NCBI RefSeq assembly: GCF_030908405.1
Contig: NZ_CP133089.1
Span: forward strand, 744,001-808,000
Origin: Aminobacterium sp. MB27-C1
GTDB taxonomy: Bacteria > Synergistota > Synergistia > Synergistales > Aminobacteriaceae
Direction of reading: 5' to 3'
DNA: 64,000 nt
In this document: positions 1-64,000 of the stretch, one piece after another
Position numbering within the stretch: the first letter of the stretch is position 1
How the letters are laid out: each line of letters begins with the position of its first letter
Made by a program: the position numbers and the translations under genes
Notes under the pieces: generated by a model
What the model saw: the letters and a program-made list of their open reading frames with translations, nothing else
Databases searched by the model: none
Told to the model about the DNA's origin: nothing

Positions 1-29
1 TGATAAATCAACCATTTGGAGGAAAAATC

Positions 30-950
30 ATGAGAAAATCTACTCTGTTAAGAAATAGATTACAAGAGCCCCGAGCCGTTGTTGCTCCAGGCGTTTACGA
101 TTCTCTAAGCGCCAGAATATGCGAAATGGCAGGATTCGAAGCTCTTCAACATTCTGGATATGGAACAGCTGCTGCGGTTTTGGGACAACCCGATGTCGGC
201 CTTCTTACACTTTCTGAAATGGTCAGCCAGGTCAGAGCTACGGCAAGAGCGGTAAATATCCCCGTAGTTGGGGATTCCGACAACGGTTTTGGCAATGCTA
301 TCAATGTGTATCGCACCGTACAGGAATATATAAATGCAGGAGCAGCCGGACTCTTTTTGGAAGATCAGGTAGCCCCGAAAAGATGCGGACACATGGAAGG
401 CAAGCAGGTTATTCCCTATGAAGAGATGGAAGGCAAACTTCGAGCTGCCATGGACGCAAGAAAAGATATTGACCCAGATTTCATAATTATTTACAGAACT
501 GACGCCATTGCCGTCAACGGATACAGCGATGCCCTTGACCGTGCCAGAAAAGCGGCAGAGCTTGGAGTTGATATGATATTCATAGAAGCTATGGAAACAC
601 GGGAACAAATTAAAAAGACTGCCTCTGAATTGAAAGACATTCCGCTCATGCTCAACCTGATAGAGGGAGGAAAAACGCCACTCGTTCCAGTAAATGAAGC
701 GGAAGAGATGGGGTATAAGTGGATCGTTCCAGCCCTTTCTTCTCTCTATGCCGCCGCAAGGGGAATGCTTGATGTTATGAGAGAGATCAAGGAAAATGGC
801 GTCTCTGATAAATATCTCGATAAACTATTTACATTTAAGGAATTTACGGAAGTTGTTCACCTTGAAAACATCAAAAAGCTGGAAGAAAAGTATCTTCCCA
901 CAAGCGTTATTGAGGAAAAATACCACGGTAAAGAAAAGATCGTGGGGTAG
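30..950 (+). CDS. Isocitrate lyase/PEP mutase family C-C lyase
   Basis: A 306-residue member of the isocitrate lyase/phosphoenolpyruvate mutase superfamily: cytosolic TIM-barrel enzymes that cleave or form C-C or C-P bonds in 2-oxo or methyl-dicarboxylates using Mg2+. Seen in the sequence: the N-terminal PGVYDSLSARI stretch, acidic metal-binding residues in GDSDNGFG (about 80-87), and the catalytic loop KRCGH at about 117-121. The Cys of that loop favours a lyase (methylisocitrate, dimethylmalate or oxaloacetate cleaving) over PEP mutase. The length is normal for the family. GGAGG lies just before the ATG. A stop codon at bases 1-3 may end an upstream gene of the same operon, and a terminator follows. 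The exact substrate cannot be read from the sequence. Confidence 0.85.
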   Translation: MRKSTLLRNRLQEPRAVVAPGVYDSLSARICEMAGFEALQHSGYGTAAAVLGQPDVGLLTLSEMVSQVRATARAVNIPVVGDSDNGFGNAINVYRTVQEYINAGAAGLFLEDQVAPKRCGHMEGKQVIPYEEMEGKLRAAMDARKDIDPDFIIIYRTDAIAVNGYSDALDRARKAAELGVDMIFIEAMETREQIKKTASELKDIPLMLNLIEGGKTPLVPVNEAEEMGYKWIVPALSSLYAAARGMLDVMREIKENGVSDKYLDKLFTFKEFTEVVHLENIKKLEEKYLPTSVIEEKYHGKEKIVG

Positions 951-1002
951 CGAGTAGCGAATCTAAAAACAAAACGTTGCCAATAGCGAGTTAGCTAAAA
1001 CG

Positions 1003-1046
1003 AAAGCGGAGCCTGGCTGAGACTTTATGCCACCTCCGCTTTTTTT
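1003..1046 (+). terminator. Rho-independent terminator after the lyase gene
   Basis: The arms AAAGCGGAG and CTCCGCT are separated by about 22 bases and followed by a run of T. It lies 50 bases past the lyase stop codon and marks the left edge of the AT-rich island. Confidence 0.75.
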
Positions 1047-1137
1047 GTACAAGTAGTGTCGAATGTTTTATGATTTTAATGTTCTTGTTAACATTTCAGA
1101 TTCAGGAGCGATATTGAAGCGGAGCGGAGTAACTTAA

Positions 1138-1326
1138 TTCCTCCTGAAAAATTACCAAAATCACAAATATTTCCTTCATTTGCTTTGGGTGGACGAAAAG
1201 TATAAGTGGGAGGCTGTTAAGCATTTTCAAGACAATTGGGATATTAACGCTACTGATTTTGTCTCTATGCTTGAGGCGTCAACGGCAAAAACCGAGGAAA
1301 AACTTCAATCGGCGATTATAAACTAG
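1138..1326 (+). pseudogene. Remnant of a McrB-like protein N-terminus
   Basis: An open stretch with no good start or ribosome site reads LLWVDEKYKWEAVKHFQDNW and continues for about 28 residues to a stop. From memory, this resembles the N-terminal segment that precedes the GTPase/AAA domain in McrB-type restriction proteins. The rest of such a gene is absent: no Walker motif follows in any frame. I read it as a fragment left by decay or deletion. The family match is by recognition only and needs a profile search. Confidence 0.4.
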
Positions 1327-1767
1327 TCTTTACAGCACTTTATAACATGAAGTATTTTATCGAAACATTGATTGCAAAGATCAAAAGACAGGCGGCAGGT
1401 TACAAATGACGGTCGTTTTAATAATGCTGTTAGACTGTCATCTTTTCGTACTCAGATGCTTTGACAGGAAAAAGCGTTTTGGTGCATGTACATATACTCA
1501 TACACAGCACACTACATCTGCTGCTCATTGTCTAATATTCATCCGTCATAAAATATTCTATAAGATTAATTTTTTAGTTTCGATAGTTATATACTAAGTT
1601 CAAATATTATGTTAGGCTATGTGCGAAGGGCTTAATGGTTCTTTATATTAAAAATAAGTTTGCACAGAGTTTAGTAAATAATTATTTGAATTTTAAATGA
1701 TTATTGTAATAAATGTAATTTAAATTATAGTTTTTATAGCCCTTCATCTGGGGGGCTTGTCGAAAAA
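1327..1767 (+). other. AT-rich spacer without a supported gene
   Basis: There are short open frames here, one of about 63 codons from 1406, but none has a ribosome site, a recognisable motif or plausible composition. The stretch probably holds the promoter of the helicase-nuclease gene and more decayed sequence. I see no clear repeat. Confidence 0.5.
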
Positions 1768-4700
1768 ATGGGCTATTCTTCACAAACTGCGAATCATAGA
1801 ATGAAACAGCTTTTCAAATATCTAGAAGCACTTAACCAACACAGAAATCCTGCGATTAAGAATGTTGAGGATTATTCGTGGAAATTGTGGATTCAATCTC
1901 TTCCCAAACATCCGAATTTAAAACTTTTAGGAAAATCCACAGATCAATTAGATATGTTCGATTTATATGAGGATGGTAATGATATTGACCTTGAAAATAT
2001 CCTCGTAGTAAAGCGTCCTGAACTGAAATATTGTCCGGCTCCTTCTCAAAGTTTTGAGAGCTGGCTTTATGGGGGATGGGAAAATCCTTTTAAAGAAGTC
2101 CAGATTATAGAAAGTAGACCTAACGAAAAGAATGGGTTTCCTCTCATGTCTAGAGATAGTACAGAAAAAAATGATACGGAATTGGAGTACTTTAATGATA
2201 ATGAAAAAAGGGTTACTGATTATTTAAGCTGGTTGGAAAAAAGAAAAGTCTGGGCAGAAAAAGAAAAGCAAAATCGAAGGACTATGAAGATCTACGAGGA
2301 TCTTTACGATTTATACAGGCTCTTTAAAAGGGAACCTGATCGCTTTGAAATAATTTTAGGTGATGGAGTTATAATTTGGAGTATAGAAGAAGGTCGTTTA
2401 TATCATCCTCTATTGTTACAGCAGGTACAATTACAATTTGATCCTGAAAAAGTAGAGTTTTCCATTTTGCCTTCGGATAAGCCCTCTGAGTTTTATTCCC
2501 AGATTTTTCATTCTAATACTGATGTAGATGCTTTTTCCATAGCGGATGCTATTAAATCAGTGAATGAAGAGCATTTTCATCCTCTTGGAAGAACGGGAGT
2601 AGAAATTTTCCTCAAAAGGTTTATTTCCTCTGTAGTCTCCAATGGTGAATTTATTGAGAATAACGAGTCTTTTCAGTTCAAAGAATATCCACAGATAGTT
2701 AGAAAACCTGTTTTATTCCTTCGTAATAAAGACTTAGGGTTCGCTTCCTGTATTGAGAAGATTCTTGAAAATATTGAGAGAGGAGAAGAACCTTCGAGTT
2801 TTTTCAAAAATATAGTTGGTGTAGATCAAGATGATTGTGTAAACCACTACAATGAAGACTTTTCAAGGAAAGCTATAAAAACTAGTGAAATTCTTTTGGG
2901 CAAAGAAAGTAATGAAGAACAGATGAAAATTGCAGAATCACTAGAGGTCTATGACTCAGTTCTTGTGCAGGGACCTCCGGGTACTGGAAAAAGCCATACT
3001 ATTGCTAATCTTATAGGGCATCTTCTTGCTCAAGGTAAGAGAGTCTTAGTGACAAGTAAAACCTCAAAACCTCTCCGGGTACTTAAAAGACATATAGTTA
3101 AAGAATTACGTTCTTTGGCAGTGAGTGTTTTGCAGGATGATCTTGAAGCTAAGAAGGATCTTGAGTCTTCTGTAAACGAAATTGTTAAAAATCTAACATC
3201 AAAGGATCCTCGAAAATTAATTCAACAAGAAAAAAGACTTATAGAAAATCGAGATAATGTACTATCTGAGTTAAACCGATTCAAAGCACAGTTGATTGAG
3301 GTTCTCCGATCTGAATACACAGAAATTATAATAGATGGTCAGACCTTAAGCCCTTCTGAAGCTGGGAAAAAGATTGCTCAAGGGGTAGATGTACATTCAT
3401 GGCTTCCTGATCCTGATGTATCTGAAAAGACTCTTCCTATTACACAGGAGGAATTTGATTACCTCTTTGAGTTTAATGACAAGATTTCAAAAGAAGAAGA
3501 AACCTTGCTTATGGATCCCTTGCTAGATTTTTCCAAATTGCCTACCCCAGAAGAACTTTTTAAAATGAAAGAAGTTTATGAAAGTTCAAAGCAATTTGTT
3601 CAAGATCCCTTTGATCCTTTATGGGATTCTGAAAGATGTGTTTCTGCCAGAGATATAGAATTGGTGTGGAATTTTGCCCAACAATGTTTAAAAACATTGA
3701 CATTCGGGGATAATTGGCAAAAGGAAGTTCTTTATGACGGCTATCTTGGAGGTAACAGATTACAACCTTGGGAGGATATGATGGAAAAGATAGAATATCT
3801 TTTCCAAAGTCTTAACGAATTGAAGTCTCAGCGGATTCGCCTGAAACCTGAAATAGATTACAAAAAATTAGATTTGCCCAAGGATGAGATAATAAAGGAA
3901 TTAAAAGAAATAGTTGATTATCTTAGTGACAATAGTGGATTATCTTTTTTAAAATTATTTCTTAAGCCAAAATGGAAAAAAATTACAGAAGTTTCAAAGA
4001 TATCTCTAGGGAAACCCCAAAGCAGAGATCATTACATAGCTTTGCTTGCTGAAGTTGAATATGCAATACAAAAAGAGCTACTCATAGATTCTATCGTTGC
4101 CCTTTGTCCAACATTGGTGTTTAGTAGTGAGAAAACGCCAGACGAAGACCTTGCTCACAAACTATATTTCCAAGTCAAGCCAATGATATCAAAATATTTA
4201 TATTGGTATTCTAATGAATTTTCGTCTCTTATTGTTTCCTTGAGAAATTTGGGGTTCAACTGGGAAAGTTTTTGCGATCCTATCCTAGGCTCGGAATCAA
4301 GAGAGGCAGCGATCGACAACCTGAAAGAAAGTCTTGAGAGACTATGTCATCATGTCTTACCTATTAGAATGAAAAAAATTGATAATATTGAAATTTGTCA
4401 AAAATTGGAAAAAATTATCATTTATCTTGAAGAAATGGAATCAGAAAATAACCATTCCTTTATTTGTAATATAAAATCATATCTTAAACATTTTGATGTC
4501 CAAGCTTATGAAGAGTCCATTAATTTACTACAAGAACTTTATCGGATGAAGCCCCTTTATCAAAAGAAGCAGAATATAACAGGAAAAATCACAGGTTATT
4601 CTAAAGAATGGGCAAATCTTGTAAAAAGTCGGAATGGTATATGGGGTAAGAGTCAGCCTCCTGGTGACCTTTTAGAAGCTTGGAAATGGAAAAGAATCTT

Positions 4701-7281
4701 ACTAGAAGTTAAAAGAATAAATAAGACCTCTATTGAAGATATTCAGGATGAAATCGCGTACAGACAAGATGTGTTGAAAGATCTTACCAATAATCTTATT
4801 TCTGTAAAAGCTTGGAGAAGACAGATCGAAAGAACAACCCAAAAAGAAAGAAGCGCCTTAGTTGCATACACTCAGATTATAAAAAAACTGGGCAAAACAG
4901 GAAAAGTTAAAAATGCTGCTGCTTTACTTAGAGATGCTAAAGAGGCTATGAATCAATGTATAAGTGCTGTCCCGGTTTGGATTATGCCTCTTATTAAGGT
5001 AGCTGAATCTTTCGAACCTGGGAGTACTTCTTTTGATGTCGTGATAATAGATGAAGCTAGTCAATGCGATGTAATGGCCTTTATTGCTATATATCTGGGG
5101 AAGAAGTTAGTTATTGTGGGTGATGATCAGCAGGTTAGTCCACTTGCTATTGGGCAGAAGCTAGATATTGTTCGTAAGCTTATGGATCAATACCTTCTGG
5201 ATATTCCTGTTAAATCTCTTTATGATGGCACTGCTAGTATTTACGATATAGCAAAAAGAAATTCTGGGAAAGTTATAGCTTTACGGGAGCATTTTAGAAG
5301 CGTGCCTGAAATCATACAATTTAGCAATAGACTTTCTTACAATGGGAATATCCTTCCTTTGAGGGAATCAAGTAGCACTGATTTAAAACCCCCAGTTATT
5401 CCCTTCAGAGTCAATAACGGATATTGTGATGATAACAAGGTTAATTCAGTAGAGGCTAAGCAAATTGCATCTATCATGGCGGTATGTACAAAACTTCCCG
5501 AATATGAAGAGAAAACGATGGGTGTTATTTCTCTTTATGGAGATGCACAGACTTTGGAAATTGAAAAATACTTGAAAGAGTACATTCCTGAAGATGTTTA
5601 TGAAAAACATGAAATCTTGTGCGGTTCTCCGTACCATTTCCAGGGTGATGAAAGAGATGTTATTTTCTTATCACTCGTTTACAGTTCATTAGAAAATCCT
5701 CCACATAAAATGCTTAGCGGAGGACAACAGAATATGCATAAGAAAAGGTTCAATGTCGCGGCAAGTAGAGCCAAGGACCAGATGTGGGTAGTGTATTCTT
5801 TAGATCCTTATACGGATCTAAAACCTGGTGATTTAAGGAGACAACTTATTGAATATTCCTTGGATCCTAGTGCATGGGAAATAACGTTTGAAGATCTTGA
5901 AAAACGAACAGAATCGCCCTTCGAAAGAGAAGTTTTGCAGGACCTTGTCATTAGCGGTTACGACATAATACCTCAATGGAAAGTAGGTGCCTATCGAATA
6001 GATATGGTGGTACAGAGCAACGGGAAAAAAGTAGCTATAGAGTGTGATGGAGAAAAATTCCATACGCCTGAAACTTTACATGAAGATCTTGCAAGACAGT
6101 CTATATTAGAAAGGCTTGGTTGGACTTTTATCAGGATAAGAGGTAGTGCTTTTTATAGTGATAAGGTTAAAGCTATGAAAAAAGTGAAGGATAAATTGGC
6201 AAGTTTAGGTATCGAAAGAACTATGTCTTTCCAAAATTCAAAGTCTAGTAACGATCCTTTAGCATATAAACGAGAAGTTAGTGAAATAGCTAGATTAGCA
6301 TCTATGATCCAAAGTGGAGAAAAAAATATAGCGATACCTGAAAGTTTGCTCGAAACACCTGTAGCTTTTCAGAAGAAAGAAAGTTTTATTCTTGAAGTAA
6401 GCCCTGCTGTATCAACAGATACTGTTGATACAGCAGGTATTGTTTTAGATAAGCAAAAGATAAAAGATAATGATCTATTATTTTATCCTGAGCATCAAGA
6501 AGAAAATCAAAGTTATGAGAAAGAGTTTGTTACTAGTAAAAAATCTTATTCAGCTAATTCTAAGAACAATGTAGAAGAGTCATCTCAACGAGAGTATGAA
6601 GGCGAATTTCTGAATTTTGAAAATGTGAAAAAGACTTTGGATCAGGACGATGAAAAAACTACGAAAATATTAAATGAAATTGATCAAATTCCAAGAGTTA
6701 GTCAAGAAGCGTTTGAAAAAGGCTTTCAGGATAATCAAGAGGTATCTGAGGGTACTTTTGAATATGAGACCTCTGATTTATCTGAAAAAGATACTAATAA
6801 TGCGTTACAAGTGAGTGAAGAGAAGTCAAAAATAAATAATAAGATTAGTGTAGAAAATAAAAATGATCCAATAAAAGACGAGGGATTGAATTTCTTTTCT
6901 GAAGAAACGGAAAAACATCTAGCTAAGAAAAATAACGAAAAAACGGAGGATGCATCTGTAGAAGAGTTAAAAAAACAGAAATTGAAATCTTCCAATTCGA
7001 AAAATGCCAGAATTAAAAAGGAAAAAGCGAGCAACCCTAAGGTTGATTCTTTTGAATCTCAGCTCAAAAATGAGAATCCTGATTTCTGGTTTGCGTTAGC
7101 ACATTGGGCTAAAGAAAATAATAAGTTGAATAATAAAGAAAGGCATTTTGTTTTTCAAGTCGGTAGGTTGATATCCAATAAGTGGCTTCTTTCTGAAAAA
7201 CAGGAAAAATGGGCTAATAGTATTTATGAAAAATGTTTAGACGACGGTTTTATTTTTGAAGATATCCAAAAGAAGAATTAG
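1768..7281 (+). CDS. Giant SF1 helicase with C-terminal Vsr/DUF559-like nuclease
   Basis: A 1837-residue protein that I expect acts on nucleic acid in the cytosol, plausibly in phage or plasmid defence. Seen: Walker A GPPGTGKSHT at about residue 402; a long helical insert; Walker B IIDEASQCD at about 1092 followed by GDDQQ; motif VI VAASRAKDQ at about 1330. This is the AAA_11/AAA_12 (Upf1-like) layout. A nuclease-like domain follows at about 1383-1485 (SPFEREVLQDL, then D1412 and ECDGEKFH near 1424), matching PD-(D/E)xK proteins of the Vsr/DUF559/MTES_1575 type. After that comes about 270 residues of Lys/Glu/Ser/Asn-rich linker and a short folded tail (about 1765-1837). A GGGGGG run precedes the ATG at moderate spacing. 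Base composition is clearly more AT-rich than the flanks, suggesting transfer. It stands alone with its own leader. Family is sure; a defence role is inferred. Confidence 0.85.
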   Translation: MGYSSQTANHRMKQLFKYLEALNQHRNPAIKNVEDYSWKLWIQSLPKHPNLKLLGKSTDQLDMFDLYEDGNDIDLENILVVKRPELKYCPAPSQSFESWLYGGWENPFKEVQIIESRPNEKNGFPLMSRDSTEKNDTELEYFNDNEKRVTDYLSWLEKRKVWAEKEKQNRRTMKIYEDLYDLYRLFKREPDRFEIILGDGVIIWSIEEGRLYHPLLLQQVQLQFDPEKVEFSILPSDKPSEFYSQIFHSNTDVDAFSIADAIKSVNEEHFHPLGRTGVEIFLKRFISSVVSNGEFIENNESFQFKEYPQIVRKPVLFLRNKDLGFASCIEKILENIERGEEPSSFFKNIVGVDQDDCVNHYNEDFSRKAIKTSEILLGKESNEEQMKIAESLEVYDSVLVQGPPGTGKSHTIANLIGHLLAQGKRVLVTSKTSKPLRVLKRHIVKELRSLAVSVLQDDLEAKKDLESSVNEIVKNLTSKDPRKLIQQEKRLIENRDNVLSELNRFKAQLIEVLRSEYTEIIIDGQTLSPSEAGKKIAQGVDVHSWLPDPDVSEKTLPITQEEFDYLFEFNDKISKEEETLLMDPLLDFSKLPTPEELFKMKEVYESSKQFVQDPFDPLWDSERCVSARDIELVWNFAQQCLKTLTFGDNWQKEVLYDGYLGGNRLQPWEDMMEKIEYLFQSLNELKSQRIRLKPEIDYKKLDLPKDEIIKELKEIVDYLSDNSGLSFLKLFLKPKWKKITEVSKISLGKPQSRDHYIALLAEVEYAIQKELLIDSIVALCPTLVFSSEKTPDEDLAHKLYFQVKPMISKYLYWYSNEFSSLIVSLRNLGFNWESFCDPILGSESREAAIDNLKESLERLCHHVLPIRMKKIDNIEICQKLEKIIIYLEEMESENNHSFICNIKSYLKHFDVQAYEESINLLQELYRMKPLYQKKQNITGKITGYSKEWANLVKSRNGIWGKSQPPGDLLEAWKWKRILLEVKRINKTSIEDIQDEIAYRQDVLKDLTNNLISVKAWRRQIERTTQKERSALVAYTQIIKKLGKTGKVKNAAALLRDAKEAMNQCISAVPVWIMPLIKVAESFEPGSTSFDVVIIDEASQCDVMAFIAIYLGKKLVIVGDDQQVSPLAIGQKLDIVRKLMDQYLLDIPVKSLYDGTASIYDIAKRNSGKVIALREHFRSVPEIIQFSNRLSYNGNILPLRESSSTDLKPPVIPFRVNNGYCDDNKVNSVEAKQIASIMAVCTKLPEYEEKTMGVISLYGDAQTLEIEKYLKEYIPEDVYEKHEILCGSPYHFQGDERDVIFLSLVYSSLENPPHKMLSGGQQNMHKKRFNVAASRAKDQMWVVYSLDPYTDLKPGDLRRQLIEYSLDPSAWEITFEDLEKRTESPFEREVLQDLVISGYDIIPQWKVGAYRIDMVVQSNGKKVAIECDGEKFHTPETLHEDLARQSILERLGWTFIRIRGSAFYSDKVKAMKKVKDKLASLGIERTMSFQNSKSSNDPLAYKREVSEIARLASMIQSGEKNIAIPESLLETPVAFQKKESFILEVSPAVSTDTVDTAGIVLDKQKIKDNDLLFYPEHQEENQSYEKEFVTSKKSYSANSKNNVEESSQREYEGEFLNFENVKKTLDQDDEKTTKILNEIDQIPRVSQEAFEKGFQDNQEVSEGTFEYETSDLSEKDTNNALQVSEEKSKINNKISVENKNDPIKDEGLNFFSEETEKHLAKKNNEKTEDASVEELKKQKLKSSNSKNARIKKEKASNPKVDSFESQLKNENPDFWFALAHWAKENNKLNNKERHFVFQVGRLISNKWLLSEKQEKWANSIYEKCLDDGFIFEDIQKKN
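6403..6437 (+). repeat. Perfect 15-bp inverted repeat inside the helicase gene
   Basis: The arms CCTGCTGTATCAACA and TGTTGATACAGCAGG match exactly around a 5-base loop GATAC. The repeat sits at the start of the low-complexity linker, is read through in frame (encoding PAVSTDTVDTAG) and leaves the reading frame intact. It could be a small inserted palindrome or a hairpin in the mRNA. Confidence 0.9.
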
Positions 7282-7719
7282 AAAGGATTCTCTCTAGAAT
7301 AGGCGAAACAGATAATTGTAATTAAGTTTCATTAAAAAATTACGTTATTTTGTTTATTGCTGGTGTAGTTACATAACTTAACAAAGAGTCAGGATAAACA
7401 TCATAATACGCTAGACTATAAGTCTTTAATAACTTATAGCATGATACGAGTATCATACTATAAGCAAAGAAGAGATATCAGCACAAGTTTAGCGCAAAGT
7501 TGTGACTAAACTTGGAAAGTATTGGAATTACTGGATGGAATTGATGGTTTTTCTGACTGAAAAGTTCCCAACTGCTCGTGTCTTTCTCTGAATTTTGCGG
7601 TTGATGAACCTAGAGAGGTGTGGGCTCTTACACTTCTTCAGTTCTGATAGAAATATATGAAAGATATTGTACGTTATCATATATATACATAAGCATTAGA
7701 AAAAAGGTGATCCCTCACT
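7282..7719 (+). other. Intergenic stretch with a cluster of inverted repeats
   Basis: About 440 AT-rich bases with no supported gene. Three inverted repeats lie close together: CTATAAGT/ACTTATAG at 7416-7439, ATGATA/TATCAT at 7441-7456, and CAAGTTTA/TAAACTTG at 7484-7514. ACTATAAG also recurs directly. They may be operator sites or the remains of an element. No toxin-like frame is found upstream of the HigA-like gene. Confidence 0.55.
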
Positions 7720-8040
7720 ATGAGTAATAGAAAAGAAAAAAATATGTGCAAAATAGAATACGACAATATATTGGCTTTCCACCCAGGTTTTTATCTCAAA
7801 GAACTCATTGAAGATATGGAAATTACACAGGATGAATTTGCGAAACGTCTGGACATCTCTTCAAAACATTTAAGTGAGATTTTGTCGGGTAAAGCGTCTG
7901 TGCATGAAGATGTAGCAATGAAACTAGCAACTGTGTTGGGGACTAGTGCCGGTTTATGGCTCAATTTGCAAGCAAAATACAATGAGAAATGTGAAGTTAT
8001 ACGATCTGATCGAGCAGAATTGACGTCGCCCCAAATATAA
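7720..8040 (+). CDS. HigA-type XRE antitoxin, orphan
   Basis: A 106-residue DNA-binding protein of the HigA/VapI family. The segment HPGFYLKELIEDMEITQDEF at about 26-45 is the usual entry to the helix-turn-helix, followed by RLDISSKHLSEILSGK. The family normally neutralises a HigB-type RNase and represses its own operon. AAAAAGGTGATC lies at good distance before the ATG; an internal ATG at codon 9 is also possible. No HigB-like toxin is seen on either side: upstream is the repeat cluster, downstream the unrelated DUF488 gene converges 3 bases away. It may be a solitary regulator, the survivor of a lost pair, or act in trans. Confidence 0.85.
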   Translation: MSNRKEKNMCKIEYDNILAFHPGFYLKELIEDMEITQDEFAKRLDISSKHLSEILSGKASVHEDVAMKLATVLGTSAGLWLNLQAKYNEKCEVIRSDRAELTSPQI

Positions 8041-8043
8041 GCT

Positions 8044-8400
8044 TTATTCTCCGTTCATGCTTTCCAAATACTCTTTCAGTACCGTTGCGTTGTTCTGCTC
8101 ACTATTCTTAGAACTGTAAAGTAGCGTCACTTTGAGAGTTTTTGCCCTCTCTGCAAGGGTTCGAAGCTCCCCAAGGTGTGTTTCCAACTCTTCCCGGTAC
8201 TGCTTTTCAAACTCAGCCCAAGCGAGTTCCCCGCCATGAAAGAGCTTTCGAAGCTCGTTTGATGGAGCAACTTCCTTCATCCATTCATCTACTTTTGCCT
8301 TCTCTTTTGATAATCCTCTAGGCCATAGGCGATCGACTAAAATGCGATATCCATCGCTTGAATCCGCTTCTTCGTAAATTCGTTTCAGCGTTATAGGCAT
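8044..8400 (-). CDS. DUF488 family protein (YeaO-like)
   Basis: A 118-residue protein of the DUF488 family; its biochemical role is not established. The family signature is clear: ILVDRLWPRGLSKEKA near the N-terminus, an Asp/Trp-rich middle (DEWMKEVAPS) and LLYSSKN near the C-terminus. The ATG at 8398-8400 is chosen because GGAGGG lies just before it; a frame extending 7 codons further has no such site. It is transcribed leftward, converging on the HigA-like gene. Composition matches the core genome, so the island ends here. Confidence 0.85.
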   Translation of the reverse strand: MPITLKRIYEEADSSDGYRILVDRLWPRGLSKEKAKVDEWMKEVAPSNELRKLFHGGELAWAEFEKQYREELETHLGELRTLAERAKTLKVTLLYSSKNSEQNNATVLKEYLESMNGE

Positions 8401-8528
8401 CTTTTCCCTCCTCGTTGGCAAGAACTCTAAGCCGCCGGCAGTAATGGCAGGTGGGCGAACCCGATTGCCTTGATACTAACGGCGTTAAATCTTGCTGCCT
8501 GCACAGCCTCTATACGTTTCGTTTTTCG

Positions 8529-10973
8529 TCACTCTCCAATTCTCACCGGAATCCACGCAAGGCCAAAGGCTTTGATGTTAATGTCCGTATTCTTAGGGCG
8601 CACCAGAGATTCCCGCGTCGCCTCTTTATATTTCTCGATACCTCTCGTGAGAATATCCATCTCTTCGTTCAGTTGTGCTTCAAGGTCTGTCATTTGATTT
8701 TGTAAAAAGTAGAACCTCTCTTCAGCCCTTGCTACATCCATCTTTTCTTTTTTGAGTCGTCCCGCTTTGGAAAGGGCAGATCCCATTCGATAGGTGGATG
8801 TCGCCGTGAGGCTTTTTCTGCCGAACAATGCGCTTGCTATAGCCGATCCGAAAGATATGACTGTCTCCATATTTCGGTGTTTTGCCTGTTCGCTTTCTCG
8901 ATCGATGGCCTGTTCCGCCGCGATGAGTTGCTTTTGTAGAGTTGCCATTTTGCTGTCGTATTTTTTCCGTAGTTTTTCGATTTCAATATCCCTTTTTTCT
9001 CGCAATGCTTCGTTAATTCGTATGGCAAAGTCGGCTTCACTTTCTTCAGGCAGGCTGACTATTTTCAAAGGTTGATTCTTATAGATGACGAGAGGTTTGT
9101 TCTGCCTGATCCATCGTTGAAAGGCTTTTCCCCATGTAGTGTAATTGCGTGGCTCAGCCAGAGCTTTGGGGAGTTCGAAAAAAGGTATGCCATCAGCGGC
9201 CGTTGTCCGTAGCTCTTCTGGAGCGATGTCGAGGTCGAAACCCCTTTCCCAATCAGGGTCGAAGGTGCCAGGTGCTTCCGCCCCCAGTGTGTAAGTTATG
9301 TGAGTGTCGATTTCGAGGCTGGTGCTGGAGTAGTAGATGTCGCCGATTCCTAGAATAAAGGGTTTATATGCCCAGGAACCGCGCCCCGTCGCAGTATCGA
9401 CGAAGAATTCTGGAATATCGGGCGATATGGCTGGTTTGACTGACGCTAGTGATATTGCCGGCGCTGCTGGCTCTGTCGGTGTCGCGGCAGGTCTCACCAG
9501 CGCTTCTTCAGCCGCCGTTAACGTTTCCAGCCCTGGCTCTGTCAGTGCCGCCGGCCTCGGTACCCATTCTCCCATCAGTGTTTTAATCTGCTCCCGTGAC
9601 AGGGGCCCTCGCAGATACGACATGGCCCAGCGGCTCGTAAAGATCGACGGGCTGTTTTCATGAATGTTATTGAGAAGAAACTCTCTTTTTTTCAGCCCTG
9701 TTATGGCCTTGTCGAGGAATTCCCGATCGAACCCCGATATACTTTCGAGTCGTTCCATTCCTTCGAGAACGCGGTCTTTGTCCCGTTGTGTTTGAAGTCG
9801 GCCGATAAACCACGTTCCAATATTTGAAAGTCCCTTGTAGTCCAGATCCACGGGGTTTTGTGTAGCTAAAACGACTCCAATTCCGAAGGCTCTCGCCTGT
9901 TTCAACAACGTCAAAAGTGGTTTCTTCGAAGCGGGTTCTTTCACTGGAGGCATATAGCCGAACACCTCATCTATATAGAGGATGGCCCGAAGGCTGGGCG
10001 TTCCCGTCTGACTCCTCATCCAGCCTACGATTTCGTTGAGCAGCATAGAGACAAAAAACATCCTTTCGTTCTCTGAAAGGTGTGAGATCGTGAAAATAGA
10101 TGCTCGCGGTTTTCCTGTCGCAGTATGAAGAAAGCGACCTATGTCTAGGGGGTCTCCTGTCATCCACTGATTGAAAGCGGGAGACGCAAGAATCTGGTTG
10201 AGGGCCAGGGCGAGCTTGAAACGTTCGTTTGGCGGGTAAAAGGTGTCTGTAGGCATAATGCCAATATGGTCGAAAGGAGGAGTCTGTACGCCGTTTATAA
10301 TGGATGGAAGGTCGATATCATGCCCTTTTTGCCAACTTTCTTCGAATATCTTCGAAATCAGCAGGTGTTCCCTTCCGGAAATGGGGTCAGATTCAATGTT
10401 CAGAAGAGAGAGGAGCGTTGTTGTGGTGCTTTGAACCTTCTCCAGAAAGAGGTCGCGGTCGTTTCTCACTTTTTCAGAAGGGCATCTGAAGGAACCGAGC
10501 ACGTTCACTTTCACTCCTGCATTGCTTCCTGGAGTGTAGATGGTGAAATCGATGGATTCACGCATCTTTCTGATTCTTGCTCCGTTAATTCCCCAGCTTG
10601 CGAGTCCCTTCGTCCATTTTTCAGCCTCTTTTAACGCATAGTCCGAGACAGAAAGTCCCTCGGCTGTGGCGTCTTCTCTGTTGATCCATGGAAGAAAATC
10701 TTCGCCCTTTTGCTCTGGGAAAGAGAGAAGGAGGTTGGTGATGTCTCCTTTGGGGTCGATGGCGAGAATTGGAATGTTATCCATGAGGGCTTCTTCAAGA
10801 AGAGCCATGCCCAGCCCCGTTTTGCCGCTTCCCGTCATACCGATGATCATTCCGTGGGTTGTGAGGTCTTTGGAATCGTAGAGTACAAGCGTGTCACTCT
10901 TTTTCCCTGTCGCGGGATCTATCTCTTTACCCAGGTAAAACTTCCCCATGAGTTCGAAGTTTTCCATCATCAT
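8529..10973 (-). CDS. HerA/FtsK-type ATP-binding protein with C-terminal coiled coil
   Basis: An 814-residue P-loop ATPase of the HerA/DUF87 class, hexameric motors that usually move DNA. Seen: Walker A GMTGSGKTG at about residues 45-53, Walker B ILYIDEVFGYMPP, and the sensor segment VVLATQNPVDLDYKGLSNIG. A Pro/Ala-rich linker (about 480-530), a beta-rich part, and then a Lys/Glu-rich coiled coil (about 660-800) follow. AAGGAGGAATGATG precedes the start. No NurA nuclease, SIR2 or other known HerA partner is adjacent; the next gene on the same strand is a K+ channel. Whether it translocates DNA or acts as a scaffolded ATPase cannot be told. Composition is like the core genome. Confidence 0.85.
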   Translation of the reverse strand: MMMENFELMGKFYLGKEIDPATGKKSDTLVLYDSKDLTTHGMIIGMTGSGKTGLGMALLEEALMDNIPILAIDPKGDITNLLLSFPEQKGEDFLPWINREDATAEGLSVSDYALKEAEKWTKGLASWGINGARIRKMRESIDFTIYTPGSNAGVKVNVLGSFRCPSEKVRNDRDLFLEKVQSTTTTLLSLLNIESDPISGREHLLISKIFEESWQKGHDIDLPSIINGVQTPPFDHIGIMPTDTFYPPNERFKLALALNQILASPAFNQWMTGDPLDIGRFLHTATGKPRASIFTISHLSENERMFFVSMLLNEIVGWMRSQTGTPSLRAILYIDEVFGYMPPVKEPASKKPLLTLLKQARAFGIGVVLATQNPVDLDYKGLSNIGTWFIGRLQTQRDKDRVLEGMERLESISGFDREFLDKAITGLKKREFLLNNIHENSPSIFTSRWAMSYLRGPLSREQIKTLMGEWVPRPAALTEPGLETLTAAEEALVRPAATPTEPAAPAISLASVKPAISPDIPEFFVDTATGRGSWAYKPFILGIGDIYYSSTSLEIDTHITYTLGAEAPGTFDPDWERGFDLDIAPEELRTTAADGIPFFELPKALAEPRNYTTWGKAFQRWIRQNKPLVIYKNQPLKIVSLPEESEADFAIRINEALREKRDIEIEKLRKKYDSKMATLQKQLIAAEQAIDRESEQAKHRNMETVISFGSAIASALFGRKSLTATSTYRMGSALSKAGRLKKEKMDVARAEERFYFLQNQMTDLEAQLNEEMDILTRGIEKYKEATRESLVRPKNTDINIKAFGLAWIPVRIGE

Positions 10974-11115
10974 TCCTCCTTGCTGCTAGCATTCTCGACT
11001 GTACTGTTAAAATAAAACGTGCCGCGTGGCGTCGCTGATTTACTTCGCTACCATGCCGCTATGCTGCTTTCCAGCCTCACAGCACGCCACCGTATTCATA
11101 GTGTCGCTATGCCGT

Positions 11116-11919
11116 TTATTTTTCACCGCCCGCGCTTTCCTCAGATTTCAAACTGACAAGAACACGGCAAATATCTTGCACCTCTGGCAACGTGAGATTG
11201 TCGAATTTTTCAAGCCGTGATAAGGCGAGTGTGACAAATTCCTGCTTGGAATTTCGCTCTTCTTCCTGTTTGGGTGAGATAAAGTAAGAGGCGATGGTTC
11301 CTGTAAGAATGCTGATAAAGCCTATGCCTACCAACATGAGAATCGTTGCGATAATACGTCCTCCCATTGTTGTAGGGGCGATGTCTCCATATCCGACTGT
11401 TGTTGCCGTAACGAACGACCACCAGAGAGCATCGTAAAAATCCATGTTTTCAAAGTTGCGAATAGCGACGGCTCCCAATATAACCACAGAGGCCGTAATA
11501 AAAAGAACGTACTGGAAGTGATGATATTTGAGAAAGCGGGAAAGATAGTTATGTGTTCTTCCAAAGTAGGCAATGAGCCTTACAAATCGCACCGAATGAG
11601 GCGATAAGGAAATCCGCACAAACCTGAAGAGGCGAAAGGCACGAATTCCTTTAAAGAGGGCGTTGAAGGGAAGGATCGCTACAAGCTCTATAATGTGGTT
11701 TTTGACGTAGACTTTTCTGTCGCGCGAGAAAACGAGATGATAAAAATAGTCGCTGGCAAAAATTCCCCAGATCAGAAAATCAATGCCGTCGAGCACTTGC
11801 TCTTGGTCGAGAGAAATTTCCGCACGTTCCTGAATAATAAGCAAAGCGACAGAGAGAATGGCCAGTACGCCGAGAGAAATTTCGTAAAGGGATACACCTT
11901 TCAACCTGTTGGTATTCAT
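11116..11919 (-). CDS. Voltage-gated-type potassium channel
   Basis: A 267-residue inner-membrane ion channel of the six-helix Kv/KvAP type. Seen: a positively charged S4-like stretch (FRLFRFVRISLSPHSVRFVR), then a pore loop with the K+ selectivity filter TTVGYGD followed by a final helix. A short charged cytosolic tail closes the protein. The family conducts K+ and sets membrane potential. It lies upstream, in transcription order, of the HerA-like gene with a 142-base gap, so co-transcription is possible. No ligand-binding domain is attached. Confidence 0.9.
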   Translation of the reverse strand: MNTNRLKGVSLYEISLGVLAILSVALLIIQERAEISLDQEQVLDGIDFLIWGIFASDYFYHLVFSRDRKVYVKNHIIELVAILPFNALFKGIRAFRLFRFVRISLSPHSVRFVRLIAYFGRTHNYLSRFLKYHHFQYVLFITASVVILGAVAIRNFENMDFYDALWWSFVTATTVGYGDIAPTTMGGRIIATILMLVGIGFISILTGTIASYFISPKQEEERNSKQEFVTLALSRLEKFDNLTLPEVQDICRVLVSLKSEESAGGEK

Positions 11920-12014
11920 GATAAGCAGCCGCCTTTATACATTTCTTTGTACATCATAATTTCCAACACCTCGACTTATTTTTTGCATGTTTCCGGCATG
12001 GTAGAACCGGCCAA

Positions 12015-12605
12015 TTACGGGCGTAGAATTTCGAAACGGTTATACCCTGATTCCTCATCTATTCCCACATAATGGAAACCGCACTTCGTCAGTACTTTGC
12101 ACGATGGAAGATTGTCTGGCAAGGCGTGGGCTACCACTTTGAAAGTGCGACTATCTCTGAAGGCATTTGCAATAAGAGCCTTGGCTATCTCTGTAGCGTA
12201 CCCCTTATTTTGCCATTTCCCCATGACTGAAAAGCCAATTTCGACGTCACCTTTTGGCGTCGGAGGCCCAAAATAGCCGGCTGATCCGATCAGAGTTGAG
12301 GGGCGATCTGGGGTTTTAGGAAGAAGGGCATACCAGACATACCATCCAGAGACAGGTAGTCCACCATCTTCAAGGCGAGCCTTAAAATATTCTTGTGCGT
12401 TTCGGTCATATTCGCCAGGCGGCCAGTTGCTGCTAATTTCAGCGTTTAGAAGCATGGCAAGCTTGGCATTGCTTTCAAGCTCCGCATTGATGTGGTCACA
12501 CGTTGCGGCTATGAGTACCAGGCGATTGGTCTTAAGTTTATAGCGTTCGAATTTTTCGGAGCCTTGGGTTTTTTTGAAGCCGACGTAATCTTCGAAGTCT
12601 GGCAT
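12015..12605 (-). CDS. GNAT acetyltransferase, RimJ/RimL type
   Basis: A 196-residue acyl-CoA-dependent N-acetyltransferase of the RimJ/RimL branch. Seen: KTNRLVLIAATCDH as the first strand region, VEIGFSVMGKWQNKGYATE as the motif-A acetyl-CoA site, and ALPDNLPSCKVLTKCGF as the conserved C-terminal Asn/Ser/GF element. Substrates in this family range from ribosomal protein N-termini to amino acids and small amines, and none can be picked here. GGGAGGCGAG lies before the ATG. Same strand as the channel and ATPase genes downstream. Confidence 0.85.
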   Translation of the reverse strand: MPDFEDYVGFKKTQGSEKFERYKLKTNRLVLIAATCDHINAELESNAKLAMLLNAEISSNWPPGEYDRNAQEYFKARLEDGGLPVSGWYVWYALLPKTPDRPSTLIGSAGYFGPPTPKGDVEIGFSVMGKWQNKGYATEIAKALIANAFRDSRTFKVVAHALPDNLPSCKVLTKCGFHYVGIDEESGYNRFEILRP

Positions 12606-12664
12606 TTATTCTCGCCTCCCTTTACATTTTATATTAAAGCCTGCATAAAAAAATTACTATATGG

Positions 12665-12762
12665 CGATAAAATTTTTTGCACCGTACGAAGGAACCGCGA
12701 AACGAACAACCTAAAGTTGGAGCTTGGAAAACGATAAAATTTTGCTCCGTACGAAGGAACCG
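12665..12762 (+). repeat. Pair of about 32-bp direct repeats
   Basis: A block reading CGATAAAATTTT, then TGC and CCGTACGAAGGAACCG, occurs at 12665-12697 and again at 12732-12762 with one small indel and one mismatch, 67 bases apart. It lies in the divergent region between the acetyltransferase and the barrel operon and may be paired regulator sites. Confidence 0.7.
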
Positions 12763-12787
12763 TTACCTCATTTAAAGCAAAGAACAT

Positions 12788-12817
12788 TTGCCTAATAGAA
12801 TTCCTAGATGGTATTCT
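12788..12817 (+). promoter_or_regulatory. Possible promoter of the barrel-ABC operon
   Basis: TTGCCT and TATTCT are separated by 18 bases, about 90 bases before the first ATG of the operon and just past the direct repeats. The match to consensus is moderate. Confidence 0.35.
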
Positions 12818-12904
12818 TATATAAACAATTCGTCATTTCATCTCGTCCAAAGTTAACCTTGCAAGATGTTTTGCTTCTAAAGATGCAGGAGGTTAACCAT
12901 AGGC

Positions 12905-14137
12905 ATGAGTATAACGGTGTCTCGTCAGAAAACATGTAAGGCCGGAATGTGTGCGCCCGGATTTATGATTTTGGGAACTCTCTTTGTATTATTGGGCCTT
13001 TGCATATGGGGGCCTGCTGTAAGCCATGCCGCCACATTCACACACTCGGGGCAGGTTTCACTCTGGGGGGCATACAACGACGACGAAGACGGTTCGTTGG
13101 GAATCCGATACATTCCCGAAATAACAATAGATTTTGGCACCGAAAAAGACGCCGCCACAAGCGTTGCCACAGATGCGCAAACAGCCCTATCCCTTGACGC
13201 TCTTGTCTCTTTCAACATCCGCACCTTTACAACCTTCGATGCCTTCAAAGAGTTCGAAGACAACTTTCATACCGATTTGTATCGTTCCTGGGTGCGACTC
13301 TCCGGCGAGAGGTATGAAGTTCGTCTCGGCCTTCAACGAATCAATTTTGGACCGGCGCGGATCCTTCGTTCCTTAAAATGGTTCGACCAGATAGACCCCC
13401 GCGACCCTTTGAGCCTGACCGACGGAGTCTACGCCCTTCTCGGGCGCTATTATTTCCCCAACAATTCGAATATATGGGTGTGGGGCTTATATGGAAACGA
13501 CGATCTCAAGGGAATGGAAATTTTTAAAACAGATGAAGACAGACCGGAGTTTGGCTTGCGATATCAAATCCCAGTGGCTAATGGAGAGATAGCCTTCACA
13601 TATCACAACAGGCGTGTCGATCGGGAGTGGTGGAACTCTCGAAGTTCAAAGGTTCCGGCTTTTCACAACGAAGGAACCTTACTCGACGGTCTGGAACAGC
13701 GTTACGCCCTCGATGGAAGTTTCGACGTGGGAATCGGGCTCTGGTTCGAATTCGTTATGAGCCACCTTAAAAGAGACTCCAACAACTCTCTCTACACCTC
13801 ATATCTCACCCTGGGAGCCGACTACACCTTCGATATTGCCTCCGGCGTCCACGTTCTGGCAGAGCATTTTATTGAAGCATCTGGCAGCGACGTATGGAGC
13901 CATGACACCGACTCTGAAATATCCGCCCTTTCCATCGACTTCAGCACCGGCATTCTCGACACTGTAACTATCCTGACCTACTACGACTGGCAAGAAAAGG
14001 ATCTCTATCCCAACGTAAGCTGGCAGCGTACATACGATGATTGGCTCATTAACGTAACGGCTTTTCACAACGGTGACGATGGCCATAGCGTTTATTCCGG
14101 AACCGGGCTCGTCCTCACCCTCGTGTACAACTATTAG
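12905..14137 (+). CDS. Outer-membrane beta-barrel protein of a Lol-like operon
   Basis: A 410-residue exported protein. It has a long signal peptide (hydrophobic stretch about 20-37, ending SHAA) and then alternating amphipathic strands rich in Tyr, Trp, Asp and Gly, closing with LVLTLVYNY. The terminal Tyr is the usual barrel-assembly signal. The segment YEVRLGLQRINFGPARI and the Trp/Asp-rich turns resemble porin-like or alginate-export-like barrels, but I cannot name the family. GGAGG precedes the ATG. It is the first gene of a tight operon with an ABC ATPase, two FtsX-type permeases and a LolA-like protein, so it may be the outer-membrane end of that transport route. Confidence 0.75.
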   Translation: MSITVSRQKTCKAGMCAPGFMILGTLFVLLGLCIWGPAVSHAATFTHSGQVSLWGAYNDDEDGSLGIRYIPEITIDFGTEKDAATSVATDAQTALSLDALVSFNIRTFTTFDAFKEFEDNFHTDLYRSWVRLSGERYEVRLGLQRINFGPARILRSLKWFDQIDPRDPLSLTDGVYALLGRYYFPNNSNIWVWGLYGNDDLKGMEIFKTDEDRPEFGLRYQIPVANGEIAFTYHNRRVDREWWNSRSSKVPAFHNEGTLLDGLEQRYALDGSFDVGIGLWFEFVMSHLKRDSNNSLYTSYLTLGADYTFDIASGVHVLAEHFIEASGSDVWSHDTDSEISALSIDFSTGILDTVTILTYYDWQEKDLYPNVSWQRTYDDWLINVTAFHNGDDGHSVYSGTGLVLTLVYNY

Positions 14138-14153
14138 CGAAGGGGGCCTGTTC

Positions 14154-14852
14154 ATGTCTATAGTAACCATAAAAAATCTGACAAAAAGATACCCCATGGG
14201 CAACCATTTCTTTACTGCCCTGAATAGCGTGACCCTTGAATTCGAAAAGGGAGAATTCTGCGGATTGATTGGTCCCAGCGGATCAGGAAAGACAACCCTC
14301 TTGAACATTATCGGAGCCCTCGACGCTCCATCTGAAGGAAGTATCGTGGTTATTGATAAAAACGTAGAGAGCCTTTCTCAGAAGGAATCCGCGGCGCTGC
14401 GCAACCACCACATTGGTTTTATTTTTCAGACGTACAACCTGTTTCCCGTCTATAGCGTCTATGAAAACATAGAGTTTCCATTGCTGCTTTTGAAGATGCC
14501 CCTTAAGGAGAGACGGCAGAAAGTTTTCGATGCTTTGGAATGGCTGGGATTAACAGACAAGGTGGATTCCAAGCCAGCTCAGCTTTCGGGAGGGGAGTGT
14601 CAAAGGGTGGCAGTGGCCAGGGCTGTAGTGAAGCGGCCTGCCTTGATTTTGGCAGACGAGCCTACGGCCAATCTTGACAGCGAGAATTCCTACAACATTT
14701 TGGAGATGATGGTGCGGCTCAATAAAGAGCTCGAAACCACCTTTATATTTGCGACCCATGACGAGAAGGTCATGAAATACCTGAGGCGTAAAATCCACCT
14801 CTTCGATGGGCACGTGGCGAAAGACGAAATTCCATCTAAAGGAGCGGATTGA
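14154..14852 (+). CDS. ABC transporter ATPase, LolD/MacB type
   Basis: A 232-residue cytosolic ATPase. Seen: GPSGSGKTTLLN (Walker A), QTYNLFPVYSVYENI (Q-loop), LSGGECQRVAVARA (signature; Glu in place of the common Gln), LILADEPTANLD (Walker B) and FATHDEKV (switch His). It matches the LolD/MacB/FtsE branch, which powers FtsX-type permeases by mechanical motion rather than a transport channel. The ATG at 14154 is chosen for GAAGGGGG just before it; a longer frame overlaps the barrel gene. It ends one base before the next gene starts. Confidence 0.9.
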   Translation: MSIVTIKNLTKRYPMGNHFFTALNSVTLEFEKGEFCGLIGPSGSGKTTLLNIIGALDAPSEGSIVVIDKNVESLSQKESAALRNHHIGFIFQTYNLFPVYSVYENIEFPLLLLKMPLKERRQKVFDALEWLGLTDKVDSKPAQLSGGECQRVAVARAVVKRPALILADEPTANLDSENSYNILEMMVRLNKELETTFIFATHDEKVMKYLRRKIHLFDGHVAKDEIPSKGAD

Positions 14853-14853
14853 C

Positions 14854-16224
14854 ATGCTCGGTGTCGCTGCCAAGTTAGCCTATCGCAATATAAAAGAAGC
14901 AGGGCTCCGCACATGGCTCAATGTTGCCGTGCTTGCGCTGACCTTCGTCGTGATCGTCGGATTCCAGGGGCTATATACGGGTGTGCTCGCCCAAACATCG
15001 AGAGCAATGATTGAAGACGAAATTGCAGGTGGCCAATATTGGCACAAAGATTACGATCCATACGATGCCCTCTCTATTGATGACGGTCATGGCGTTATTC
15101 CCTCAAGTCTCGTTTCTTTGATTGAAGAGAAAAAAGCGACCCCGATCCTCATTCGCCAGGCCACAATCTATCCTGCCGGACGAGCGCAGTCCGCTCAGCT
15201 TCGGGGAATTGATCCCGCCCAGGCCATTCTCAATATTCCTACGCGCTCTCTTCTCGTTTCAGGCGAGGTTGGTAATGCCAGTGTTTCCGACAGTTTCGGA
15301 GATACGGCAGCTGCTTTCGGCACAAACGGTGTCAAGAGTGCGACCAAGGCCGCGATCCCCAGTAGTGCCGTCGCCTCGACCAGTATCGCCGTCGCTCTTC
15401 CCTCTGGCGCCAATCGCGGTACCAGCGCCCCGGCCGGCACCAACGCCGCCGCAATTTACGAACTGCCCATACTTATCGGAAAGAGAATGGCGAAGAGCAA
15501 AAATCTCGCTATAGGTGACTATCTCACCATACGCTGGAGGGATTCCTACGGAACCTTTGACGCCACCGAAGGACGGATTGTACACATCATGGATACTCAG
15601 GTTTCGTCTATCGATAACGGAATTATCTGGGTTCCCATTGAGGCCTTGCAGCACATGACACTCTTGAAAAACGAAGCGACCCTTGTAGTCGTGAGCCCCG
15701 AGGCCAAACACTACATTACCTCTCAAGAGTGGCCTTTTAAAACTCAGGCCTTCTTGATGAGAGACCTCACGGAAATGATAAAAACAAAGAGAATTTCGAG
15801 CGTCATTATCTATTTTATTCTGCTCTTTCTGGGCATGCTCGCCATCTTCGACACACAGGTCCTCTCTCTTTTCAGACGAAGAAAGGAGATTGGCACACTA
15901 ATCGCCCTCGGCATGACGAGAATGCAGGTTGTTTTTGTCTTTACGATGGAAGGCATTATTCAGGGAGCCCTCGCCATCGTTGTCGCCCTCATCTTTGGCA
16001 TGCCCCTTTTGACCTATATATCAGAAAAGGGAATTGCCATTCCTCAGATGGTGGAGGGATACGGTTTCGCTCTCTCCGATAAGCTTTTTCCTGTCTACTC
16101 CGTAGAGCTTGTTCTCACGACGATGGCCTTCATTATGGTTGTTGTCACCACAATCAGCTTTCTTCCTTCGAGTAAAATAGCGAGACTCCAGCCCACAGAG
16201 GCGCTGAAAGGAAAAATATCATGA
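14854..16224 (+). CDS. FtsX/LolC-type ABC permease 1, with low-complexity insert
   Basis: A 456-residue inner-membrane permease of the FtsX/MacB/LolC class: one N-terminal helix, a large periplasmic domain, then three C-terminal helices starting near residue 310 (IIYFILLFLGMLAIFDTQVL), including the RRKEIGTLIALGMT coupling motif. An unusual Ala/Ser/Thr/Gly-rich stretch at about residues 149-200 interrupts the periplasmic domain; the DNA there is more GC-rich than around it. GGAG precedes the ATG at 14854, which follows the ATPase stop by one base. It should form a heterodimer with the next permease. The cargo is unknown; lipoprotein or lipid is the likely class. Confidence 0.85.
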   Translation: MLGVAAKLAYRNIKEAGLRTWLNVAVLALTFVVIVGFQGLYTGVLAQTSRAMIEDEIAGGQYWHKDYDPYDALSIDDGHGVIPSSLVSLIEEKKATPILIRQATIYPAGRAQSAQLRGIDPAQAILNIPTRSLLVSGEVGNASVSDSFGDTAAAFGTNGVKSATKAAIPSSAVASTSIAVALPSGANRGTSAPAGTNAAAIYELPILIGKRMAKSKNLAIGDYLTIRWRDSYGTFDATEGRIVHIMDTQVSSIDNGIIWVPIEALQHMTLLKNEATLVVVSPEAKHYITSQEWPFKTQAFLMRDLTEMIKTKRISSVIIYFILLFLGMLAIFDTQVLSLFRRRKEIGTLIALGMTRMQVVFVFTMEGIIQGALAIVVALIFGMPLLTYISEKGIAIPQMVEGYGFALSDKLFPVYSVELVLTTMAFIMVVVTTISFLPSSKIARLQPTEALKGKIS

Positions 16225-17495
16225 TTACGTTCATTCTGAAAGGATTGATTCGAGACCGTTCACGCAGCCTCTTTCCCGTGCTCATGGTGAGTGCCGGTGT
16301 CTTCCTTACGGTTTTTCTCTACTGCTTCATGGAAGGAGCCATGGGCGACCTCATCAGTTCGACGGCAAAATTCGATACGGGCCATGTCAAAGTCATGACC
16401 CAGGCGTATAGAGAGCTTTCCGACCAGGTTCCAAACGATTTGGCGATTATGGAAGCCAACGAACTTCTTATGTGGCTCAAAGAGAATGAAAAAGAGATGA
16501 TCTGGACTCAGCGGATACGTTTTGGCGGGCTCCTTGATGTTCCTGATGAAAGGGGAGAGACTCTTGTTCAGGCTCCCGTCGTGGGGCTTGGAATCGATCT
16601 CTTCAGCGAAGACACGCCAGAAAAAGACCTCTTTAACATTGAAAGAGCCATGGTACGCGGTTCCTACCCCAAACAGCCAAACGAAATATTGTTAAGCGAC
16701 GAATTTGCTCAAAAAATGAATCTTCACATCGGAAGCACAGTAACGCTCATTAGTTCGACTATGTATGGCTCCATGGCGACGTACAATTTTAAGGTTGCCG
16801 GAACCGTCTATTTTGGCATGATTCCCATGGATAGGGGCACAATAATTGCAGATATCAGAGACGTGCAAAATGCCCTCGATATGGTTGACAGCGCTGGTGA
16901 AATTGTGGGGTATACGAGCGACATGCTCTATTCCGATACGCGAATGGGTAATGTCGCGCGGCGATTCAATGAAGTATTTACTAAGTCTGATGACGAATTC
17001 TCTCCTGTAATGGTGCCTCTCGGCCAGCAGAGTAATTTCGAGGAATATCTGAATTACGCCGAAGCCATGGGGGCCGTTATCGTAGGTATTTTTGTCTTGG
17101 CCATGTCGATTGTCCTCTGGAACTCGGGCTTGATGAACGGATTGCGACGGTACGGAGAGATAGGCGTTCGTCTTGCCATGGGGGAATCCAAGGGGCGACT
17201 CTATCGTTCCATGATCTTTGAATCGTGCTTTATAGGAATTGCCGGTTCCATCTTGGGAACCGCTTTAGGGCTCGCCGTTTCGTACTATATGCAATACACG
17301 GGCATAGATTTTGGGGATATGATGCCGAAATCAAGCATGCTCATATCAAACGTCATACGGGCACAGGTTACGCCGGCAAGTTATTTTATCGGCTTTTTTC
17401 CGGGAGTGTTCGCCTCAGTAACAGGAGCCATGTTTGCAGGAATAGGCATCTATAAGAGGCAGACAGCCCAACTGATTAAGGAGTTGGAAGTATGA
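16221..17495 (+). CDS. FtsX/LolE-type ABC permease 2
   Basis: A 424-residue partner permease with the same plan: an N-terminal helix (residues 12-36), a periplasmic domain, and three helices near the C-terminus (from about 286), with the coupling segment YGEIGVRLAMGESKGRLY. It overlaps the stop of permease 1 by four bases (ATGA), so the two are translationally coupled. Unlike permease 1 it has no low-complexity insert. By analogy with LolC-LolE, the pair would extract a lipid-anchored or lipidic substrate from the outer leaflet of the inner membrane and pass it to a periplasmic carrier. Confidence 0.85.
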   Translation: MITFILKGLIRDRSRSLFPVLMVSAGVFLTVFLYCFMEGAMGDLISSTAKFDTGHVKVMTQAYRELSDQVPNDLAIMEANELLMWLKENEKEMIWTQRIRFGGLLDVPDERGETLVQAPVVGLGIDLFSEDTPEKDLFNIERAMVRGSYPKQPNEILLSDEFAQKMNLHIGSTVTLISSTMYGSMATYNFKVAGTVYFGMIPMDRGTIIADIRDVQNALDMVDSAGEIVGYTSDMLYSDTRMGNVARRFNEVFTKSDDEFSPVMVPLGQQSNFEEYLNYAEAMGAVIVGIFVLAMSIVLWNSGLMNGLRRYGEIGVRLAMGESKGRLYRSMIFESCFIGIAGSILGTALGLAVSYYMQYTGIDFGDMMPKSSMLISNVIRAQVTPASYFIGFFPGVFASVTGAMFAGIGIYKRQTAQLIKELEV

Positions 17496-18430
17496 AGAGG
17501 AGAAGGGGGCTTAAAAGAGCGCTTAAAAGGGAGACAAATGTAGTGACACCAGCTGCAGCCCTTACGTCGGTATCAACCGTGGCACTAACATCGCCACCAA
17601 CCGGTGCCCTCGCGTCAACGCTCATTAGAGCTTTCATCATTGCGGCGATATTGACAGTTTCGCTACTCGGCGGCATTGTCGAGGTCGCTGAAACCGCCAT
17701 CGCCAATGTTGAAACTAGCGCTGCACAGATATCTTCCTCTGATCACACACTCCTCACAGGCGAGCAGATTCTTGAAAAAGTTGACGAAAATTATGTTGCC
17801 GATAACAGAAAAGTCACGAGCACCATGATTGTGAAGGGGCGGCGCGGTTCCCGCACATTACAAGTGCTTTCATGGGTTCAGGGCGCTGAAAAGGCCTTTA
17901 GTGAATTCCTTTCGCCGCCACGGGAAAAGGGCACGAAAATGCTCAAACTTGAAAACGAACTCTGGATTTACACTCCATCAACCGACCGCACAATAAAAAT
18001 AGCGGGGCACATGCTTCGGCGTTCCATGATGGGCTCAGACATCTCTTACGAAGACTACATGGAAGACCCCAAACTCAGCAATATGTACAGCGTAGAACTC
18101 GTCGGTGAAGAAAAACTCGTCGATCGAAATTGCTACCTGCTCGAACTCATCGCCAAAGAAGAAGGAGTATCCTACTATTCGCGAAAAATGTGGGTGGATA
18201 AAGAGAACTTTCTCCCCTTACGAGAAGACCGTTTCGCTAAAAGTGGCAAGCTTCTGAAAACTTTCGTCATTAACGAAATATTTCAGGTTCAAGAACGATG
18301 GTATCCCAAGAGGGTGACCGTTAAAGATGTTCTGGCCTCTGGTGAGGGAACGGAATATATTATAGATACTATCGAATTTGATGTTGAAATACCCGACTAC
18401 ATCTTCTCCAAGGCTTCTTTGCGCAAATAG
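17492..18430 (+). CDS. LolA-like outer-membrane lipoprotein-sorting protein
   Basis: A 312-residue exported protein. The mature part (about residue 88 on) matches the COG2834 LolA-like group: LTGEQILEKVDENYVADN, then SWVQGAEKAFSEFLSPP, KLENELWIYTP and an SDISYEDY segment. These proteins carry hydrophobic cargo across the periplasm. The N-terminus is odd: about 50 basic and Ala/Ser/Thr/Pro-rich residues precede the only hydrophobic segment (about 48-66), so the signal is unusually long and may act as an anchor. The start overlaps permease 2 by four bases (ATGA). Last gene of the operon, which fits it receiving cargo from the permeases and delivering it to the barrel protein. Confidence 0.8.
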   Translation: MKRRRGLKRALKRETNVVTPAAALTSVSTVALTSPPTGALASTLIRAFIIAAILTVSLLGGIVEVAETAIANVETSAAQISSSDHTLLTGEQILEKVDENYVADNRKVTSTMIVKGRRGSRTLQVLSWVQGAEKAFSEFLSPPREKGTKMLKLENELWIYTPSTDRTIKIAGHMLRRSMMGSDISYEDYMEDPKLSNMYSVELVGEEKLVDRNCYLLELIAKEEGVSYYSRKMWVDKENFLPLREDRFAKSGKLLKTFVINEIFQVQERWYPKRVTVKDVLASGEGTEYIIDTIEFDVEIPDYIFSKASLRK

Positions 18431-18842
18431 GTTTCATCAGGTTTTTATTGAGTTGCTTTTTTGATTAAAATAACTGATAATTCCTTATACGTTACTTGCA
18501 TCTCTGAAAATGTCGTATATTTCGAGCAAGAAAAATATGAAAGAGGGAATTGACTAGATGAACAACTAATCCTATTTACGAAAACCGTTGAATTGAAGGT
18601 GTTAAGGGCAGATAGGCGTGTCTGCCGCTCTTTTGATGCTTTCAGTTATGTTTTCAGAATAGGATTAGATTTCCGGCGTCTTTCTGGTTTCTTTTTTACA
18701 TCCCTTCTTGCGTTCTTTCTTGCTTCCTTTCCGGCATTCTATTTCGGCATCTTTTTTATTTGTGTAAATGCATATGCCTCCTATTCTGATTGTAGATAGG
18801 GGGCATTTTTTGTCCCTGAAGGTACGAAACGGGGATGATTTC
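18431..18842 (+). promoter_or_regulatory. Long leader of the ABC-F gene
   Basis: About 410 bases without a supported large gene. It includes AGAGGG followed by a three-codon frame ATG AAC AAC TAA (18558-18569), a GGCAGA/TCTGCC hairpin (18607-18626) and a strong terminator-like hairpin (18774-18811) just before the ABC-F start. The layout resembles the ribosome-sensing leaders known for antibiotic-resistance ABC-F genes. The leader peptide is speculative, and I found no clear anti-terminator. Confidence 0.5.
18774..18811 (+). terminator. Terminator hairpin ahead of the ABC-F start
   Basis: The arms ATGCCTCCTAT (18774-18784) and ATAGGGGGCAT (18796-18806) form an 11-bp stem with one G-T pair, followed by six T (18806-18811). 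It lies 31 bases before the ABC-F ATG, where it can only act as an attenuator. Confidence 0.65.
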
Positions 18843-20240
18843 ATGATTTTATTAGAAGCTCTCAATATTGAACATTACATCAAAGGAAATTTGCTCTTCC
18901 ATATAAAACGATTACAGATTCATACACATGACAGAATAGGATTAGTCGGCCGTAATGGCTGCGGTAAAACAACGTTGCTGAATATATTGGCCGGTACGTT
19001 GAATCCGGAAAATGGAAGAGTTATTTGCCACGCTCAGACGATGCTTTTACCTCAGTTGAAGAGTACTGACACAACAAAAAGCGGTGGCGAAATAACACAA
19101 GGCTACATTAGAGAGGTCATTGAAAAGGCGCCCAAAATCTTATTTGCCGACGAACCGACAACGAATCTCGATACAGAACATATTGAATGGCTTGAAGATA
19201 CGCTGGCCCAGTGGAAAGGGGCCTTTGTTCTCGTCTCTCATGACAGAACCTTTTTAGATACGCTTTGTACCACGATTTGGGAACTCGATAATGGGGAATT
19301 AAAAGAATATAAGGGAAATTACAGTGACTACGACCAGCAGAAAGATTTTAAATATCGCCAGCAGAAAGTGGCTTATGACAAGTATGAAACAAAGAAAAAG
19401 CAGTTGGAAAGAGCATTGAGGCAGAGAAAGGAAAAGGCGGAAAGAGCAACTAAAACTCCCCAAAAGGTGAGTAGATCAGAAGCTAAACTACCAGGTGCCA
19501 AAACATATTTTGCCAAGAAGCAGAAGAAGCTGCAAAAAACGGCGGCATCCATTGAAACAAGGTTGGAAAAGCTCGAAAAAGTTGAAAAAATACGCGACGT
19601 TCCTCCGCTTAAAATGAATTTACCGAACGCAGAGACATTTAAAGGACGGGTCATTCTTCGAATCGAGGATGTTTCGGGCGTTATCGAAGGGCGAATTCTT
19701 TGGAACAAGGCGAGTTTCCATATTTATGGCGGAGAAAAAGTGGCTATAATCGGCTCCAATGGAAGCGGAAAAACCACTTTTATAAAAAAGATTATCAATC
19801 GAGATAAAGGAATTACCGTTGCTCCTTCAGTAAAGATCGGGTACTTTAGTCAAAATCTGAGTGTAATTGACCTCAAAAAGACGATTCTTGAAAACGTACG
19901 TTCCTCTTCCAGGCAAAACGAGACAATTATCCGAACGGTGTTAGCGCGGCTGCATTTTTTCAGAGACGATGTCTATAAACAAGCTCACGTCTTAAGCGGT
20001 GGTGAACGTGTAAAAGTGGCTCTGGCTAAAGTGCTTTTGAGCGATATCAATACATTGATATTAGATGAGCCTACGAACTATCTCGATATCCATGCGACAG
20101 ATGCCTTGGAATCTCTCTTGAAAGAGTATGAAGGAACCATCATTTTCGTCTCTCACGACCGTCGTTTAGTAGAAAATGTGGCTACAAAGGTCTGTGTCAT
20201 TGAGAATAAAAAAATGAATATTGTTGCGTTTTTGAGTTGA
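18843..20240 (+). CDS. ABC-F ribosome-protection ATPase (Vga/Msr/VmlR type)
   Basis: A 465-residue soluble twin-ATPase protein. First domain: GRNGCGKTTLLN, a short QLK...KSGGEITQG signature and LFADEPTTNLD. A charged linker (about 180-250) follows, then a second domain with GSNGSGKTTF, LSGGERVKVALAK and LILDEPTNYLD. The compressed first domain with KSGGE is typical of the antibiotic-resistance branch (Vga, Lsa, Msr, VmlR), whose linker reaches into the ribosome and dislodges lincosamides, streptogramins or pleuromutilins. The ATG at 18843 is chosen because the in-frame extension upstream is encoded by a terminator hairpin. The ribosome site is weak (GGGGATGA). The resistance spectrum cannot be predicted. 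Confidence 0.85.
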   Translation: MILLEALNIEHYIKGNLLFHIKRLQIHTHDRIGLVGRNGCGKTTLLNILAGTLNPENGRVICHAQTMLLPQLKSTDTTKSGGEITQGYIREVIEKAPKILFADEPTTNLDTEHIEWLEDTLAQWKGAFVLVSHDRTFLDTLCTTIWELDNGELKEYKGNYSDYDQQKDFKYRQQKVAYDKYETKKKQLERALRQRKEKAERATKTPQKVSRSEAKLPGAKTYFAKKQKKLQKTAASIETRLEKLEKVEKIRDVPPLKMNLPNAETFKGRVILRIEDVSGVIEGRILWNKASFHIYGGEKVAIIGSNGSGKTTFIKKIINRDKGITVAPSVKIGYFSQNLSVIDLKKTILENVRSSSRQNETIIRTVLARLHFFRDDVYKQAHVLSGGERVKVALAKVLLSDINTLILDEPTNYLDIHATDALESLLKEYEGTIIFVSHDRRLVENVATKVCVIENKKMNIVAFLS

Positions 20241-20265
20241 CAAAAAAGTACATCCCGTATAAAGT
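20237..20265 (+). promoter_or_regulatory. Promoter of the symporter operon
   Basis: TTGACA (20237-20242) is followed by TAAAGT at 17 bases, or TATAAA at 15 bases. It overlaps the ABC-F stop codon. It gives a leader of about 210 bases before the symporter start. Confidence 0.6.
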
Positions 20266-20386
20266 ACACATCACTATTTTGAAAAATCTGAACGACTGTA
20301 CGAAAGAGAGGTGGGTCTTAATGCAAAAGAATATGGTTCTTTCCAATAGCTTTTATTTCTATTTTTGGTTTACAGACGGGGACTCA

Positions 20387-20471
20387 CCTGAGGTGGTCAG
20401 CCTCTAGTACTGTCTGACCAGAAATCTCAGGCCGGGTGCCCTTTCATTTTAAGGGTACCCGGCCTTTTTTT
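20387..20471 (+). promoter_or_regulatory. Structured leader ending in an intrinsic terminator
   Basis: A 14-bp hairpin, CCTGAGGT plus GGTCAG (20387-20400) pairing with CTGACC plus ATCTCAGG (20414-20431), carries a 4-base AGAA bulge on its 3' side. It is followed directly by a 14-bp terminator stem (20430-20443 with 20451-20464) and seven T. The symporter ribosome site begins right after. The first stem shares two bases with the terminator arm, so the structures can compete slightly. This looks like transcription attenuation or a riboswitch; I recognise no known class. Confidence 0.6.
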
Positions 20472-20486
20472 ATGAGGAGGGGTAAT

Positions 20487-21962
20487 GTGAACATTCAGTT
20501 GGTTATCTTAGTCATCTACATCTCGCTACTTGTCGTCGTATCAGTGATAGCAAATCGTATTCAGAGCAAACATGGCAGTGGTGCTGCAGAATATCTTCTT
20601 GCCGGAAGAAAACTTCCAGCCCTCATGATTGCCACAATGCTTGCAGGACTTGCCATTGGCGGGGCTTCCACAGTTGGAGTCGCTCAGAACGCCTACACAC
20701 AGGGACTCTCTGCCGGTTGGTACAATGCGGCGTGGGGTGTTGCCGGTATCGTAGTAGGTATCTTTGCAGCCAAATACCTTCGCCGAATCGAAGTTGTTAC
20801 CATTCCTGAAATGATGGGCAAAATGTTTGGACCTGGCGCCAGAATCCTCGGGGCCATCGCCCAGCTTCTTATTATGATGGTTATTACCTCTCTTCAGTAC
20901 GTTGCGGGAGGGGCCGTACTTGCCGCCCTTCTTCCCGATATATTCACCTTCCATAGCGGAATGGTCGCTACGGCAGCTCTTTTCGTTGGCATTGCCGTGG
21001 CAGGAGGCTACCTTGCTGGCGGTCTCGCAAGTATTATCAATGTTATCGTTATTTATGGAGGAATATGCGCTGCCCTTATCTCCAGCCTGAATTCTGTAGG
21101 TGGTATGGAAAATCTGGTTATCTCTATGCCTGTTGGAGCTCCCTGGTTCGACTGGGTTTCCGGCGTTGGAATAGCTGTCGTCGCGGCGTGGATGGTTGTT
21201 ATGGTTACTCAGGCTTTCTCTGTACAGGCCATATCTCAGATAGCTTTCGCTGCTCGTGACGAAAAAGCGGCGCAGAAGGGATTCATCCTTGGTGGTATGA
21301 TAATAATACCTGTGGGGTTCCTTTGCGCCATGTTCGGAATTATCGCTGCTTACAAATTTCCCGGACTTCAAAACTCAGCCATGGCTCTACCAACCCTTAT
21401 GACATCAATAAGCCCTCTCATAGGCGGAATCTTTCTTGCGGCACTTTGGGCGGCTGATATATCGACGGCCGTTGCCCTTCTTCTAGGCAGCGTCACCCTC
21501 GTACTTGAAGATATTTGGAAGAGAATAAGCCATCGCACACTTTCAGAAAAACAGGAAATTCTTGTTTCGCGAATCATCATTCTTTTCGTTAGCGCCTTTA
21601 CTTTCATCTTGGCCATAACGTCGGTGAGCATTCTGAAAACGATAACGTCAGCCTTGGCGGTCATGGTTTCTTTCACCATACTCATCCTGGTCAATCTCAT
21701 TGCCCCCCGTCTCTGTAAAAGGATTTCGGGTTTTTGGACGATACTGACCTCCCTTCTTATCTGGGTGGCATGGACATTTATTCCACAGGTGCGGATTGTT
21801 CCCCACGTAATATACCTTGAATGGCCCGTGTGTTTGGGAGTCTTTCTACTCACATCTATTTTAGGCAAGGAACCGGCTCACGATATACTTGAGTCGAAGA
21901 GAAAAGAGGAGCTTCCTCATATTGAGCTGAATAAGGGGGAAGCTTTGATCGAGGAGGTTTAA
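20487..21962 (+). CDS. Sodium:solute symporter (SSS family)
   Basis: A 491-residue inner-membrane transporter with about 13 hydrophobic helices. Seen: the N-terminal AAEYLLAGRKLPALM segment and ASTVGVAQNAYTQGLSAGWY typical of SSS/PutP/PanF proteins, which import organic acids, amino acids or vitamins with Na+. The GTG at 20487 is the start, because GAGGAGGGG lies before it and the upstream extension runs through the terminator stem. The next gene starts 4 bases later and encodes an Ldh2-family dehydrogenase, so the substrate may be a hydroxy or keto acid that the enzyme then oxidises or reduces; this is inference. Confidence 0.85.
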   Translation: MNIQLVILVIYISLLVVVSVIANRIQSKHGSGAAEYLLAGRKLPALMIATMLAGLAIGGASTVGVAQNAYTQGLSAGWYNAAWGVAGIVVGIFAAKYLRRIEVVTIPEMMGKMFGPGARILGAIAQLLIMMVITSLQYVAGGAVLAALLPDIFTFHSGMVATAALFVGIAVAGGYLAGGLASIINVIVIYGGICAALISSLNSVGGMENLVISMPVGAPWFDWVSGVGIAVVAAWMVVMVTQAFSVQAISQIAFAARDEKAAQKGFILGGMIIIPVGFLCAMFGIIAAYKFPGLQNSAMALPTLMTSISPLIGGIFLAALWAADISTAVALLLGSVTLVLEDIWKRISHRTLSEKQEILVSRIIILFVSAFTFILAITSVSILKTITSALAVMVSFTILILVNLIAPRLCKRISGFWTILTSLLIWVAWTFIPQVRIVPHVIYLEWPVCLGVFLLTSILGKEPAHDILESKRKEELPHIELNKGEALIEEV

Positions 21963-21965
21963 TTC

Positions 21966-23051
21966 ATGGATTTCAAGAAAATCGAGTATCAGAAGCTTTT
22001 GAATTTTACGTGTGAAATTATGAAAGGACTGGGATATCCCCAGTCACAAGCAGAGATAGCATCGAAAGTTTTGGTTGAGGCCGATGCCAGAGGAATTCCG
22101 TCACATGGCGTTGCCCGTCTCGCTTTCTATAAAAAGAATATTGATGGAAATTTCACTGTTCCAGAGGCGGAGCCGGAAATCGTTCACGAAACACCTGTCT
22201 CTGTCGTTGTCGATGGTAAAAACGGAATAGGGCCTTATATTTCAAAAGTGACTGTGGAAAAGTGCCTTGAAAAGGCTCAGCAGAGCGGAGTCTGTTTCGG
22301 ATCTGTACGAAATTCAAACCACTTCGGAATTGCTGGTTTCTGGGCTGAGCTGGCTGCTCGTAAAGACATGATTGGCATGGCCTTCACCAATACAAGACGG
22401 TGTGGCATTGTCACGGGTGGGCGGGAAAGACTTCTTGGCACCAACCCCATAGCGGTGGCCATTCCAAGAGATGGGGGAGAACCCTTCCTTCTCGATATGG
22501 CGACTACAACTGTTGCCCATGGAAAGATTGAGGTCTACGACAGGCGGAACAAAGAAATGCCCCTTGGCTGGGCTGTTGATGAAAAGGGTAAAGATACGAC
22601 TGATGCCCATCATATAGAGGAACTTTTCAAAGACCGTCAGGGCGGTTATGGCGGACACCTCTATCTCGGTGGGGAAGGAGAGATGCTCGGAGGTCATAAA
22701 GGCTATGGCCTGGGCCTTCTCGTGGAACTTCTCTGTGCCGGTCTTTCCCTCGGTCGTTGGAGCAAACATACATTCGAAGGCGAAGGGTCTGGAACCACCC
22801 ATTTCTTTGCGGCATTCAGACTCGACCTCTTTGGCAACGCCAACGATATAAAGAAGCATATCGATTCCATTCTTACTGATATTCAGAACAGCGAGAAGGC
22901 TGACGGATACGATAGAATTTATATCCATGGTGAAAAAGAGTGGGAAAACAGAGAGAGAGCAATGAAAGAAGGCATTTCTCTCGACCCTGCGACATGTATG
23001 CTATTGCAAGATTTCGCACAAACCTTTAATATTGCAAATCCGCTTCATTAA
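21966..23051 (+). CDS. Ldh2/malate dehydrogenase family oxidoreductase
   Basis: A 361-residue NAD(P)H-dependent oxidoreductase of the type-2 malate/L-lactate dehydrogenase family, a fold unrelated to Rossmann dehydrogenases. Seen: EADARGIPSHGVARL with the catalytic His, GSVRNSNHFGIAGFW, GTNPIAVAIP, DMATTTVAHGKI and LGGHKGYGLGL. Relatives act on malate, sulfolactate, ureidoglycolate, 2,3-diketogulonate or delta-1-piperideine carboxylate. GGAGG precedes the ATG. It sits between the symporter and a nucleotidyltransferase-like gene in one operon. The substrate is probably what the symporter brings in. Confidence 0.85.
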   Translation: MDFKKIEYQKLLNFTCEIMKGLGYPQSQAEIASKVLVEADARGIPSHGVARLAFYKKNIDGNFTVPEAEPEIVHETPVSVVVDGKNGIGPYISKVTVEKCLEKAQQSGVCFGSVRNSNHFGIAGFWAELAARKDMIGMAFTNTRRCGIVTGGRERLLGTNPIAVAIPRDGGEPFLLDMATTTVAHGKIEVYDRRNKEMPLGWAVDEKGKDTTDAHHIEELFKDRQGGYGGHLYLGGEGEMLGGHKGYGLGLLVELLCAGLSLGRWSKHTFEGEGSGTTHFFAAFRLDLFGNANDIKKHIDSILTDIQNSEKADGYDRIYIHGEKEWENRERAMKEGISLDPATCMLLQDFAQTFNIANPLH

Positions 23052-23076
23052 AAACCTAAAAAAGGAGACGGATTGC

Positions 23077-23664
23077 ATGGATGACGTTATTGCCCTTTCA
23101 GAATTGAACCAAAAACGGGCGAGGCAGATTATTGAAGAGACGGGGATTGTTGATATTTGGCATTCTATCGGTGCGGAGATTAATCTCGTAGGTTCCTTGA
23201 AAACCGGTTTGCTCATGAAAAAGAGAGATATCGACTTCCATATTTACTCCGATCCCTTGAAAATTGAAGATAGTTTTTCTGCCATATCGAGGCTCGGTAA
23301 GAATAGTCGCATCAAAAAAATAATGTACGGAAATCTTCTCGACACAGGAGAAGAGTGCCTTGAATGGCATGCATGGTATGTCGACAGCGACGAAAATGAA
23401 TGGCAAATCGATATGATACACATGCCGAAAGGCTCTCCATATGCCGGATATTTTGAAAGGGTGGCAGACAGAATTCTGGCATTATTGGACGATGAAAAGA
23501 AGTACGCCATTTTAAAAATCAAGAACGACATTCCTGATGAAAAGAGTGTAATGGGAATAGAGATTTATCAGGCAGTTATAAGAGACGGGGTCAGAAATTA
23601 CGCTGATTTCATGCAATGGAGAAAAGCGAATCCCAATAACGGAATCATAGAATGGATGCCTTAA
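23077..23664 (+). CDS. Nucleotidyltransferase-like protein
   Basis: A 195-residue protein. The segment INLVGSLKTGLLMKKRDIDF has the GS...DxD pattern of the polymerase-beta-type nucleotidyltransferase fold, and a third acidic residue is present in WQIDMIHM. After that there is a helical C-terminal half. The target is unknown; relatives modify antibiotics, RNA or proteins, and some are inactive. The ATG at 23077 has AAAGGAGA before it; a frame starting inside the previous gene is unlikely. It is the last gene of the operon, followed by a terminator. No HEPN or antitoxin-like partner is next to it. Confidence 0.6.
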   Translation: MDDVIALSELNQKRARQIIEETGIVDIWHSIGAEINLVGSLKTGLLMKKRDIDFHIYSDPLKIEDSFSAISRLGKNSRIKKIMYGNLLDTGEECLEWHAWYVDSDENEWQIDMIHMPKGSPYAGYFERVADRILALLDDEKKYAILKIKNDIPDEKSVMGIEIYQAVIRDGVRNYADFMQWRKANPNNGIIEWMP

Positions 23665-23697
23665 AGAGCAGGGGGGAACATTCCTCCTGCTCTTTTG
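23665..23697 (+). terminator. Terminator of the symporter operon
   Basis: AGAGCAGG and CCTGCTCT form a stem one base after the stop codon, followed by TTTTG. Confidence 0.75.
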
Positions 23698-23929
23698 TCT
23701 TTGATGTTCCTCCAAAACGTTTAAGACATATTCCTGACGTTTTACTCAAGCCCTTCGATACGTTCTTTTGTCTTCCGCGCTTATCAGAAACTTGCCACGG
23801 TTGGTAAAATTTTTTTAATGTTTTTGTGGAAAAATCTCCTCTTTTATGATTAAAATAAGCATGTTGAGTTTAAAAGATTTAAAAAAGTATTCATGTACCT
23901 CGATCATAAAAAATAGGGGAGGGAAACAC

Positions 23930-24508
23930 ATGCTTTCAGGAGTGAAGAGAGTTTTTTTAACTGCTTTTATTGTTGTAATGATCAGTGTCATGGCGTGTGG
24001 TGCCAACGCTGCCGAGTTTAAGGCAGATATGACAATGGGGAGCGACACGGCAGGAGAGATGACAGGAAGAGTTTTTGTGAAGGGGAACGCTTTGCGCCAG
24101 GAATTAGACACCGCCGCAGGACCGCAGGTTACCATTATTGAGCAGAACGCCAAGGTTATGTACGTCATTCTTCCAGGACAAAAGATGTATATGGAAATAC
24201 AGAACAATCAGATTACCCTTGATGAAGACGAGAATATTGAAGCTAAGTTGGCTGAAGAAGGCACAGTAACCAAAAAAGGAACAGAAGATATAGAAGGGTA
24301 TACGTGCGATGTCTATCATATCGTGTATAATGACTCGTCTTATGGGGAATCCACAGTTTGGATTTCTAAGGATCTGAACTATCCTTTGAAGGTTTACATG
24401 GAAAGTCCTCAGGATACAGTGACAATACTTTATACCAACATAGAAGAAAACAACGTTGATCCGGCGCTCTTTAAGCTTCCTTCCGGATATACGAAGTTTT
24501 CCATGTAA
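23930..24508 (+). CDS. Secreted DUF4412-like protein
   Basis: A 192-residue exported protein with a clear signal peptide (VFLTAFIVVMISVMACGANA; cleavage after about residue 27). The mature part is strand-rich and fits the DUF4412/LolA-like half-barrel group: ADMTMGSDTAGEMTGRVFVK, a YVILPGQKMYMEI segment, and IEGYTCDVYHI. A possible lipobox-like MACG occurs in the signal, so it might be a lipoprotein. GGGGAGGG precedes this ATG, which is why it is preferred over an upstream ATG 28 codons earlier. It stands alone. Its function is not known; hydrophobic-ligand binding in the periplasm is a reasonable guess. Confidence 0.65.
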   Translation: MLSGVKRVFLTAFIVVMISVMACGANAAEFKADMTMGSDTAGEMTGRVFVKGNALRQELDTAAGPQVTIIEQNAKVMYVILPGQKMYMEIQNNQITLDEDENIEAKLAEEGTVTKKGTEDIEGYTCDVYHIVYNDSSYGESTVWISKDLNYPLKVYMESPQDTVTILYTNIEENNVDPALFKLPSGYTKFSM

Positions 24509-24563
24509 TGTAGGCTCATTATTGAATAATAGGGCCCATCTACAACATTTTTTGCATTTTATA

Positions 24564-24591
24564 TTGTAATAATATATTTATATGATATAAT
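24564..24591 (+). promoter_or_regulatory. Promoter of the 48-residue small gene
   Basis: TTGTAA and a perfect TATAAT (24586-24591) are 16 bases apart. Transcription would start near 24598, giving a 150-base leader. Confidence 0.6.
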
Positions 24592-24597
24592 TACAAA

Positions 24598-24748
24598 GTT
24601 CTGCTTCAGATAGTTTAAATAGCTTTTCTGGAAAAGCGGAATGGCTTTTTTTAGCGACACGTCCCGCCATGCAGTTACGATGGTACCGAAACGTCATATC
24701 TCATGTGTCGCATACTTCGGAATTTTGTAAGAAAGGCAAGGTAACACA
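24598..24748 (+). promoter_or_regulatory. Structured leader of the small gene
   Basis: It contains GCTTTT/AAAAGC around CTGG (24622-24637), then GCGACAC (24654-24660) pairing with GTGTCGC (24705-24711) and enclosing a CCAT/ATGG hairpin. No known RNA family is recognised. Confidence 0.4.
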
Positions 24749-24895
24749 ATGAACAAAAAATTAGTTTACGTTGATGAGGTTCCCTTCTGGATGACCGCCG
24801 ACGGACGTCTTGAGGTTGCAGAACTTCGTAACGGACGGGTTGTTGAGCATATTATGCTTCGTACATCCCACGGGCTTCAGCTTCTCAGAAGCTAA
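24749..24895 (+). CDS. Small protein of 48 residues, unknown function
   Basis: A short gene starting MNKKLVYVDEVPFW and ending GLQLLRS. It has its own promoter, an AAAGGCAAGG ribosome site and a strong terminator, which together make it believable in spite of its size. The protein is hydrophilic, has no membrane helix or signal peptide, and is rich in Arg, Val, Leu and Glu; it may form a small beta fold (DGRLEVAELRNGRVVEHIML reads as a strand-turn-strand). I do not recognise the family. It is isolated between two unrelated genes, so it is transcribed as a single-gene unit. Confidence 0.6.
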   Translation: MNKKLVYVDEVPFWMTADGRLEVAELRNGRVVEHIMLRTSHGLQLLRS

Positions 24896-24971
24896 AGCTC
24901 CTTCTTCTTAATTTTTTAAAAAATAGAGTTCTTTTTTAGGAACTTTTTTAAAAATATTTTGATGTCGTTAC

Positions 24972-25013
24972 AGTCTGGGAAGCTTGTGGAAAATAGCTTC
25001 CCAGACTTTTTTT
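24972..25013 (+). terminator. Strong terminator after the small gene
   Basis: A perfect 13-bp stem, AGTCTGGGAAGCT and AGCTTCCCAGACT, followed by TTTTTT. It could also serve the convergent transglutaminase gene. A weaker AGTTC/GAACT hairpin with a T run lies just upstream. Confidence 0.85.
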
Positions 25014-25023
25014 ATCTTTAAAA

Positions 25024-26475
25024 TTACTTTTTTACCGGATAATATTTTATCGAAAAAGATTCTTCAGCAAGTCTTATTGGATTTTCCTTCATTCCTTGAC
25101 CTGCAATGAGCGGCGTTTGAAGAACAAGAAGAGGGAATGTATCGCTAAAAATACGTTCTTTAGGTTCTGGATAAACAGGTAGATCTACGTCTTTTTGAAT
25201 AACGAAGCGATAGGCATCAAGATTTCCAAAGAAGAATTTTTTAAAGTGCTGGCGTTTCTCTTCTGAAAGTATTCCAGTCCAGTCTGCAGTATCGGCGACA
25301 GTGGTGTCCACAGGAATCCATCCGTATCCTTCAATATAAAATTCTGCCCAAAAATGGGTGCCTTCGTGACCTGGAATAGCTTGATATCCTCCAGTTGTTC
25401 TTGCAGGTATGCCAAGAGAACGGCATAACGCACTAAAATAAATGCTTTGAGTTCCACAGTCTCCATGACGCTGTTCATGAATATATTTTGATTCAGGAAT
25501 ACCTAATATTTGAAGAGTACCATGAGGAACGAAACTGTAGGGAATGTTTTCTATAATGTAGTTGTAAATCTTTTGGGCCTGAAGGTAAGGATTTTTTTCA
25601 CTGCCAACGATCTCTCTGGCTTTTTGGGCTATGGAGTCAGAAATAAAGGTATTCCTTAGAGAACGAGTGTACTGTTTGTATAAATTTGTTTCTTTGTTGT
25701 ATGGAAGGATTTTTTCAGCATTCACATCAAAGTGTTGTTGGTAATGAGTAAAATTGAAATCCACAGATATTTTTAGCACTTCTTGTATTTCTTCCATGGG
25801 AATAGCGAAATGGATGAATCCTATATCCTTTTCAGTATTTATTTCACTAGAAAATTTTTCAGGATAAACAGATGTGATTTCGGCTATTTTTTGTGAATCT
25901 GTAAGAATTGGAACAGGAACCCAGATGTCGACTATTCCCAATTGAGGCAAGTGCGTTTTCTCTATATCTATGGTTAGATTGCCTTTGTATTGAAGTGGTT
26001 CAGTGTAGGGGGTGTCAATAAATTTTTTTGGTGTTTTTTCGGAAGAGGCAAATACTAATGGTTCCAATGCATCCACGAAAGGAGCGTCTTTTTGGAGCTT
26101 TTCACGCATAAGTGTCGTGTTGCGAAACAAAATATTTCTTGCAACAGATTCAAAATATCGTTTTTCACCATCGAGTTCAATGAACACAACAGCACTATCA
26201 TCTAGTAAGGCGATCAGGGCTTTTTCATCTTTGTTGGGGAGAGCTTTTCGTAACTCTTCAATAGCTTGATCTCTCGTTAAAGAGAATTCATTCTTGATGA
26301 TTTCCATGCGCCACGTAAGGATTTGCAACCGATTTTGTGATTTTGTTTCTGCCATTTCAGTAACGATACGTGTTATATCAAGGGGATGCCCCATTGCGGG
26401 ACAGGAGAGAAACAACATGTTTACTACTATTACAATCATTGTTGCTATAGTCCTCTTTTTTAACATTTGCCTCAT
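25024..26475 (-). CDS. Secreted transglutaminase-like cysteine protease-fold protein
   Basis: A 483-residue exported protein. A signal peptide occupies about residues 8-30. The C-terminal part is a transglutaminase core: HGDCGTQSIYFSALCRSLG carries the catalytic Cys, THFWAEFYIEGYGW the His and PVDTT the Asp, so the triad is complete. The N-terminal half (about 30-300) is a strand-rich region of unknown fold. Family members hydrolyse or cross-link peptides, or act as proteases in the envelope. AAAGGGA precedes the ATG. It is transcribed leftward, converging on the small gene; the SulP gene diverges on the other side. Confidence 0.8.
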   Translation of the reverse strand: MRQMLKKRTIATMIVIVVNMLFLSCPAMGHPLDITRIVTEMAETKSQNRLQILTWRMEIIKNEFSLTRDQAIEELRKALPNKDEKALIALLDDSAVVFIELDGEKRYFESVARNILFRNTTLMREKLQKDAPFVDALEPLVFASSEKTPKKFIDTPYTEPLQYKGNLTIDIEKTHLPQLGIVDIWVPVPILTDSQKIAEITSVYPEKFSSEINTEKDIGFIHFAIPMEEIQEVLKISVDFNFTHYQQHFDVNAEKILPYNKETNLYKQYTRSLRNTFISDSIAQKAREIVGSEKNPYLQAQKIYNYIIENIPYSFVPHGTLQILGIPESKYIHEQRHGDCGTQSIYFSALCRSLGIPARTTGGYQAIPGHEGTHFWAEFYIEGYGWIPVDTTVADTADWTGILSEEKRQHFKKFFFGNLDAYRFVIQKDVDLPVYPEPKERIFSDTFPLLVLQTPLIAGQGMKENPIRLAEESFSIKYYPVKK

Positions 26476-26751
26476 TCCCTTTCAAAAAATTTTTGAAGGC
26501 GTTTTTACTGAAAGACAAGATGAAATTTTCTCTATTATAAATCAATTAAACTAAGAAATGAAAAATAAGTGGATAAGGCTCTTTTTATAGAGGTCTTTTT
26601 TTTTTAGACTTTTTAGATGGAACCTTGATTTTAGCGTTAATAATGATAGACTCATACAGTTGCTTTCTGGCAACGGCAACCCTTCCGATTAACTCCTATT
26701 GGAAACAGACAAAGAAAGAGCATAAATAAAATATAGAAAAGGAAGATTGAT

Positions 26752-28467
26752 GTGTATACACCAAAGCTATTCACTGAACTAAGAGACTATTCTCGCGAAA
26801 AAGCCTTCTCTGACCTTTTCGCTGGAATCACTGTCGGTATTGTTGCTCTCCCTTTAGCCATGGCTTTTGCCATTGCAAGCGGTCTGCCTCCTGAGAGAGG
26901 TCTTTTCACGGCTATTATTGCTGGTTTTCTTATCTCGCTTTTGGGAGGAAGTAAGGTGCAAATAGGAGGTCCTACCGGTGCCTTTGTCGTGCTCGTTTCA
27001 GCTATTGCCGGACAATACGGCTATTCTGGATTAGCTCTCTGTACGTTGCTTGCCGGTATCTTTCTTATTCTTTTCGGTATATTCCGTATGGGCGGCCTTA
27101 TCAAATTCATCCCTTTTCCTGTAACAACAGGTTTTACTACGGGAATCGCTGTCGTTATTTTTTCTACTCAGATCAAAGATTTATTCGGACTTCATATAGA
27201 TACAGTTCCGGCAGAATTTTTACAGAAGTGGCATGTCTACCTTCAAAATATGGGTTCTTTCGAGCCTTCCACACTGGCTGTTGGCATAGGCACGATTCTT
27301 GTTATTCTTGTTGTGCGCCATTTCTGGCCAAAGCTTCCGGCTATGCTCATCGGCATGATCGTTGCCACTCTCTGCGCTCAGGTTCTGCATTTGGATGTAG
27401 CCACTATAGGAAGCCGCTTCGGTGAGCTGCCTCGAATGTTGCCGGCTCCTTCTTTTCCTGATTTTCACTTTGAACAGATAGCCCCATTGATCAAGCCCGC
27501 TTTCACAATCGCCATGCTGGCGGCCATTGAGTCTCTTCTTTCTGCTACAGTGGCTGATGGAATGATTGGCGGACGGCATCGTCCCAACGCTGAACTTATA
27601 GCCCAGGGTGTTGCCAATATTGGAAGCATTGTTTTTGGGGGTATTCCTGCTACGGGAGCCATAGCCAGAACGGCAACCAACGTTAAAAGTGGTGCCAAAA
27701 CCCCTGTTGCCGGAATCATTCACGCCATTGTGCTGGCCCTTCTGCTTCTCATATGTGCGCCTGTTGCCAAGCTTATTCCTCTCTCGGCCTTGGCAGGTAT
27801 TCTTGTTGTTGTGAGTTACAACATGAGTGAACTTCATCACTTCGTTGCCATTTTTAAAGGTCCCAGAAGCGATGCTTTTGTCTTGGTTTTGACCTTCCTG
27901 CTTACCGTTCTCGTTGACTTGACGGCAGCTGTTCAGGTCGGTGTTGTTCTGGCGTCTCTCCTCTTTATCTGGAGAATGTCCGAGATTACGAATGTCAGCA
28001 TGATCACTGACGAAGTTCGAGGTGAAGACGACGCCAGCGAAGACCCCAATTCAATAGCCCTGCGCGAGGTTCCAAAGGGAGTAGAGGTCTATGAAGTGAA
28101 CGGACCTTTCTTTTTTGGTATGATTAATACTTTCAAAAATGCCCTTCGAAATGTAGAAAAGCCTGTTTCAGTTCTCATTATCCGTACGAGAAACGTTCTG
28201 GCTGTTGATGCGACGGGCATACATGTTTTGCGGGAACTCCATCAGCGCTGCCAGAAAGAGGGAACACAACTTGTTATCTCTGGAGTTCAGCCTCAGCCTT
28301 TGAAGGCTTTCCAGCGTTCCGGCCTTATAGAAGAGATGGGAAAAGAGAATTTCTGTGAAAATATAGATGAGGCTTTAAATCGGGCTCGTGTCGTTTTGGG
28401 ACTTCCCCAAGTAGAAATAGAAAGGAAGCCTTTCTGTGCCTTTTGTGGTAGAGAGGAACTCGTATAG
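26752..28467 (+). CDS. SulP family anion transporter with STAS domain
   Basis: A 571-residue inner-membrane anion transporter. The N-terminal 400 residues hold the SulP core (AGITVGIVALPLAMAFAIASG, GPTGAFVVLVSAI, GGIPATGAIARTATN), and residues about 430-550 form a cytosolic STAS domain (VNGPFFFGMINTFKNAL, DATGIHVLREL). The family moves sulfate, bicarbonate, molybdate or dicarboxylates with H+ or Na+. The GTG at 26752 is used, with GGAAGA six bases upstream. The tail carries a CAFCGREE motif, a possible metal-binding or redox pair, which is uncommon. It is followed by lrgA-like and lrgB-like genes. Confidence 0.9.
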   Translation: MYTPKLFTELRDYSREKAFSDLFAGITVGIVALPLAMAFAIASGLPPERGLFTAIIAGFLISLLGGSKVQIGGPTGAFVVLVSAIAGQYGYSGLALCTLLAGIFLILFGIFRMGGLIKFIPFPVTTGFTTGIAVVIFSTQIKDLFGLHIDTVPAEFLQKWHVYLQNMGSFEPSTLAVGIGTILVILVVRHFWPKLPAMLIGMIVATLCAQVLHLDVATIGSRFGELPRMLPAPSFPDFHFEQIAPLIKPAFTIAMLAAIESLLSATVADGMIGGRHRPNAELIAQGVANIGSIVFGGIPATGAIARTATNVKSGAKTPVAGIIHAIVLALLLLICAPVAKLIPLSALAGILVVVSYNMSELHHFVAIFKGPRSDAFVLVLTFLLTVLVDLTAAVQVGVVLASLLFIWRMSEITNVSMITDEVRGEDDASEDPNSIALREVPKGVEVYEVNGPFFFGMINTFKNALRNVEKPVSVLIIRTRNVLAVDATGIHVLRELHQRCQKEGTQLVISGVQPQPLKAFQRSGLIEEMGKENFCENIDEALNRARVVLGLPQVEIERKPFCAFCGREELV

Positions 28468-28489
28468 CGGTTGTTTAGGGGGTTTTGAT

Positions 28490-28858
28490 TTGAAACTTTT
28501 ACGTCAGATACTTATAATTTTGGTCATTTTTTACGTGGGGCAGGCGATTCAGCTTACGACGCACATTCCCATTCCGGGAAGCGTAATAGGAATGATATTG
28601 TTATTTCTTCTTCTATCCTTTCATGTTATTTCTATAGATTCGCTGAAAGAGCTCTCTGATTTCTGTTTGAGCAACCTTGCCTTTTTCTTCGTGCCCATTA
28701 TTGTGAGTGTTGTGACGGCGAAAGATAAGATACTTCACATTGCGCCCCAGTTCCTTGCGACGGTGGTGCTCTCAACCGCTTTTGTTATGGTTGCAACGGG
28801 ACTGGCTGCGCAATTTTTACTTCGAAGAAGAGAGGCAAAGTCTAATGAACGTCTTTAA
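28490..28858 (+). CDS. CidA/LrgA family membrane protein
   Basis: A 122-residue protein with four hydrophobic helices of the holin-like CidA/LrgA family. Seen: YVGQAIQLTTHIPIPGSVIG, then LSNLAFFFVPIIVSVV. The TTG at 28490 is used with AGGGGG upstream; starts further left overlap the SulP tail. The family is linked to autolysis control and, in more recent work, to pyruvate or by-product transport. It overlaps the next gene by 14 bases, so the pair is coupled. Confidence 0.85.
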   Translation: MKLLRQILIILVIFYVGQAIQLTTHIPIPGSVIGMILLFLLLSFHVISIDSLKELSDFCLSNLAFFFVPIIVSVVTAKDKILHIAPQFLATVVLSTAFVMVATGLAAQFLLRRREAKSNERL

Positions 28859-29552
28859 AGAACTCTATACTACGCCCCTTTTCGCCGTAATGCTTACTAT
28901 TGGAACCTATATCTTGGGTGGATGGGTACGCAAAAAAACGAAGTGTGTTGCCTTGATTCCCGTCGTTTTTTCGGCGGTGGCCATCGGGCTTCTCTTTCTC
29001 GTGACGGATTATACCTACGAAGAATATAGTCGTGGGGGAGATATGATTTCAATGTTGCTTGGACCTGTAACGGTGCTTCTTGCCGTGCCAATCTACAAAG
29101 AGCTTCCCCGTTTGAAGGAAAATCTCGTGCCCATCGTTCTTTCTATTGTCGTGGGAGCACTTTCCGCTTTCGTGAGCATATGGGCTTTTTGCTATGTTTT
29201 TGATTTTGAACGTGAGTTTTTTCTCTCTCTGGTGCCTAAATCCGTAACGGCTCCAATAGGAATTGAAGTTGCCCTTATTATTGAAGGACTCGTTCCTATA
29301 ACGGTTCTCTCTATTATTGTTACAGGAATAACCGGGGCTCTTATCTCCCCGTTCATCTGCAAAATCGCAGGTATTCATCATCCTGTAGCTCGTGGACTTG
29401 CCATTGGATCAAGTTCACACGCCATAGGAACGAGTCGGGCTTTCGAAATGGGTGAAGTCGAGGGAGCATTCAGCAGTCTCGCTACGGGACTTTGCGGTGT
29501 TATTACCGTGCTTATTGTGCCCCTTCTTCTTCGTTTGCTTTCCTTCTTCTAA
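28845..29552 (+). CDS. CidB/LrgB family membrane protein
   Basis: A 235-residue protein with about six helices. It shows the LrgB signatures MLGPVTVLLAVPIYKELP, SLVPKSVTAPIGIEVA and GLAIGSSSHAIGTSRAFEMGEVEGAFS. It works with the upstream LrgA-like protein as a two-part membrane system for which pyruvate uptake and murein hydrolase control have both been proposed in other bacteria. The ATG at 28845 lies inside the end of the previous gene. No LytSR two-component regulators are adjacent. Its 3' end is near the convergent M20 peptidase. Confidence 0.9.
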   Translation: MNVFKELYTTPLFAVMLTIGTYILGGWVRKKTKCVALIPVVFSAVAIGLLFLVTDYTYEEYSRGGDMISMLLGPVTVLLAVPIYKELPRLKENLVPIVLSIVVGALSAFVSIWAFCYVFDFEREFFLSLVPKSVTAPIGIEVALIIEGLVPITVLSIIVTGITGALISPFICKIAGIHHPVARGLAIGSSSHAIGTSRAFEMGEVEGAFSSLATGLCGVITVLIVPLLLRLLSFF

Positions 29553-29572
29553 GGAATCTGTTTCTTCTCGGA

Positions 29573-30838
29573 CTATTGCCTGGGCTGCTTCTTGAGCAGC
29601 AATGGTTCGCAAATATTCTTAGCGCCTACAAGACTCAATATGGTTATAAAATCTTTTTGTGGCCCTTTAAAGGCATCTTTAGGGTCGAACCATTCATGAA
29701 CCGAGTGGCTCTGTCCAGATTCTCCGCCTCTTCCTACAGCCAAGGCGGGGATTCCCAGACTGATGGGGACATTGGCGTCTGTGCTCGATGGAAGTCTCAA
29801 GTTCGGTTCAATGCCGATGGCCTTCAGCCCGGCACAGGCTGCTTGTACAATGATTTCGTCTGTTGACTGGCTTCCTGCAGGTCGGCTTCCCAATAAGGTG
29901 ATCTCCACAGAGAGACCGATGCTTTTGCAACGGGAATTCTCGGCATCGCAGGCCTTCTGAACGATTTCCTTAAACTTCGATTCAGTTTTATTTAGCTCTT
30001 CTTGGGTGTTAGAGCGAAGATCTACGAGCATGCTCGCTTCTTCGGCAATGACATTTATGGACGTTCCGCCGTTGATAACGCCTACAGAATAAGTTGTCTT
30101 CGGTTCTGTAGGAACCTCTAGATCGGCAAGGGCGGCAATTGCCCGTCCCAATGCGTGAACGGCGCTGGGAGAGGCTCCGAAGTCTGTATAGCTGTGCCCG
30201 CCTGGCCCTCTATATACGATTTTATACCGGTAACTGCCGGTGGCAGCGTAGACTATAGATGCTACGCCAGTTCCATCGAGGGAGATAAAACCATCTATAT
30301 CCGCGTGATCTGCAAATAACTGTTTGGACCCTTTCAGATTACCGAGCCCTTCTTCGCAGACATCGCCGCAGAAAACGACATCACCAAGAGTTTCTATACA
30401 TGTCTCATTGAAAGCTCTGATGAGGCTCAGCAGTTCAGCCACACCACGACTGTCGTCAGCAATGCTGGGGCCGTAGAGCTTCCCATCATTTTCTTTTACC
30501 TTAATATCAGTTTCGTTTGGAAATACTGTGTCTATATGGGCAGCTACAACGAGTTTGGGACCATTTTCAATTCCTGGGCGTATTCCTAAAACATTGCCGA
30601 CACTATCGACAGTTACATTTTTCAGCCCCAGTTTCTTGAAAGCTGCACATAGATACTTTGTCCGTTCTTCTTCTTTGTAGCTCGGGGCGGGAATTTCGCA
30701 GATTGCAATCTGATCGCCCACAGTCCTTTCATGATCTGCCTCTAAGAAACGTAACCCCTTCATAACACCTTCGTCATTCATAAGGGCGTTGACAGCGTCT
30801 TGAACACCAAGGGAAATACTATATTCAGCATTCGCCAT
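29573..30838 (-). CDS. M20 family metallopeptidase (PepT-like)
   Basis: A 421-residue cytosolic zinc peptidase or amidohydrolase. Seen: AAHIDTVFP (first metal His and Asp), DDSRGVAELLSL (bridging Asp), GDVCEEGLGN (catalytic Glu and metal Glu), SLDGTG and a C-terminal SGQSHSVHEWFDPKDA with the last His. The lid-domain segment RGPGGHSYTDFGASPSAVHA is also present. It resembles peptidase T and related tripeptidases or acyl-amino-acid hydrolases, which fits an amino-acid fermenter. AGGAGATTTTGA precedes the ATG. The MATE gene lies upstream on the same strand, 49 bases away. Confidence 0.85.
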   Translation of the reverse strand: MANAEYSISLGVQDAVNALMNDEGVMKGLRFLEADHERTVGDQIAICEIPAPSYKEEERTKYLCAAFKKLGLKNVTVDSVGNVLGIRPGIENGPKLVVAAHIDTVFPNETDIKVKENDGKLYGPSIADDSRGVAELLSLIRAFNETCIETLGDVVFCGDVCEEGLGNLKGSKQLFADHADIDGFISLDGTGVASIVYAATGSYRYKIVYRGPGGHSYTDFGASPSAVHALGRAIAALADLEVPTEPKTTYSVGVINGGTSINVIAEEASMLVDLRSNTQEELNKTESKFKEIVQKACDAENSRCKSIGLSVEITLLGSRPAGSQSTDEIIVQAACAGLKAIGIEPNLRLPSSTDANVPISLGIPALAVGRGGESGQSHSVHEWFDPKDAFKGPQKDFITILSLVGAKNICEPLLLKKQPRQ

Positions 30839-30887
30839 TTCAAAATCTCCTCTCGTATAACGTATACCTCAATTAACTCTAATTTTA

Positions 30888-32303
30888 CTAGTGCAACTCT
30901 GAAGGGGATACACCTTTTTCTGGAAATAGCTCTCTTCTCTCTCCAAGTTTTTTGTAAATTTGATCTGTCCGCACGATCTTGAAGGGTGTGTTGGGCATAA
31001 AGAGAATCAGCGCCAGAATAAAAGTGGCGAGTTCCGCGAGGGGAATAGCCATGAATATACCCTTTTCGCCAAAGAAGAGAGGAAGTACAAAGAGAAAAAG
31101 TGCTGGCAGAACCAGGCTTCTCGATATGGCGACAGCTGCTGAATGTATGGGCTTCTGCATTGCCGTAAAGTACGAAGAAAAGACAATGTTGATTCCGAGC
31201 AGCAGAAAAGCCGGCCAGAAATGGGCAATAAAATTCCGAGCGATAAAGATTGTTTTTTCAGCGTCATTATTTGTAAAGAGCTCAATGATGGTTTGAGGAG
31301 CAAGAAGAAGGAGGCCGCTGATCACTACTCCGAAAAGCAGCACTGTACCGCCTGCTACCCATAAGAAGCTCTGAATTCTCGATGCCTTTCCCGCACCAAA
31401 ATTTTTACTGATAATAGGCTGAATAGCATCACCAATTCCATAACACGCCATAGAGCCGAGATAGAGAATATAGTTTACTATCGTATAGGCAGCTACACCG
31501 TCAACGCCGAGTTTCCGAATCATAATCCAGTTGAAAAGGAAGGTGAGAATACCTGCCGATATTTCATTGGCGAACTCTGAAAAACCGTTGTAGGCAGAGT
31601 AAAGTATTTCTTTCCACGAACCCCCATGGGTATTGAAACGCAATTTTCCCTTCTTACATAAGAAATGGGGAAGAAGTATGCTCATGAGGAATATCTGCGA
31701 TATTCCTGTGGCTAGAGCGGCTCCCCGAACACCCCAATCGAGTCTGACGACAAAAGTCCAGTCGAGTGAAACATTGATTAGAGCCCCAAGAGTCATAGCC
31801 ATAGCTGATAGGAATGGGCGACCATCTACCCGAACGAAATAAGAGAGGCAAATTCCCATCAGAGAGAAGGGAATAAAGAAAATAAGAGTAGAAAGATAGG
31901 TGCGTACAGGCGGAGCCACATCCTGACTTGCTCCAAGAAGAGCCACCAGAGAATCTATCTTTATAAGTGCTAGTAGACTGACGCCAAGAGAGAAGATCAG
32001 TGTGGCAAGCAGCGTTTTCGTGAAGACGGCTGATGCGGTATAGACATCGCCGGCTCCAAGATATTTTCCACACGTTACAGATCCGCCAATTCCCATCATA
32101 AAAGCGATTCCTCCCACAAAAATAATGAAGGGGAGAGCCAGTGTAACTGTCGCTAAAGCCGCTTCTCCGTTGGTGTTACCCAAGAAGGCCGCATCAATGG
32201 CGCTGGCAGACGAAACGGCGATCATTCCTATAACTGTCAACGAGGAATAGTACAGGAACACCGAGAAAACATTTCCTCGAAGTGAGTCGAAAGAGTACCT
32301 CAT
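30888..32303 (-). CDS. MATE family efflux transporter
   Basis: A 471-residue inner-membrane protein with twelve hydrophobic helices. It belongs to the multidrug and toxic compound extrusion family, which exports cationic compounds by Na+ or H+ antiport. Seen: AIDAAFLGNTNGEAALATVTLALP in the first helix pair, then a two-fold repeated plan with the second half starting near KILYSAYNGFSEFANEIS. Its closest resemblance is to the NorM/DinF-like group common in Firmicutes-type genomes. It is the leftward neighbour of the tetR cassette but on the opposite strand, so the regulator could act on it from the divergent region. Confidence 0.85.
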   Translation of the reverse strand: MRYSFDSLRGNVFSVFLYYSSLTVIGMIAVSSASAIDAAFLGNTNGEAALATVTLALPFIIFVGGIAFMMGIGGSVTCGKYLGAGDVYTASAVFTKTLLATLIFSLGVSLLALIKIDSLVALLGASQDVAPPVRTYLSTLIFFIPFSLMGICLSYFVRVDGRPFLSAMAMTLGALINVSLDWTFVVRLDWGVRGAALATGISQIFLMSILLPHFLCKKGKLRFNTHGGSWKEILYSAYNGFSEFANEISAGILTFLFNWIMIRKLGVDGVAAYTIVNYILYLGSMACYGIGDAIQPIISKNFGAGKASRIQSFLWVAGGTVLLFGVVISGLLLLAPQTIIELFTNNDAEKTIFIARNFIAHFWPAFLLLGINIVFSSYFTAMQKPIHSAAVAISRSLVLPALFLFVLPLFFGEKGIFMAIPLAELATFILALILFMPNTPFKIVRTDQIYKKLGERRELFPEKGVSPSELH

Positions 32304-32407
32304 TAAATTTCTACATCCTTTCAGGGAATTAATTAAGAGAAGAAATAACCCTTAGGAATAATTATAGATGGTATACATAAAAATTCAACTTGCAGAATAG
32401 TGCAAAT

Positions 32408-32494
32408 TGGTTGGAATTATCTCTCATTGGGATCTCCGTTTTCTGCGAAACGAATCCAGTATTCCATCATTTTTTGCGACATCTTTATATCAAT
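32408..32494 (+). repeat. Partial duplicate of the carboxylesterase 3' end
   Basis: Bases 32408-32429 equal 34064-34085, and 32427-32494 equal 34215-34282. This copy therefore joins two pieces of the carboxylesterase tail with the intervening 129 bases deleted at a TTG shared by both sides. It lies directly against the tetR promoter and marks one edge of the tetR-methyltransferase cassette. Confidence 0.9.
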
Positions 32495-32542
32495 TGACAA
32501 GTAAACGATCGTTCACTATAATAATGGTGAACGATCGTTTAC
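32494..32542 (+). promoter_or_regulatory. tetR promoter and palindromic operator
   Basis: A consensus promoter, TTGACA, 17 bases and TATAAT (32517-32522), is covered by a perfect inverted repeat: GTAAACGATCGTTCAC (32501-32516) and GTGAACGATCGTTTAC (32527-32542), separated by 10 bases. One arm fills the -35/-10 spacer and the other covers the transcription start, so binding of the TetR product should shut the gene off. Confidence 0.9.
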
Positions 32543-32562
32543 TGCAAGGGGAGGATTTTTAG

Positions 32563-33204
32563 ATGGCCGATACAAAAGAAAACATTTTGAATACTGCCCT
32601 TCGTTTGTTTGCACGGAATGGATATGAGGCCGCTTCGGTCAGCGATATTGCCGGGGAGCTTGGCATGACAAAAGGGGCTTTATATAAGCACTATAAGAAT
32701 AAGCGGAACATATTCGATAGCATTGTGAAGCGTCTTTATCAGATAGATGCTGAAAGAGCAAGAAAATATGAAGTGCCTGAAAAAACATTTGATAAATCAC
32801 CGTCGGCCTACCGCAAGACTGCTGTGGATAAAATCAAGACTTTCACTGAAGCGCAGTTTCGTTTTTGGACGGAGGACGAATTTGCCAGTAATTTTCGAAA
32901 AATGTTGACTTTGGAGCAATATAAAAACACTGAAATAATGGAACTATATCAAAAGTGCCTTGTAAGCGGACCGGTCAGCTATATGGAAGATTTATTCCGT
33001 GAAATGATGGAAGAAGGTATTTGGATAAAAAACAACCCGAAACAGCTTGCACTTGAATTTTATGCGCCGTTTTATTTGCTAGTAAGTATTTCAGATACAA
33101 TGCCTGATAAGAAAGAGGCCGCTAAGCAATTAGCGGCGCACATTGAACGCTTTATAGAAAAGAACGCCTCGACGGAAATAAAAGGAATAAAGCCAAAGGT
33201 ATAA
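32563..33204 (+). CDS. TetR family repressor
   Basis: A 213-residue transcription regulator. The N-terminal helix-turn-helix is canonical: ILNTALRLFARNGYEAASVSDIAGELGMTKGALYKHYKNK. The C-terminal half is the helical ligand and dimer domain. It very likely binds the perfect palindrome overlapping its own promoter and so represses itself and the methyltransferase gene that follows 27 bases after its stop. GGGGAGG precedes the ATG. With its promoter and partner it forms a cassette inserted between the MATE and carboxylesterase genes. The ligand is unknown. Confidence 0.9.
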   Translation: MADTKENILNTALRLFARNGYEAASVSDIAGELGMTKGALYKHYKNKRNIFDSIVKRLYQIDAERARKYEVPEKTFDKSPSAYRKTAVDKIKTFTEAQFRFWTEDEFASNFRKMLTLEQYKNTEIMELYQKCLVSGPVSYMEDLFREMMEEGIWIKNNPKQLALEFYAPFYLLVSISDTMPDKKEAAKQLAAHIERFIEKNASTEIKGIKPKV

Positions 33205-33231
33205 ATAATTAGAAGATAAGGAGTGCGAACA

Positions 33232-33999
33232 ATGGAAGATATAACAATCCACGAATTTGAATTTGCCCTCATCAATGAATATTTTACAGAGATCGAACGA
33301 CAGGGTCCAGGTAGTCCCGAAGAAACTATTAGAGCATTAAGTTTTATTGGCAACCTTTCAAACAAAACAAAAATTGCTGATTTAGGCTGTGGTACAGGCG
33401 CTCAAACAATGGTTCTGGCACAAAATACAGAGGCAACCATTACAGCCCTCGACCTTTATGCTGGTTCGATTGATAAACTTAATGCAACAGTTGGAAAACT
33501 AGGTTTGCAGAACAAGATAAAAGGTATTGTTGGTTCAATGGATAATTTGCCGTTCCAGAATGGCGAATTTGACCTTATATGGTCCGAAGGGGCTATTGCT
33601 AATATCGGTTTTGAAAAAGGCCTAAATCACTGGAAGAAGTTCCTCAAAAAAGATGGTTATGTTGCCGTAACATATGAGTCTTGGTTTACTGATGAGCGCC
33701 CCGCTGAAATTGAGAACTGGTGGGTGGACGCAGTTCCTGAAATTGCAACAATAGGACATAATATTTCCATCATGCAAAAAACAGGTTATATTCCTGTTGC
33801 CGCATTTACACTGCCTGAAAGTTGTTGGATAGACAATTATTTTATTCCGCAAAAAGCAAGGCAAGAGGAATTTTTGAAAAAACATGCGGGAAATAAAACC
33901 GTTGAGGACATGATTGCATTTATGAGGCGTGAGGCAGATTTGTATTCAAAATACAAACAGTATTATGGATATGTATTTTATATTGGGAGAAAGATATAA
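33232..33999 (+). CDS. Class I SAM-dependent methyltransferase
   Basis: A 255-residue cytosolic methyltransferase. Seen: [16 protein letters not shown] (motif I, SAM binding), ITALDLYAG (motif II), [20 protein letters not shown] (motifs III and IV). It resembles small-molecule methyltransferases of the ubiE/Methyltransf_25 type, often found beside TetR genes in Clostridium-like bacteria. The ATG at 33232 has TAAGGAG at the right distance; a GTG three codons earlier sits on that ribosome site. Transcription is from the tetR promoter. The substrate is unknown; a toxic or signalling compound sensed by TetR is the natural guess. Confidence 0.85.
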
Positions 34000-34063
34000 C
34001 AATAGTTTACTCTGCCACTTCGTACGCCAGACCAGAAATTGCTTTGCCGCCATTTCACAAGAA

Positions 34064-34282
34064 TGGTTGGAATTATCTCTCATTGTGCAGTGCTTCGGCA
34101 AGTTGAGCAAGAATCCCTCTCGTAATGTGTGGGGATGAAGAAATAACCATATATGGAAGGTCTTTTCTTGTCATATTGGCGTCCACTTTCGGCCAGAAGA
34201 GGGTTCCCATTCTGTTGGGATCTCCGTTTTCTGCGAAACGAATCCAGTATTCCATCATTTTTTGCGACATCTTTATATCAAT
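34064..34282 (+). repeat. Parent copy of the duplicated carboxylesterase tail
   Basis: This segment, which includes the carboxylesterase stop codon (complement of 34073-34075), is the intact source of the shortened copy at 32408-32494. The two copies flank the tetR-methyltransferase cassette in direct orientation. Confidence 0.85.
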
Positions 34283-35707
34283 ATCCTTGTAGCCTTCTTC
34301 CTTTGAAATGTGTCCGAACACGTAGGGAATTTCTGCTCCATGCATTGCCCCGTAATGTTCTTTCTTGGTGTTCAGAAAGGGAGAAGGGGTGTGATCGAAA
34401 AGGTAGAGATAGGCAGGCAGATTCCTTTTTCCATATTCGTAGACGAAGGTTTGAGTCGGCTCGCCGAAGAAGGTGAAGCCGGCTAGGGAGGGCCAGAAGA
34501 GGAAAGTCTCTTCATCGCGAGGTGTCGGAAAGAAAAGAAAGGCTGTTGGAGCGGCGCGGTGAAGGTGAGTGTATATCCATTCAGAATATTCATCTGCTGT
34601 CATGGGGGAGTAGAAGGCTGTTCCCTCGTCATTATTTGTGCCGAAAAGTATGGCGACTTTATTGAAGGCGCCCTTTTCCAGAGCAAGGCGCGGTTCTGAG
34701 GGCAGCATATAGTTATCGAAGATAGGGGCGAATTGATAGTCGTCGTTGCTTCCCACCTGAGGATATCCTGTCTTTTCTACAATTCTCTCTGCCGGAATGT
34801 TCCGCAGTTCTTCAAGGGGGTTGATTTTGTTGATTCCTAGCAGCTCCTCTTCAAAACGAAGCCCAGTCGCTTCCGCTTCTGTCAAGGAACCGCCAGCCCG
34901 GGGAAAGAGAGCGTAGTTGCCGAGAATTGTTCCGCTCTGACCAATGGCTTTATGGAAAAGACCTTTGGCGAGAGGGGAGAGGCAGAGCGCCGAGACGCTC
35001 ATACTGCCAGCCGATTGTCCGAAGATAGTTATATTATGAGGATCCCCTCCGAATTGGCGAATGTTCTTCTGAATCCACTGTAGTGCTGCTACTTGGTCGA
35101 GAAGTCCGTAATTCCCGCTGGTGTGAAGAGCGCTTTCGCTGGAAAGTGCCGGATGAGCAAGAAAACCGAAAGCTCCCAATCTATAGTTGATTGTAATGAG
35201 GAGAACTCTTTTCGTTTGGGCAAAGGTCGTTCCATCAAAACTGAAGAGTGAGCCAGAACCGCGCGAGAAAAAACCACCATGAATCCAGACCATAACAGGC
35301 AACGACCCGTCAAGGGAAGGAGTCCATATATTTAAGTAGAGGCAATCTTCACTTGTCGGTTCATTGTATAGAAGGGGTTGAGGGCAGCTTGGAGCAAACT
35401 TTTGAGCATACTTAAGACCATCCCAGGTGAGAAGAGGCTGGGGCGGTTTCCAGCGCAGATCATCTACCGGAGGCTGAGCATAGGGAACGCCTAAAAATTT
35501 TATAACGTCATCCTCTTCAAAGCCGGCAAGAAGCCCCTCCTCAACGTGCACCATGGGAAGAGGCGTAACAGTAGGTTCGACTGCGCAAAAGGCAGGAGAG
35601 GACAGCACCATATAAGGGAGCAAAACTCCAGCAGAAATAATGAGACAAAAAGCGGTAAAATATAAACTGCGAAGTGCTAAAAATCGTACATATTTTTTGA
35701 AATGCAT
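34073..35707 (-). CDS. Secreted type-B carboxylesterase
   Basis: A 544-residue serine hydrolase of the carboxylesterase/para-nitrobenzyl esterase family. A signal peptide covers about residues 1-40 (ending FCAVEP), so it is exported, which is uncommon among bacterial relatives. Seen: FLGVPYAQPPVDDLRWKPPQ, EDCLYLNIWTP, the oxyanion motif WIHGGFF, the nucleophile in GQSAG (Ser near 232), the acid in NNDEGTAF and the catalytic His in GAMHGAEIPYVFG. The triad is complete. AAAGGTGG lies before the ATG at 35707. The natural ester is unknown. Its 3' end has been duplicated on the far side of the tetR cassette. Confidence 0.9.
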   Translation of the reverse strand: MHFKKYVRFLALRSLYFTAFCLIISAGVLLPYMVLSSPAFCAVEPTVTPLPMVHVEEGLLAGFEEDDVIKFLGVPYAQPPVDDLRWKPPQPLLTWDGLKYAQKFAPSCPQPLLYNEPTSEDCLYLNIWTPSLDGSLPVMVWIHGGFFSRGSGSLFSFDGTTFAQTKRVLLITINYRLGAFGFLAHPALSSESALHTSGNYGLLDQVAALQWIQKNIRQFGGDPHNITIFGQSAGSMSVSALCLSPLAKGLFHKAIGQSGTILGNYALFPRAGGSLTEAEATGLRFEEELLGINKINPLEELRNIPAERIVEKTGYPQVGSNDDYQFAPIFDNYMLPSEPRLALEKGAFNKVAILFGTNNDEGTAFYSPMTADEYSEWIYTHLHRAAPTAFLFFPTPRDEETFLFWPSLAGFTFFGEPTQTFVYEYGKRNLPAYLYLFDHTPSPFLNTKKEHYGAMHGAEIPYVFGHISKEEGYKDIDIKMSQKMMEYWIRFAENGDPNRMGTLFWPKVDANMTRKDLPYMVISSSPHITRGILAQLAEALHNER

Positions 35708-35778
35708 AATCAACCACCTTTCAACAATTATGCTACTATTATTAAAACATAAAAATCGTTATTAAAGGAGGTTGCGCC

Positions 35779-36042
35779 ATGAAAAAGTTTTGTCAAAGTT
35801 GCGGAATGCCCCTTGACGACTCTTCCCTTCTCGGTACTGAAAAAGACGGAAGCCCTACTCACGACTATTGTATCTATTGTTATAAAGAAGGTGCCTTTGA
35901 AGAGCCAGATATAACTATGGAAGAAATGATAGAAGTATGTGTTCCCTATATGGTAGAGCAGGGATTTGACGAAGAAAAAGCGCGAAAAATGTTGGCCGAG
36001 TTTTTACCGACTCTCAATAGATGGGTCAACAGAGACGAATAG
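35779..36042 (+). CDS. Small zinc-ribbon protein
   Basis: An 87-residue protein with two Cys pairs, CQSCGMPL and CIYCYKEG, that should bind one zinc ion; this is the Zn_ribbon_2-type pattern. The rest is an acidic helical tail (ITMEEMIEVCVPYMVEQGFD and onward). Such proteins are widespread in anaerobes and have no settled role. AAAGGAGG precedes the ATG. It is a single-gene unit that diverges from the carboxylesterase and ends in a terminator. Confidence 0.8.
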   Translation: MKKFCQSCGMPLDDSSLLGTEKDGSPTHDYCIYCYKEGAFEEPDITMEEMIEVCVPYMVEQGFDEEKARKMLAEFLPTLNRWVNRDE

Positions 36043-36049
36043 ACGAGTA

Positions 36050-36081
36050 AAGAGGGGGGAAAATAATCCCCCTCTTTTTTT
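36050..36081 (+). terminator. Terminator after the zinc-ribbon gene
   Basis: AGAGGGGG and CCCCCTCT form a stem followed by seven T. Since ribB converges here, it may act in both directions. Confidence 0.75.
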
Positions 36082-36091
36082 GAGATGATAT

Positions 36092-36736
36092 TTAGAGATT
36101 ATAGTGTTGTCGATACGTGATGATATCAGCTACCGTAACGACTGGGAATGCGTGTTTTTTAGCAAAATCAACAATTTCGGGCAGACGGGCCATTGTCCCG
36201 TCTGGATTTGTAAGTTCACAAAGAACTCCGTAAGGGTCTACCCCTGCGAGTCGAGTCATATCTACAGAAGCTTCTGTATGGCCGTCTCGCTCTAGTACGC
36301 CGCCTTTTCTGGCCTGCAAGGGGAAGACATGTCCAGGCTTATTAAGATGATGGGGTTTCGCGTCACGAGCTATAGCTGTCTGTATAGTTTTTACACGGTC
36401 TGCGGCAGACACGCCTGTTGTAACGCCTTCCGCAGCTTCAATAGAGACTGTAAAAGCCGTTTTGAAACGACTTGAGTTGTGTTCTACCATAGGCGCAAGC
36501 TCCAGTGATTCTATTTTTTCTGGTGTCAGGCAAAGACAGACTATCCCGCTGCATTCTCGTATGAGCATGGCCATCTGCGGAACGGTAAGAGTCTGAGCGG
36601 CAAAGATAAGATCCCCCTCATTCTCCCTCTCTTCGTTGTCGGTTACGAGAATGCCACTTCCAGCCCGAAGAGATTCAAGCCCCTTTTCAACCCGCGTCAA
36701 AGGCGAACCAAAGGCATTGAGCAATGCATTATTCAT
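36092..36736 (-). CDS. ribB: 3,4-dihydroxy-2-butanone-4-phosphate synthase
   Basis: A 214-residue enzyme that converts ribulose 5-phosphate to 3,4-dihydroxy-2-butanone 4-phosphate and formate in riboflavin synthesis. Seen: [20 protein letters not shown] with the Mg-binding acidic cluster, [26 protein letters not shown] and the [21 protein letters not shown] segment near the active site. Length fits stand-alone RibB; no GTP cyclohydrolase II domain is fused. An FMN riboswitch lies upstream, and no other rib gene is adjacent, so FMN controls this gene separately from the rest of the pathway. Confidence 0.95.
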
Positions 36737-36792
36737 ACCATCATTCCTCCAGTATCACATATGAAATTTATAGTGCAGGGCGGGAAAAAATA

Positions 36793-36975
36793 AAAAAGCG
36801 GCATTCTGCCTGAGAGCAGAGGTCGCCCTATCTCTTCATTCCGGACTATCACCGTCGGCTCTGGCTTTTCACCAGATCAACGCTTCCTGCGTTTTGTCGC
36901 AAAAAAGCGTGCGCGGGCTTCCAGATATAGACTGGTTCACCGCCGGTGGGGACTTGCACCCCGCCCTGAGAATAG
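36793..36975 (-). promoter_or_regulatory. FMN riboswitch with terminator, upstream of ribB
   Basis: Read leftward, the aptamer is canonical: AGGGCGGGGTGCAAGTCCCC, then ACCGGCGGTGA, GTCTATATCTGGAAGCCCGC, GGTGAAAAGCCAGAGCCGAC and GGTGATAGTCCGGAATGAAG. After it a hairpin (about 36793-36822) and a T run form the terminator. FMN binding should stop transcription into ribB. Confidence 0.95.
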
Positions 36976-36983
36976 GCGTTCTC

Positions 36984-37012
36984 ACTTTAATCATTTATAC
37001 ACTCTTTGTCAA
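36984..37012 (-). promoter_or_regulatory. Promoter of the FMN riboswitch-ribB unit
   Basis: On the minus strand, TTGACA (37007-37012) is followed at 17 bases by TAAAGT (36984-36989), putting the transcription start right at the aptamer. The same -35/-10 pair occurs before the symporter operon. Confidence 0.6.
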
Positions 37013-37027
37013 TCACTCGACCTCTCG

Positions 37028-37600
37028 TCAATAGACACGTGCAACAACCTGAGGCTTTCGTGGAGTTGGTTTGGGAGCTGAAGTCATGTCTGAGTAGCCG
37101 AGGGCGACAGCATAGTAGGGTTTATATCCAGAGGGAATGGGAAGTTCCCCGCATATATCTTCCTTTTGAAAAAGGTAGCGTATAAAACCGATCCAGCAAG
37201 AGGCCACGTTCAGACTGTGGGCTGCCAGAAGCATGTTCTCTATAGCTGCGCAACAGTCGGCAAAAGGCACGAGATGAGAGTCGGAAACCATTCCATCTTC
37301 TTTGCCGGAAACAATAATTACAGTGGGAGCATGAAAAAAAAGATGATAATCAGGATTCCTTCCTATTTCGGCTATTCGTTCATCATCCTTTCTGCTCATA
37401 ATTGTACGTGTGCGCCGACTTAAATCATCTATAATACGTCTATTCTGAATAACCAAGAAGTGCCACGGCTGGTCGTTGTGTCCGCTGGGGGCGAATGTCG
37501 CCGCTTCGAGTATGGCAAGAAGTTCATTATCATCTATCTGCTCTTTTTTATATTTTCGAATGCTGCGTCGTTCTTTTATTGCTTGAATAATTTTATTCAA
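37028..37600 (-). CDS. Nitroreductase family flavoprotein
   Basis: A 190-residue FMN-dependent oxidoreductase. Seen: ERRSIRKYKKEQIDDNELL (phosphate-binding Arg cluster), ATFAPSGHNDQPWHFLVIQN (FMN-binding), and AHSLNVASCWIGFIRYLF near the C-terminus with the flavin-shielding residues. Relatives reduce nitroaromatics, quinones or halotyrosines. The TTG at 37600 is chosen because AGAGGTGG lies at proper distance; a GTG four codons upstream overlaps that site. It lies just before the FMN riboswitch on the same strand. Confidence 0.8.
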   Translation of the reverse strand: MNKIIQAIKERRSIRKYKKEQIDDNELLAILEAATFAPSGHNDQPWHFLVIQNRRIIDDLSRRTRTIMSRKDDERIAEIGRNPDYHLFFHAPTVIIVSGKEDGMVSDSHLVPFADCCAAIENMLLAAHSLNVASCWIGFIRYLFQKEDICGELPIPSGYKPYYAVALGYSDMTSAPKPTPRKPQVVARVY

Positions 37601-37674
37601 GAGTATCACCACCTCTTAATGTTCTGTTATTATACTCATGGTAAAGTTATAGCCTGAATTGGGGGTTTTTTGTA

Positions 37675-38973
37675 GTGGCTGATAGTTCAATTATACTGTT
37701 TGCCTTGTTCTTCATCTTTATGTTTATACTTTCAGCTTTCTTCTCTGCAAGCGAGACGGCTTATTCCAGTGTTAACAAAATACGCCTGAAACGTTTTGCC
37801 GAAGAAGGACGCAAAGGGTCTAATAAGGCACTCGATCTGGCAAAGGATTTCAATAAGACGATTTCCGCTATATTAATAGGTGGGAATATCGTTGATATTG
37901 TCATGACCTCCGCCGCCGCAGGAACGCTCTCTGTTCTCTTTGGCCCCATGGGAGCCGTGTACGCAACCCTTCTGATGACTGTTTTGATCATATTGTTTGG
38001 AGAGATACTCCCTAAAGCTTTTGTGAAGGATAAGGCCGAAAACTTTGCCCTTGGCGCTTCTGGGCTTGTTCACTTTTTTGTCTCCCTGCTTTCTCCCGTT
38101 ACATGGCTTACTACAAATCTATCCCAGATCCTTCGTGGAAAAGATCGAACGGATGTTTTGCCCAGTGTTACACACGATGAGCTTTTGAGCATAGTTGAGA
38201 CTATGGGGGAAGAGGGCGTGCTTCCTGAGACTGAGAAGGAGCTTATAGGGAATGCCGTGAATTTTTCCGAAATAGAAGTGTGCGAAATTCAGACGCCCAG
38301 AGTGGATTTATTTGCCCTGAACGTGAACGAACCTATTGAAAACGTAAAGAATCTGCTCTTAAAGAACCATTATTCCCGTGTGCCTATTTATGAGGGAACC
38401 TTCGATAATATTGTAGGAATCCTCAACGAGAAAGATTTTCTGAACCATTTTATACATGATGACAACGTGGAAATTCGCTCGATTATGACGCCGCCACTTT
38501 TGATAGCTGGAAGTGCCACCCTGATGGATGGCCTGAAAATGCTGCAAAAGAATAAGGCCCACCTTGCCGTTGTTCTTGACGAGTATGGCGGAACGTCGGG
38601 AATCATTACTCTCGAAGATATTCTTGAAGAGCTGGTAGGGGAAATATACGATGAGCACGATGACTTTAAAGAGTACTGTACTCAGGTTGAGGAAAACACG
38701 TACCTTGCGAGCGGAGACGCCTATCTGGAAGAACTCTTTGAAAAATTTTTAAGAATGCCCTATACGCCGGGAAGTGAGTCGAGCACGTTGAGCGGCTGGC
38801 TTTTCGAGCAGTTTAAAACGTTGCCTGCCGTTGGCGCCTCTCTTGAGTGGGGGCCCTTGCGCTTCGAAGTTGTCAAAATAACGGGGCAGCGAATACAGAA
38901 GGTGCGAATTATTCGCGACCCCGACTATGTCTTCGACGAAAATGGAGAGACAGATAACGTCTTAATGCTGTAG
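37675..38973 (+). CDS. CorC/HlyC-type CNNM transporter-like protein
   Basis: A 432-residue inner-membrane protein of the TlyC/CorC group. Residues about 1-190 form the DUF21/CNNM membrane domain with four helices (FSASETAYSSVNKIRLKRFA is diagnostic), about 205-325 a CBS pair (ETPRVDLFAL-like start, HLAVVLDEYGGTSGIITLED at the end), and about 340-425 a CorC_HlyC domain. Homologues export Mg2+ or other cations, gated by nucleotide binding to the CBS pair. The GTG at 37675 is preceded by GGGGG. Single-gene unit, diverging from the nitroreductase. Confidence 0.9.
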   Translation: MADSSIILFALFFIFMFILSAFFSASETAYSSVNKIRLKRFAEEGRKGSNKALDLAKDFNKTISAILIGGNIVDIVMTSAAAGTLSVLFGPMGAVYATLLMTVLIILFGEILPKAFVKDKAENFALGASGLVHFFVSLLSPVTWLTTNLSQILRGKDRTDVLPSVTHDELLSIVETMGEEGVLPETEKELIGNAVNFSEIEVCEIQTPRVDLFALNVNEPIENVKNLLLKNHYSRVPIYEGTFDNIVGILNEKDFLNHFIHDDNVEIRSIMTPPLLIAGSATLMDGLKMLQKNKAHLAVVLDEYGGTSGIITLEDILEELVGEIYDEHDDFKEYCTQVEENTYLASGDAYLEELFEKFLRMPYTPGSESSTLSGWLFEQFKTLPAVGASLEWGPLRFEVVKITGQRIQKVRIIRDPDYVFDENGETDNVLML

Positions 38974-38990
38974 CACGTGGCACTATCTCT

Positions 38991-40199
38991 TTACTGCTGT
39001 GCCTTTCTCTCGAAAATGGCGATAATTTCCTCTTTGTAGTCATATAAATAGAGAGTGTTGCCCACAATTTCAAATGCTGTTACATGAGAGAGCATTTTGA
39101 AGTACTGTTCTTCTAGATCGATGGTATCAGGGCAATATTTTTTTGTCGACGCAAGCTGCTCGAAGAGAAGACGCGACCCAGACTCATCAAGACGGTAGGC
39201 ACCGAAATAATTGTTACATCCTCCGTACCCGTGAACTCTCTTTTCCGCACTATTAAAATGCAAGGATATTCCATCGTTGTTTTCGGCTCGTTCTATTTGT
39301 TTGTCGCCCAACCTCACAAGCATCCAATCCTTATCTTCAAGAGTGACTTTTTCTTGTACTGATACGTCTTTTCCAGAGGTTGTTTCTTCTTGCTTTTCAC
39401 TCTCTTCAGCTTCCTCTGTTTCATCACTTCCCATGCCAACGAAGCGGTCTACTATAAGAGCATCTTCTGTAGAATCTCCCTCCATGGCTGCTCTTTTTTC
39501 TATATGTCCCTCTATAACGACAGGGAGAGGTTCTCCCGCTTGAGGCTCAAGAGAGAGATATTGCTCTTCCAGAGTGACATAGTCCTTTTCCATGGCGACA
39601 GGAAAGGTTGCTCCGGTAAAGGTGTGGGTAAAGAGGGCCGCGTCAGCCATATATGAGAAAGTACCCTCCATTTGAAGGGGGGTTTTCAGCACATATGGTT
39701 CTTTTGTATGTGAAAGAGAGAAGTTAAGGTCAGATTCTGCACGTTTCCCTTCACGATCAACGAGTGTAATTTTGTCATTGCTATCTATAGCAAAATACAT
39801 TTTGTCTTTTGGGGACTCGTGTAAAATAATCATCTTCTTAGAAGGAACGAGCTCCCATCGCCCTAAAGAGGCAAAAGTCTTGTCTTTGCCCTCTTCGGCT
39901 TCTAGATATGTCATCTCTAGTTGGTAGATGTTATCGGGGCGAAGAAAAAGAGCATACCGAATGCCGGGGCAGTCTGCCGCAGGAAGAACCCCATCATACT
40001 GGCCTGGGAGATGCAAAAGTTTTTGAGCTTCGGCCTTGAAATAGGCGTCTGATGTTTTTTCCGCCGGAGCTTCTAGGTTATCAGAGGCATTTGTTGTAGC
40101 GGCTTTTATTGAAGCGGTTACATAGGCGCCGCTGGAAATAATCAATGTAAGGATAATGCAAGTTAATACAATTACAGTTCTTTTTATTTTGTTCATCAT
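38991..40199 (-). CDS. Exported NlpE-like plus META domain protein
   Basis: A 402-residue exported protein combining two envelope domains. After a signal peptide or anchor (about 1-28), residues about 60-150 match the NlpE N-terminal domain (LPGQYDGVLPAADCPGIRYALFL; the usual CxxC has only its second Cys). A middle acidic linker follows, then a META/HslJ domain (about 290-400; KDWMLVRLGDKQIE, VHGYGGCNNYFGAY). NlpE is normally a lipoprotein that senses copper and adhesion; here no lipobox Cys is seen, so it may be soluble or N-anchored. GGGGG lies before the paired ATGs at 40199 and 40196. Role inferred as envelope stress or protein-stability sensor. Confidence 0.75.
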   Translation of the reverse strand: MMNKIKRTVIVLTCIILTLIISSGAYVTASIKAATTNASDNLEAPAEKTSDAYFKAEAQKLLHLPGQYDGVLPAADCPGIRYALFLRPDNIYQLEMTYLEAEEGKDKTFASLGRWELVPSKKMIILHESPKDKMYFAIDSNDKITLVDREGKRAESDLNFSLSHTKEPYVLKTPLQMEGTFSYMADAALFTHTFTGATFPVAMEKDYVTLEEQYLSLEPQAGEPLPVVIEGHIEKRAAMEGDSTEDALIVDRFVGMGSDETEEAEESEKQEETTSGKDVSVQEKVTLEDKDWMLVRLGDKQIERAENNDGISLHFNSAEKRVHGYGGCNNYFGAYRLDESGSRLLFEQLASTKKYCPDTIDLEEQYFKMLSHVTAFEIVGNTLYLYDYKEEIIAIFERKAQQ

Positions 40200-40325
40200 G
40201 GGAACCCCCAATTAATGTGTTTTTACTTCAAATTTATGGTAATTTATAGTCATATACTATAAATTTCATTACGCTATTCATCATCAGTATTTTTGTGTAT
40301 TTTCCAGAAGGAGTTTAAAAAAGAG

Positions 40326-40357
40326 CGGAAAGGCCGGGTGGGCGGCCTTTCCGTTTT
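40326..40357 (+). terminator. Orphan intrinsic terminator
   Basis: CGGAAAGGCC and GGCCTTTCCG are perfectly paired around 8 bases and followed by TTTT. It lies between two diverging genes with no plus-strand gene before it, so it either ends a small RNA or attenuates the antiporter leader. A T-rich tract on the other side allows it to work leftward as well. Confidence 0.65.
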
Positions 40358-40493
40358 GCATGAGGAGAATCGGTGAACCACAAAATTGCATTTTAGATAT
40401 ACGTGTTACGAAACTCTTAAAAAGTAACACGTATATAATACCTGTTAATCTCGCAGAGGTCAACTGGATAATAATCTTTCAGGGGGGATTGCT

Positions 40494-41969
40494 ATGACTG
40501 AACTACCGCTTGTCTTTCTCGTTACTTCCGTTCTTCTTCTATTGAGCATTTTTTCCAGCAAATTGGCGGAAAAATTTGGTTTTCCCGCTCTTCTTATGTT
40601 CCTCGTTATAGGTATGTTGGCGGGATCTGACGGCCCTGGAGGAATCCATTTTGATAATGCCGCTACTGCCAATATGGTTGGTACGGTTGCCTTGGCTTTC
40701 ATCCTTTTTGCCGGAGGTCTCGATACTCAAGTAGATAATATCCGACCGGTTTTAGGTCGTGGAATAACGATGGCTACACTAGGGGTTGCCTTGTCCGCTC
40801 TTTTCATGGGACTTTTTGTTCACTACGTTCTCGGATTTTCGCTGCAAGATGGCTTTCTTCTGGGATCTATCGTATCGTCTACTGACGCTGCTGCCGTCTT
40901 TGCCGTTCTCAGATCGCGCAGAGTAAGCCTTAAAGGCAATTTGCGCACACTCCTTGAGCTTGAATCTGGGAGTAACGACCCCATGGCGATCTTCTTGACA
41001 TTGGCTGTTCTTCAGGTTATTCAGCAGGGATCTGTAGGATGGGGTAAACTTGTTCCCTTATTTATTATCCAGATATCCATGGGAGCTGCTGGAGGCTGGT
41101 TTCTCGGTAAGGTATCTGCGAGGCTCATAAACAGAATAAGGCTTGATTATGCCGGTTTGTATCCTGTGCTTGGAACAAGTATTGTTCTTTTAACCTACGG
41201 GCTTGTAGAGAAGATTGGCGGAAACGGTTTTTTAGCCGTCTATGTTTGTGGACTCGTTTTGGGGAACAGCGATTTTATCTACAAACGCAGCCTTCTTCGT
41301 TTTCACGATAGTATAGGCTGGCTCATGCAGATCATCATGTTTTTGGTTCTGGGGCTCCTTGTCTTTCCTTCCCATCTTGTGGGCGTTGTCTGGGAAGGCC
41401 TTCTATGCGCGGGGTTCCTTATGTTCATTGCCCGTCCGGTGGCTATTCTGCTGACTTTAATAGGAAGTTCCTTTTCTTTAAGAGAGAGGCTCCTCGCGTC
41501 ATGGGCGGGGTTGCGCGGGGCCGTTCCCATTGTTTTGGCTACATTCCCTCTGCTTATGGGGCACCCACGTTCCAATGAAATTTTCAACGTCGTTTTCTTT
41601 ATTGTGCTCACGTCAGTACTTTTTCAGGGGAAGACCCTCATGCCGTTGGCGCGGTTCCTGAAGGTGGATAAGCCCCTTCTATCTCGTCCGAGATATCCTC
41701 TTGAGTTCGATAAGACAGAGAACGATGTGCGAAATGAAACGCGGGAATTAGATATTTTACCGGGGACCTTTTCAGTGGGAAAAACGATCGGTCAGCTTTC
41801 TCTTCCGTCTGATGCCCTTATATTGTTGGTGAGGCGAGAGAAAAACTTTCTTGTTCCACGTGGACAGTTGACCCTCGAACCGTACGATACCCTTCTTGTG
41901 TTGGGCGAACCAGATGCGTTGCAAAAAGTGAGAGATATTATAAATAGAAAAGAAGAGCCAGCGGAATAG
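40494..41969 (+). CDS. Potassium/proton antiporter, CPA1/NhaP2 type
   Basis: A 491-residue inner-membrane antiporter. About twelve helices carry the CPA signature GSIVSSTDAAAVFAVLRSRR and the LESGSNDPMAIFLT segment; a C-terminal cytosolic part (about 400-485) resembles a TrkA_C/RCK_C regulatory domain (DALILLVRREKNFLVPRGQL and so on). This is the NhaP2/CvrA plan, which exports K+ (or Na+) in exchange for H+. GGGGGG precedes the ATG. It converges on the TrkAH K+ uptake genes, so this locus holds both an export and an import system for K+. Confidence 0.85.
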   Translation: MTELPLVFLVTSVLLLLSIFSSKLAEKFGFPALLMFLVIGMLAGSDGPGGIHFDNAATANMVGTVALAFILFAGGLDTQVDNIRPVLGRGITMATLGVALSALFMGLFVHYVLGFSLQDGFLLGSIVSSTDAAAVFAVLRSRRVSLKGNLRTLLELESGSNDPMAIFLTLAVLQVIQQGSVGWGKLVPLFIIQISMGAAGGWFLGKVSARLINRIRLDYAGLYPVLGTSIVLLTYGLVEKIGGNGFLAVYVCGLVLGNSDFIYKRSLLRFHDSIGWLMQIIMFLVLGLLVFPSHLVGVVWEGLLCAGFLMFIARPVAILLTLIGSSFSLRERLLASWAGLRGAVPIVLATFPLLMGHPRSNEIFNVVFFIVLTSVLFQGKTLMPLARFLKVDKPLLSRPRYPLEFDKTENDVRNETRELDILPGTFSVGKTIGQLSLPSDALILLVRREKNFLVPRGQLTLEPYDTLLVLGEPDALQKVRDIINRKEEPAE

Positions 41970-41982
41970 CGCCGGCTCTTCC
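41940..41982 (-). terminator. Terminator between the antiporter and trkH
   Basis: AAGAGCC (41953-41959) and GGCTCTT (41974-41980) pair with extra GC pairs inside. On the minus strand the stem is followed by a T-rich tract (TTCTTTTCTATTT), fitting the end of the trkA-trkH message. Confidence 0.5.
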
Positions 41983-41985
41983 ACC

Positions 41986-43437
41986 TTATCGTTTCCACGT
42001 TGCAGGAACAAAAAGGATCAGAACTGTGTAGAGTTCAAGTCGCCCAAGAAGCATGCAGAAAGAAAGAACCCATTTCCCAATATTTGGGATAAGAGCGTAA
42101 TTTTTTGTAGGACCAACCAGCGCAAGACCGGGGCCGATATTACCTAGAGTCGCTGCCACACTTGAGATGGCAGAAACAATGTCAAGCCCCAATGCGGTCA
42201 TAACAAGACTTGCCAGAGTGAAGATCCCTATATAGAGAAGGAAAAAAGCGGTTATCGAGCCGACGATCTCTTTGGAAATCGTTCTTCCTGCCACTTTAGT
42301 ATGAACTATGGCTTTTGGGTGAAGCAGACGGAAAAGTTCTGCATAGGCGTGACGTACCAGAACCATAATGCGAAGATTTTTAATGCCGCCGCCTGTAGAG
42401 CCAGCACAGCCGCCGATAAACATGAGGATGAGAAGCAGAAGCTGAGTAAATACTGGCCACAGCTCATAATCCGCGGTGACAAAACCTGTAGTGGTGATAA
42501 TACTTACAACCTGAAAGGCTGCATAACGCAATGCGTCGAAGACGTTGCTGTAAATATCTTTTATCAAAAGTAACGCCGTAATAGCTACTGTACAGCCGAG
42601 GCTGATAAAGAAGTAGACACGAAATTCTCCATCTTTCCACCAGGCGTTCCACTTTCCCTTTAAAAAATGGTAGTGCAGGGCGAAGTTGCATCCGGCGAGA
42701 AACATGAAGATTGTAATAACCCAGTCGATATAGGCGCTATTGTAATGGGCAACACTCGTGTTCTTTGGTGAAAATCCACCAGTAGCCATTGTCCCGAAAG
42801 TATGGGTCAGAGAATCGAAAAGATCCATTCCTCCGAATAGAAGCAGAACAGTCTGCAACGCCGAGAGGAAAACGTATACTCCCCACAGGAGCAGAGCAGT
42901 CTGTTGAATTCGAGGTGTCATTTTTTCTGGAATGGGCCCGGGGACCTCCGCTTTGTAGAGTTCCATTCCTCCAACACCGACGAAGGGTAGAATAGCCAGG
43001 CTGAGGACGATAATTCCCATGCCTCCAAGCCAGTGTGTCAGGTCTCGCCAGAAGAGGATTCCGCGAGGTTGGGCTTCTATGTTCGTTAGTATGGAGGCTC
43101 CAGTTGTTGTAAAGCCAGACATGGCCTCAAAAAATGCATCGGTAAATGTGGGTGCTGTTCCATGAAAAAAGTAGGGCAGTGCCCCTATGATAGAAGCGGT
43201 TACCCACGATAGGGTGACGACAGCGAAGGCTTCACGTATGCCGAGATCTTGAAAATTTCCACGTTTTCCCCAACCGTAGAGAAGCAGGGCAACCATGAAA
43301 CCGACAGCAATAGACATTACAAAGGCTTTTGCATCAGTGCTTCCGTCCATAATGGCCCATGAGAGGGGCCAGAGCATGAAGATAGAGATCATGGAAGACA
43401 GAAGGGCGAGAACTCGCGCTACTAGACGAAATTTCAT
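41986..43437 (-). CDS. trkH: Potassium uptake channel TrkH
   Basis: A 483-residue inner-membrane K+ (or Na+) conducting subunit. It has four repeated M1-P-M2 units with selectivity-type glycines: SGFTTTGASIL, MATGGFSPKN, TTTGFVTADYE and AATLGNIGPGLA. It works with the cytosolic TrkA ring encoded just upstream (3-base gap), which opens it in response to nucleotides. Its length and pore elements are normal. It lies at the end of the trkA-trkH operon and converges on the antiporter. Confidence 0.95.
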   Translation of the reverse strand: MKFRLVARVLALLSSMISIFMLWPLSWAIMDGSTDAKAFVMSIAVGFMVALLLYGWGKRGNFQDLGIREAFAVVTLSWVTASIIGALPYFFHGTAPTFTDAFFEAMSGFTTTGASILTNIEAQPRGILFWRDLTHWLGGMGIIVLSLAILPFVGVGGMELYKAEVPGPIPEKMTPRIQQTALLLWGVYVFLSALQTVLLLFGGMDLFDSLTHTFGTMATGGFSPKNTSVAHYNSAYIDWVITIFMFLAGCNFALHYHFLKGKWNAWWKDGEFRVYFFISLGCTVAITALLLIKDIYSNVFDALRYAAFQVVSIITTTGFVTADYELWPVFTQLLLLILMFIGGCAGSTGGGIKNLRIMVLVRHAYAELFRLLHPKAIVHTKVAGRTISKEIVGSITAFFLLYIGIFTLASLVMTALGLDIVSAISSVAATLGNIGPGLALVGPTKNYALIPNIGKWVLSFCMLLGRLELYTVLILFVPATWKR

Positions 43438-43440
43438 GAC

Positions 43441-44805
43441 TTATTTCACTCCAAGTTTTTCAACGGCAATAGGCATCAATTCAGAAGAGGCAAATATGGT
43501 TACGAGGTCTCCTGCATGAATAATCGTATCTCCCATAGGAACAAAGACTTCATTGTCTCTTCGAACGAGGGCGATCAGTATTCCTTTTGGAAGGTCCATC
43601 TCTGCCATGGTGAGGCCAGAAATGGCGCTTGTTTCCGAAATATGGGCTTCAAGCATCTCTGCATCTATCTTATCGAGAAGCGAGAGTGTTCCGGCTCCAG
43701 ATGGGTAGCGCACATTGCTCATAATAACAGAGGCAAGGGCCTGGTTAGGGTTGACCATGGCATCGACGGAGATGTAGTTATCGAGGTGCATGTACATCTG
43801 ACGTCGCACAACGGCAATGGCCTTTCTGGCTCCTAGAGCTTTGCCAACGACGCCGAAAAGGATATTGGCTTCATCGCTTTCAGTGGTACAGACAAAACCG
43901 TCGGCATCTTCCACGCCTTCATGTCTGAGCAATGTCTCATCGGCGCCATCTCCGCATAAGACGAGAGTTCGCTGCAACTCACTGGCGATTCGTTCGCACT
44001 TTTCCTTGTTGCGGTCAATAAGACGAATATCTACGCTCTTATAGTGTTTTTCGAGGCGATGGGCAACCTGATAGCCCAGTTTTCCGCCTCCGATAATAAA
44101 GACCTTTTTAAGGGGAGTGCTTTTCTCTCCGCTGAAAACTTCTTCCAACTGCCACACCTGGTCTTTTCTCGTGACGGTAAAGCAAATATCCCCTTCTTCC
44201 AGAATATTGTCTCCATAGGGAACAAATCCTTCCCCGTTTCTTTTTACATAGACAATAATGGCGGTAACATGAGGATATTGAATACGAAGCTGTTTAAGGC
44301 TGAGTCCCGCAAGGGGGGATTTATGGGCGATGGGAAAAGCATAAATACCAGCTATCCCTTCGAGCAACTCTGCTGTCTCCAGAGCGGAACTGACGGAAAG
44401 CAACTCTATAATCTGACGAGCGACAGACCGTTCGGGAGAGTTCATAACATCTATGCCAAGATCTCTGGCCCATGTGGGGCTATCTGTATATTCCAGCCCG
44501 CGAGCCCTTGAAATGACACGTTTAACTCCGGCCCTTTTCGCTATCCAGCACGCCATAATATTGACTTCGTCGCGATTGGTACAGGCGACCAAAATGTCTA
44601 TGGAACAGCCGCTCTTAACTCCGGCTTCTTCAAGAACGGAGGGACGAGATCCGTTTCCCCGGATCGTAATAACATCAAGCTCGTTATCGACCTTCAATGC
44701 TCGTTCCTTGTCTTCCTCAATAACTGTAATGTCGTGTCCTTCGGCGGAAAGACTTCTTGCTACGTGATACCCTACTTCTCCAGCACCAACAATAACGATA
44801 TGCAT
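43441..44805 (-). CDS. trkA: Trk system regulatory protein TrkA
   Basis: A 454-residue cytosolic protein with two RCK units. Each half has a Rossmann NAD-binding motif, MHIVIVGAGEVGYHVARSLS at the N-terminus and VFIIGGGKLGYQVAHRL near residue 232, followed by a TrkA_C subdomain. It binds NAD(H) or ATP and gates TrkH. First gene of the operon; its start has TAGGGATTGAG before the ATG. Both nucleotide motifs are intact. Confidence 0.95.
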   Translation of the reverse strand: MHIVIVGAGEVGYHVARSLSAEGHDITVIEEDKERALKVDNELDVITIRGNGSRPSVLEEAGVKSGCSIDILVACTNRDEVNIMACWIAKRAGVKRVISRARGLEYTDSPTWARDLGIDVMNSPERSVARQIIELLSVSSALETAELLEGIAGIYAFPIAHKSPLAGLSLKQLRIQYPHVTAIIVYVKRNGEGFVPYGDNILEEGDICFTVTRKDQVWQLEEVFSGEKSTPLKKVFIIGGGKLGYQVAHRLEKHYKSVDIRLIDRNKEKCERIASELQRTLVLCGDGADETLLRHEGVEDADGFVCTTESDEANILFGVVGKALGARKAIAVVRRQMYMHLDNYISVDAMVNPNQALASVIMSNVRYPSGAGTLSLLDKIDAEMLEAHISETSAISGLTMAEMDLPKGILIALVRRDNEVFVPMGDTIIHAGDLVTIFASSELMPIAVEKLGVK

Positions 44806-44883
44806 AACTCAATCCCTACTTCCAACATATGGTCGAGAATCTTCGGCCTATACTAGCAAAGCTTTATAGAAAAGCAACACCAT

Positions 44884-45930
44884 TTATGTTGCTACAAACC
44901 AATAAGAATATTCTGGAACCATGTCTGTGAAAACATGAAAGACAGTATCTGAGGCTTTTCCTCCCGCATGGTTTGAGAATAACTTTCTCATTTCGAAGAG
45001 AGCGTTTCGTAAAAGCTGTTCCGAATAGAATAGGGATTGAAGTCTTCTGTACAAAAGCACAGCAAGACGGCCGATCTTTTCAAGAGGGAGCTTGCCATAA
45101 AGAACGTAGAGATTTTTAAGAGCCGCAGCAAGCCACGATGGATCTTGATGTTTTGTTCCTTTACTTAAAATAGCTTCGATAACTGTTGTTTTTGTGCTAT
45201 CGAAGGGAGCTTTCATATAGGCATCTATCTTGGGGAAAACGTAGCCCGACAGGTAGTAGACAGATGCTACAGAAAGACGTTTCGAAGAGTATTTCCACTT
45301 ACGACGTGGGCTCGATTCGAGAATAATCCCTCTGGGCAGTGAGACACACCGTTGATAGATGTAGTGGGGGGTACGAAATGTTCGCCCACATAGAGACGCC
45401 ATATGGGCTGTCGTCCATCGAGTAGTTTTTTCGCTGATGCTCCAAAATTCCCCATGGCTTTCAGGGATGTTGAGAAACATACTGGCATAGTGTCCCCATC
45501 GCCACGAAGGGACCTCGCGCCAGGGCAGATATGAGGAGAATTCCTTAATAGCCGGAGTAACGATCTCCTGTTGTGCTAGTTTCATGAACTGCCGTTCAGG
45601 AAGGGTGTCGTATAAAAAAGGAAAGGCCGTTTCCGCCATGGCAGAAAGCATAGAATGCCAGCGATGGGCCTTATCCTGATAGATGTCATCTGTTTCTGGG
45701 GCAGCCATCAGGGAACAATGATACAGTATACTTAAGAATTGTTTCCATTCGATTGTTGGTCCTTGTGAAACGAGGGAAGGGAGGCCTATTTCCTGGCCTA
45801 AAGACGGTAACCACACAGTTGCATCGTGAACCGCAGAATCTAAAATATCTTGACGTAACAAAAAATCTAAGTTTGACTGTAAATCAAGAGCTTTCTTTAC
45901 CAAGTCCGGAGGGTATTTGGAATAAAGCAC
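44884..45930 (-). CDS. Unknown protein, 348 residues
   Basis: I do not recognise this protein. It has no signal peptide or clear membrane helix and is rich in Trp, Tyr, Ser, Leu and Arg. Noted segments: LRQDILDSAVHDATVWLPSL near the N-terminus, EVPSWRWGHYASMFLNIPES in the middle and SRRKW-type basic patches. It looks largely helical. The GTG at 45930 is chosen because GGAGGTGA lies 8 bases before it; the ATG six codons earlier overlaps that site. Convergent neighbours do not suggest a role; the trk operon follows on the same strand after 78 bases. A lineage-specific protein is likely. Confidence 0.6.
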   Translation of the reverse strand: MLYSKYPPDLVKKALDLQSNLDFLLRQDILDSAVHDATVWLPSLGQEIGLPSLVSQGPTIEWKQFLSILYHCSLMAAPETDDIYQDKAHRWHSMLSAMAETAFPFLYDTLPERQFMKLAQQEIVTPAIKEFSSYLPWREVPSWRWGHYASMFLNIPESHGEFWSISEKTTRWTTAHMASLCGRTFRTPHYIYQRCVSLPRGIILESSPRRKWKYSSKRLSVASVYYLSGYVFPKIDAYMKAPFDSTKTTVIEAILSKGTKHQDPSWLAAALKNLYVLYGKLPLEKIGRLAVLLYRRLQSLFYSEQLLRNALFEMRKLFSNHAGGKASDTVFHVFTDMVPEYSYWFVAT

Positions 45931-46060
45931 TCTTACGCTCACCTCCATTACAGAATGCTGTAATGTATTTATACTATGCCATATTTCCTACAGAAAGAGA
46001 AGGGCCATAATACGTATTTCATATATTCTTTTCTTACCCTTTTTGTGATAGTCTATACAT

Positions 46061-46954
46061 ATGAATAAGACAGCAGACGATAAGCCACTTATCTCACCTT
46101 TTCTAGTTCTTTTTTTAGGAGTTCTTGCCATATCTACAGGAGCAATATTTGCACGAATGGCACACCATGCTCATCCTCTTGTGATATCTGCATATCGAGT
46201 AGGTATTGCTGCCGTCGTCTTGTTGCCTCTCGCTCTCTGGCGTTGTCGTGAAGAGATTGCCATTCTTAGCAAGGGAGAGTGGCGGGCTCTTATCCTGTCG
46301 GGAATTTTTCTCGCTATTCACTTCGCCTTTTGGATATCATCTCTTTTTTATACATCAGTTGCAAGTTCTGTTGTTATTGCCGATACGATCCCTATTTGGA
46401 CCGCTTTTTTGGCTCCAATAATTACTCATGATAAGGTTAGTCGTAAAGCATGTTTGGGAATAGGCGTAGCGTTCATGGGAGGAATTGTGATCAGTCTGGG
46501 TGATTTCTCTGTAGGAAAAACAGCTTTGTGGGGCGATTCTCTAGCCTTGATCGGAGCTTGGGCGGCAACCCTTTATTTCCTTTGCGGACGCATTGCTCGT
46601 CGGCGAGTATCGTTGTTGACATATGCTTCTCTCTGTTATAGTGTAGCGGCCGTCTGTTTGTGGGGAGTTATCCTCTTCAAAAAACTTCCAGTTGCAGGTT
46701 TTTCTCTTCCAACGTGGGGAGCATTCTTGGGAATGGGCCTCATCCCGCAAATACTCGGACATAGTAGTTATAATTGGGCCTTGCGTTACGTTAACCCAAG
46801 TGCCGTTTCCGTAGCTTTGTTAGGAGAACCTGTGGGAAGTTCCATTCTTGCTTTTCTTTTATGGAAAGAAAAAATTACCCTCTTGACATTAGCTGGGGGA
46901 ATTCTCATCTTGCTCGGAATTTTCATAGTGGCCCATCATAGTGGGCGAAAATAG
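46061..46954 (+). CDS. EamA/DMT family transporter
   Basis: A 297-residue inner-membrane protein with ten helices in two repeated halves (EamA domains), each about 140 residues. Seen: ISTGAIFARMAHHAHPLVIS at the start and SSYNWALRYVNPSAVSVALLGEPVGSSILAF in the second half. The family exports amino acids and related metabolites. It overlaps nothing upstream; the following LpxH-like gene starts 52 bases after its stop on the same strand and may be co-transcribed. The cargo is not predictable. Confidence 0.85.
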   Translation: MNKTADDKPLISPFLVLFLGVLAISTGAIFARMAHHAHPLVISAYRVGIAAVVLLPLALWRCREEIAILSKGEWRALILSGIFLAIHFAFWISSLFYTSVASSVVIADTIPIWTAFLAPIITHDKVSRKACLGIGVAFMGGIVISLGDFSVGKTALWGDSLALIGAWAATLYFLCGRIARRRVSLLTYASLCYSVAAVCLWGVILFKKLPVAGFSLPTWGAFLGMGLIPQILGHSSYNWALRYVNPSAVSVALLGEPVGSSILAFLLWKEKITLLTLAGGILILLGIFIVAHHSGRK

Positions 46955-47006
46955 GCATACGAAGCTAGATATATACAAGTTAAGTGATGAAGAAAGGGGC
47001 CAAAGT

Positions 47007-47825
47007 ATGCATTACCGTTCAATATTTGTTTCAGATGTTCATCTTGGGTCGAGATGGAGCAAGGTCGATCAATTAGCAGCCTTTCTTTCTTCGTCTCTTT
47101 GCGATCGTCTTTATCTCGTAGGCGATATTATCGATGGCTGGAAATTTCGCCGTGAAGCTTTAAAAACACGTTCTTCACACTACCTGCTTCAGCTTTTGCT
47201 CAAGCTTTCTGAAAAAACAGAGGTCTTCTATATCCCTGGAAACCACGATGATTTCCTCGACGAGTTCAGAGGAAAGTGTCTCGGCGGTATCCACATTTTA
47301 GAGAAGAGCATTCATACTGCACGTGACGGACGGCGGTATCTTGTTACCCATGGCGATGAACTCGACATCATTTCCAAACATTCTGAATGGCTTGCCCGCA
47401 TTGGCGATGTTGCCTATGAAACGTCTCTGGCTTTGAATAATGGAATAAACCGCTTCTTCTCCAGCGAAAACCAGTGGTCTTTTTCTAAATCGGCGAAACG
47501 AGTGGTTAAGGAATTTGTAAAATGTATTAGTGGCTACGAGAAAAGGGTTACTGAAATCGCCCAAAAACATGATGTACAAGGTCTTGTCTGTGGTCACATT
47601 CATCATCCTGTCATGAAAAAAATAGGAAATATTCTTTACTGTAATACTGGAGATTGGTTAGAGAGTTGTTCAGCCGTTGTTGAAAATCAGGACGGAAGCC
47701 TTCAATCCCTTCTTTGGCAACAAATACAAAAACAGGCGATAGCTAGTCAAAATGGAATCAATGTCTTACCCGCTTTTCCCTTTATAGAAATTCCTGTACC
47801 TTTTTTAAGCTGCAAAAGTCGTTAA
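47007..47825 (+). CDS. LpxH-like UDP-2,3-diacylglucosamine diphosphatase
   Basis: A 272-residue metallophosphoesterase of COG2908. Seen: the dimetal set SDVHLGS, GDIIDGW, GNHDD, THGDELD and GHIHHP. The protein resembles LpxH and relatives, which split UDP-2,3-diacylglucosamine into lipid X and UMP in lipid A synthesis at the inner membrane surface, and it fits a two-membrane cell. Homologues of this longer type are sometimes of unclear substrate, so the name is provisional. The ATG at 47007 is chosen for GAAAGGGG before it; a frame extending 22 codons further lacks a site. Confidence 0.75.
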   Translation: MHYRSIFVSDVHLGSRWSKVDQLAAFLSSSLCDRLYLVGDIIDGWKFRREALKTRSSHYLLQLLLKLSEKTEVFYIPGNHDDFLDEFRGKCLGGIHILEKSIHTARDGRRYLVTHGDELDIISKHSEWLARIGDVAYETSLALNNGINRFFSSENQWSFSKSAKRVVKEFVKCISGYEKRVTEIAQKHDVQGLVCGHIHHPVMKKIGNILYCNTGDWLESCSAVVENQDGSLQSLLWQQIQKQAIASQNGINVLPAFPFIEIPVPFLSCKSR

Positions 47826-47868
47826 AATTATGTACAATGCCTCGTAGAGGTATGCGAGGTGTTAAGAA

Positions 47869-48276
47869 GTGAAAACATCATATTTTGCACATAAAGAAGC
47901 AATATCAAACCCTGATTCTGTAGCTATTTGCAGGGGAGTGCCTTCGTGGTTCAAGGGGAGAATCTACTCTCCGCTAGCCCCTTCGTGGGAACTGCTTCAG
48001 CAGGGAAAAAGGAGTAAAATCCCTCCCCATGTCTGCGCCTTGGAATATTATAAAGAGGTCCTTTCCCTTTTAAACCCATCGCAAGTCTATAAAGATCTTG
48101 GAGAGAATGCTATCCTTTTATGTTGGGAGAAGCCTGGGGATTTCTGCCATCGCCGTATTGTGGCTGTATGGCTTGAAAAAAAATTGAATGTACGAGTTCC
48201 CGAATTGGACTATGAAAATCTTTTGTTTGACGATTATGATGTAGATATTGAAACTTTTCTAAAGACAGTTTTGTAA
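47869..48276 (+). CDS. DUF488 family protein
   Basis: A 135-residue protein. LLCWEKPGDFCHRRIVAVWLEKK is the typical C-terminal signature of DUF488, with the conserved Cys and His-Arg-Arg. The first half (AICRGVPSWFKGRIYSPLAP) also fits. The biochemical role is unknown. The GTG start has GAGGTG before it. It differs from the DUF488 protein at 8044-8400, which belongs to the YeaO-like branch. A short CCTCG/CGAGG hairpin precedes the start. Confidence 0.75.
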   Translation: MKTSYFAHKEAISNPDSVAICRGVPSWFKGRIYSPLAPSWELLQQGKRSKIPPHVCALEYYKEVLSLLNPSQVYKDLGENAILLCWEKPGDFCHRRIVAVWLEKKLNVRVPELDYENLLFDDYDVDIETFLKTVL

Positions 48277-48306
48277 GTTTGCTCAAGAAAGGGTTGAAAC
48301 TATACT

Positions 48307-48834
48307 ATGACGCCATGGCAGCTTTTTAAAATGTTTTTTAAAATTAGTTCCGTAACCTTTGGTGGCGGAGTCGTTATTCTGGGTATGGCCGAAACGGAAG
48401 TTCGTAAAAGGGGAGATATGGCAGAGCAGGATCTGCTCGATATTGTCAGCTTGTCGGCAGCCATGCCAGGGCCTCTTGCAGTCTCTTCATCTTTCCTTAT
48501 AGGGAAACATTATAGCGGCATTCCCGGAGCTGTTATGGCCGTTCTCGGCGTTTTAGTTCCTCCTTTCACCATTATTTTGTTGCTTTCGAATCTTGTCTTG
48601 CGTTATCAGAATTCCCCGGCGTTAAAGGCCTTTTTCCTCGGCGTGATCTGTGCCGTGGCTGCTTTGCTGGTCAATGTCGTTGCTCGTCAGCTGAAAACCA
48701 TTCTTTTTTCTGATTTGCTGAATCTCATTCCATATGCCGTAGTTATTGCACTCATGCTTTTCTTGAATATTCATCCTCTTTTTGCCATAGCCGTAGGTGT
48801 TGCTATTCAGTGGTTCAGAAAGGAGAAAAAATAA
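48307..48834 (+). CDS. Chromate transporter half, subunit 1
   Basis: A 175-residue inner-membrane protein with about five helices: one half of a CHR-family anion transporter. Seen: FKISSVTFGGGVVILGMAE and AAMPGPLAVSSSFLIG, the repeated motif. Short-chain CHR proteins work as two-gene pairs, unlike the fused long form in Proteobacteria. Known members expel chromate; in an anaerobe another oxyanion or a metabolite is possible. It overlaps the partner gene by one base (TAATG). Confidence 0.9.
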   Translation: MTPWQLFKMFFKISSVTFGGGVVILGMAETEVRKRGDMAEQDLLDIVSLSAAMPGPLAVSSSFLIGKHYSGIPGAVMAVLGVLVPPFTIILLLSNLVLRYQNSPALKAFFLGVICAVAALLVNVVARQLKTILFSDLLNLIPYAVVIALMLFLNIHPLFAIAVGVAIQWFRKEKK

Positions 48835-49358
48835 TGAAACTTCTCTTGCTTGCTTTGGCCTTCGCTCGGATAGGTGTAGGAGCTTTTGGTGGCGGAATTT
48901 CCACCATTCCTTTAATAGAGCACGAACTTGTTATAAACTATGGGTGGCTGACGCCACAAGAATTTAACCAGGTCTTGGCTTTGGCGCAAGTTACGCCTGG
49001 TCCTATAGCTGTCAATGCAGCAACTTTCGTTGGCTTTCATCAAGGCGGTATCTTGGGGTCTTTTATTGCCACTGCATCAGTAGTTTCGGCTCCTCTTCTT
49101 GTATTGCTGTGTGTTCTTCTAGTTATGAAGAAAAGTTCGGATGAAAAAGTTGAACGTTTTAAAAAGTCTTTGCGTCCAGCGGTAGGGGCCCTTCTGACTC
49201 TTGCTGTTGTCCCCCTTTTAAAGACAGCTCTTTCTCAGTGGCAGGCTGCACTTCTCTTTGCTCTGGGAGTAGCTTTTTTCCAGCTTCGCATCTTTAAAAA
49301 TAATCCACCTCTGCTCTTTGTTCTTTTTGGAGTTGTGGGCCTTTTTCTTTTTCAGTAA
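48834..49358 (+). CDS. Chromate transporter half, subunit 2
   Basis: A 174-residue partner of the preceding protein, with the same CHR motif pair: ARIGVGAFGGGISTIPLIEH and LALAQVTPGPIAVNAATFVG. The ATG at 48834 overlaps the upstream stop by one base, so translation is coupled and the two subunits are presumably made in equal amounts. Length is usual for the short-chain form. Confidence 0.9.
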   Translation: MKLLLLALAFARIGVGAFGGGISTIPLIEHELVINYGWLTPQEFNQVLALAQVTPGPIAVNAATFVGFHQGGILGSFIATASVVSAPLLVLLCVLLVMKKSSDEKVERFKKSLRPAVGALLTLAVVPLLKTALSQWQAALLFALGVAFFQLRIFKNNPPLLFVLFGVVGLFLFQ

Positions 49359-49446
49359 GTAGTAAACTCTACTATACGTGGCAAGCTTTATTATTCGCAT
49401 GTGTTTGGCTCCTAGATAAAGAATCTCTTTTGAAGGAGAGATGCAT

Positions 49447-50520
49447 ATGGTTTTCAAACAAAAGCATCGTCGCCGATCTGAAAAAGCGGGACTCCCTCCC
49501 GGTACTCTTATTCATGTAGGTGAGAAAAGAGAGGGAGAAGTGGGGTTACATCTGATTCACTATGGAACAGACGTTCTTGAAGAAAAGTCTTTATCGAATT
49601 TCACGGAGTACGAAAACAAAGAGATAAAGACAGAAGGCATAGAGTGGCTTGATGTTGTGGGACTTCACGACACGGCATTGATAGAGCAGATAGGAAAAAA
49701 GTTTTCTATTCATCCCCTTGCTCTTGAAGATATTCTTAACACGGAGCAGCGTCCTAAAATTGATGAATACGATGATTTCCTCTACATCGTTCTTAAGATG
49801 CTTGATCTAGATGAAGAGACGGGAGCTCTCACTATTGAACAGGTCAGTTTTATTCTGAAAGAGAATCTCGTCATCTCTTTTCAGGAGCGTAAGGGAGATG
49901 TTTTCGATTCAGTTCGAGAACGCATACGCAATACGGCAGGGCGCTTTAGAAAACTTGGCGCTGATTACCTTCTCTATGCTCTCATGGATTCTGTTGTGGA
50001 CAATTATTTCGTCATTTTAGAAAAGATCGGAGAGCAGGTCGAGGAGACAGAAGAACTGTTGCTCACTCATCCCGACCAGGAAACAGTGCGCTCTATTTAC
50101 AGAATGAAGAGAGAACTTCTTACGTTAAGACATGCCGTTTGGCCTCTGCGCGAAGCAGTGAGCTCTATACGAAAAACCGAACATATTCTTGTCCAGTCGC
50201 AGACACAAACCTATTTCAGCGACCTCTACGATCATGTTATACAAAACATTGATACTGTTGAAAATTTCAGGGAAACTGTCTCTGGAATGCTTGACTTGTA
50301 TCTCTCTTCCATAAGCAACCGCATGAACGAAGTCATGAGAGTTCTTACAGTTATAGCAACCCTTTTTATTCCATTAACATTCATCGTTGGTGTGTACGGA
50401 ATGAATTTCAAATATATGCCAGAGCTTGAATGGCATTGGGGGTATCCCTTTGTCTGGATTCTCATGGCATGTATTGCTTTGGTCATGATGTACTGGTTTA
50501 AGAGAAAGAAGTGGTTATAG
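49447..50520 (+). CDS. corA: Magnesium/cobalt channel CorA
   Basis: A 357-residue inner-membrane channel. A long cytosolic funnel domain with coiled helices leads to two C-terminal membrane helices; the hallmark VYGMNFKYMPE lies between them and the second ends in a basic KRKK tail. CorA forms a pentamer that lets in Mg2+ (also Co2+ or Ni2+) and is closed by cytosolic Mg2+. The ATG at 49447 is preferred since GAAGGAG is at good distance; an ATG six bases earlier is too close to it. First gene of a dense operon; comB begins 4 bases after it. Confidence 0.95.
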   Translation: MVFKQKHRRRSEKAGLPPGTLIHVGEKREGEVGLHLIHYGTDVLEEKSLSNFTEYENKEIKTEGIEWLDVVGLHDTALIEQIGKKFSIHPLALEDILNTEQRPKIDEYDDFLYIVLKMLDLDEETGALTIEQVSFILKENLVISFQERKGDVFDSVRERIRNTAGRFRKLGADYLLYALMDSVVDNYFVILEKIGEQVEETEELLLTHPDQETVRSIYRMKRELLTLRHAVWPLREAVSSIRKTEHILVQSQTQTYFSDLYDHVIQNIDTVENFRETVSGMLDLYLSSISNRMNEVMRVLTVIATLFIPLTFIVGVYGMNFKYMPELEWHWGYPFVWILMACIALVMMYWFKRKKWL

Positions 50521-50523
50521 CCC

Positions 50524-51264
50524 ATGAAAAGAATCGATGTGGTGCTTTCTCCAGCAGAAGAACTGCCAGAGGCCGATGGATGGCTCGTTATCGATATACT
50601 TCGGGCATCGACAACGATTACTACTTTTTTTGACAACGGCGGAACCGAGCTTTTTCCGGTAGCTACATTGGAGGAAGCCTTTCGTTTAAAAAAAGAGCGA
50701 GGCGAGGCAACTCTTCTCATGGGAGAAAGAAACGCTCTTTCTCCAGAAGGTTTCGATCTTGGAAACTCGCCACTCGATTTGTCTAAAGAACTTCTGGCAC
50801 GTCGTCCGTCAGGTGTTATGACAACCACGAATGGTACTTTAGCCTTGCAGAAGGCGGCAGAGACGGGAGTTCCAGTATGGGTAGCTTGTGGCAGAAATGC
50901 AACGGCAGCCATAGAGAAACTGTGGAAAAGCGGAACTGAATTGGCCATACTTTGTGCTGGCCGATATGGCCGACTTGCCTTCGATGACGGAGCATGTGCC
51001 GGAATGTTGGTCCATATGCTGCAAAAAAAAGATTCATCCCTTGTTCTCCGAGACGGAGCTTTAACAGCTCTTGCTATGTGGAATTATGCAGAAAGAGATC
51101 TTCTGAACGCCCTGAACAAAGCTGAACACGCCAAAAGTCTTTATGAACTGAATATGGAGTCAGATATTCTGTTTGCGAGTCAAATCGACGTGACACGTAC
51201 AGTAGCGTGTCTTTATAAAAGTGAAGCGTTAGTCCTCAGGAGGGATTGTGATGATCCAATATGA
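50524..51264 (+). CDS. comB: ComB-type 2-phosphosulfolactate phosphatase
   Basis: A 246-residue cytosolic phosphatase of the ComB family, which dephosphorylates 2-phosphosulfolactate in coenzyme M synthesis in archaea and occurs in many bacteria without CoM. Seen: VIDILRASTTITTFFDNGG, then TTTNGTLALQKA and CAGRYGRLAFDDGACAG. The length is normal. No ComA or ComC gene is beside it, so the in vivo substrate is uncertain here. It overlaps the sirtuin gene by 14 bases and follows corA by 4. Confidence 0.85.
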   Translation: MKRIDVVLSPAEELPEADGWLVIDILRASTTITTFFDNGGTELFPVATLEEAFRLKKERGEATLLMGERNALSPEGFDLGNSPLDLSKELLARRPSGVMTTTNGTLALQKAAETGVPVWVACGRNATAAIEKLWKSGTELAILCAGRYGRLAFDDGACAGMLVHMLQKKDSSLVLRDGALTALAMWNYAERDLLNALNKAEHAKSLYELNMESDILFASQIDVTRTVACLYKSEALVLRRDCDDPI

Positions 51265-51988
51265 AAAACTTGCCGAGTGTTTAACAACTGCTCGGAAAGC
51301 AGTCGTCTTTTCGGGAGCTGGAACGAGCACTAGATCTGGACTTCCCGATTTCAGATCATCCCAAGGGTTGTGGACTCATTATGACCCAATGGCTCTTGCT
51401 TCTGTAGAGGCCATGAATACGAACAGACAGGCGTTTTTGGAATTTTACCGGTATAGAATAAAATCCGTTAAACGGGCAGCTCCCAATGCTGCTCATCACA
51501 TTTTGGCAGAGTGGGAGAAACATAATCTTGTAAAAGGTGTTATTACTCAGAATGTTGACGGCTTTCACCAGGAAGCGGGAAGCATGAACGTCATAGAACT
51601 TCACGGTTCTCTTCGCAACGTGCAGTGCAGACGCTGCATGCAGGTCTTTTCCTCAGACCTCTTGCTGGAACAGGAAACGTGCCCCATGTGCGACGGCGAT
51701 TTACGCCCCGGCGTTGTTCTTTTCGGAGAACTTTTACCAGAAGGCCCCATGGAGGAAGCAAGGAAACTTTCGACGACCTGCGATCTCTTTATAGTGCTTG
51801 GGTCGTCTCTTAACGTTTCTCCTGCCAACCTCTTTCCTGTTGATGCCTACCGTAACGGTGCTCAACTTGTGATTATCAATAAAGAGACCACGCAATTTGA
51901 TTCAGTAGCATCTTTTGTCATTCATGAAAATCTTGTCGATGTATTAAAGGAAATACACCATATTCTCTACGGAGAAGGGGGCTTTTAA
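51251..51988 (+). CDS. Sirtuin NAD-dependent protein deacylase
   Basis: A 245-residue Sir2-type deacylase that removes acyl groups from lysine, using NAD+. Seen: FSGAGTSTRSGLPDFRSSQG (NAD site), TQNVDGFHQEAG, the catalytic His in ELHGS, the zinc ribbon CRRCMQ ... CPMCDG, and VLFGELLPEG. All key residues are present. The ATG at 51251 is used, with GGAGGG before it; a GTG lies three bases upstream. It overlaps comB and the next gene starts directly after its stop, so the four proteins are made from one message. Confidence 0.9.
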   Translation: MIQYEKLAECLTTARKAVVFSGAGTSTRSGLPDFRSSQGLWTHYDPMALASVEAMNTNRQAFLEFYRYRIKSVKRAAPNAAHHILAEWEKHNLVKGVITQNVDGFHQEAGSMNVIELHGSLRNVQCRRCMQVFSSDLLLEQETCPMCDGDLRPGVVLFGELLPEGPMEEARKLSTTCDLFIVLGSSLNVSPANLFPVDAYRNGAQLVIINKETTQFDSVASFVIHENLVDVLKEIHHILYGEGGF

Positions 51989-53041
51989 ATGATCAATGTC
52001 ATCAGAAAGGGAGCTCCTTTGTTAATACTGAAAGGGGCTAAGGAGGCTATTGTAGAGTGGCTTCAAAACAATTTTGAAGCAGAAATCATCTCCCTTGAAG
52101 GCAAATCTTTCGAAGAAACCCTCGGATCAGTGGAACAGGGGCAGGCCGGTCTCATCGTAAAAAACATGAACGAAAGCGATGAAATACCGCCTGTTGTTCT
52201 TGTAACAACAAGCCACCCCGATAAAATACTCGAACGTATTATCAACGAAAAAGCTACGACCATGATTGAGTACGCAGAACGTCTGCCGAGAGTCATCTTC
52301 TTCAGGGTTTTCGGCGATTATCGTACTGTATTGAAAGAGATACAGAACGATTTCGGAGGGCGGCTGGATAAAATTGGTTCCAATCTTGTCTTTGCCTCTG
52401 AAAACCCTGGTGTTCCTGTCTGCTTCACTGAAAAATCGTTGAAAAAAGGCCTTGCCTTTCAACGAGGCGATCTCTTAGAAGAAGGGCTGTTTATAGATAT
52501 GCCCTTTGAAGAGCTTTTTAAACGTCTCAATAGCAGAGCTCTTCATTATTTCAACGCGGGACTGAATAACCGTGACTGGAACGTTATGGAAGTACGCCTG
52601 TACGACGCGGATAAACAGTACTGGCTTCACACCCGCCGTTTGCGTCTTGCCCTTGAGGGACTTGAAGTCTGTATGGTTATCGGCGAAGGGTGGGGTAAGG
52701 ACTATGCCCATATTCTTATGCCTGTACCCGTTTACTGTATTCGTATTTTGACTTTCCTTGAACCCTTTATGGTCAAAAGAGCTCTTATGGGACTTGAATA
52801 CACGGAAGATGGTCAGCGTTTTGTCGACCTGGATCTTTACCACAACAGGAAAAAAATATCGTGGGGCGATGTGCCTGGCGGAGAGATTGTTCCTCGAAGT
52901 GAGCGTGAACGGCCTCGCACAACTTTGTCTATGGCATTCCGTAAAGAAGTCATGGCTGCTCTCGATGAGAGAGAATGTGCGGAGATACAGGATATAGAAG
53001 AGGCCATACTCGAGAAAATACCTCAGAGAGACGACGATTAA
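51989..53041 (+). CDS. Unknown protein, 350 residues
   Basis: I do not recognise this protein. It has no signal peptide or membrane helix. The N-terminal part (about 1-125) alternates strands and helices with hydrophobic cores (PPVVLVTTSHPDKILERI), and the second half carries conserved-looking features: FNAGLNNRDWNVMEVRLYDA, LHTRRLRLALEGLEVC and IGEGWGKDYAHILMPVPVYC. An acidic helix closes the protein. Its ATG directly follows the sirtuin stop, so it is tightly coupled to a deacylase and a ComB-type phosphatase; an unknown enzyme or binding protein in the same process is possible. Composition matches its neighbours. Confidence 0.7.
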   Translation: MINVIRKGAPLLILKGAKEAIVEWLQNNFEAEIISLEGKSFEETLGSVEQGQAGLIVKNMNESDEIPPVVLVTTSHPDKILERIINEKATTMIEYAERLPRVIFFRVFGDYRTVLKEIQNDFGGRLDKIGSNLVFASENPGVPVCFTEKSLKKGLAFQRGDLLEEGLFIDMPFEELFKRLNSRALHYFNAGLNNRDWNVMEVRLYDADKQYWLHTRRLRLALEGLEVCMVIGEGWGKDYAHILMPVPVYCIRILTFLEPFMVKRALMGLEYTEDGQRFVDLDLYHNRKKISWGDVPGGEIVPRSERERPRTTLSMAFRKEVMAALDERECAEIQDIEEAILEKIPQRDDD

Positions 53042-53117
53042 TATACCCTACTTAGTATTGAAGCCTGTGGTAGAATACTTCTACTACTAAAGGAACTTTA
53101 GAATTGAGGAGAGTTTT

Positions 53118-55016
53118 TTGACGCATACGTTTCTACCTGTTTCTCGAAAAGATATGAAAGACAGAGGGTGGAAGGATTTTGATTTCCTTTTCATCAGCGG
53201 TGACGCTTATGTAGACCACCCCAGCTTTGGACACGCCATAATCAGTCGTGTTTTAGAAAGTGCTGGTTTCAAAGTAGGAATTATCGCTCAGCCCGACTGG
53301 CACGATACAAAGGATTTTGCGCGGTTGGGACGTCCTAAGTTGGGCGTTCTCGTTGCCGCTGGAAACCTCGATTCAATGTTGAATAAGCTGACGGCTTCCA
53401 AGAAGAGCAGAAGCACTGACAGCTACTCTCCAGGGGGAAAGGCCGGCAGACGTCCAGATCGGGCGACTATTGTCTATTGCAACCGTATTCGTGAACTTTG
53501 GAAAGATATTCCCATAGTCATTGGCGGCATCGAAGCAAGTTTGCGCCGTTTCGCCCACTACGATTATTGGTCAGATGCAGTACGACGTTCCATTCTCATA
53601 GACAGCCAGGCCGACCTACTTGTCTATGGGATGGGAGAAAAACAGATAGTACATATAGCAGAGCTTTTGCGAGACGGAATTCCAGTTTCAGAAATCAGAG
53701 ATATTCAGGGGACATGCTACAAAACAGAAAGTCTTGAGAGGCTCTGGGATTATGTGGAATGTCCTTCCTTTGAAAAGGTAAACAAGGATAAGAAGGCCTT
53801 TGCAGAGGCATTTCGCCTTCAATATCTGGAGCAAGACCCCATACGGGGAAAGACAGTTATACAGCAACATGAACACTTTTACGTTGTGCAGAATCCCCCG
53901 ACAATGCCCATGACGGCGGCGGAGCTCGATGCTGTTTACGAACTTCCGTACATGCGAACGTGGCATCCCATGTATGAAAAATACGGTGGGGTTCCAGCCA
54001 TTAAAGAAGTGGAATTCAGCATTACTACCCATCGAGGGTGCTTTGGCAGTTGTGCTTTTTGTGCCATAGCCTCTCATCAGGGACGAATGATACAGAGTCG
54101 CTCTGAAGAATCAGTGCTGAAAGAGGCGAAACTTCTCACGAAGCGTCCCGGTTTTAAGGGGTACATTCATGACGTGGGAGGTCCGACAGCCAATTTCAAT
54201 AGACCATCGTGTGATGATCAGTTGAGACGAGGAACGTGTAAAAACAAGCAATGTCTGGCTCCTGCGCCGTGTAAGAACTTACATGTCGACCATGAATCTT
54301 ACATTGACTTGTTGCGTAAGATACGGGCCATTCCAGGCATCAAGAAGGTCTTTATACGGTCGGGCATTCGATTCGACTACCTCTTGGCAGACAAAAAAAG
54401 CGGTTTCCTTGAAGAATTATGCCGATATCATATCAGCGGTCAGCTTAAAGTTGCTCCGGAACACGTTTCAAATACGGTGCTCGAGTTGATGGGCAAATCG
54501 GGACGGCGCGTTTACGAGCGCTTCATGAGAGAGTACGAAGAGATGAATAAGAAAATTGGAAAGAAACAATATCTCGTGCCGTATTTTATATCGAGCCATC
54601 CGGGAGCTGGTCTGAAAGAGGCGATAGAGCTTGCGGAATTTGTTCGTGATCTGAACTTTATGCCCGAGCAGGTGCAGGATTTTATTCCGACGCCGGGAAG
54701 CCTTTCGACGTGCATGTATTACACAGAGCTGAACCCTCTAACTGGAGAACCGGTCTATGTGCCCAAAAGCAACCAAGAAAGAAAAATGCAACGTGCTCTC
54801 TTGCAATATCGCAACCCTTCGAATCACAAATTGGTACGAGAAGCCTTACGAATTGCAGGTCGTGAAGATCTCATTGGTTGTGATGAAAAATGTCTTGTTC
54901 CTCCAGAAAAGGGGGAGGAAAAACAAGGTGGCGTAAAACAAAGTGGTGGAAAGCAGAAGGTGAGGCGGAGTTCCAGACAAAACTTCAGAAGGAGCAAGCC
55001 CAAAAGGGGGCGCTAG
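53118..55016 (+). CDS. YgiQ family radical SAM protein
   Basis: A 632-residue radical-SAM protein of the YgiQ family, whose substrate remains unknown. Seen: the N-terminal [20 protein letters not shown], an [20 protein letters not shown] segment, the [4Fe-4S]-binding CFGSCAFC motif after THRG, and [12 protein letters not shown] and [16 protein letters not shown] further on. The TTG at 53118 is used, with GAGGAGAG before it. It continues the same strand run after a 76-base gap. A basic, low-complexity tail of about 35 residues ends the protein (KRGR). Confidence 0.9.
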
Positions 55017-55020
55017 AGAG

Positions 55021-55695
55021 ATGAGAAAGTATTCTTTTCTTTTAGCTTGTGTATTTGCTTTCTTTGCTGCTATGGCAGGCAGTCTATGGTATTTGAATAC
55101 GCGTGAAGAGAGAGGCATTCAGGAGCAGGCTCAGCCGCGGCCTCAGCTCAATGCTTCTTCAGTTGAAAGCAAGCCTCCGAAAGATACGGTCAATCTTCCG
55201 TCTTCTTCTCAGCCAACGAAACCTGGACAAAACATAATAGCCGCTCCTCAAACTGAGCAGGAGCCAATTCCTAAGGTGGAAATAAAACACCCTCCACAGG
55301 AGGTTCTTCCCAAACAAAAAACAAGGGAAGAGGAACTTCGCGATCTAAAAGCTCAGATACAACCGAAAGAAACGCCTAAAGATGAAGTGGTTTCTATTCC
55401 TGTAGCTGACGATCTCATAGAGAAAGGGAAAAAGATCAAACAGTCAATAGAAGATGAGGCTAAAGACGCCATGCAAGACGCTATTGATGTCTTACCTGGC
55501 GTGGATGCTGAAATAGCAGATGCCGATCTTGGTGTATCTGGAAGTAAGGTGAGTCTTAATTTCACTATACCAGCAGATCGAATAAAGCTCCTTGGCAAAT
55601 TACCGCCCGACCCTGAAAAAACAAAAAAGTCATCAGAAGAAGTAGTTTCTGATGACATTATCTCTTGCGATATATCTTCTAAAGATAGAAAATAG
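55021..55695 (+). CDS. Membrane-anchored Pro/Lys-rich protein, unknown
   Basis: A 224-residue protein with one N-terminal helix (about 5-25) followed by a Pro/Gln/Lys/Glu-rich region (about 30-150) and a small folded-looking C-terminal part (DVLPGVDAEIADADLGVSGS, SLNFTIPADRIKLLGKLPP). It would span the periplasm from an inner-membrane anchor. I see no family signature; it is not a clear SPOR or TonB protein. It starts 4 bases after the YgiQ stop and so belongs to that operon. The 3' end meets a convergent DMT exporter gene. Confidence 0.65.
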   Translation: MRKYSFLLACVFAFFAAMAGSLWYLNTREERGIQEQAQPRPQLNASSVESKPPKDTVNLPSSSQPTKPGQNIIAAPQTEQEPIPKVEIKHPPQEVLPKQKTREEELRDLKAQIQPKETPKDEVVSIPVADDLIEKGKKIKQSIEDEAKDAMQDAIDVLPGVDAEIADADLGVSGSKVSLNFTIPADRIKLLGKLPPDPEKTKKSSEEVVSDDIISCDISSKDRK

Positions 55696-55697
55696 TC

Positions 55698-56630
55698 TTA
55701 ATTATTCATCGCTTTTATCTTTGCAACAAAAGTTGCTGCATGTTGAAACAAAATAGGGCCTGTTTCGGTGAGCAAGACGGCGAAAAAGATGAGAGAGCAC
55801 CCAAGCACCATCTGAGGAGTAAAGATTTCGCCAAGAAATAGAATTCCAGACAGGGCTCCGAATACAGATTCCAGGCTCAGCAAAATGGACGCGTGGGTGG
55901 ACGGCGTGAATTTCTGAGCTGCATTTTGTACAGAAAGAGCAAAGACAGTACAAAGAAGCACGGTAAAGGCAATACTCCACCATGCGCTTGGAGCTATTGC
56001 TGCACCAGGCCATTCTTCGAGAAGTATGGCGCTTATGAAACTAAGCAGCGCGGTAGTTCCAATTTGAAGAGTGGCCAGGGCGAGAGGATCCATTTTCGGG
56101 GCAAAGCGTTCAATGGCAAGTATATGGCATGCGAAAAAGAGTGCGCAGAATAGTGTGAGAAAGTCTCCGTAGTTCAGATTGGAGAAGGCGTCTCCGTTCC
56201 CTTGAAGGGTAAGGAGTCCCATTCCTCCCAGACATATGAGAGACGCAATAATTGAAATATACCCCGGAAATATCTTTTTAAGAGCCCACGAAAGGAACGG
56301 AACAATGACAACGTATGTTGCCGTTATAAATGCCTGTTTCCCGGCCGTTGTGTAATTTAGGCCGATTGTCTGGGTAGCGAACCCGAGAAAGAGAAAAAGC
56401 CCTACGAGAAGGCCGGCTTTTATATCGTTGGCTTTCAGCTTTTGCAAACGCTTTCTGAAAATAAGAGACATAAGAACGAAAGACGCAGTAAAGCGGATGG
56501 CAAGTAACCAATAGGGGGTAAAACTATTCAGAGCATCTTTCATCGCAACAAAACCAAAGCCCCAGAATAATGCAATAAGAACGAGGGCGCTGTCGGCAAG
56601 TAAAACTTTATGTCGAGTCATCCAAGACAT
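55698..56630 (-). CDS. EamA/DMT family transporter
   Basis: A 310-residue inner-membrane protein with ten helices in two EamA halves (ALFWGFGFVAMKDALNSFTPYW; TPSTHASILLSLESVFGALSG). It probably exports an amino acid or other metabolite. The ATG at 56630 is chosen with TTGGAG ten bases upstream; in-frame starts further right have no ribosome site. It is a separate unit from the DMT gene at 46061. The mbh operon diverges from its 5' side. Confidence 0.85.
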   Translation of the reverse strand: MSWMTRHKVLLADSALVLIALFWGFGFVAMKDALNSFTPYWLLAIRFTASFVLMSLIFRKRLQKLKANDIKAGLLVGLFLFLGFATQTIGLNYTTAGKQAFITATYVVIVPFLSWALKKIFPGYISIIASLICLGGMGLLTLQGNGDAFSNLNYGDFLTLFCALFFACHILAIERFAPKMDPLALATLQIGTTALLSFISAILLEEWPGAAIAPSAWWSIAFTVLLCTVFALSVQNAAQKFTPSTHASILLSLESVFGALSGILFLGEIFTPQMVLGCSLIFFAVLLTETGPILFQHAATFVAKIKAMNN

Positions 56631-56833
56631 TATTTTGTCACTCCAATTCATTTTATACGTTCTTGACACTGAGATTTTAACACACACCGCTTAATTTCAT
56701 TGGCATACGAATTATAAACTATAGTTAAGAGTTGCAATAGTTATAAATTTAACAAAACAACTACAGGAAGATAACATCGTCTTGAATGTGATGATAAGGA
56801 GTTTTGTGCACCTTGTATTAAATGAAACTTTTA

Positions 56834-56863
56834 TTTACAAAAGAAAGTTGGACAGAGTATAAT
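56834..56863 (+). promoter_or_regulatory. Promoter of the mbh operon
   Basis: TTTACA and a perfect TATAAT (56858-56863) are separated by 18 bases. Transcription would begin about 35 bases before the first start codon. Confidence 0.6.
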
Positions 56864-56904
56864 GTATGCGCGTTTCACATTCTCAATGCAAGGGGGTGTA
56901 ATGC

Positions 56905-57390
56905 TTGTTTGTTTTTGTCACATCCTTTCTAATGTATCTGTTGCTTGTATGGTCTGGAGGCACGATCAATGTAGTAGAGATAGGTATTGCTTTAATTCTT
57001 GCTACTATACTTGCTTTTGCTTCCCATACATGGAACCCCTCAAAACCTTTCAGTTTCAGGGCGTTGAATCCTTTGCGCTGGATCACTTTTGTTTATTACG
57101 TTTGCGTTCCTTTTGCAATAGGGCTCATCAAGGCGAATTTCGATGTGGCGATGAGAGTTATTACCGGCCACATCAATCCTGGAATAGTCAAGCTTGAACC
57201 TGGCCTGAAAAGTGATTTAGCAAAGACCATACTTGCTGATTCGATTACGTTGACTCCAGGCACACTGACAGTGGATGTGGACGATGATGGTGCTTTCTAT
57301 ATCCATTGGATCAATGTTCTGGACGTGTCTCCAGACGAAAAGCAGGTGTATGGGTCTTTTGCACATTGGGCAAGGAGGTTAGCGGATTGA
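56905..57390 (+). CDS. mbhA: Mrp antiporter-type subunit E (MbhA)
   Basis: A 161-residue inner-membrane protein homologous to MnhE/MrpE. Two N-terminal helices and LRWITFVYYVCVPFAIGLIKANFDVAMRV are typical, as is the LTPGTLTVDVDDDGAFYIHWINV end. The TTG at 56905 is used since AAGGGGGTG lies at right distance; an ATG 4 bases upstream is out of frame and gives a nonsense protein. First gene of the operon that runs to the right edge. Confidence 0.9.
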   Translation: MFVFVTSFLMYLLLVWSGGTINVVEIGIALILATILAFASHTWNPSKPFSFRALNPLRWITFVYYVCVPFAIGLIKANFDVAMRVITGHINPGIVKLEPGLKSDLAKTILADSITLTPGTLTVDVDDDGAFYIHWINVLDVSPDEKQVYGSFAHWARRLAD

Positions 57391-57647
57391 GTATTCAGCT
57401 ATTAATGTGGGGAGCCGTAGTGTTGGGTATAGTTGCTATCGTTATTTTGGGCCGCCTTATAGCTGGACCAACAATACCGGATAGAGCTGTTGCCCTCGAT
57501 ACGGTTAATACCCTGGTTGTTGCGATGATGATTTTGTTGTCAGCTGTCTTTGATTCAGTGGTTATGGTCGACGTGGCTATTGTGTATGCTGCCCTTTCTT
57601 TTGTGGGAACAATGTTTATCGCCCGTTTTATCGAAGGGGGAATGTAG
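57387..57647 (+). CDS. mbhB: Mrp antiporter-type subunit F (MbhB)
   Basis: An 86-residue inner-membrane protein with three helices, homologous to MnhF/MrpF: VILGRLIAGPTIPDRAVALD is the family signature. The TTG at 57387 has AGGAGG before it and overlaps the mbhA stop by four bases. Part of the ion-translocating module. Confidence 0.9.
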   Translation: MSIQLLMWGAVVLGIVAIVILGRLIAGPTIPDRAVALDTVNTLVVAMMILLSAVFDSVVMVDVAIVYAALSFVGTMFIARFIEGGM

Positions 57648-57649
57648 AA

Positions 57650-58030
57650 ATGGCAGAACAATATGCTATCGGAATTTTGATTATAATCGGTCTCATTTTC
57701 AACACATTAGGGGCCATATCACTGTATAGATTTCCAGACGTGTACACGAGGCTTCACGGAGCTACGAAGTGTACTACCTTTGGAAGTATTTTTACGTCGT
57801 TGGCTGTTGTAGTATATGCAGCTTTTCGTTTGCATCAGGGTGGGGAGAGTCGGTTTGCCGTATTAATTATTCACGCTCTTGTGGCCGTTATGGTTCTTCT
57901 TGTTACGAATGCGACTGGGGCTCATGCTATTGCCCGTGCCGCCCACAGAAGCGGAGTTGTTCCTAAAATGGCTGTGGTTGATCGCCTTGCAGAAGAAGAG
58001 GAGCGTAAAGGTGGTGTTGTCAGTGAGTGA
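57650..58030 (+). CDS. mbhC: Mrp antiporter-type subunit G (MbhC)
   Basis: A 126-residue protein homologous to MnhG/MrpG, with three helices. FNTLGAISLYRFPDVYTRLH and ATKCTTFGSIFTSLAVVVYA are diagnostic. GAAGGGGG precedes the ATG. It overlaps the next gene by eight bases. Confidence 0.9.
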   Translation: MAEQYAIGILIIIGLIFNTLGAISLYRFPDVYTRLHGATKCTTFGSIFTSLAVVVYAAFRLHQGGESRFAVLIIHALVAVMVLLVTNATGAHAIARAAHRSGVVPKMAVVDRLAEEEERKGGVVSE

Positions 58031-58286
58031 AGTTTTTCATATTGCCATCCTCACGTTGCTCGTTATATCGGCTTTTTTTGCTATTTGGTTCAGAGACCTT
58101 TTGTCGTCGGTGATAGCTTTAGGAGTGTTTAGCCTTGTGCTTTCAGTGGAGTTTTATCTCTTGCACGCTCCCGACGTAGCAATCGCAGAAGCGGCAATTG
58201 GCGCTGGTCTGAACACTGCCATATACATTGTGGCCTTGAGAGGATGCGGTAAGGCCCGGAGTAAAACCGGAGGTGATATCCGGTGA
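58023..58286 (+). CDS. mbhD: Hydrogenase subunit MbhD (DUF4040)
   Basis: An 87-residue protein with three helices, equivalent to a C-terminal piece of the large MrpA subunit. SVIALGVFSLVLSVEFYLLH and APDVAIAEAAIGAGLNTAIY are the DUF4040 signature. The GTG at 58023 has AAAGGTGG before it. In the archaeal Mbh complex this subunit belongs to the split MrpA equivalent that lines the sodium path. Confidence 0.85.
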   Translation: MSEVFHIAILTLLVISAFFAIWFRDLLSSVIALGVFSLVLSVEFYLLHAPDVAIAEAAIGAGLNTAIYIVALRGCGKARSKTGGDIR

Positions 58287-58555
58287 AAAAGACAATCTTT
58301 ATCGTTGCAGCTTTAGTTCTTGGCGGTTTGGTTTGGGGTGGTCTCGATGCAATCCATCCCTTTGGAGATCCTGGACAGGTTGCTATGGACGACTATTTCC
58401 TTGAACACGCAATAAAAGATCGTTCATCGGAAAACGCTGTTACATCGATCGTTTTCGACTTTCGTGGATTCGATACTATAGGAGAAGCTGCCGTTCTTTT
58501 CACAGCAGTTTGTTCCGTTACAGCTCTTTTCAGGGAAGGAGGCAAAAAGAAATGA
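58283..58555 (+). CDS. mbhE: Hydrogenase subunit MbhE
   Basis: A 90-residue protein with two helices, equivalent to the end of MrpA. FGDPGQVAMDDYFLEHAIKD and TSIVFDFRGFDTIGEAAVLF are characteristic of MbhE. The GTG start has GGAGGTGATA before it and overlaps mbhD by four bases. Confidence 0.85.
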   Translation: MKKTIFIVAALVLGGLVWGGLDAIHPFGDPGQVAMDDYFLEHAIKDRSSENAVTSIVFDFRGFDTIGEAAVLFTAVCSVTALFREGGKKK

Positions 58556-59034
58556 AGCCTCTATCTGTTGTAGTCCGAACAGGCTGTGATATTTTTGCCT
58601 GGTTCTTGATCATCTTCGGAGCCTACGTAATCATACACGGCGACGTTACTCCCGGCGGAGGTTTTCAGGGTGGTGCCGTTGTCGCAACCTTCCTGGCTCT
58701 TTTACTTGTTGCCTATGGATGGAACAGACTCTCTCTCTGGCTTAACGAGAGCATATATAACGGAATGCTCATTTTTGGGCTTCTCTGTTTCATTATTTTA
58801 GGTTTTATGGGAATGCCTACATCCTTCTTCTATAACTTTGTTGCCATTCCCGCCGCAGAAGTGGCTAAGACCGGTCATGGTATTATTCCTCCTTCAGGAA
58901 CCATTGCTTTAATGGATATTGCAGTAGGAATAGAAGTTACAGGAGGTTTATCCCTTCTTTTGATTTATATGTTTAAAGGAATACACCTTTTCGATAACTA
59001 TGAGATAGGAGGGGAGAGCGGTCATGATCGGTAA
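58552..59034 (+). CDS. mbhF: Mrp antiporter-type subunit B (MbhF)
   Basis: A 160-residue inner-membrane protein homologous to MnhB/MrpB with four helices. GAYVIIHGDVTPGGGFQGGA is the family hallmark. The ATG at 58552 overlaps the mbhE stop (ATGA) and follows GGAAGGAGG. Together with MbhC, D, E and G it forms the Na+/H+ antiporter module. Confidence 0.9.
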   Translation: MKPLSVVVRTGCDIFAWFLIIFGAYVIIHGDVTPGGGFQGGAVVATFLALLLVAYGWNRLSLWLNESIYNGMLIFGLLCFIILGFMGMPTSFFYNFVAIPAAEVAKTGHGIIPPSGTIALMDIAVGIEVTGGLSLLLIYMFKGIHLFDNYEIGGESGHDR

Positions 59035-59371
59035 TGCTCCTTTTCTCATTGTGGGTGTTCTTTTTCTGATGGGGCTTATCGCAGTGCTTACTGAGAAGAA
59101 CCTCGTTAAGATCGCTATCGGAGTCAGCATTATAGAGTCCGCAACGAATATGTTCCTTATCGCGTTGGGATATAGGTCGGGAGGCGCCATTCCTGTGCGG
59201 TTCCTTGCTGGAGGCGAGAAACTCATGGTATTGCCCACTCCTCAGGCTCTGACTCTGACGGCCATTGTTATTGCTATGGCGACAACAGCTCTTATGCTAT
59301 CGCTGATTATGCTTCTTTATCGCCATTATGGAACGTTGAATATTGACGAGATACGGAGGTTGCGAGGATGA
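59024..59371 (+). CDS. mbhG: Mrp antiporter-type subunit C, NuoK-like (MbhG)
   Basis: A 115-residue, three-helix protein homologous to MnhC/MrpC and complex I NuoK. KNLVKIAIGVSIIESATNMF and DPQALTLTAIV-like PTPQALTLTAIVI are typical, including the conserved membrane Glu. It overlaps mbhF by 11 bases and mbhH by four. Confidence 0.9.
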   Translation: MIGNAPFLIVGVLFLMGLIAVLTEKNLVKIAIGVSIIESATNMFLIALGYRSGGAIPVRFLAGGEKLMVLPTPQALTLTAIVIAMATTALMLSLIMLLYRHYGTLNIDEIRRLRG

Positions 59372-60933
59372 ACTGGCAAGAACATCTACCAGCACTAATT
59401 CTGGCCATTCCTCTCTTAGGCGCCTTCGCAACGCCCCTATTCTCTTTAGGTGGAAAGACGCTGCGAAATGTCTGGATGGTCAGCATTTCATTTTTAACGT
59501 TGGTTCTGGCCTTCTTTATTTGGAAGTATGTTGGAGCCAACGGCGTAATGGTTTACGTTATGGGAGCTGAAAAAGCAACCCTGGCTCTTCCGTCAGGCAT
59601 GACGTATCCCGTAAGAATCATTCTTGAGATAGACGGAATGAGTGCGTTCATGGCCCTTGCCGGTTCCATCGTTTCTTTTGCAGGTGCAGTCTATTCGGTT
59701 CAGTTTATGGATCGTTTCACGGGAATGAACCGCTTTACGTCACTCTATTTCCTTCTGACGGCAGGTATGTTGGGGCTCATGATCACCGGTGACCTCTTCA
59801 ACTTCTTTGTCTTTCTCGAGATTGCATCGGTGGCTTCCTTCGGTTTGATCGCCTTCTGGAGAGATAAACCGGAAGCAATAGAAGCCAGTTTCAAATATAT
59901 GTTGATCTCGCAGCTTTCGGCCATGATGGTTCTTATTGCCATAGGAACCCTCTACGGACGTTACAATGTCTTAAATATGGCTGGAGTGGCGAGTATGCTT
60001 CACCTCGGTTTTGCCGAAAAGTTTGTGCTGGCCTTTCTGGTTGTGGCCTTGGCTACGAAGTGTGGAACGTTCCCCATGCACATGTGGATGCCTGACGCTT
60101 ATGCAGAGGCTCCTGCTGGGGTAACCTGTCTTCTTGTTGCTGTCAGCCAGGCATCTTTGTACGGTTTGATGAGAGTCTGCTTCAGTTTGTATGGAGCAAC
60201 CATCGGAAGCACCTTTATTCCCTGGGTTATTGTCATCTTCGGAACTGCTTCCATGTTCTTCGGTGTATCCATGGCCGTTGTTCAGCATGAAGTCAAGCGA
60301 CTCATGGGATATCACTCCATCTCTCAGGTTGGATATATGCTTCTTGGCCTTGGCGTCGGACTTTTAGCACTGGGCAACCCTCAGGCCATGGCCGATTACG
60401 GCTTTACGGCTATTAAGGGCGGCGTATACCACATCTTCAACTACACCATGTACAAAGCCCTTTTGTTCCTTACTGCCGGTGCTCTCTACTACGCTACAGG
60501 AACCCGTGACCTCGACAAACTCGGCGGTCTGGCCAGAAAGATGCCATACACGACCTTTATGTTTGCCATAGCGGCAGCTGCCATTTCGGGACTTCCTCCC
60601 TTTAATGGTTTTGTATCGAAATTGCTTATTTACGAGTCAGTATTCGCAGTCCATCCATTCTTCACCGTGGCTGCTCTCGTGACATCGATACTTACGCTGG
60701 CTTCCTTCGTAAAAGTTTTCCAGACTGCATTCCTTGGTCCGGAAAAAGCATGCTTCGCAACTGTAAAAGAAGTTCCCACCAGCATGATTATGGGAATGGC
60801 CATTTTAACGCTGGCTATCGTGCTTCTCACACTATTCCCCACGTGGGTTCTCTCTAACCTCGTAGAGCCGGCGGCTAAAGCCTTGGTCGATCAGGGTGGA
60901 TATATTGGAGCTATTATGGGAGGTGGGCTGTAA
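59368..60933 (+). CDS. mbhH: Mrp antiporter-type subunit D, NuoN/NuoL-like (MbhH)
   Basis: A 521-residue inner-membrane proton- or sodium-translocating subunit of about fourteen helices, homologous to MnhD/MrpD and complex I antiporter subunits. Seen: LYFLLTAGMLGLMITGDLFN with the key Glu in FFVFLEI, KCGTFPMHMWMPDAYAEAPA with the conserved Lys and His, and KRLMGYHSISQVGYMLLGLG. All appear intact. It overlaps the next gene by one base. Confidence 0.95.
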   Translation: MNWQEHLPALILAIPLLGAFATPLFSLGGKTLRNVWMVSISFLTLVLAFFIWKYVGANGVMVYVMGAEKATLALPSGMTYPVRIILEIDGMSAFMALAGSIVSFAGAVYSVQFMDRFTGMNRFTSLYFLLTAGMLGLMITGDLFNFFVFLEIASVASFGLIAFWRDKPEAIEASFKYMLISQLSAMMVLIAIGTLYGRYNVLNMAGVASMLHLGFAEKFVLAFLVVALATKCGTFPMHMWMPDAYAEAPAGVTCLLVAVSQASLYGLMRVCFSLYGATIGSTFIPWVIVIFGTASMFFGVSMAVVQHEVKRLMGYHSISQVGYMLLGLGVGLLALGNPQAMADYGFTAIKGGVYHIFNYTMYKALLFLTAGALYYATGTRDLDKLGGLARKMPYTTFMFAIAAAAISGLPPFNGFVSKLLIYESVFAVHPFFTVAALVTSILTLASFVKVFQTAFLGPEKACFATVKEVPTSMIMGMAILTLAIVLLTLFPTWVLSNLVEPAAKALVDQGGYIGAIMGGGL

Positions 60934-61274
60934 TGTGGAATAAGGTCTTCACAGGATTTGGCTACTGGGATGTTATATCCTGGCTGATCTTCTTTTTCAT
61001 AGCCTCGTTCTTTGCCCTTTGGCTTCGATCTATTGGACGGCGTGACTATAAAGAAGGAACTGAGCAAGATGAAATCTATTGGTCTGGAAACCCTGTTCCC
61101 GAAGATGGGGCAGAAATTTCAGTGCCGGCCAGTTCTTCTTATTGGGGCTTTAGGAAGGCGCTTGAACCTTATTACAAAGTTCTTATCGCCATGCACAGTG
61201 GTCATATCCGCGACTATGTCGGATATTACGTTGTCACTGCTGCACTTATAGCCGCGTTGATCCTCGTTGTATAG
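60933..61274 (+). CDS. mbhI: Hydrogenase subunit MbhI-like
   Basis: A 113-residue protein with one helix near each end (ISWLIFFFIASFFALWLRS at the start; YYVVTAALIAALILVV at the end) and a hydrophilic middle. The sequence is not strongly conserved, but size, two-helix layout and position between the MrpD-like and NuoB-like genes match MbhI, which links the antiporter module to the hydrogenase module in the archaeal complex. The assignment relies mainly on context. Confidence 0.7.
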   Translation: MWNKVFTGFGYWDVISWLIFFFIASFFALWLRSIGRRDYKEGTEQDEIYWSGNPVPEDGAEISVPASSSYWGFRKALEPYYKVLIAMHSGHIRDYVGYYVVTAALIAALILVV

Positions 61275-61285
61275 GAGGCTGGAAG

Positions 61286-61747
61286 ATGAGGCTGGAAAAA
61301 TATCTTGAAATACTTCCCAAATCACTTTGGGTTATGACCTGTAACTCAGGATCATGTAATGGCTGCGATATTGAAATAGTGGCGACAATCAGCCCGCGCT
61401 ACGACATAGAACGCTTTGGAATGAAACTTGTAGGAACACCGCGCCATGCCGACGTTCTCGTAGTTACCGGGCCTGTTACGAAGTATATGAAAGACAGACT
61501 GCTGCGGATCTATCATCAGATACCGGATCCCAAGGTTGTAGTTGTCGTTGGAAACTGCGGAGCATCGGGAGATGTCTTCTACAAATCGTACAACCTTGAA
61601 GGTCCCGTCGATAATATTATCCCGGTAGACGTCTATGTACATGGATGCCCCCCTCGTCCAGAGGCCATAATAGAGGGAGTTGCGAAAGCAGTTCTGAAGC
61701 TTGAAGCGAAAAGGGAAGAGCTGCTTAAGGCAGGTGTTGAGAAATAA
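61286..61747 (+). CDS. mbhJ: [NiFe] hydrogenase small subunit, NuoB-like (MbhJ)
   Basis: A 153-residue peripheral subunit facing the cytosol. It holds the proximal [4Fe-4S] cluster: Cys24 and Cys27 in SCNGCD, Cys91 in GNCGASGD and Cys121 in GCPPRPEAI; all four ligands are present. It passes electrons to the NiFe site in the large subunit. AGGAGG precedes the ATG. It overlaps mbhK by one base. Length is short, as usual for group 4 enzymes, with no export signal. Confidence 0.95.
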   Translation: MRLEKYLEILPKSLWVMTCNSGSCNGCDIEIVATISPRYDIERFGMKLVGTPRHADVLVVTGPVTKYMKDRLLRIYHQIPDPKVVVVVGNCGASGDVFYKSYNLEGPVDNIIPVDVYVHGCPPRPEAIIEGVAKAVLKLEAKREELLKAGVEK

Positions 61748-62292
61748 TGAGAACTCCGAAGAACTATACGCAGGATTCCTATTCTTTAGAAGAAATTCTC
61801 TCATCTCTTCGAGAGTCTTTTGGTGAAGATGTCGTTAAAGACGTACGAGAACATCGTGCAGGCAAAGAACAGGCTGTATCTTTCCATCAGCTGTGGCTCA
61901 CTGTTCCGAGAGAAAAATTCCTTTCTCTTGTAGAGTTCCTTTTTGGTTACGATTTCCTTCACTTCCACGTTCTTTCTGGAAATGACGATGGAGATGTAAT
62001 CACGCTGAACTATCATTTCACTCTCTTCCGAGTGGCTGGTCGCGGAAAGAGGTTGGGCGTAACTGTCAGTGTTCCGGTTCCTAAAGAAGACCTGGTTATG
62101 CCGTCCCTTTTCGATACTATTCCAGGAGTGGAGTACAGCGAGCGGGAAATGCGCGAAATGCTTGGAGTCGATTTTGATGGACTTCAAAATAAAGCCCTTG
62201 TATTTCTTCCGGAAGATTGGGATGAGTCTATCAAGCCGTGGCGCAGAGATGAGACAGGTCCTGATGTTGATGACGTTAGGATGCTCTCTTAG
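61747..62292 (+). CDS. mbhK: NuoC-like hydrogenase subunit (MbhK)
   Basis: A 181-residue peripheral subunit homologous to complex I NuoC (30-kDa). Seen: VITLNYHFTLFRVAGRGKRL and the family motif PGVEYSEREMREMLGVDFDG followed by LPEDWDESIKPWRRD. It packs beside the NiFe large subunit. Stop and start overlap with mbhJ shows translational coupling. It carries no cofactor motif, as expected. Confidence 0.9.
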   Translation: MRTPKNYTQDSYSLEEILSSLRESFGEDVVKDVREHRAGKEQAVSFHQLWLTVPREKFLSLVEFLFGYDFLHFHVLSGNDDGDVITLNYHFTLFRVAGRGKRLGVTVSVPVPKEDLVMPSLFDTIPGVEYSEREMREMLGVDFDGLQNKALVFLPEDWDESIKPWRRDETGPDVDDVRMLS

Positions 62293-62304
62293 GAGGAGAC
62301 AACA

Positions 62305-63543
62305 ATGGCGAGCGAAAAAACTCATACATATAAAGTTCCTATAGGCCCTGTCCATGTCGGTTTGAAAGAACCTATCACGGCATGGCTCGACCTTGACGGC
62401 GAAAAAATAGTTGATGCACGGGTCCGTCCCGGTGCAATTCACCGCGGAATCGAATATATGGCACGGGATCGCAACCCTATTCAGGTCATCTATCTTTCAG
62501 AGCGTATATGTGGAATATGCTCCTTCAGCCACATCACAGCTTTCTTGAGAGCTGTTGAAGATGCGGCTCAGATAGAGGTGCCACCGCGTGCCCAGTACAT
62601 CCGATCTCTCGTGCTTGAACTCGAAAGAATTCACTCTCACGCCCTGTGGGCCGGAGTGGCATGTTATTCCATAGGTTTCGACTCGGCCTTCCATCTTGGA
62701 ATGCTGTTGCGCGAAAAAGTTATGGATGTACTTGAATCCTATACAGGAAACCGCGTCAATTATGGTGTTGGAACAGTCGGTGGCGTTCGCTGGGACCTCA
62801 CTCCCGAAACAATCAACGTCATTAAAGACATGATCCAATATTACAGAAACGAACTTGGCGCATTCTACGACGTAGTAACAGAGGATCCAGTTGCAAAGGC
62901 CAGAATGCGACACGTTGGCGTTCTGACATACGACGAGGCCATGCGCTACTGTGCCCTCGGTCCTACAGCCCGTGCCAGCGGCGTACGTTGCGACCTTCGC
63001 TGGTCAGCACCTTACGAAGCCTATGCAGATCTCGACGTAAAACCCATCGTTCCTCAGGATTACTTTGGAAAGGCATATGGTGACGTATTCGATCGTTTCC
63101 TGGTACGAGTTCTTGAACTCTATCAATCACTCGATATTATTGAAAAAATCATCGAAGGATTGCCTGAAGGAGACATTGTCTTCGAAAAGAATCTGGTCAA
63201 AGTGCTGAACGTCTTAAAGGCGGCAGATGGAGAAGGCTGGGGATGCATTGAGGCTCCTCGCGGTGACGATACTCACGTCATTCGTCTCAAAGGCGGAGAC
63301 GAGCACGTCTACTGGTGGAAAGTGCGAGCCCCGACTTATTCCAATGCCATCTCATGGCCGTTGATGTTCAGGAATAATGAGTTGGCAGATGCCCCTCTGA
63401 TTATTAACAGCGTTGACCCCTGTATATCATGTATGGAAAGAACCCTGATTACAGGCAATAGCGATAAGGCTGGAGAAGTCTACTCGAAAAATCAACTGTT
63501 GGAAATGAGCAGAGAGAAGACGAGGAGGCTGAGAAAGGCATGA
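62305..63543 (+). CDS. mbhL: [NiFe] hydrogenase large subunit, NuoD-like (MbhL)
   Basis: A 412-residue catalytic subunit. It retains both metal-binding pairs: Cys69 and Cys72 in ERICGICSFSH, and Cys373 and Cys376 in DPCISCMER. These ligate the NiFe centre, which separates a true hydrogenase from complex I NuoD and from sulfane-reductase relatives that have lost ligands. A short tail of about 35 residues follows the second pair; whether it is cleaved on maturation cannot be told. GGAGGAGA precedes the ATG. It should reduce protons to H2 with electrons from ferredoxin. No maturation (hyp) genes are within the window. Confidence 0.95.
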   Translation: MASEKTHTYKVPIGPVHVGLKEPITAWLDLDGEKIVDARVRPGAIHRGIEYMARDRNPIQVIYLSERICGICSFSHITAFLRAVEDAAQIEVPPRAQYIRSLVLELERIHSHALWAGVACYSIGFDSAFHLGMLLREKVMDVLESYTGNRVNYGVGTVGGVRWDLTPETINVIKDMIQYYRNELGAFYDVVTEDPVAKARMRHVGVLTYDEAMRYCALGPTARASGVRCDLRWSAPYEAYADLDVKPIVPQDYFGKAYGDVFDRFLVRVLELYQSLDIIEKIIEGLPEGDIVFEKNLVKVLNVLKAADGEGWGCIEAPRGDDTHVIRLKGGDEHVYWWKVRAPTYSNAISWPLMFRNNELADAPLIINSVDPCISCMERTLITGNSDKAGEVYSKNQLLEMSREKTRRLRKA

Positions 63544-64000
63544 TTATCAATATGGTAATGAAACTGGTGGCAGGCATAGCCCTTATGTTGCTTGTATCGG
63601 TAGTAGCCGTTCTCTTCGACGGAGCTGACCGTGTTATTCATGCCAAAATGCAGCGACGGTGGGGACCTCCGCTCTTTCAGCCTTTCTACGATATTCTGAA
63701 GCTTCTGGGGAAAGAGAACATCGTTCCCCGACGAGCTGTAAAATGGGCTTTCAACGGAGCTCCATGGGTTGCCATGGCGACCATGCTGTTGCTCTTCCTT
63801 TATATTCCTATCGGATCTTTGCCGCCCATTCTTGGCACTGAAGGCGATATGATTCTCATCATTTACCTTCTCAGCCTTTCAGGCGTGGCTATGGCCGTAG
63901 GTGGTTTCTCCAGCGGAAACCCAATTGCAAACGTCGGCGCTCAGCGTGAGATGATCCTCATGATGAGCTACGAGCTGCCCCTTGCCGTTGTTATTTCCAC
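63540..64000 (+). CDS. mbhM: NuoH-like hydrogenase membrane subunit (MbhM), partial
   Basis: The first 153 residues of an inner-membrane subunit homologous to complex I NuoH; the gene runs off the right edge. Seen: HAKMQRRWGPPLFQPFYDIL, KLLGKENIVPRRA and GAQREMILMMSYELPLAVV, all standard for the family. NuoH-like subunits join the catalytic arm to the antiporter arm. The ATG overlaps the mbhL stop (ATGA). A ferredoxin-like mbhN gene is expected just outside the window. Confidence 0.95.
   Translation, partial: MIINMVMKLVAGIALMLLVSVVAVLFDGADRVIHAKMQRRWGPPLFQPFYDILKLLGKENIVPRRAVKWAFNGAPWVAMATMLLLFLYIPIGSLPPILGTEGDMILIIYLLSLSGVAMAVGGFSSGNPIANVGAQREMILMMSYELPLAVVIS

Follow-up and report, generated by a model that had tools for sequence, protein, structure and literature searches.

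The locus and its variable slot

The window analysed here, a stretch of 64,000 nucleotides from the genome of Aminobacterium sp. MB27-C1, contains near its left end a gene for a giant protein that combines a helicase with a nuclease (Table 1). The gene is present as a single copy in the 2.43-Mb host genome. An initial annotation, made from the DNA sequence, had described it as more AT-rich than its flanks and as accompanied by a decayed McrB-like fragment and an orphan antitoxin, and these observations were borne out. The GC content is 32-38% over positions 1001-8000 vs. 44% over positions 1-1000 and 44-52% over positions 8001-18000. The McrB-like remnant, which shows 60% identity over 42 amino acids to a Butyrivibrio ATPase encoded directly beside mcrC, is closed by a stop codon and lies ~440 bp upstream of the helicase-nuclease gene. 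Downstream, an antitoxin of the HigA family was identified, and no toxin gene was recognised beside it.

The gene occupies a slot that is bordered on the right by a DUF488 gene. Beside the orthologue of this gene in one sister species (G002), the slot contains a gene for a type IIG restriction-modification (RM) enzyme (1880 bits) and the Gabija genes gajA (495 bits) and gajB (342 bits), together with an open reading frame (ORF) for an SNF2-type helicase (L116 46-9826). Neither the type IIG RM enzyme nor Gabija is found in the same slot of another sister species (G001). The slot is delimited with less certainty on the left than on the right, because the distance to the flanking PEP mutase gene is different in G001 and a close orthologue of that gene was not found in G002. 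Beside the slot, an ORF for a HerA-like ATPase (positions 8529-10973) is kept in both sister species with 77-85% identity and, therefore, probably belongs to the stable backbone.

Table 1. Features of the helicase-nuclease locus (positions in the window; residues refer to the 1837-aa protein).
Feature	Position	Strand	Basis or remark
Decayed McrB N-terminal fragment	1138..1326 (match 1186-1311)	+	Sequence match
Helicase-nuclease ORF with linker and tail	1768..7281	+	Complete, 1837 aa, no internal stops
Family-specific N-terminal region, residues 1-386	1768..2925	+	Conserved in 66-70 sequences
SF1 Upf1-like motor including insertion, residues 382-1345	2911..5802	+	Pfam, alignment
Walker A VLVQGPPGT, residues 398-406	2959..2985	+	Alignment
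Large insertion separating Walker A from Walker B, about residues 500-990	3265..4737	+	Alignment
Walker B/motif II DEAS, residues 1095-1098 (DEASQ 1095-1099)	5050..5061	+	Invariant in 86/86
MTES_1575 Vsr-like PD-(D/E)XK nuclease, residues 1385-1477	5920..6198	+	Pfam, alignment
Charged low-complexity linker, ~275 residues, about 1490-1764	6235..7059	+	Translation
Perfect 16-bp inverted repeat with 3-nt loop in linker coding sequence	6403..6437	+	Unique in genome
Orphan C-terminal tail domain, predicted all-helical, residues 1765-1837	7060..7278	+	Predicted structure
Orphan HigA-family antitoxin	7720..8040	+	TIGR02607, 76 bits, cut-off 47.7
DUF488 gene bordering the variable slot	8044..8421	-	Orthologue in G002 beside RM IIG and Gabija

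Architecture of the protein

Pfam recognised AAA_11 and AAA_12, i.e., an SF1 motor, in the protein, and among PDB sequences, this motor is closest to Upf1/NAM7 and Sen1. The two RecA1 motifs, Walker A and DEASQ, are ~690 residues apart, a distance that is mainly taken up by a large insertion without a meaningful Pfam match, which is presumably helical. The nuclease domain matches MTES_1575 with 97 bits (Pfam cut-off 38) and DUF559 with 26.5 bits. MTES_1575 is a Vsr-like nuclease with a restriction-endonuclease fold, and the corresponding residues in the window protein are E1386, D1412, E1425, D1427, and Q1444. Pfam and the translation thus agree with the earlier description of an SF1 Upf1-like motor fused to a Vsr/DUF559-like nuclease, a linker, and a small C-terminal domain. 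The inverted repeat in the linker coding sequence is followed by a T-rich stretch and has a DNA fold z-score of -6.8; it may lead to a truncated product or be a fold-back mutation itself.

An AlphaFold model of residues 1-386, built with 66 sequences, reached a pLDDT of 86.5 and contains a 43-residue helix (residues 146-188), followed by long strands (residues 193-235) and helices. By its topology, the region might correspond to the stalk and the 1B β-barrel of Upf1-type helicases. This is a guess, since Foldseek revealed nothing significant in the PDB, the best match of the model being Upf1 itself (E=0.09, TM 0.09).

Distribution and conservation of the family

Relatives were collected by an alignment-based scan of genome contigs, from which the best 80 of at least 530 candidates were taken as the family sample; a single-sequence scan of the same kind of material, in contrast, gave no match. 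Most of these best 80 span residues ~5-1482, with 29-40% identity. The N-terminal domain, the motor, and the nuclease are common to at least 80 relatives, which represent more than 12 phyla, among them Acidobacteriota, Planctomycetota, Bacillota, Myxococcota, Chloroflexota, Nitrospirota, Pseudomonadota, Fusobacteriota, and Verrucomicrobiota. When plasmids were searched with tblastn, relatives in Acetoanaerobium and Fusobacteria spanned residues 9-1482, and shorter matches were found in Variovorax, Streptomyces, Acinetobacter, and others. Within the phylum of the host, only three of 188 genomes, including that of the window itself, match at E<=1e-30. The distribution is patchy within the phylum, yet spread over more than a dozen phyla.

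The helicase motifs are almost invariant across 83-86 sequences. Among 85 aligned sequences, D1412 is kept in 82, E1425 in 76, D1427 in 84, and E1386 in 79. Loss of the nuclease active site across the family, which the initial annotation had named as an argument against a defence role, was not seen.

C-terminal tails and the PC4/YdbC partner

The region after the nuclease differs between family members: many stop 35-75 residues past the nuclease, and others continue with long linkers and with domains of various kinds. In 17 of 86 members, the tail is formed by an unnamed domain with the signature IDNR...GGLWV...KPAWW. The C-terminal domains of GreA/GreB are found in the tails of two relatives (L022 and L048) and DUF3320 in that of another (L059); below the cut-offs, there are a weak match to the tudor domain of PcrA/UvrD (L084) and winged-helix-like matches (L036 and L061). 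The tail of the window protein (approximately residues 1765-1837; pLDDT 77 for the single-sequence prediction) did not resemble any of these domains in the searches made, and it had no match in plasmids, phages, PDB sequences, or, as judged with Foldseek, PDB folds. Among 61 related genomes, it gave one other hit only, in a phage portal-like ORF (E=0.03), which was taken as chance. By comparison of the sequences, the tail is a swappable part rather than a constant element of the architecture.

The initial annotation had called the gene stand-alone. This holds for the window gene itself, near which a search for a PC4 gene found none, but not for the whole family, since in 10 of 86 loci the helicase gene has, on its own strand and at distances from -163 to +84 bp, a neighboring gene for a PC4/YdbC ssDNA-binding protein. 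In one clade, this neighbor lies upstream of the helicase gene, in others downstream. The host genome does contain one PC4/YdbC gene, far away from the window gene (G000:C1:1702908-1703054; L144 6888-7133). Such genes are present in only four of the 61 genomes related to that of the window, and the co-occurrence of PC4 and the helicase in the host is not significant on its own. Both the swapping of tails between members and the adjacent PC4/YdbC gene look like new features of the family.

Further genes adjoin other relatives. For two relatives on Streptomyces plasmids, a near-identical hypothetical protein of 271 amino acids is encoded a few bases downstream in each case (L016 12169-12984; L140 12068-12883), possibly as a partner gene in this clade. 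In Variovorax, a small upstream gene for a protein of 65-66 amino acids with an Arc/CopG-like look (L018 7390-7587; L139 7303-7503) shares 4 bp with the start of the helicase gene.

Genomic neighborhoods of the relatives

BREX, RM, Gabija, CRISPR, and other defense genes are found in the neighborhoods of the relatives. On plasmid p3ABAYE of Acinetobacter baumannii AYE, the relative directly follows brxL of a BREX operon, and in Sphingobium, it directly follows a type III RM pair of methyltransferase and restriction genes. BREX-type neighbors are also present at three further loci (L030, L045, and L056), and a type I RM system is located several genes from the relative in Fusobacteria ZRK30. 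Repeated co-location with defense genes, here with BREX, type III RM, and type I RM systems, was the support that the initial annotation had asked for, and one conserved place among housekeeping genes, its counter-argument, was not seen, the relatives being found on plasmids and beside BREX and RM genes.

PADLOC models gave 72 hits at E<=1e-20 among 150 ORFs near the relatives and 68 among 150 ORFs at 6.5-9.5 kb, vs. 10 among 144 ORFs from unrelated genome stretches; these figures count model hits rather than genes, and the baseline stretches were drawn from relatives of the host instead of from the individual genomes of the helicase-nuclease relatives. As the near neighbors are no richer in defense genes than those 6.5-9.5 kb away, the link is one with defense-rich regions and not with one fixed partner. 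McrB was rejected as a regular partner, since an McrB-like neighbor was found in only two of 86 relatives (L045 and L076).

Relationship to named systems

Three named models resemble the window protein. The anti-phage protein Hhe (NF042953; PADLOC Hhe) is likewise a giant single protein with an SF1 motor and a Vsr-like nuclease. The window protein reaches 170 bits, where the equivalog cut-off is 2000, with the best match within 982-1497, and other family members score 136-155 bits. DUF4011, the N-terminal domain of Hhe, was not detected by Pfam in the whole protein or in residues 1-381. The best NCBIfam match, the anti-phage protein ProA (NF058533), on which a literature search found no paper, shares the motor-nuclease core and gives 198 bits vs. 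an equivalog cut-off of 1500, with the best stretch starting at residue 1001. The best PADLOC match, the candidate PDC-S37, has the same order of motor and nuclease and gives 212 bits, with the best stretch at model positions 897-1356 of 1550; a full-length match of 1332 bits to this model is found in a genome of the same bacterial family as the host (L023). Membership in these three groups was rejected, as the scores are a small fraction of those of members or of the cut-offs. Other relatives score low as well. The protein may work in a similar way but is, by the tests run, not a member. With only weak cross-hits in PADLOC and NCBIfam, the earlier statement that the exact architecture corresponds to no named system can be maintained. 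Nothing useful was found in the literature on this exact helicase-nuclease family, and neither a BREX survey (PMC12839542) nor a paper on Acinetobacter BREX (PMC9122589) was found to mention it under the terms tried.

Other likenesses come from published descriptions. CnuH of type III-B CoCoNuT systems is a direct fusion of a Vsr-like nuclease to a UPF1-like SF1 motor, in which a helical insertion follows Walker A; these systems, which are predicted to act on RNA, combine the helicase-Vsr fusion with a coiled-coil protein and with partners of the McrB/McrC type (PMC11090510). The motor, the insertion after Walker A, and the nuclease of the window protein match this description, but an intact McrB/McrC partner is lacking, with an McrB remnant in the window and the rare McrB neighbors in relatives mentioned above. 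An architecture with an SF-I helicase, the Vsr-like MTES_1575 nuclease, and a C-terminal wHTH/DUF3320 within a single protein has been described (Anantharaman 2013, PMC3710099). Unlike the family here, it has HEPN and transglutaminase domains, and DUF3320 is present in one tested relative but not in the window protein. Hna is a single-gene helicase-nuclease that is triggered by phage SSB, and Nhi is thought to work likewise (PMC13381803, PMC12904381). Both are similar to the window gene as single-gene helicase-nuclease defenses, but the analogy is one of mechanism only: Hna has an SF2 motor, unlike the SF1 motor here, and neither protein surfaced as a relative.

Function and possible mechanism

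The searches brought up no direct relative whose function has been tested. The window protein shares the general properties of single-protein helicase-nuclease defenses, i.e., both active sites are intact within one ORF and there is an association with defense genes. As its relatives in many phyla are found among known anti-virus genes, it is probably a single-gene phage defense. The most telling context for this reading is the slot in G002 with its type IIG RM enzyme and Gabija. The initial proposal of a candidate defense gene thereby gains support, from the defense contexts of the relatives and the conserved catalytic residues. We consider it likely that the protein represents an unnamed family of single-protein helicase-nucleases directed against phages and mobile elements, in which the motor would load on ssDNA of the invader and the nuclease would cut.

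The motor is expected to load on single-stranded nucleic acid that the invader exposes, with ssDNA of replication or transcription intermediates as the most likely form, and to translocate along the single strand at the expense of ATP, after which the nuclease would cleave the invader DNA. The motor and nuclease steps are deduced from the domain families, whereas the choice of substrate is a proposal, as are the following steps, which draw on context and analogy. In uninfected cells, the N-terminal part of the protein and its long insertion may keep the nuclease restrained, and activation may require an infection-specific single-stranded intermediate or protein, comparable to the phage SSB in the case of Hna. 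The variable tail or, in some members, the PC4/YdbC partner could provide recruitment or a trigger and thus set specificity. The PC4 partners and the variety of tails are suggestive of an SSB-like trigger, without being proof for the window gene, and the absence of an adjacent PC4 gene and the unplaced tail of this gene are points against the reading.

The main rival to a DNA target is an RNA target with the same defense role, where the motor, as in CoCoNuT systems, would bring the nuclease to transcripts of the invader or the host. Upf1-like motors often act on RNA, which counts against the DNA reading, and Upf1/NAM7 and Sen1 are the closest PDB sequences. Also the GreA/GreB and tudor-like tails of relatives would fit, as would the likeness to CnuH of type III-B systems, given their predicted action on RNA (PMC11090510). 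Against this stand the ssDNA-binding nature of the adjacent partner in 10 loci and the restriction-endonuclease fold of MTES_1575, and we regard an RNA target as unlikely. Less probable still is that the gene remained from an McrBC/CoCoNuT-type multi-gene system after the loss of its McrB partner. The nearby upstream McrB fragment and the pairing of McrB with a helicase-Vsr fusion in type III-B CoCoNuTs (PMC11090510) would be explained, but hardly any relative has an McrB-like neighbor, and with different systems coming and going in the slot, the fragment may be a remnant of something unrelated.

A motor with a nuclease would also suit a DNA-repair enzyme of the DNA2 or RecBCD type without a role in defense, and PC4/YdbC is not itself known as a defense protein. 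Such a role is very improbable, considering the sparse and scattered distribution, the position on an AT-rich insert in a defense slot, the BREX and RM contexts, and the variable tails. Defense by cleavage of invader DNA remains the preferred reading.

Implications for the family

The architecture of N-terminal domain, motor, and nuclease is the property of a large family that has no name so far, and PADLOC 2.0 and NCBIfam 20 detect its genes by weak cross-hits only. The class of helicase-nucleases thereby gains a broad member family. Tentatively, and with less confidence than in the defense role as such, the family might be seen as a constant motor-nuclease chassis with interchangeable C-terminal sensors or a PC4/YdbC partner, in which the tail would pick the infection signal. 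If so, the GreA/GreB-type and tudor-like tails would allow some members to read RNA polymerase, and the orphan helical tail of the window protein would be a new sensor. The family offers a natural experiment, with a conserved effector, swapped tails, and an ssDNA-binding partner in some members, and the way in which such enzymes discriminate between invader and host becomes testable via domain swaps.
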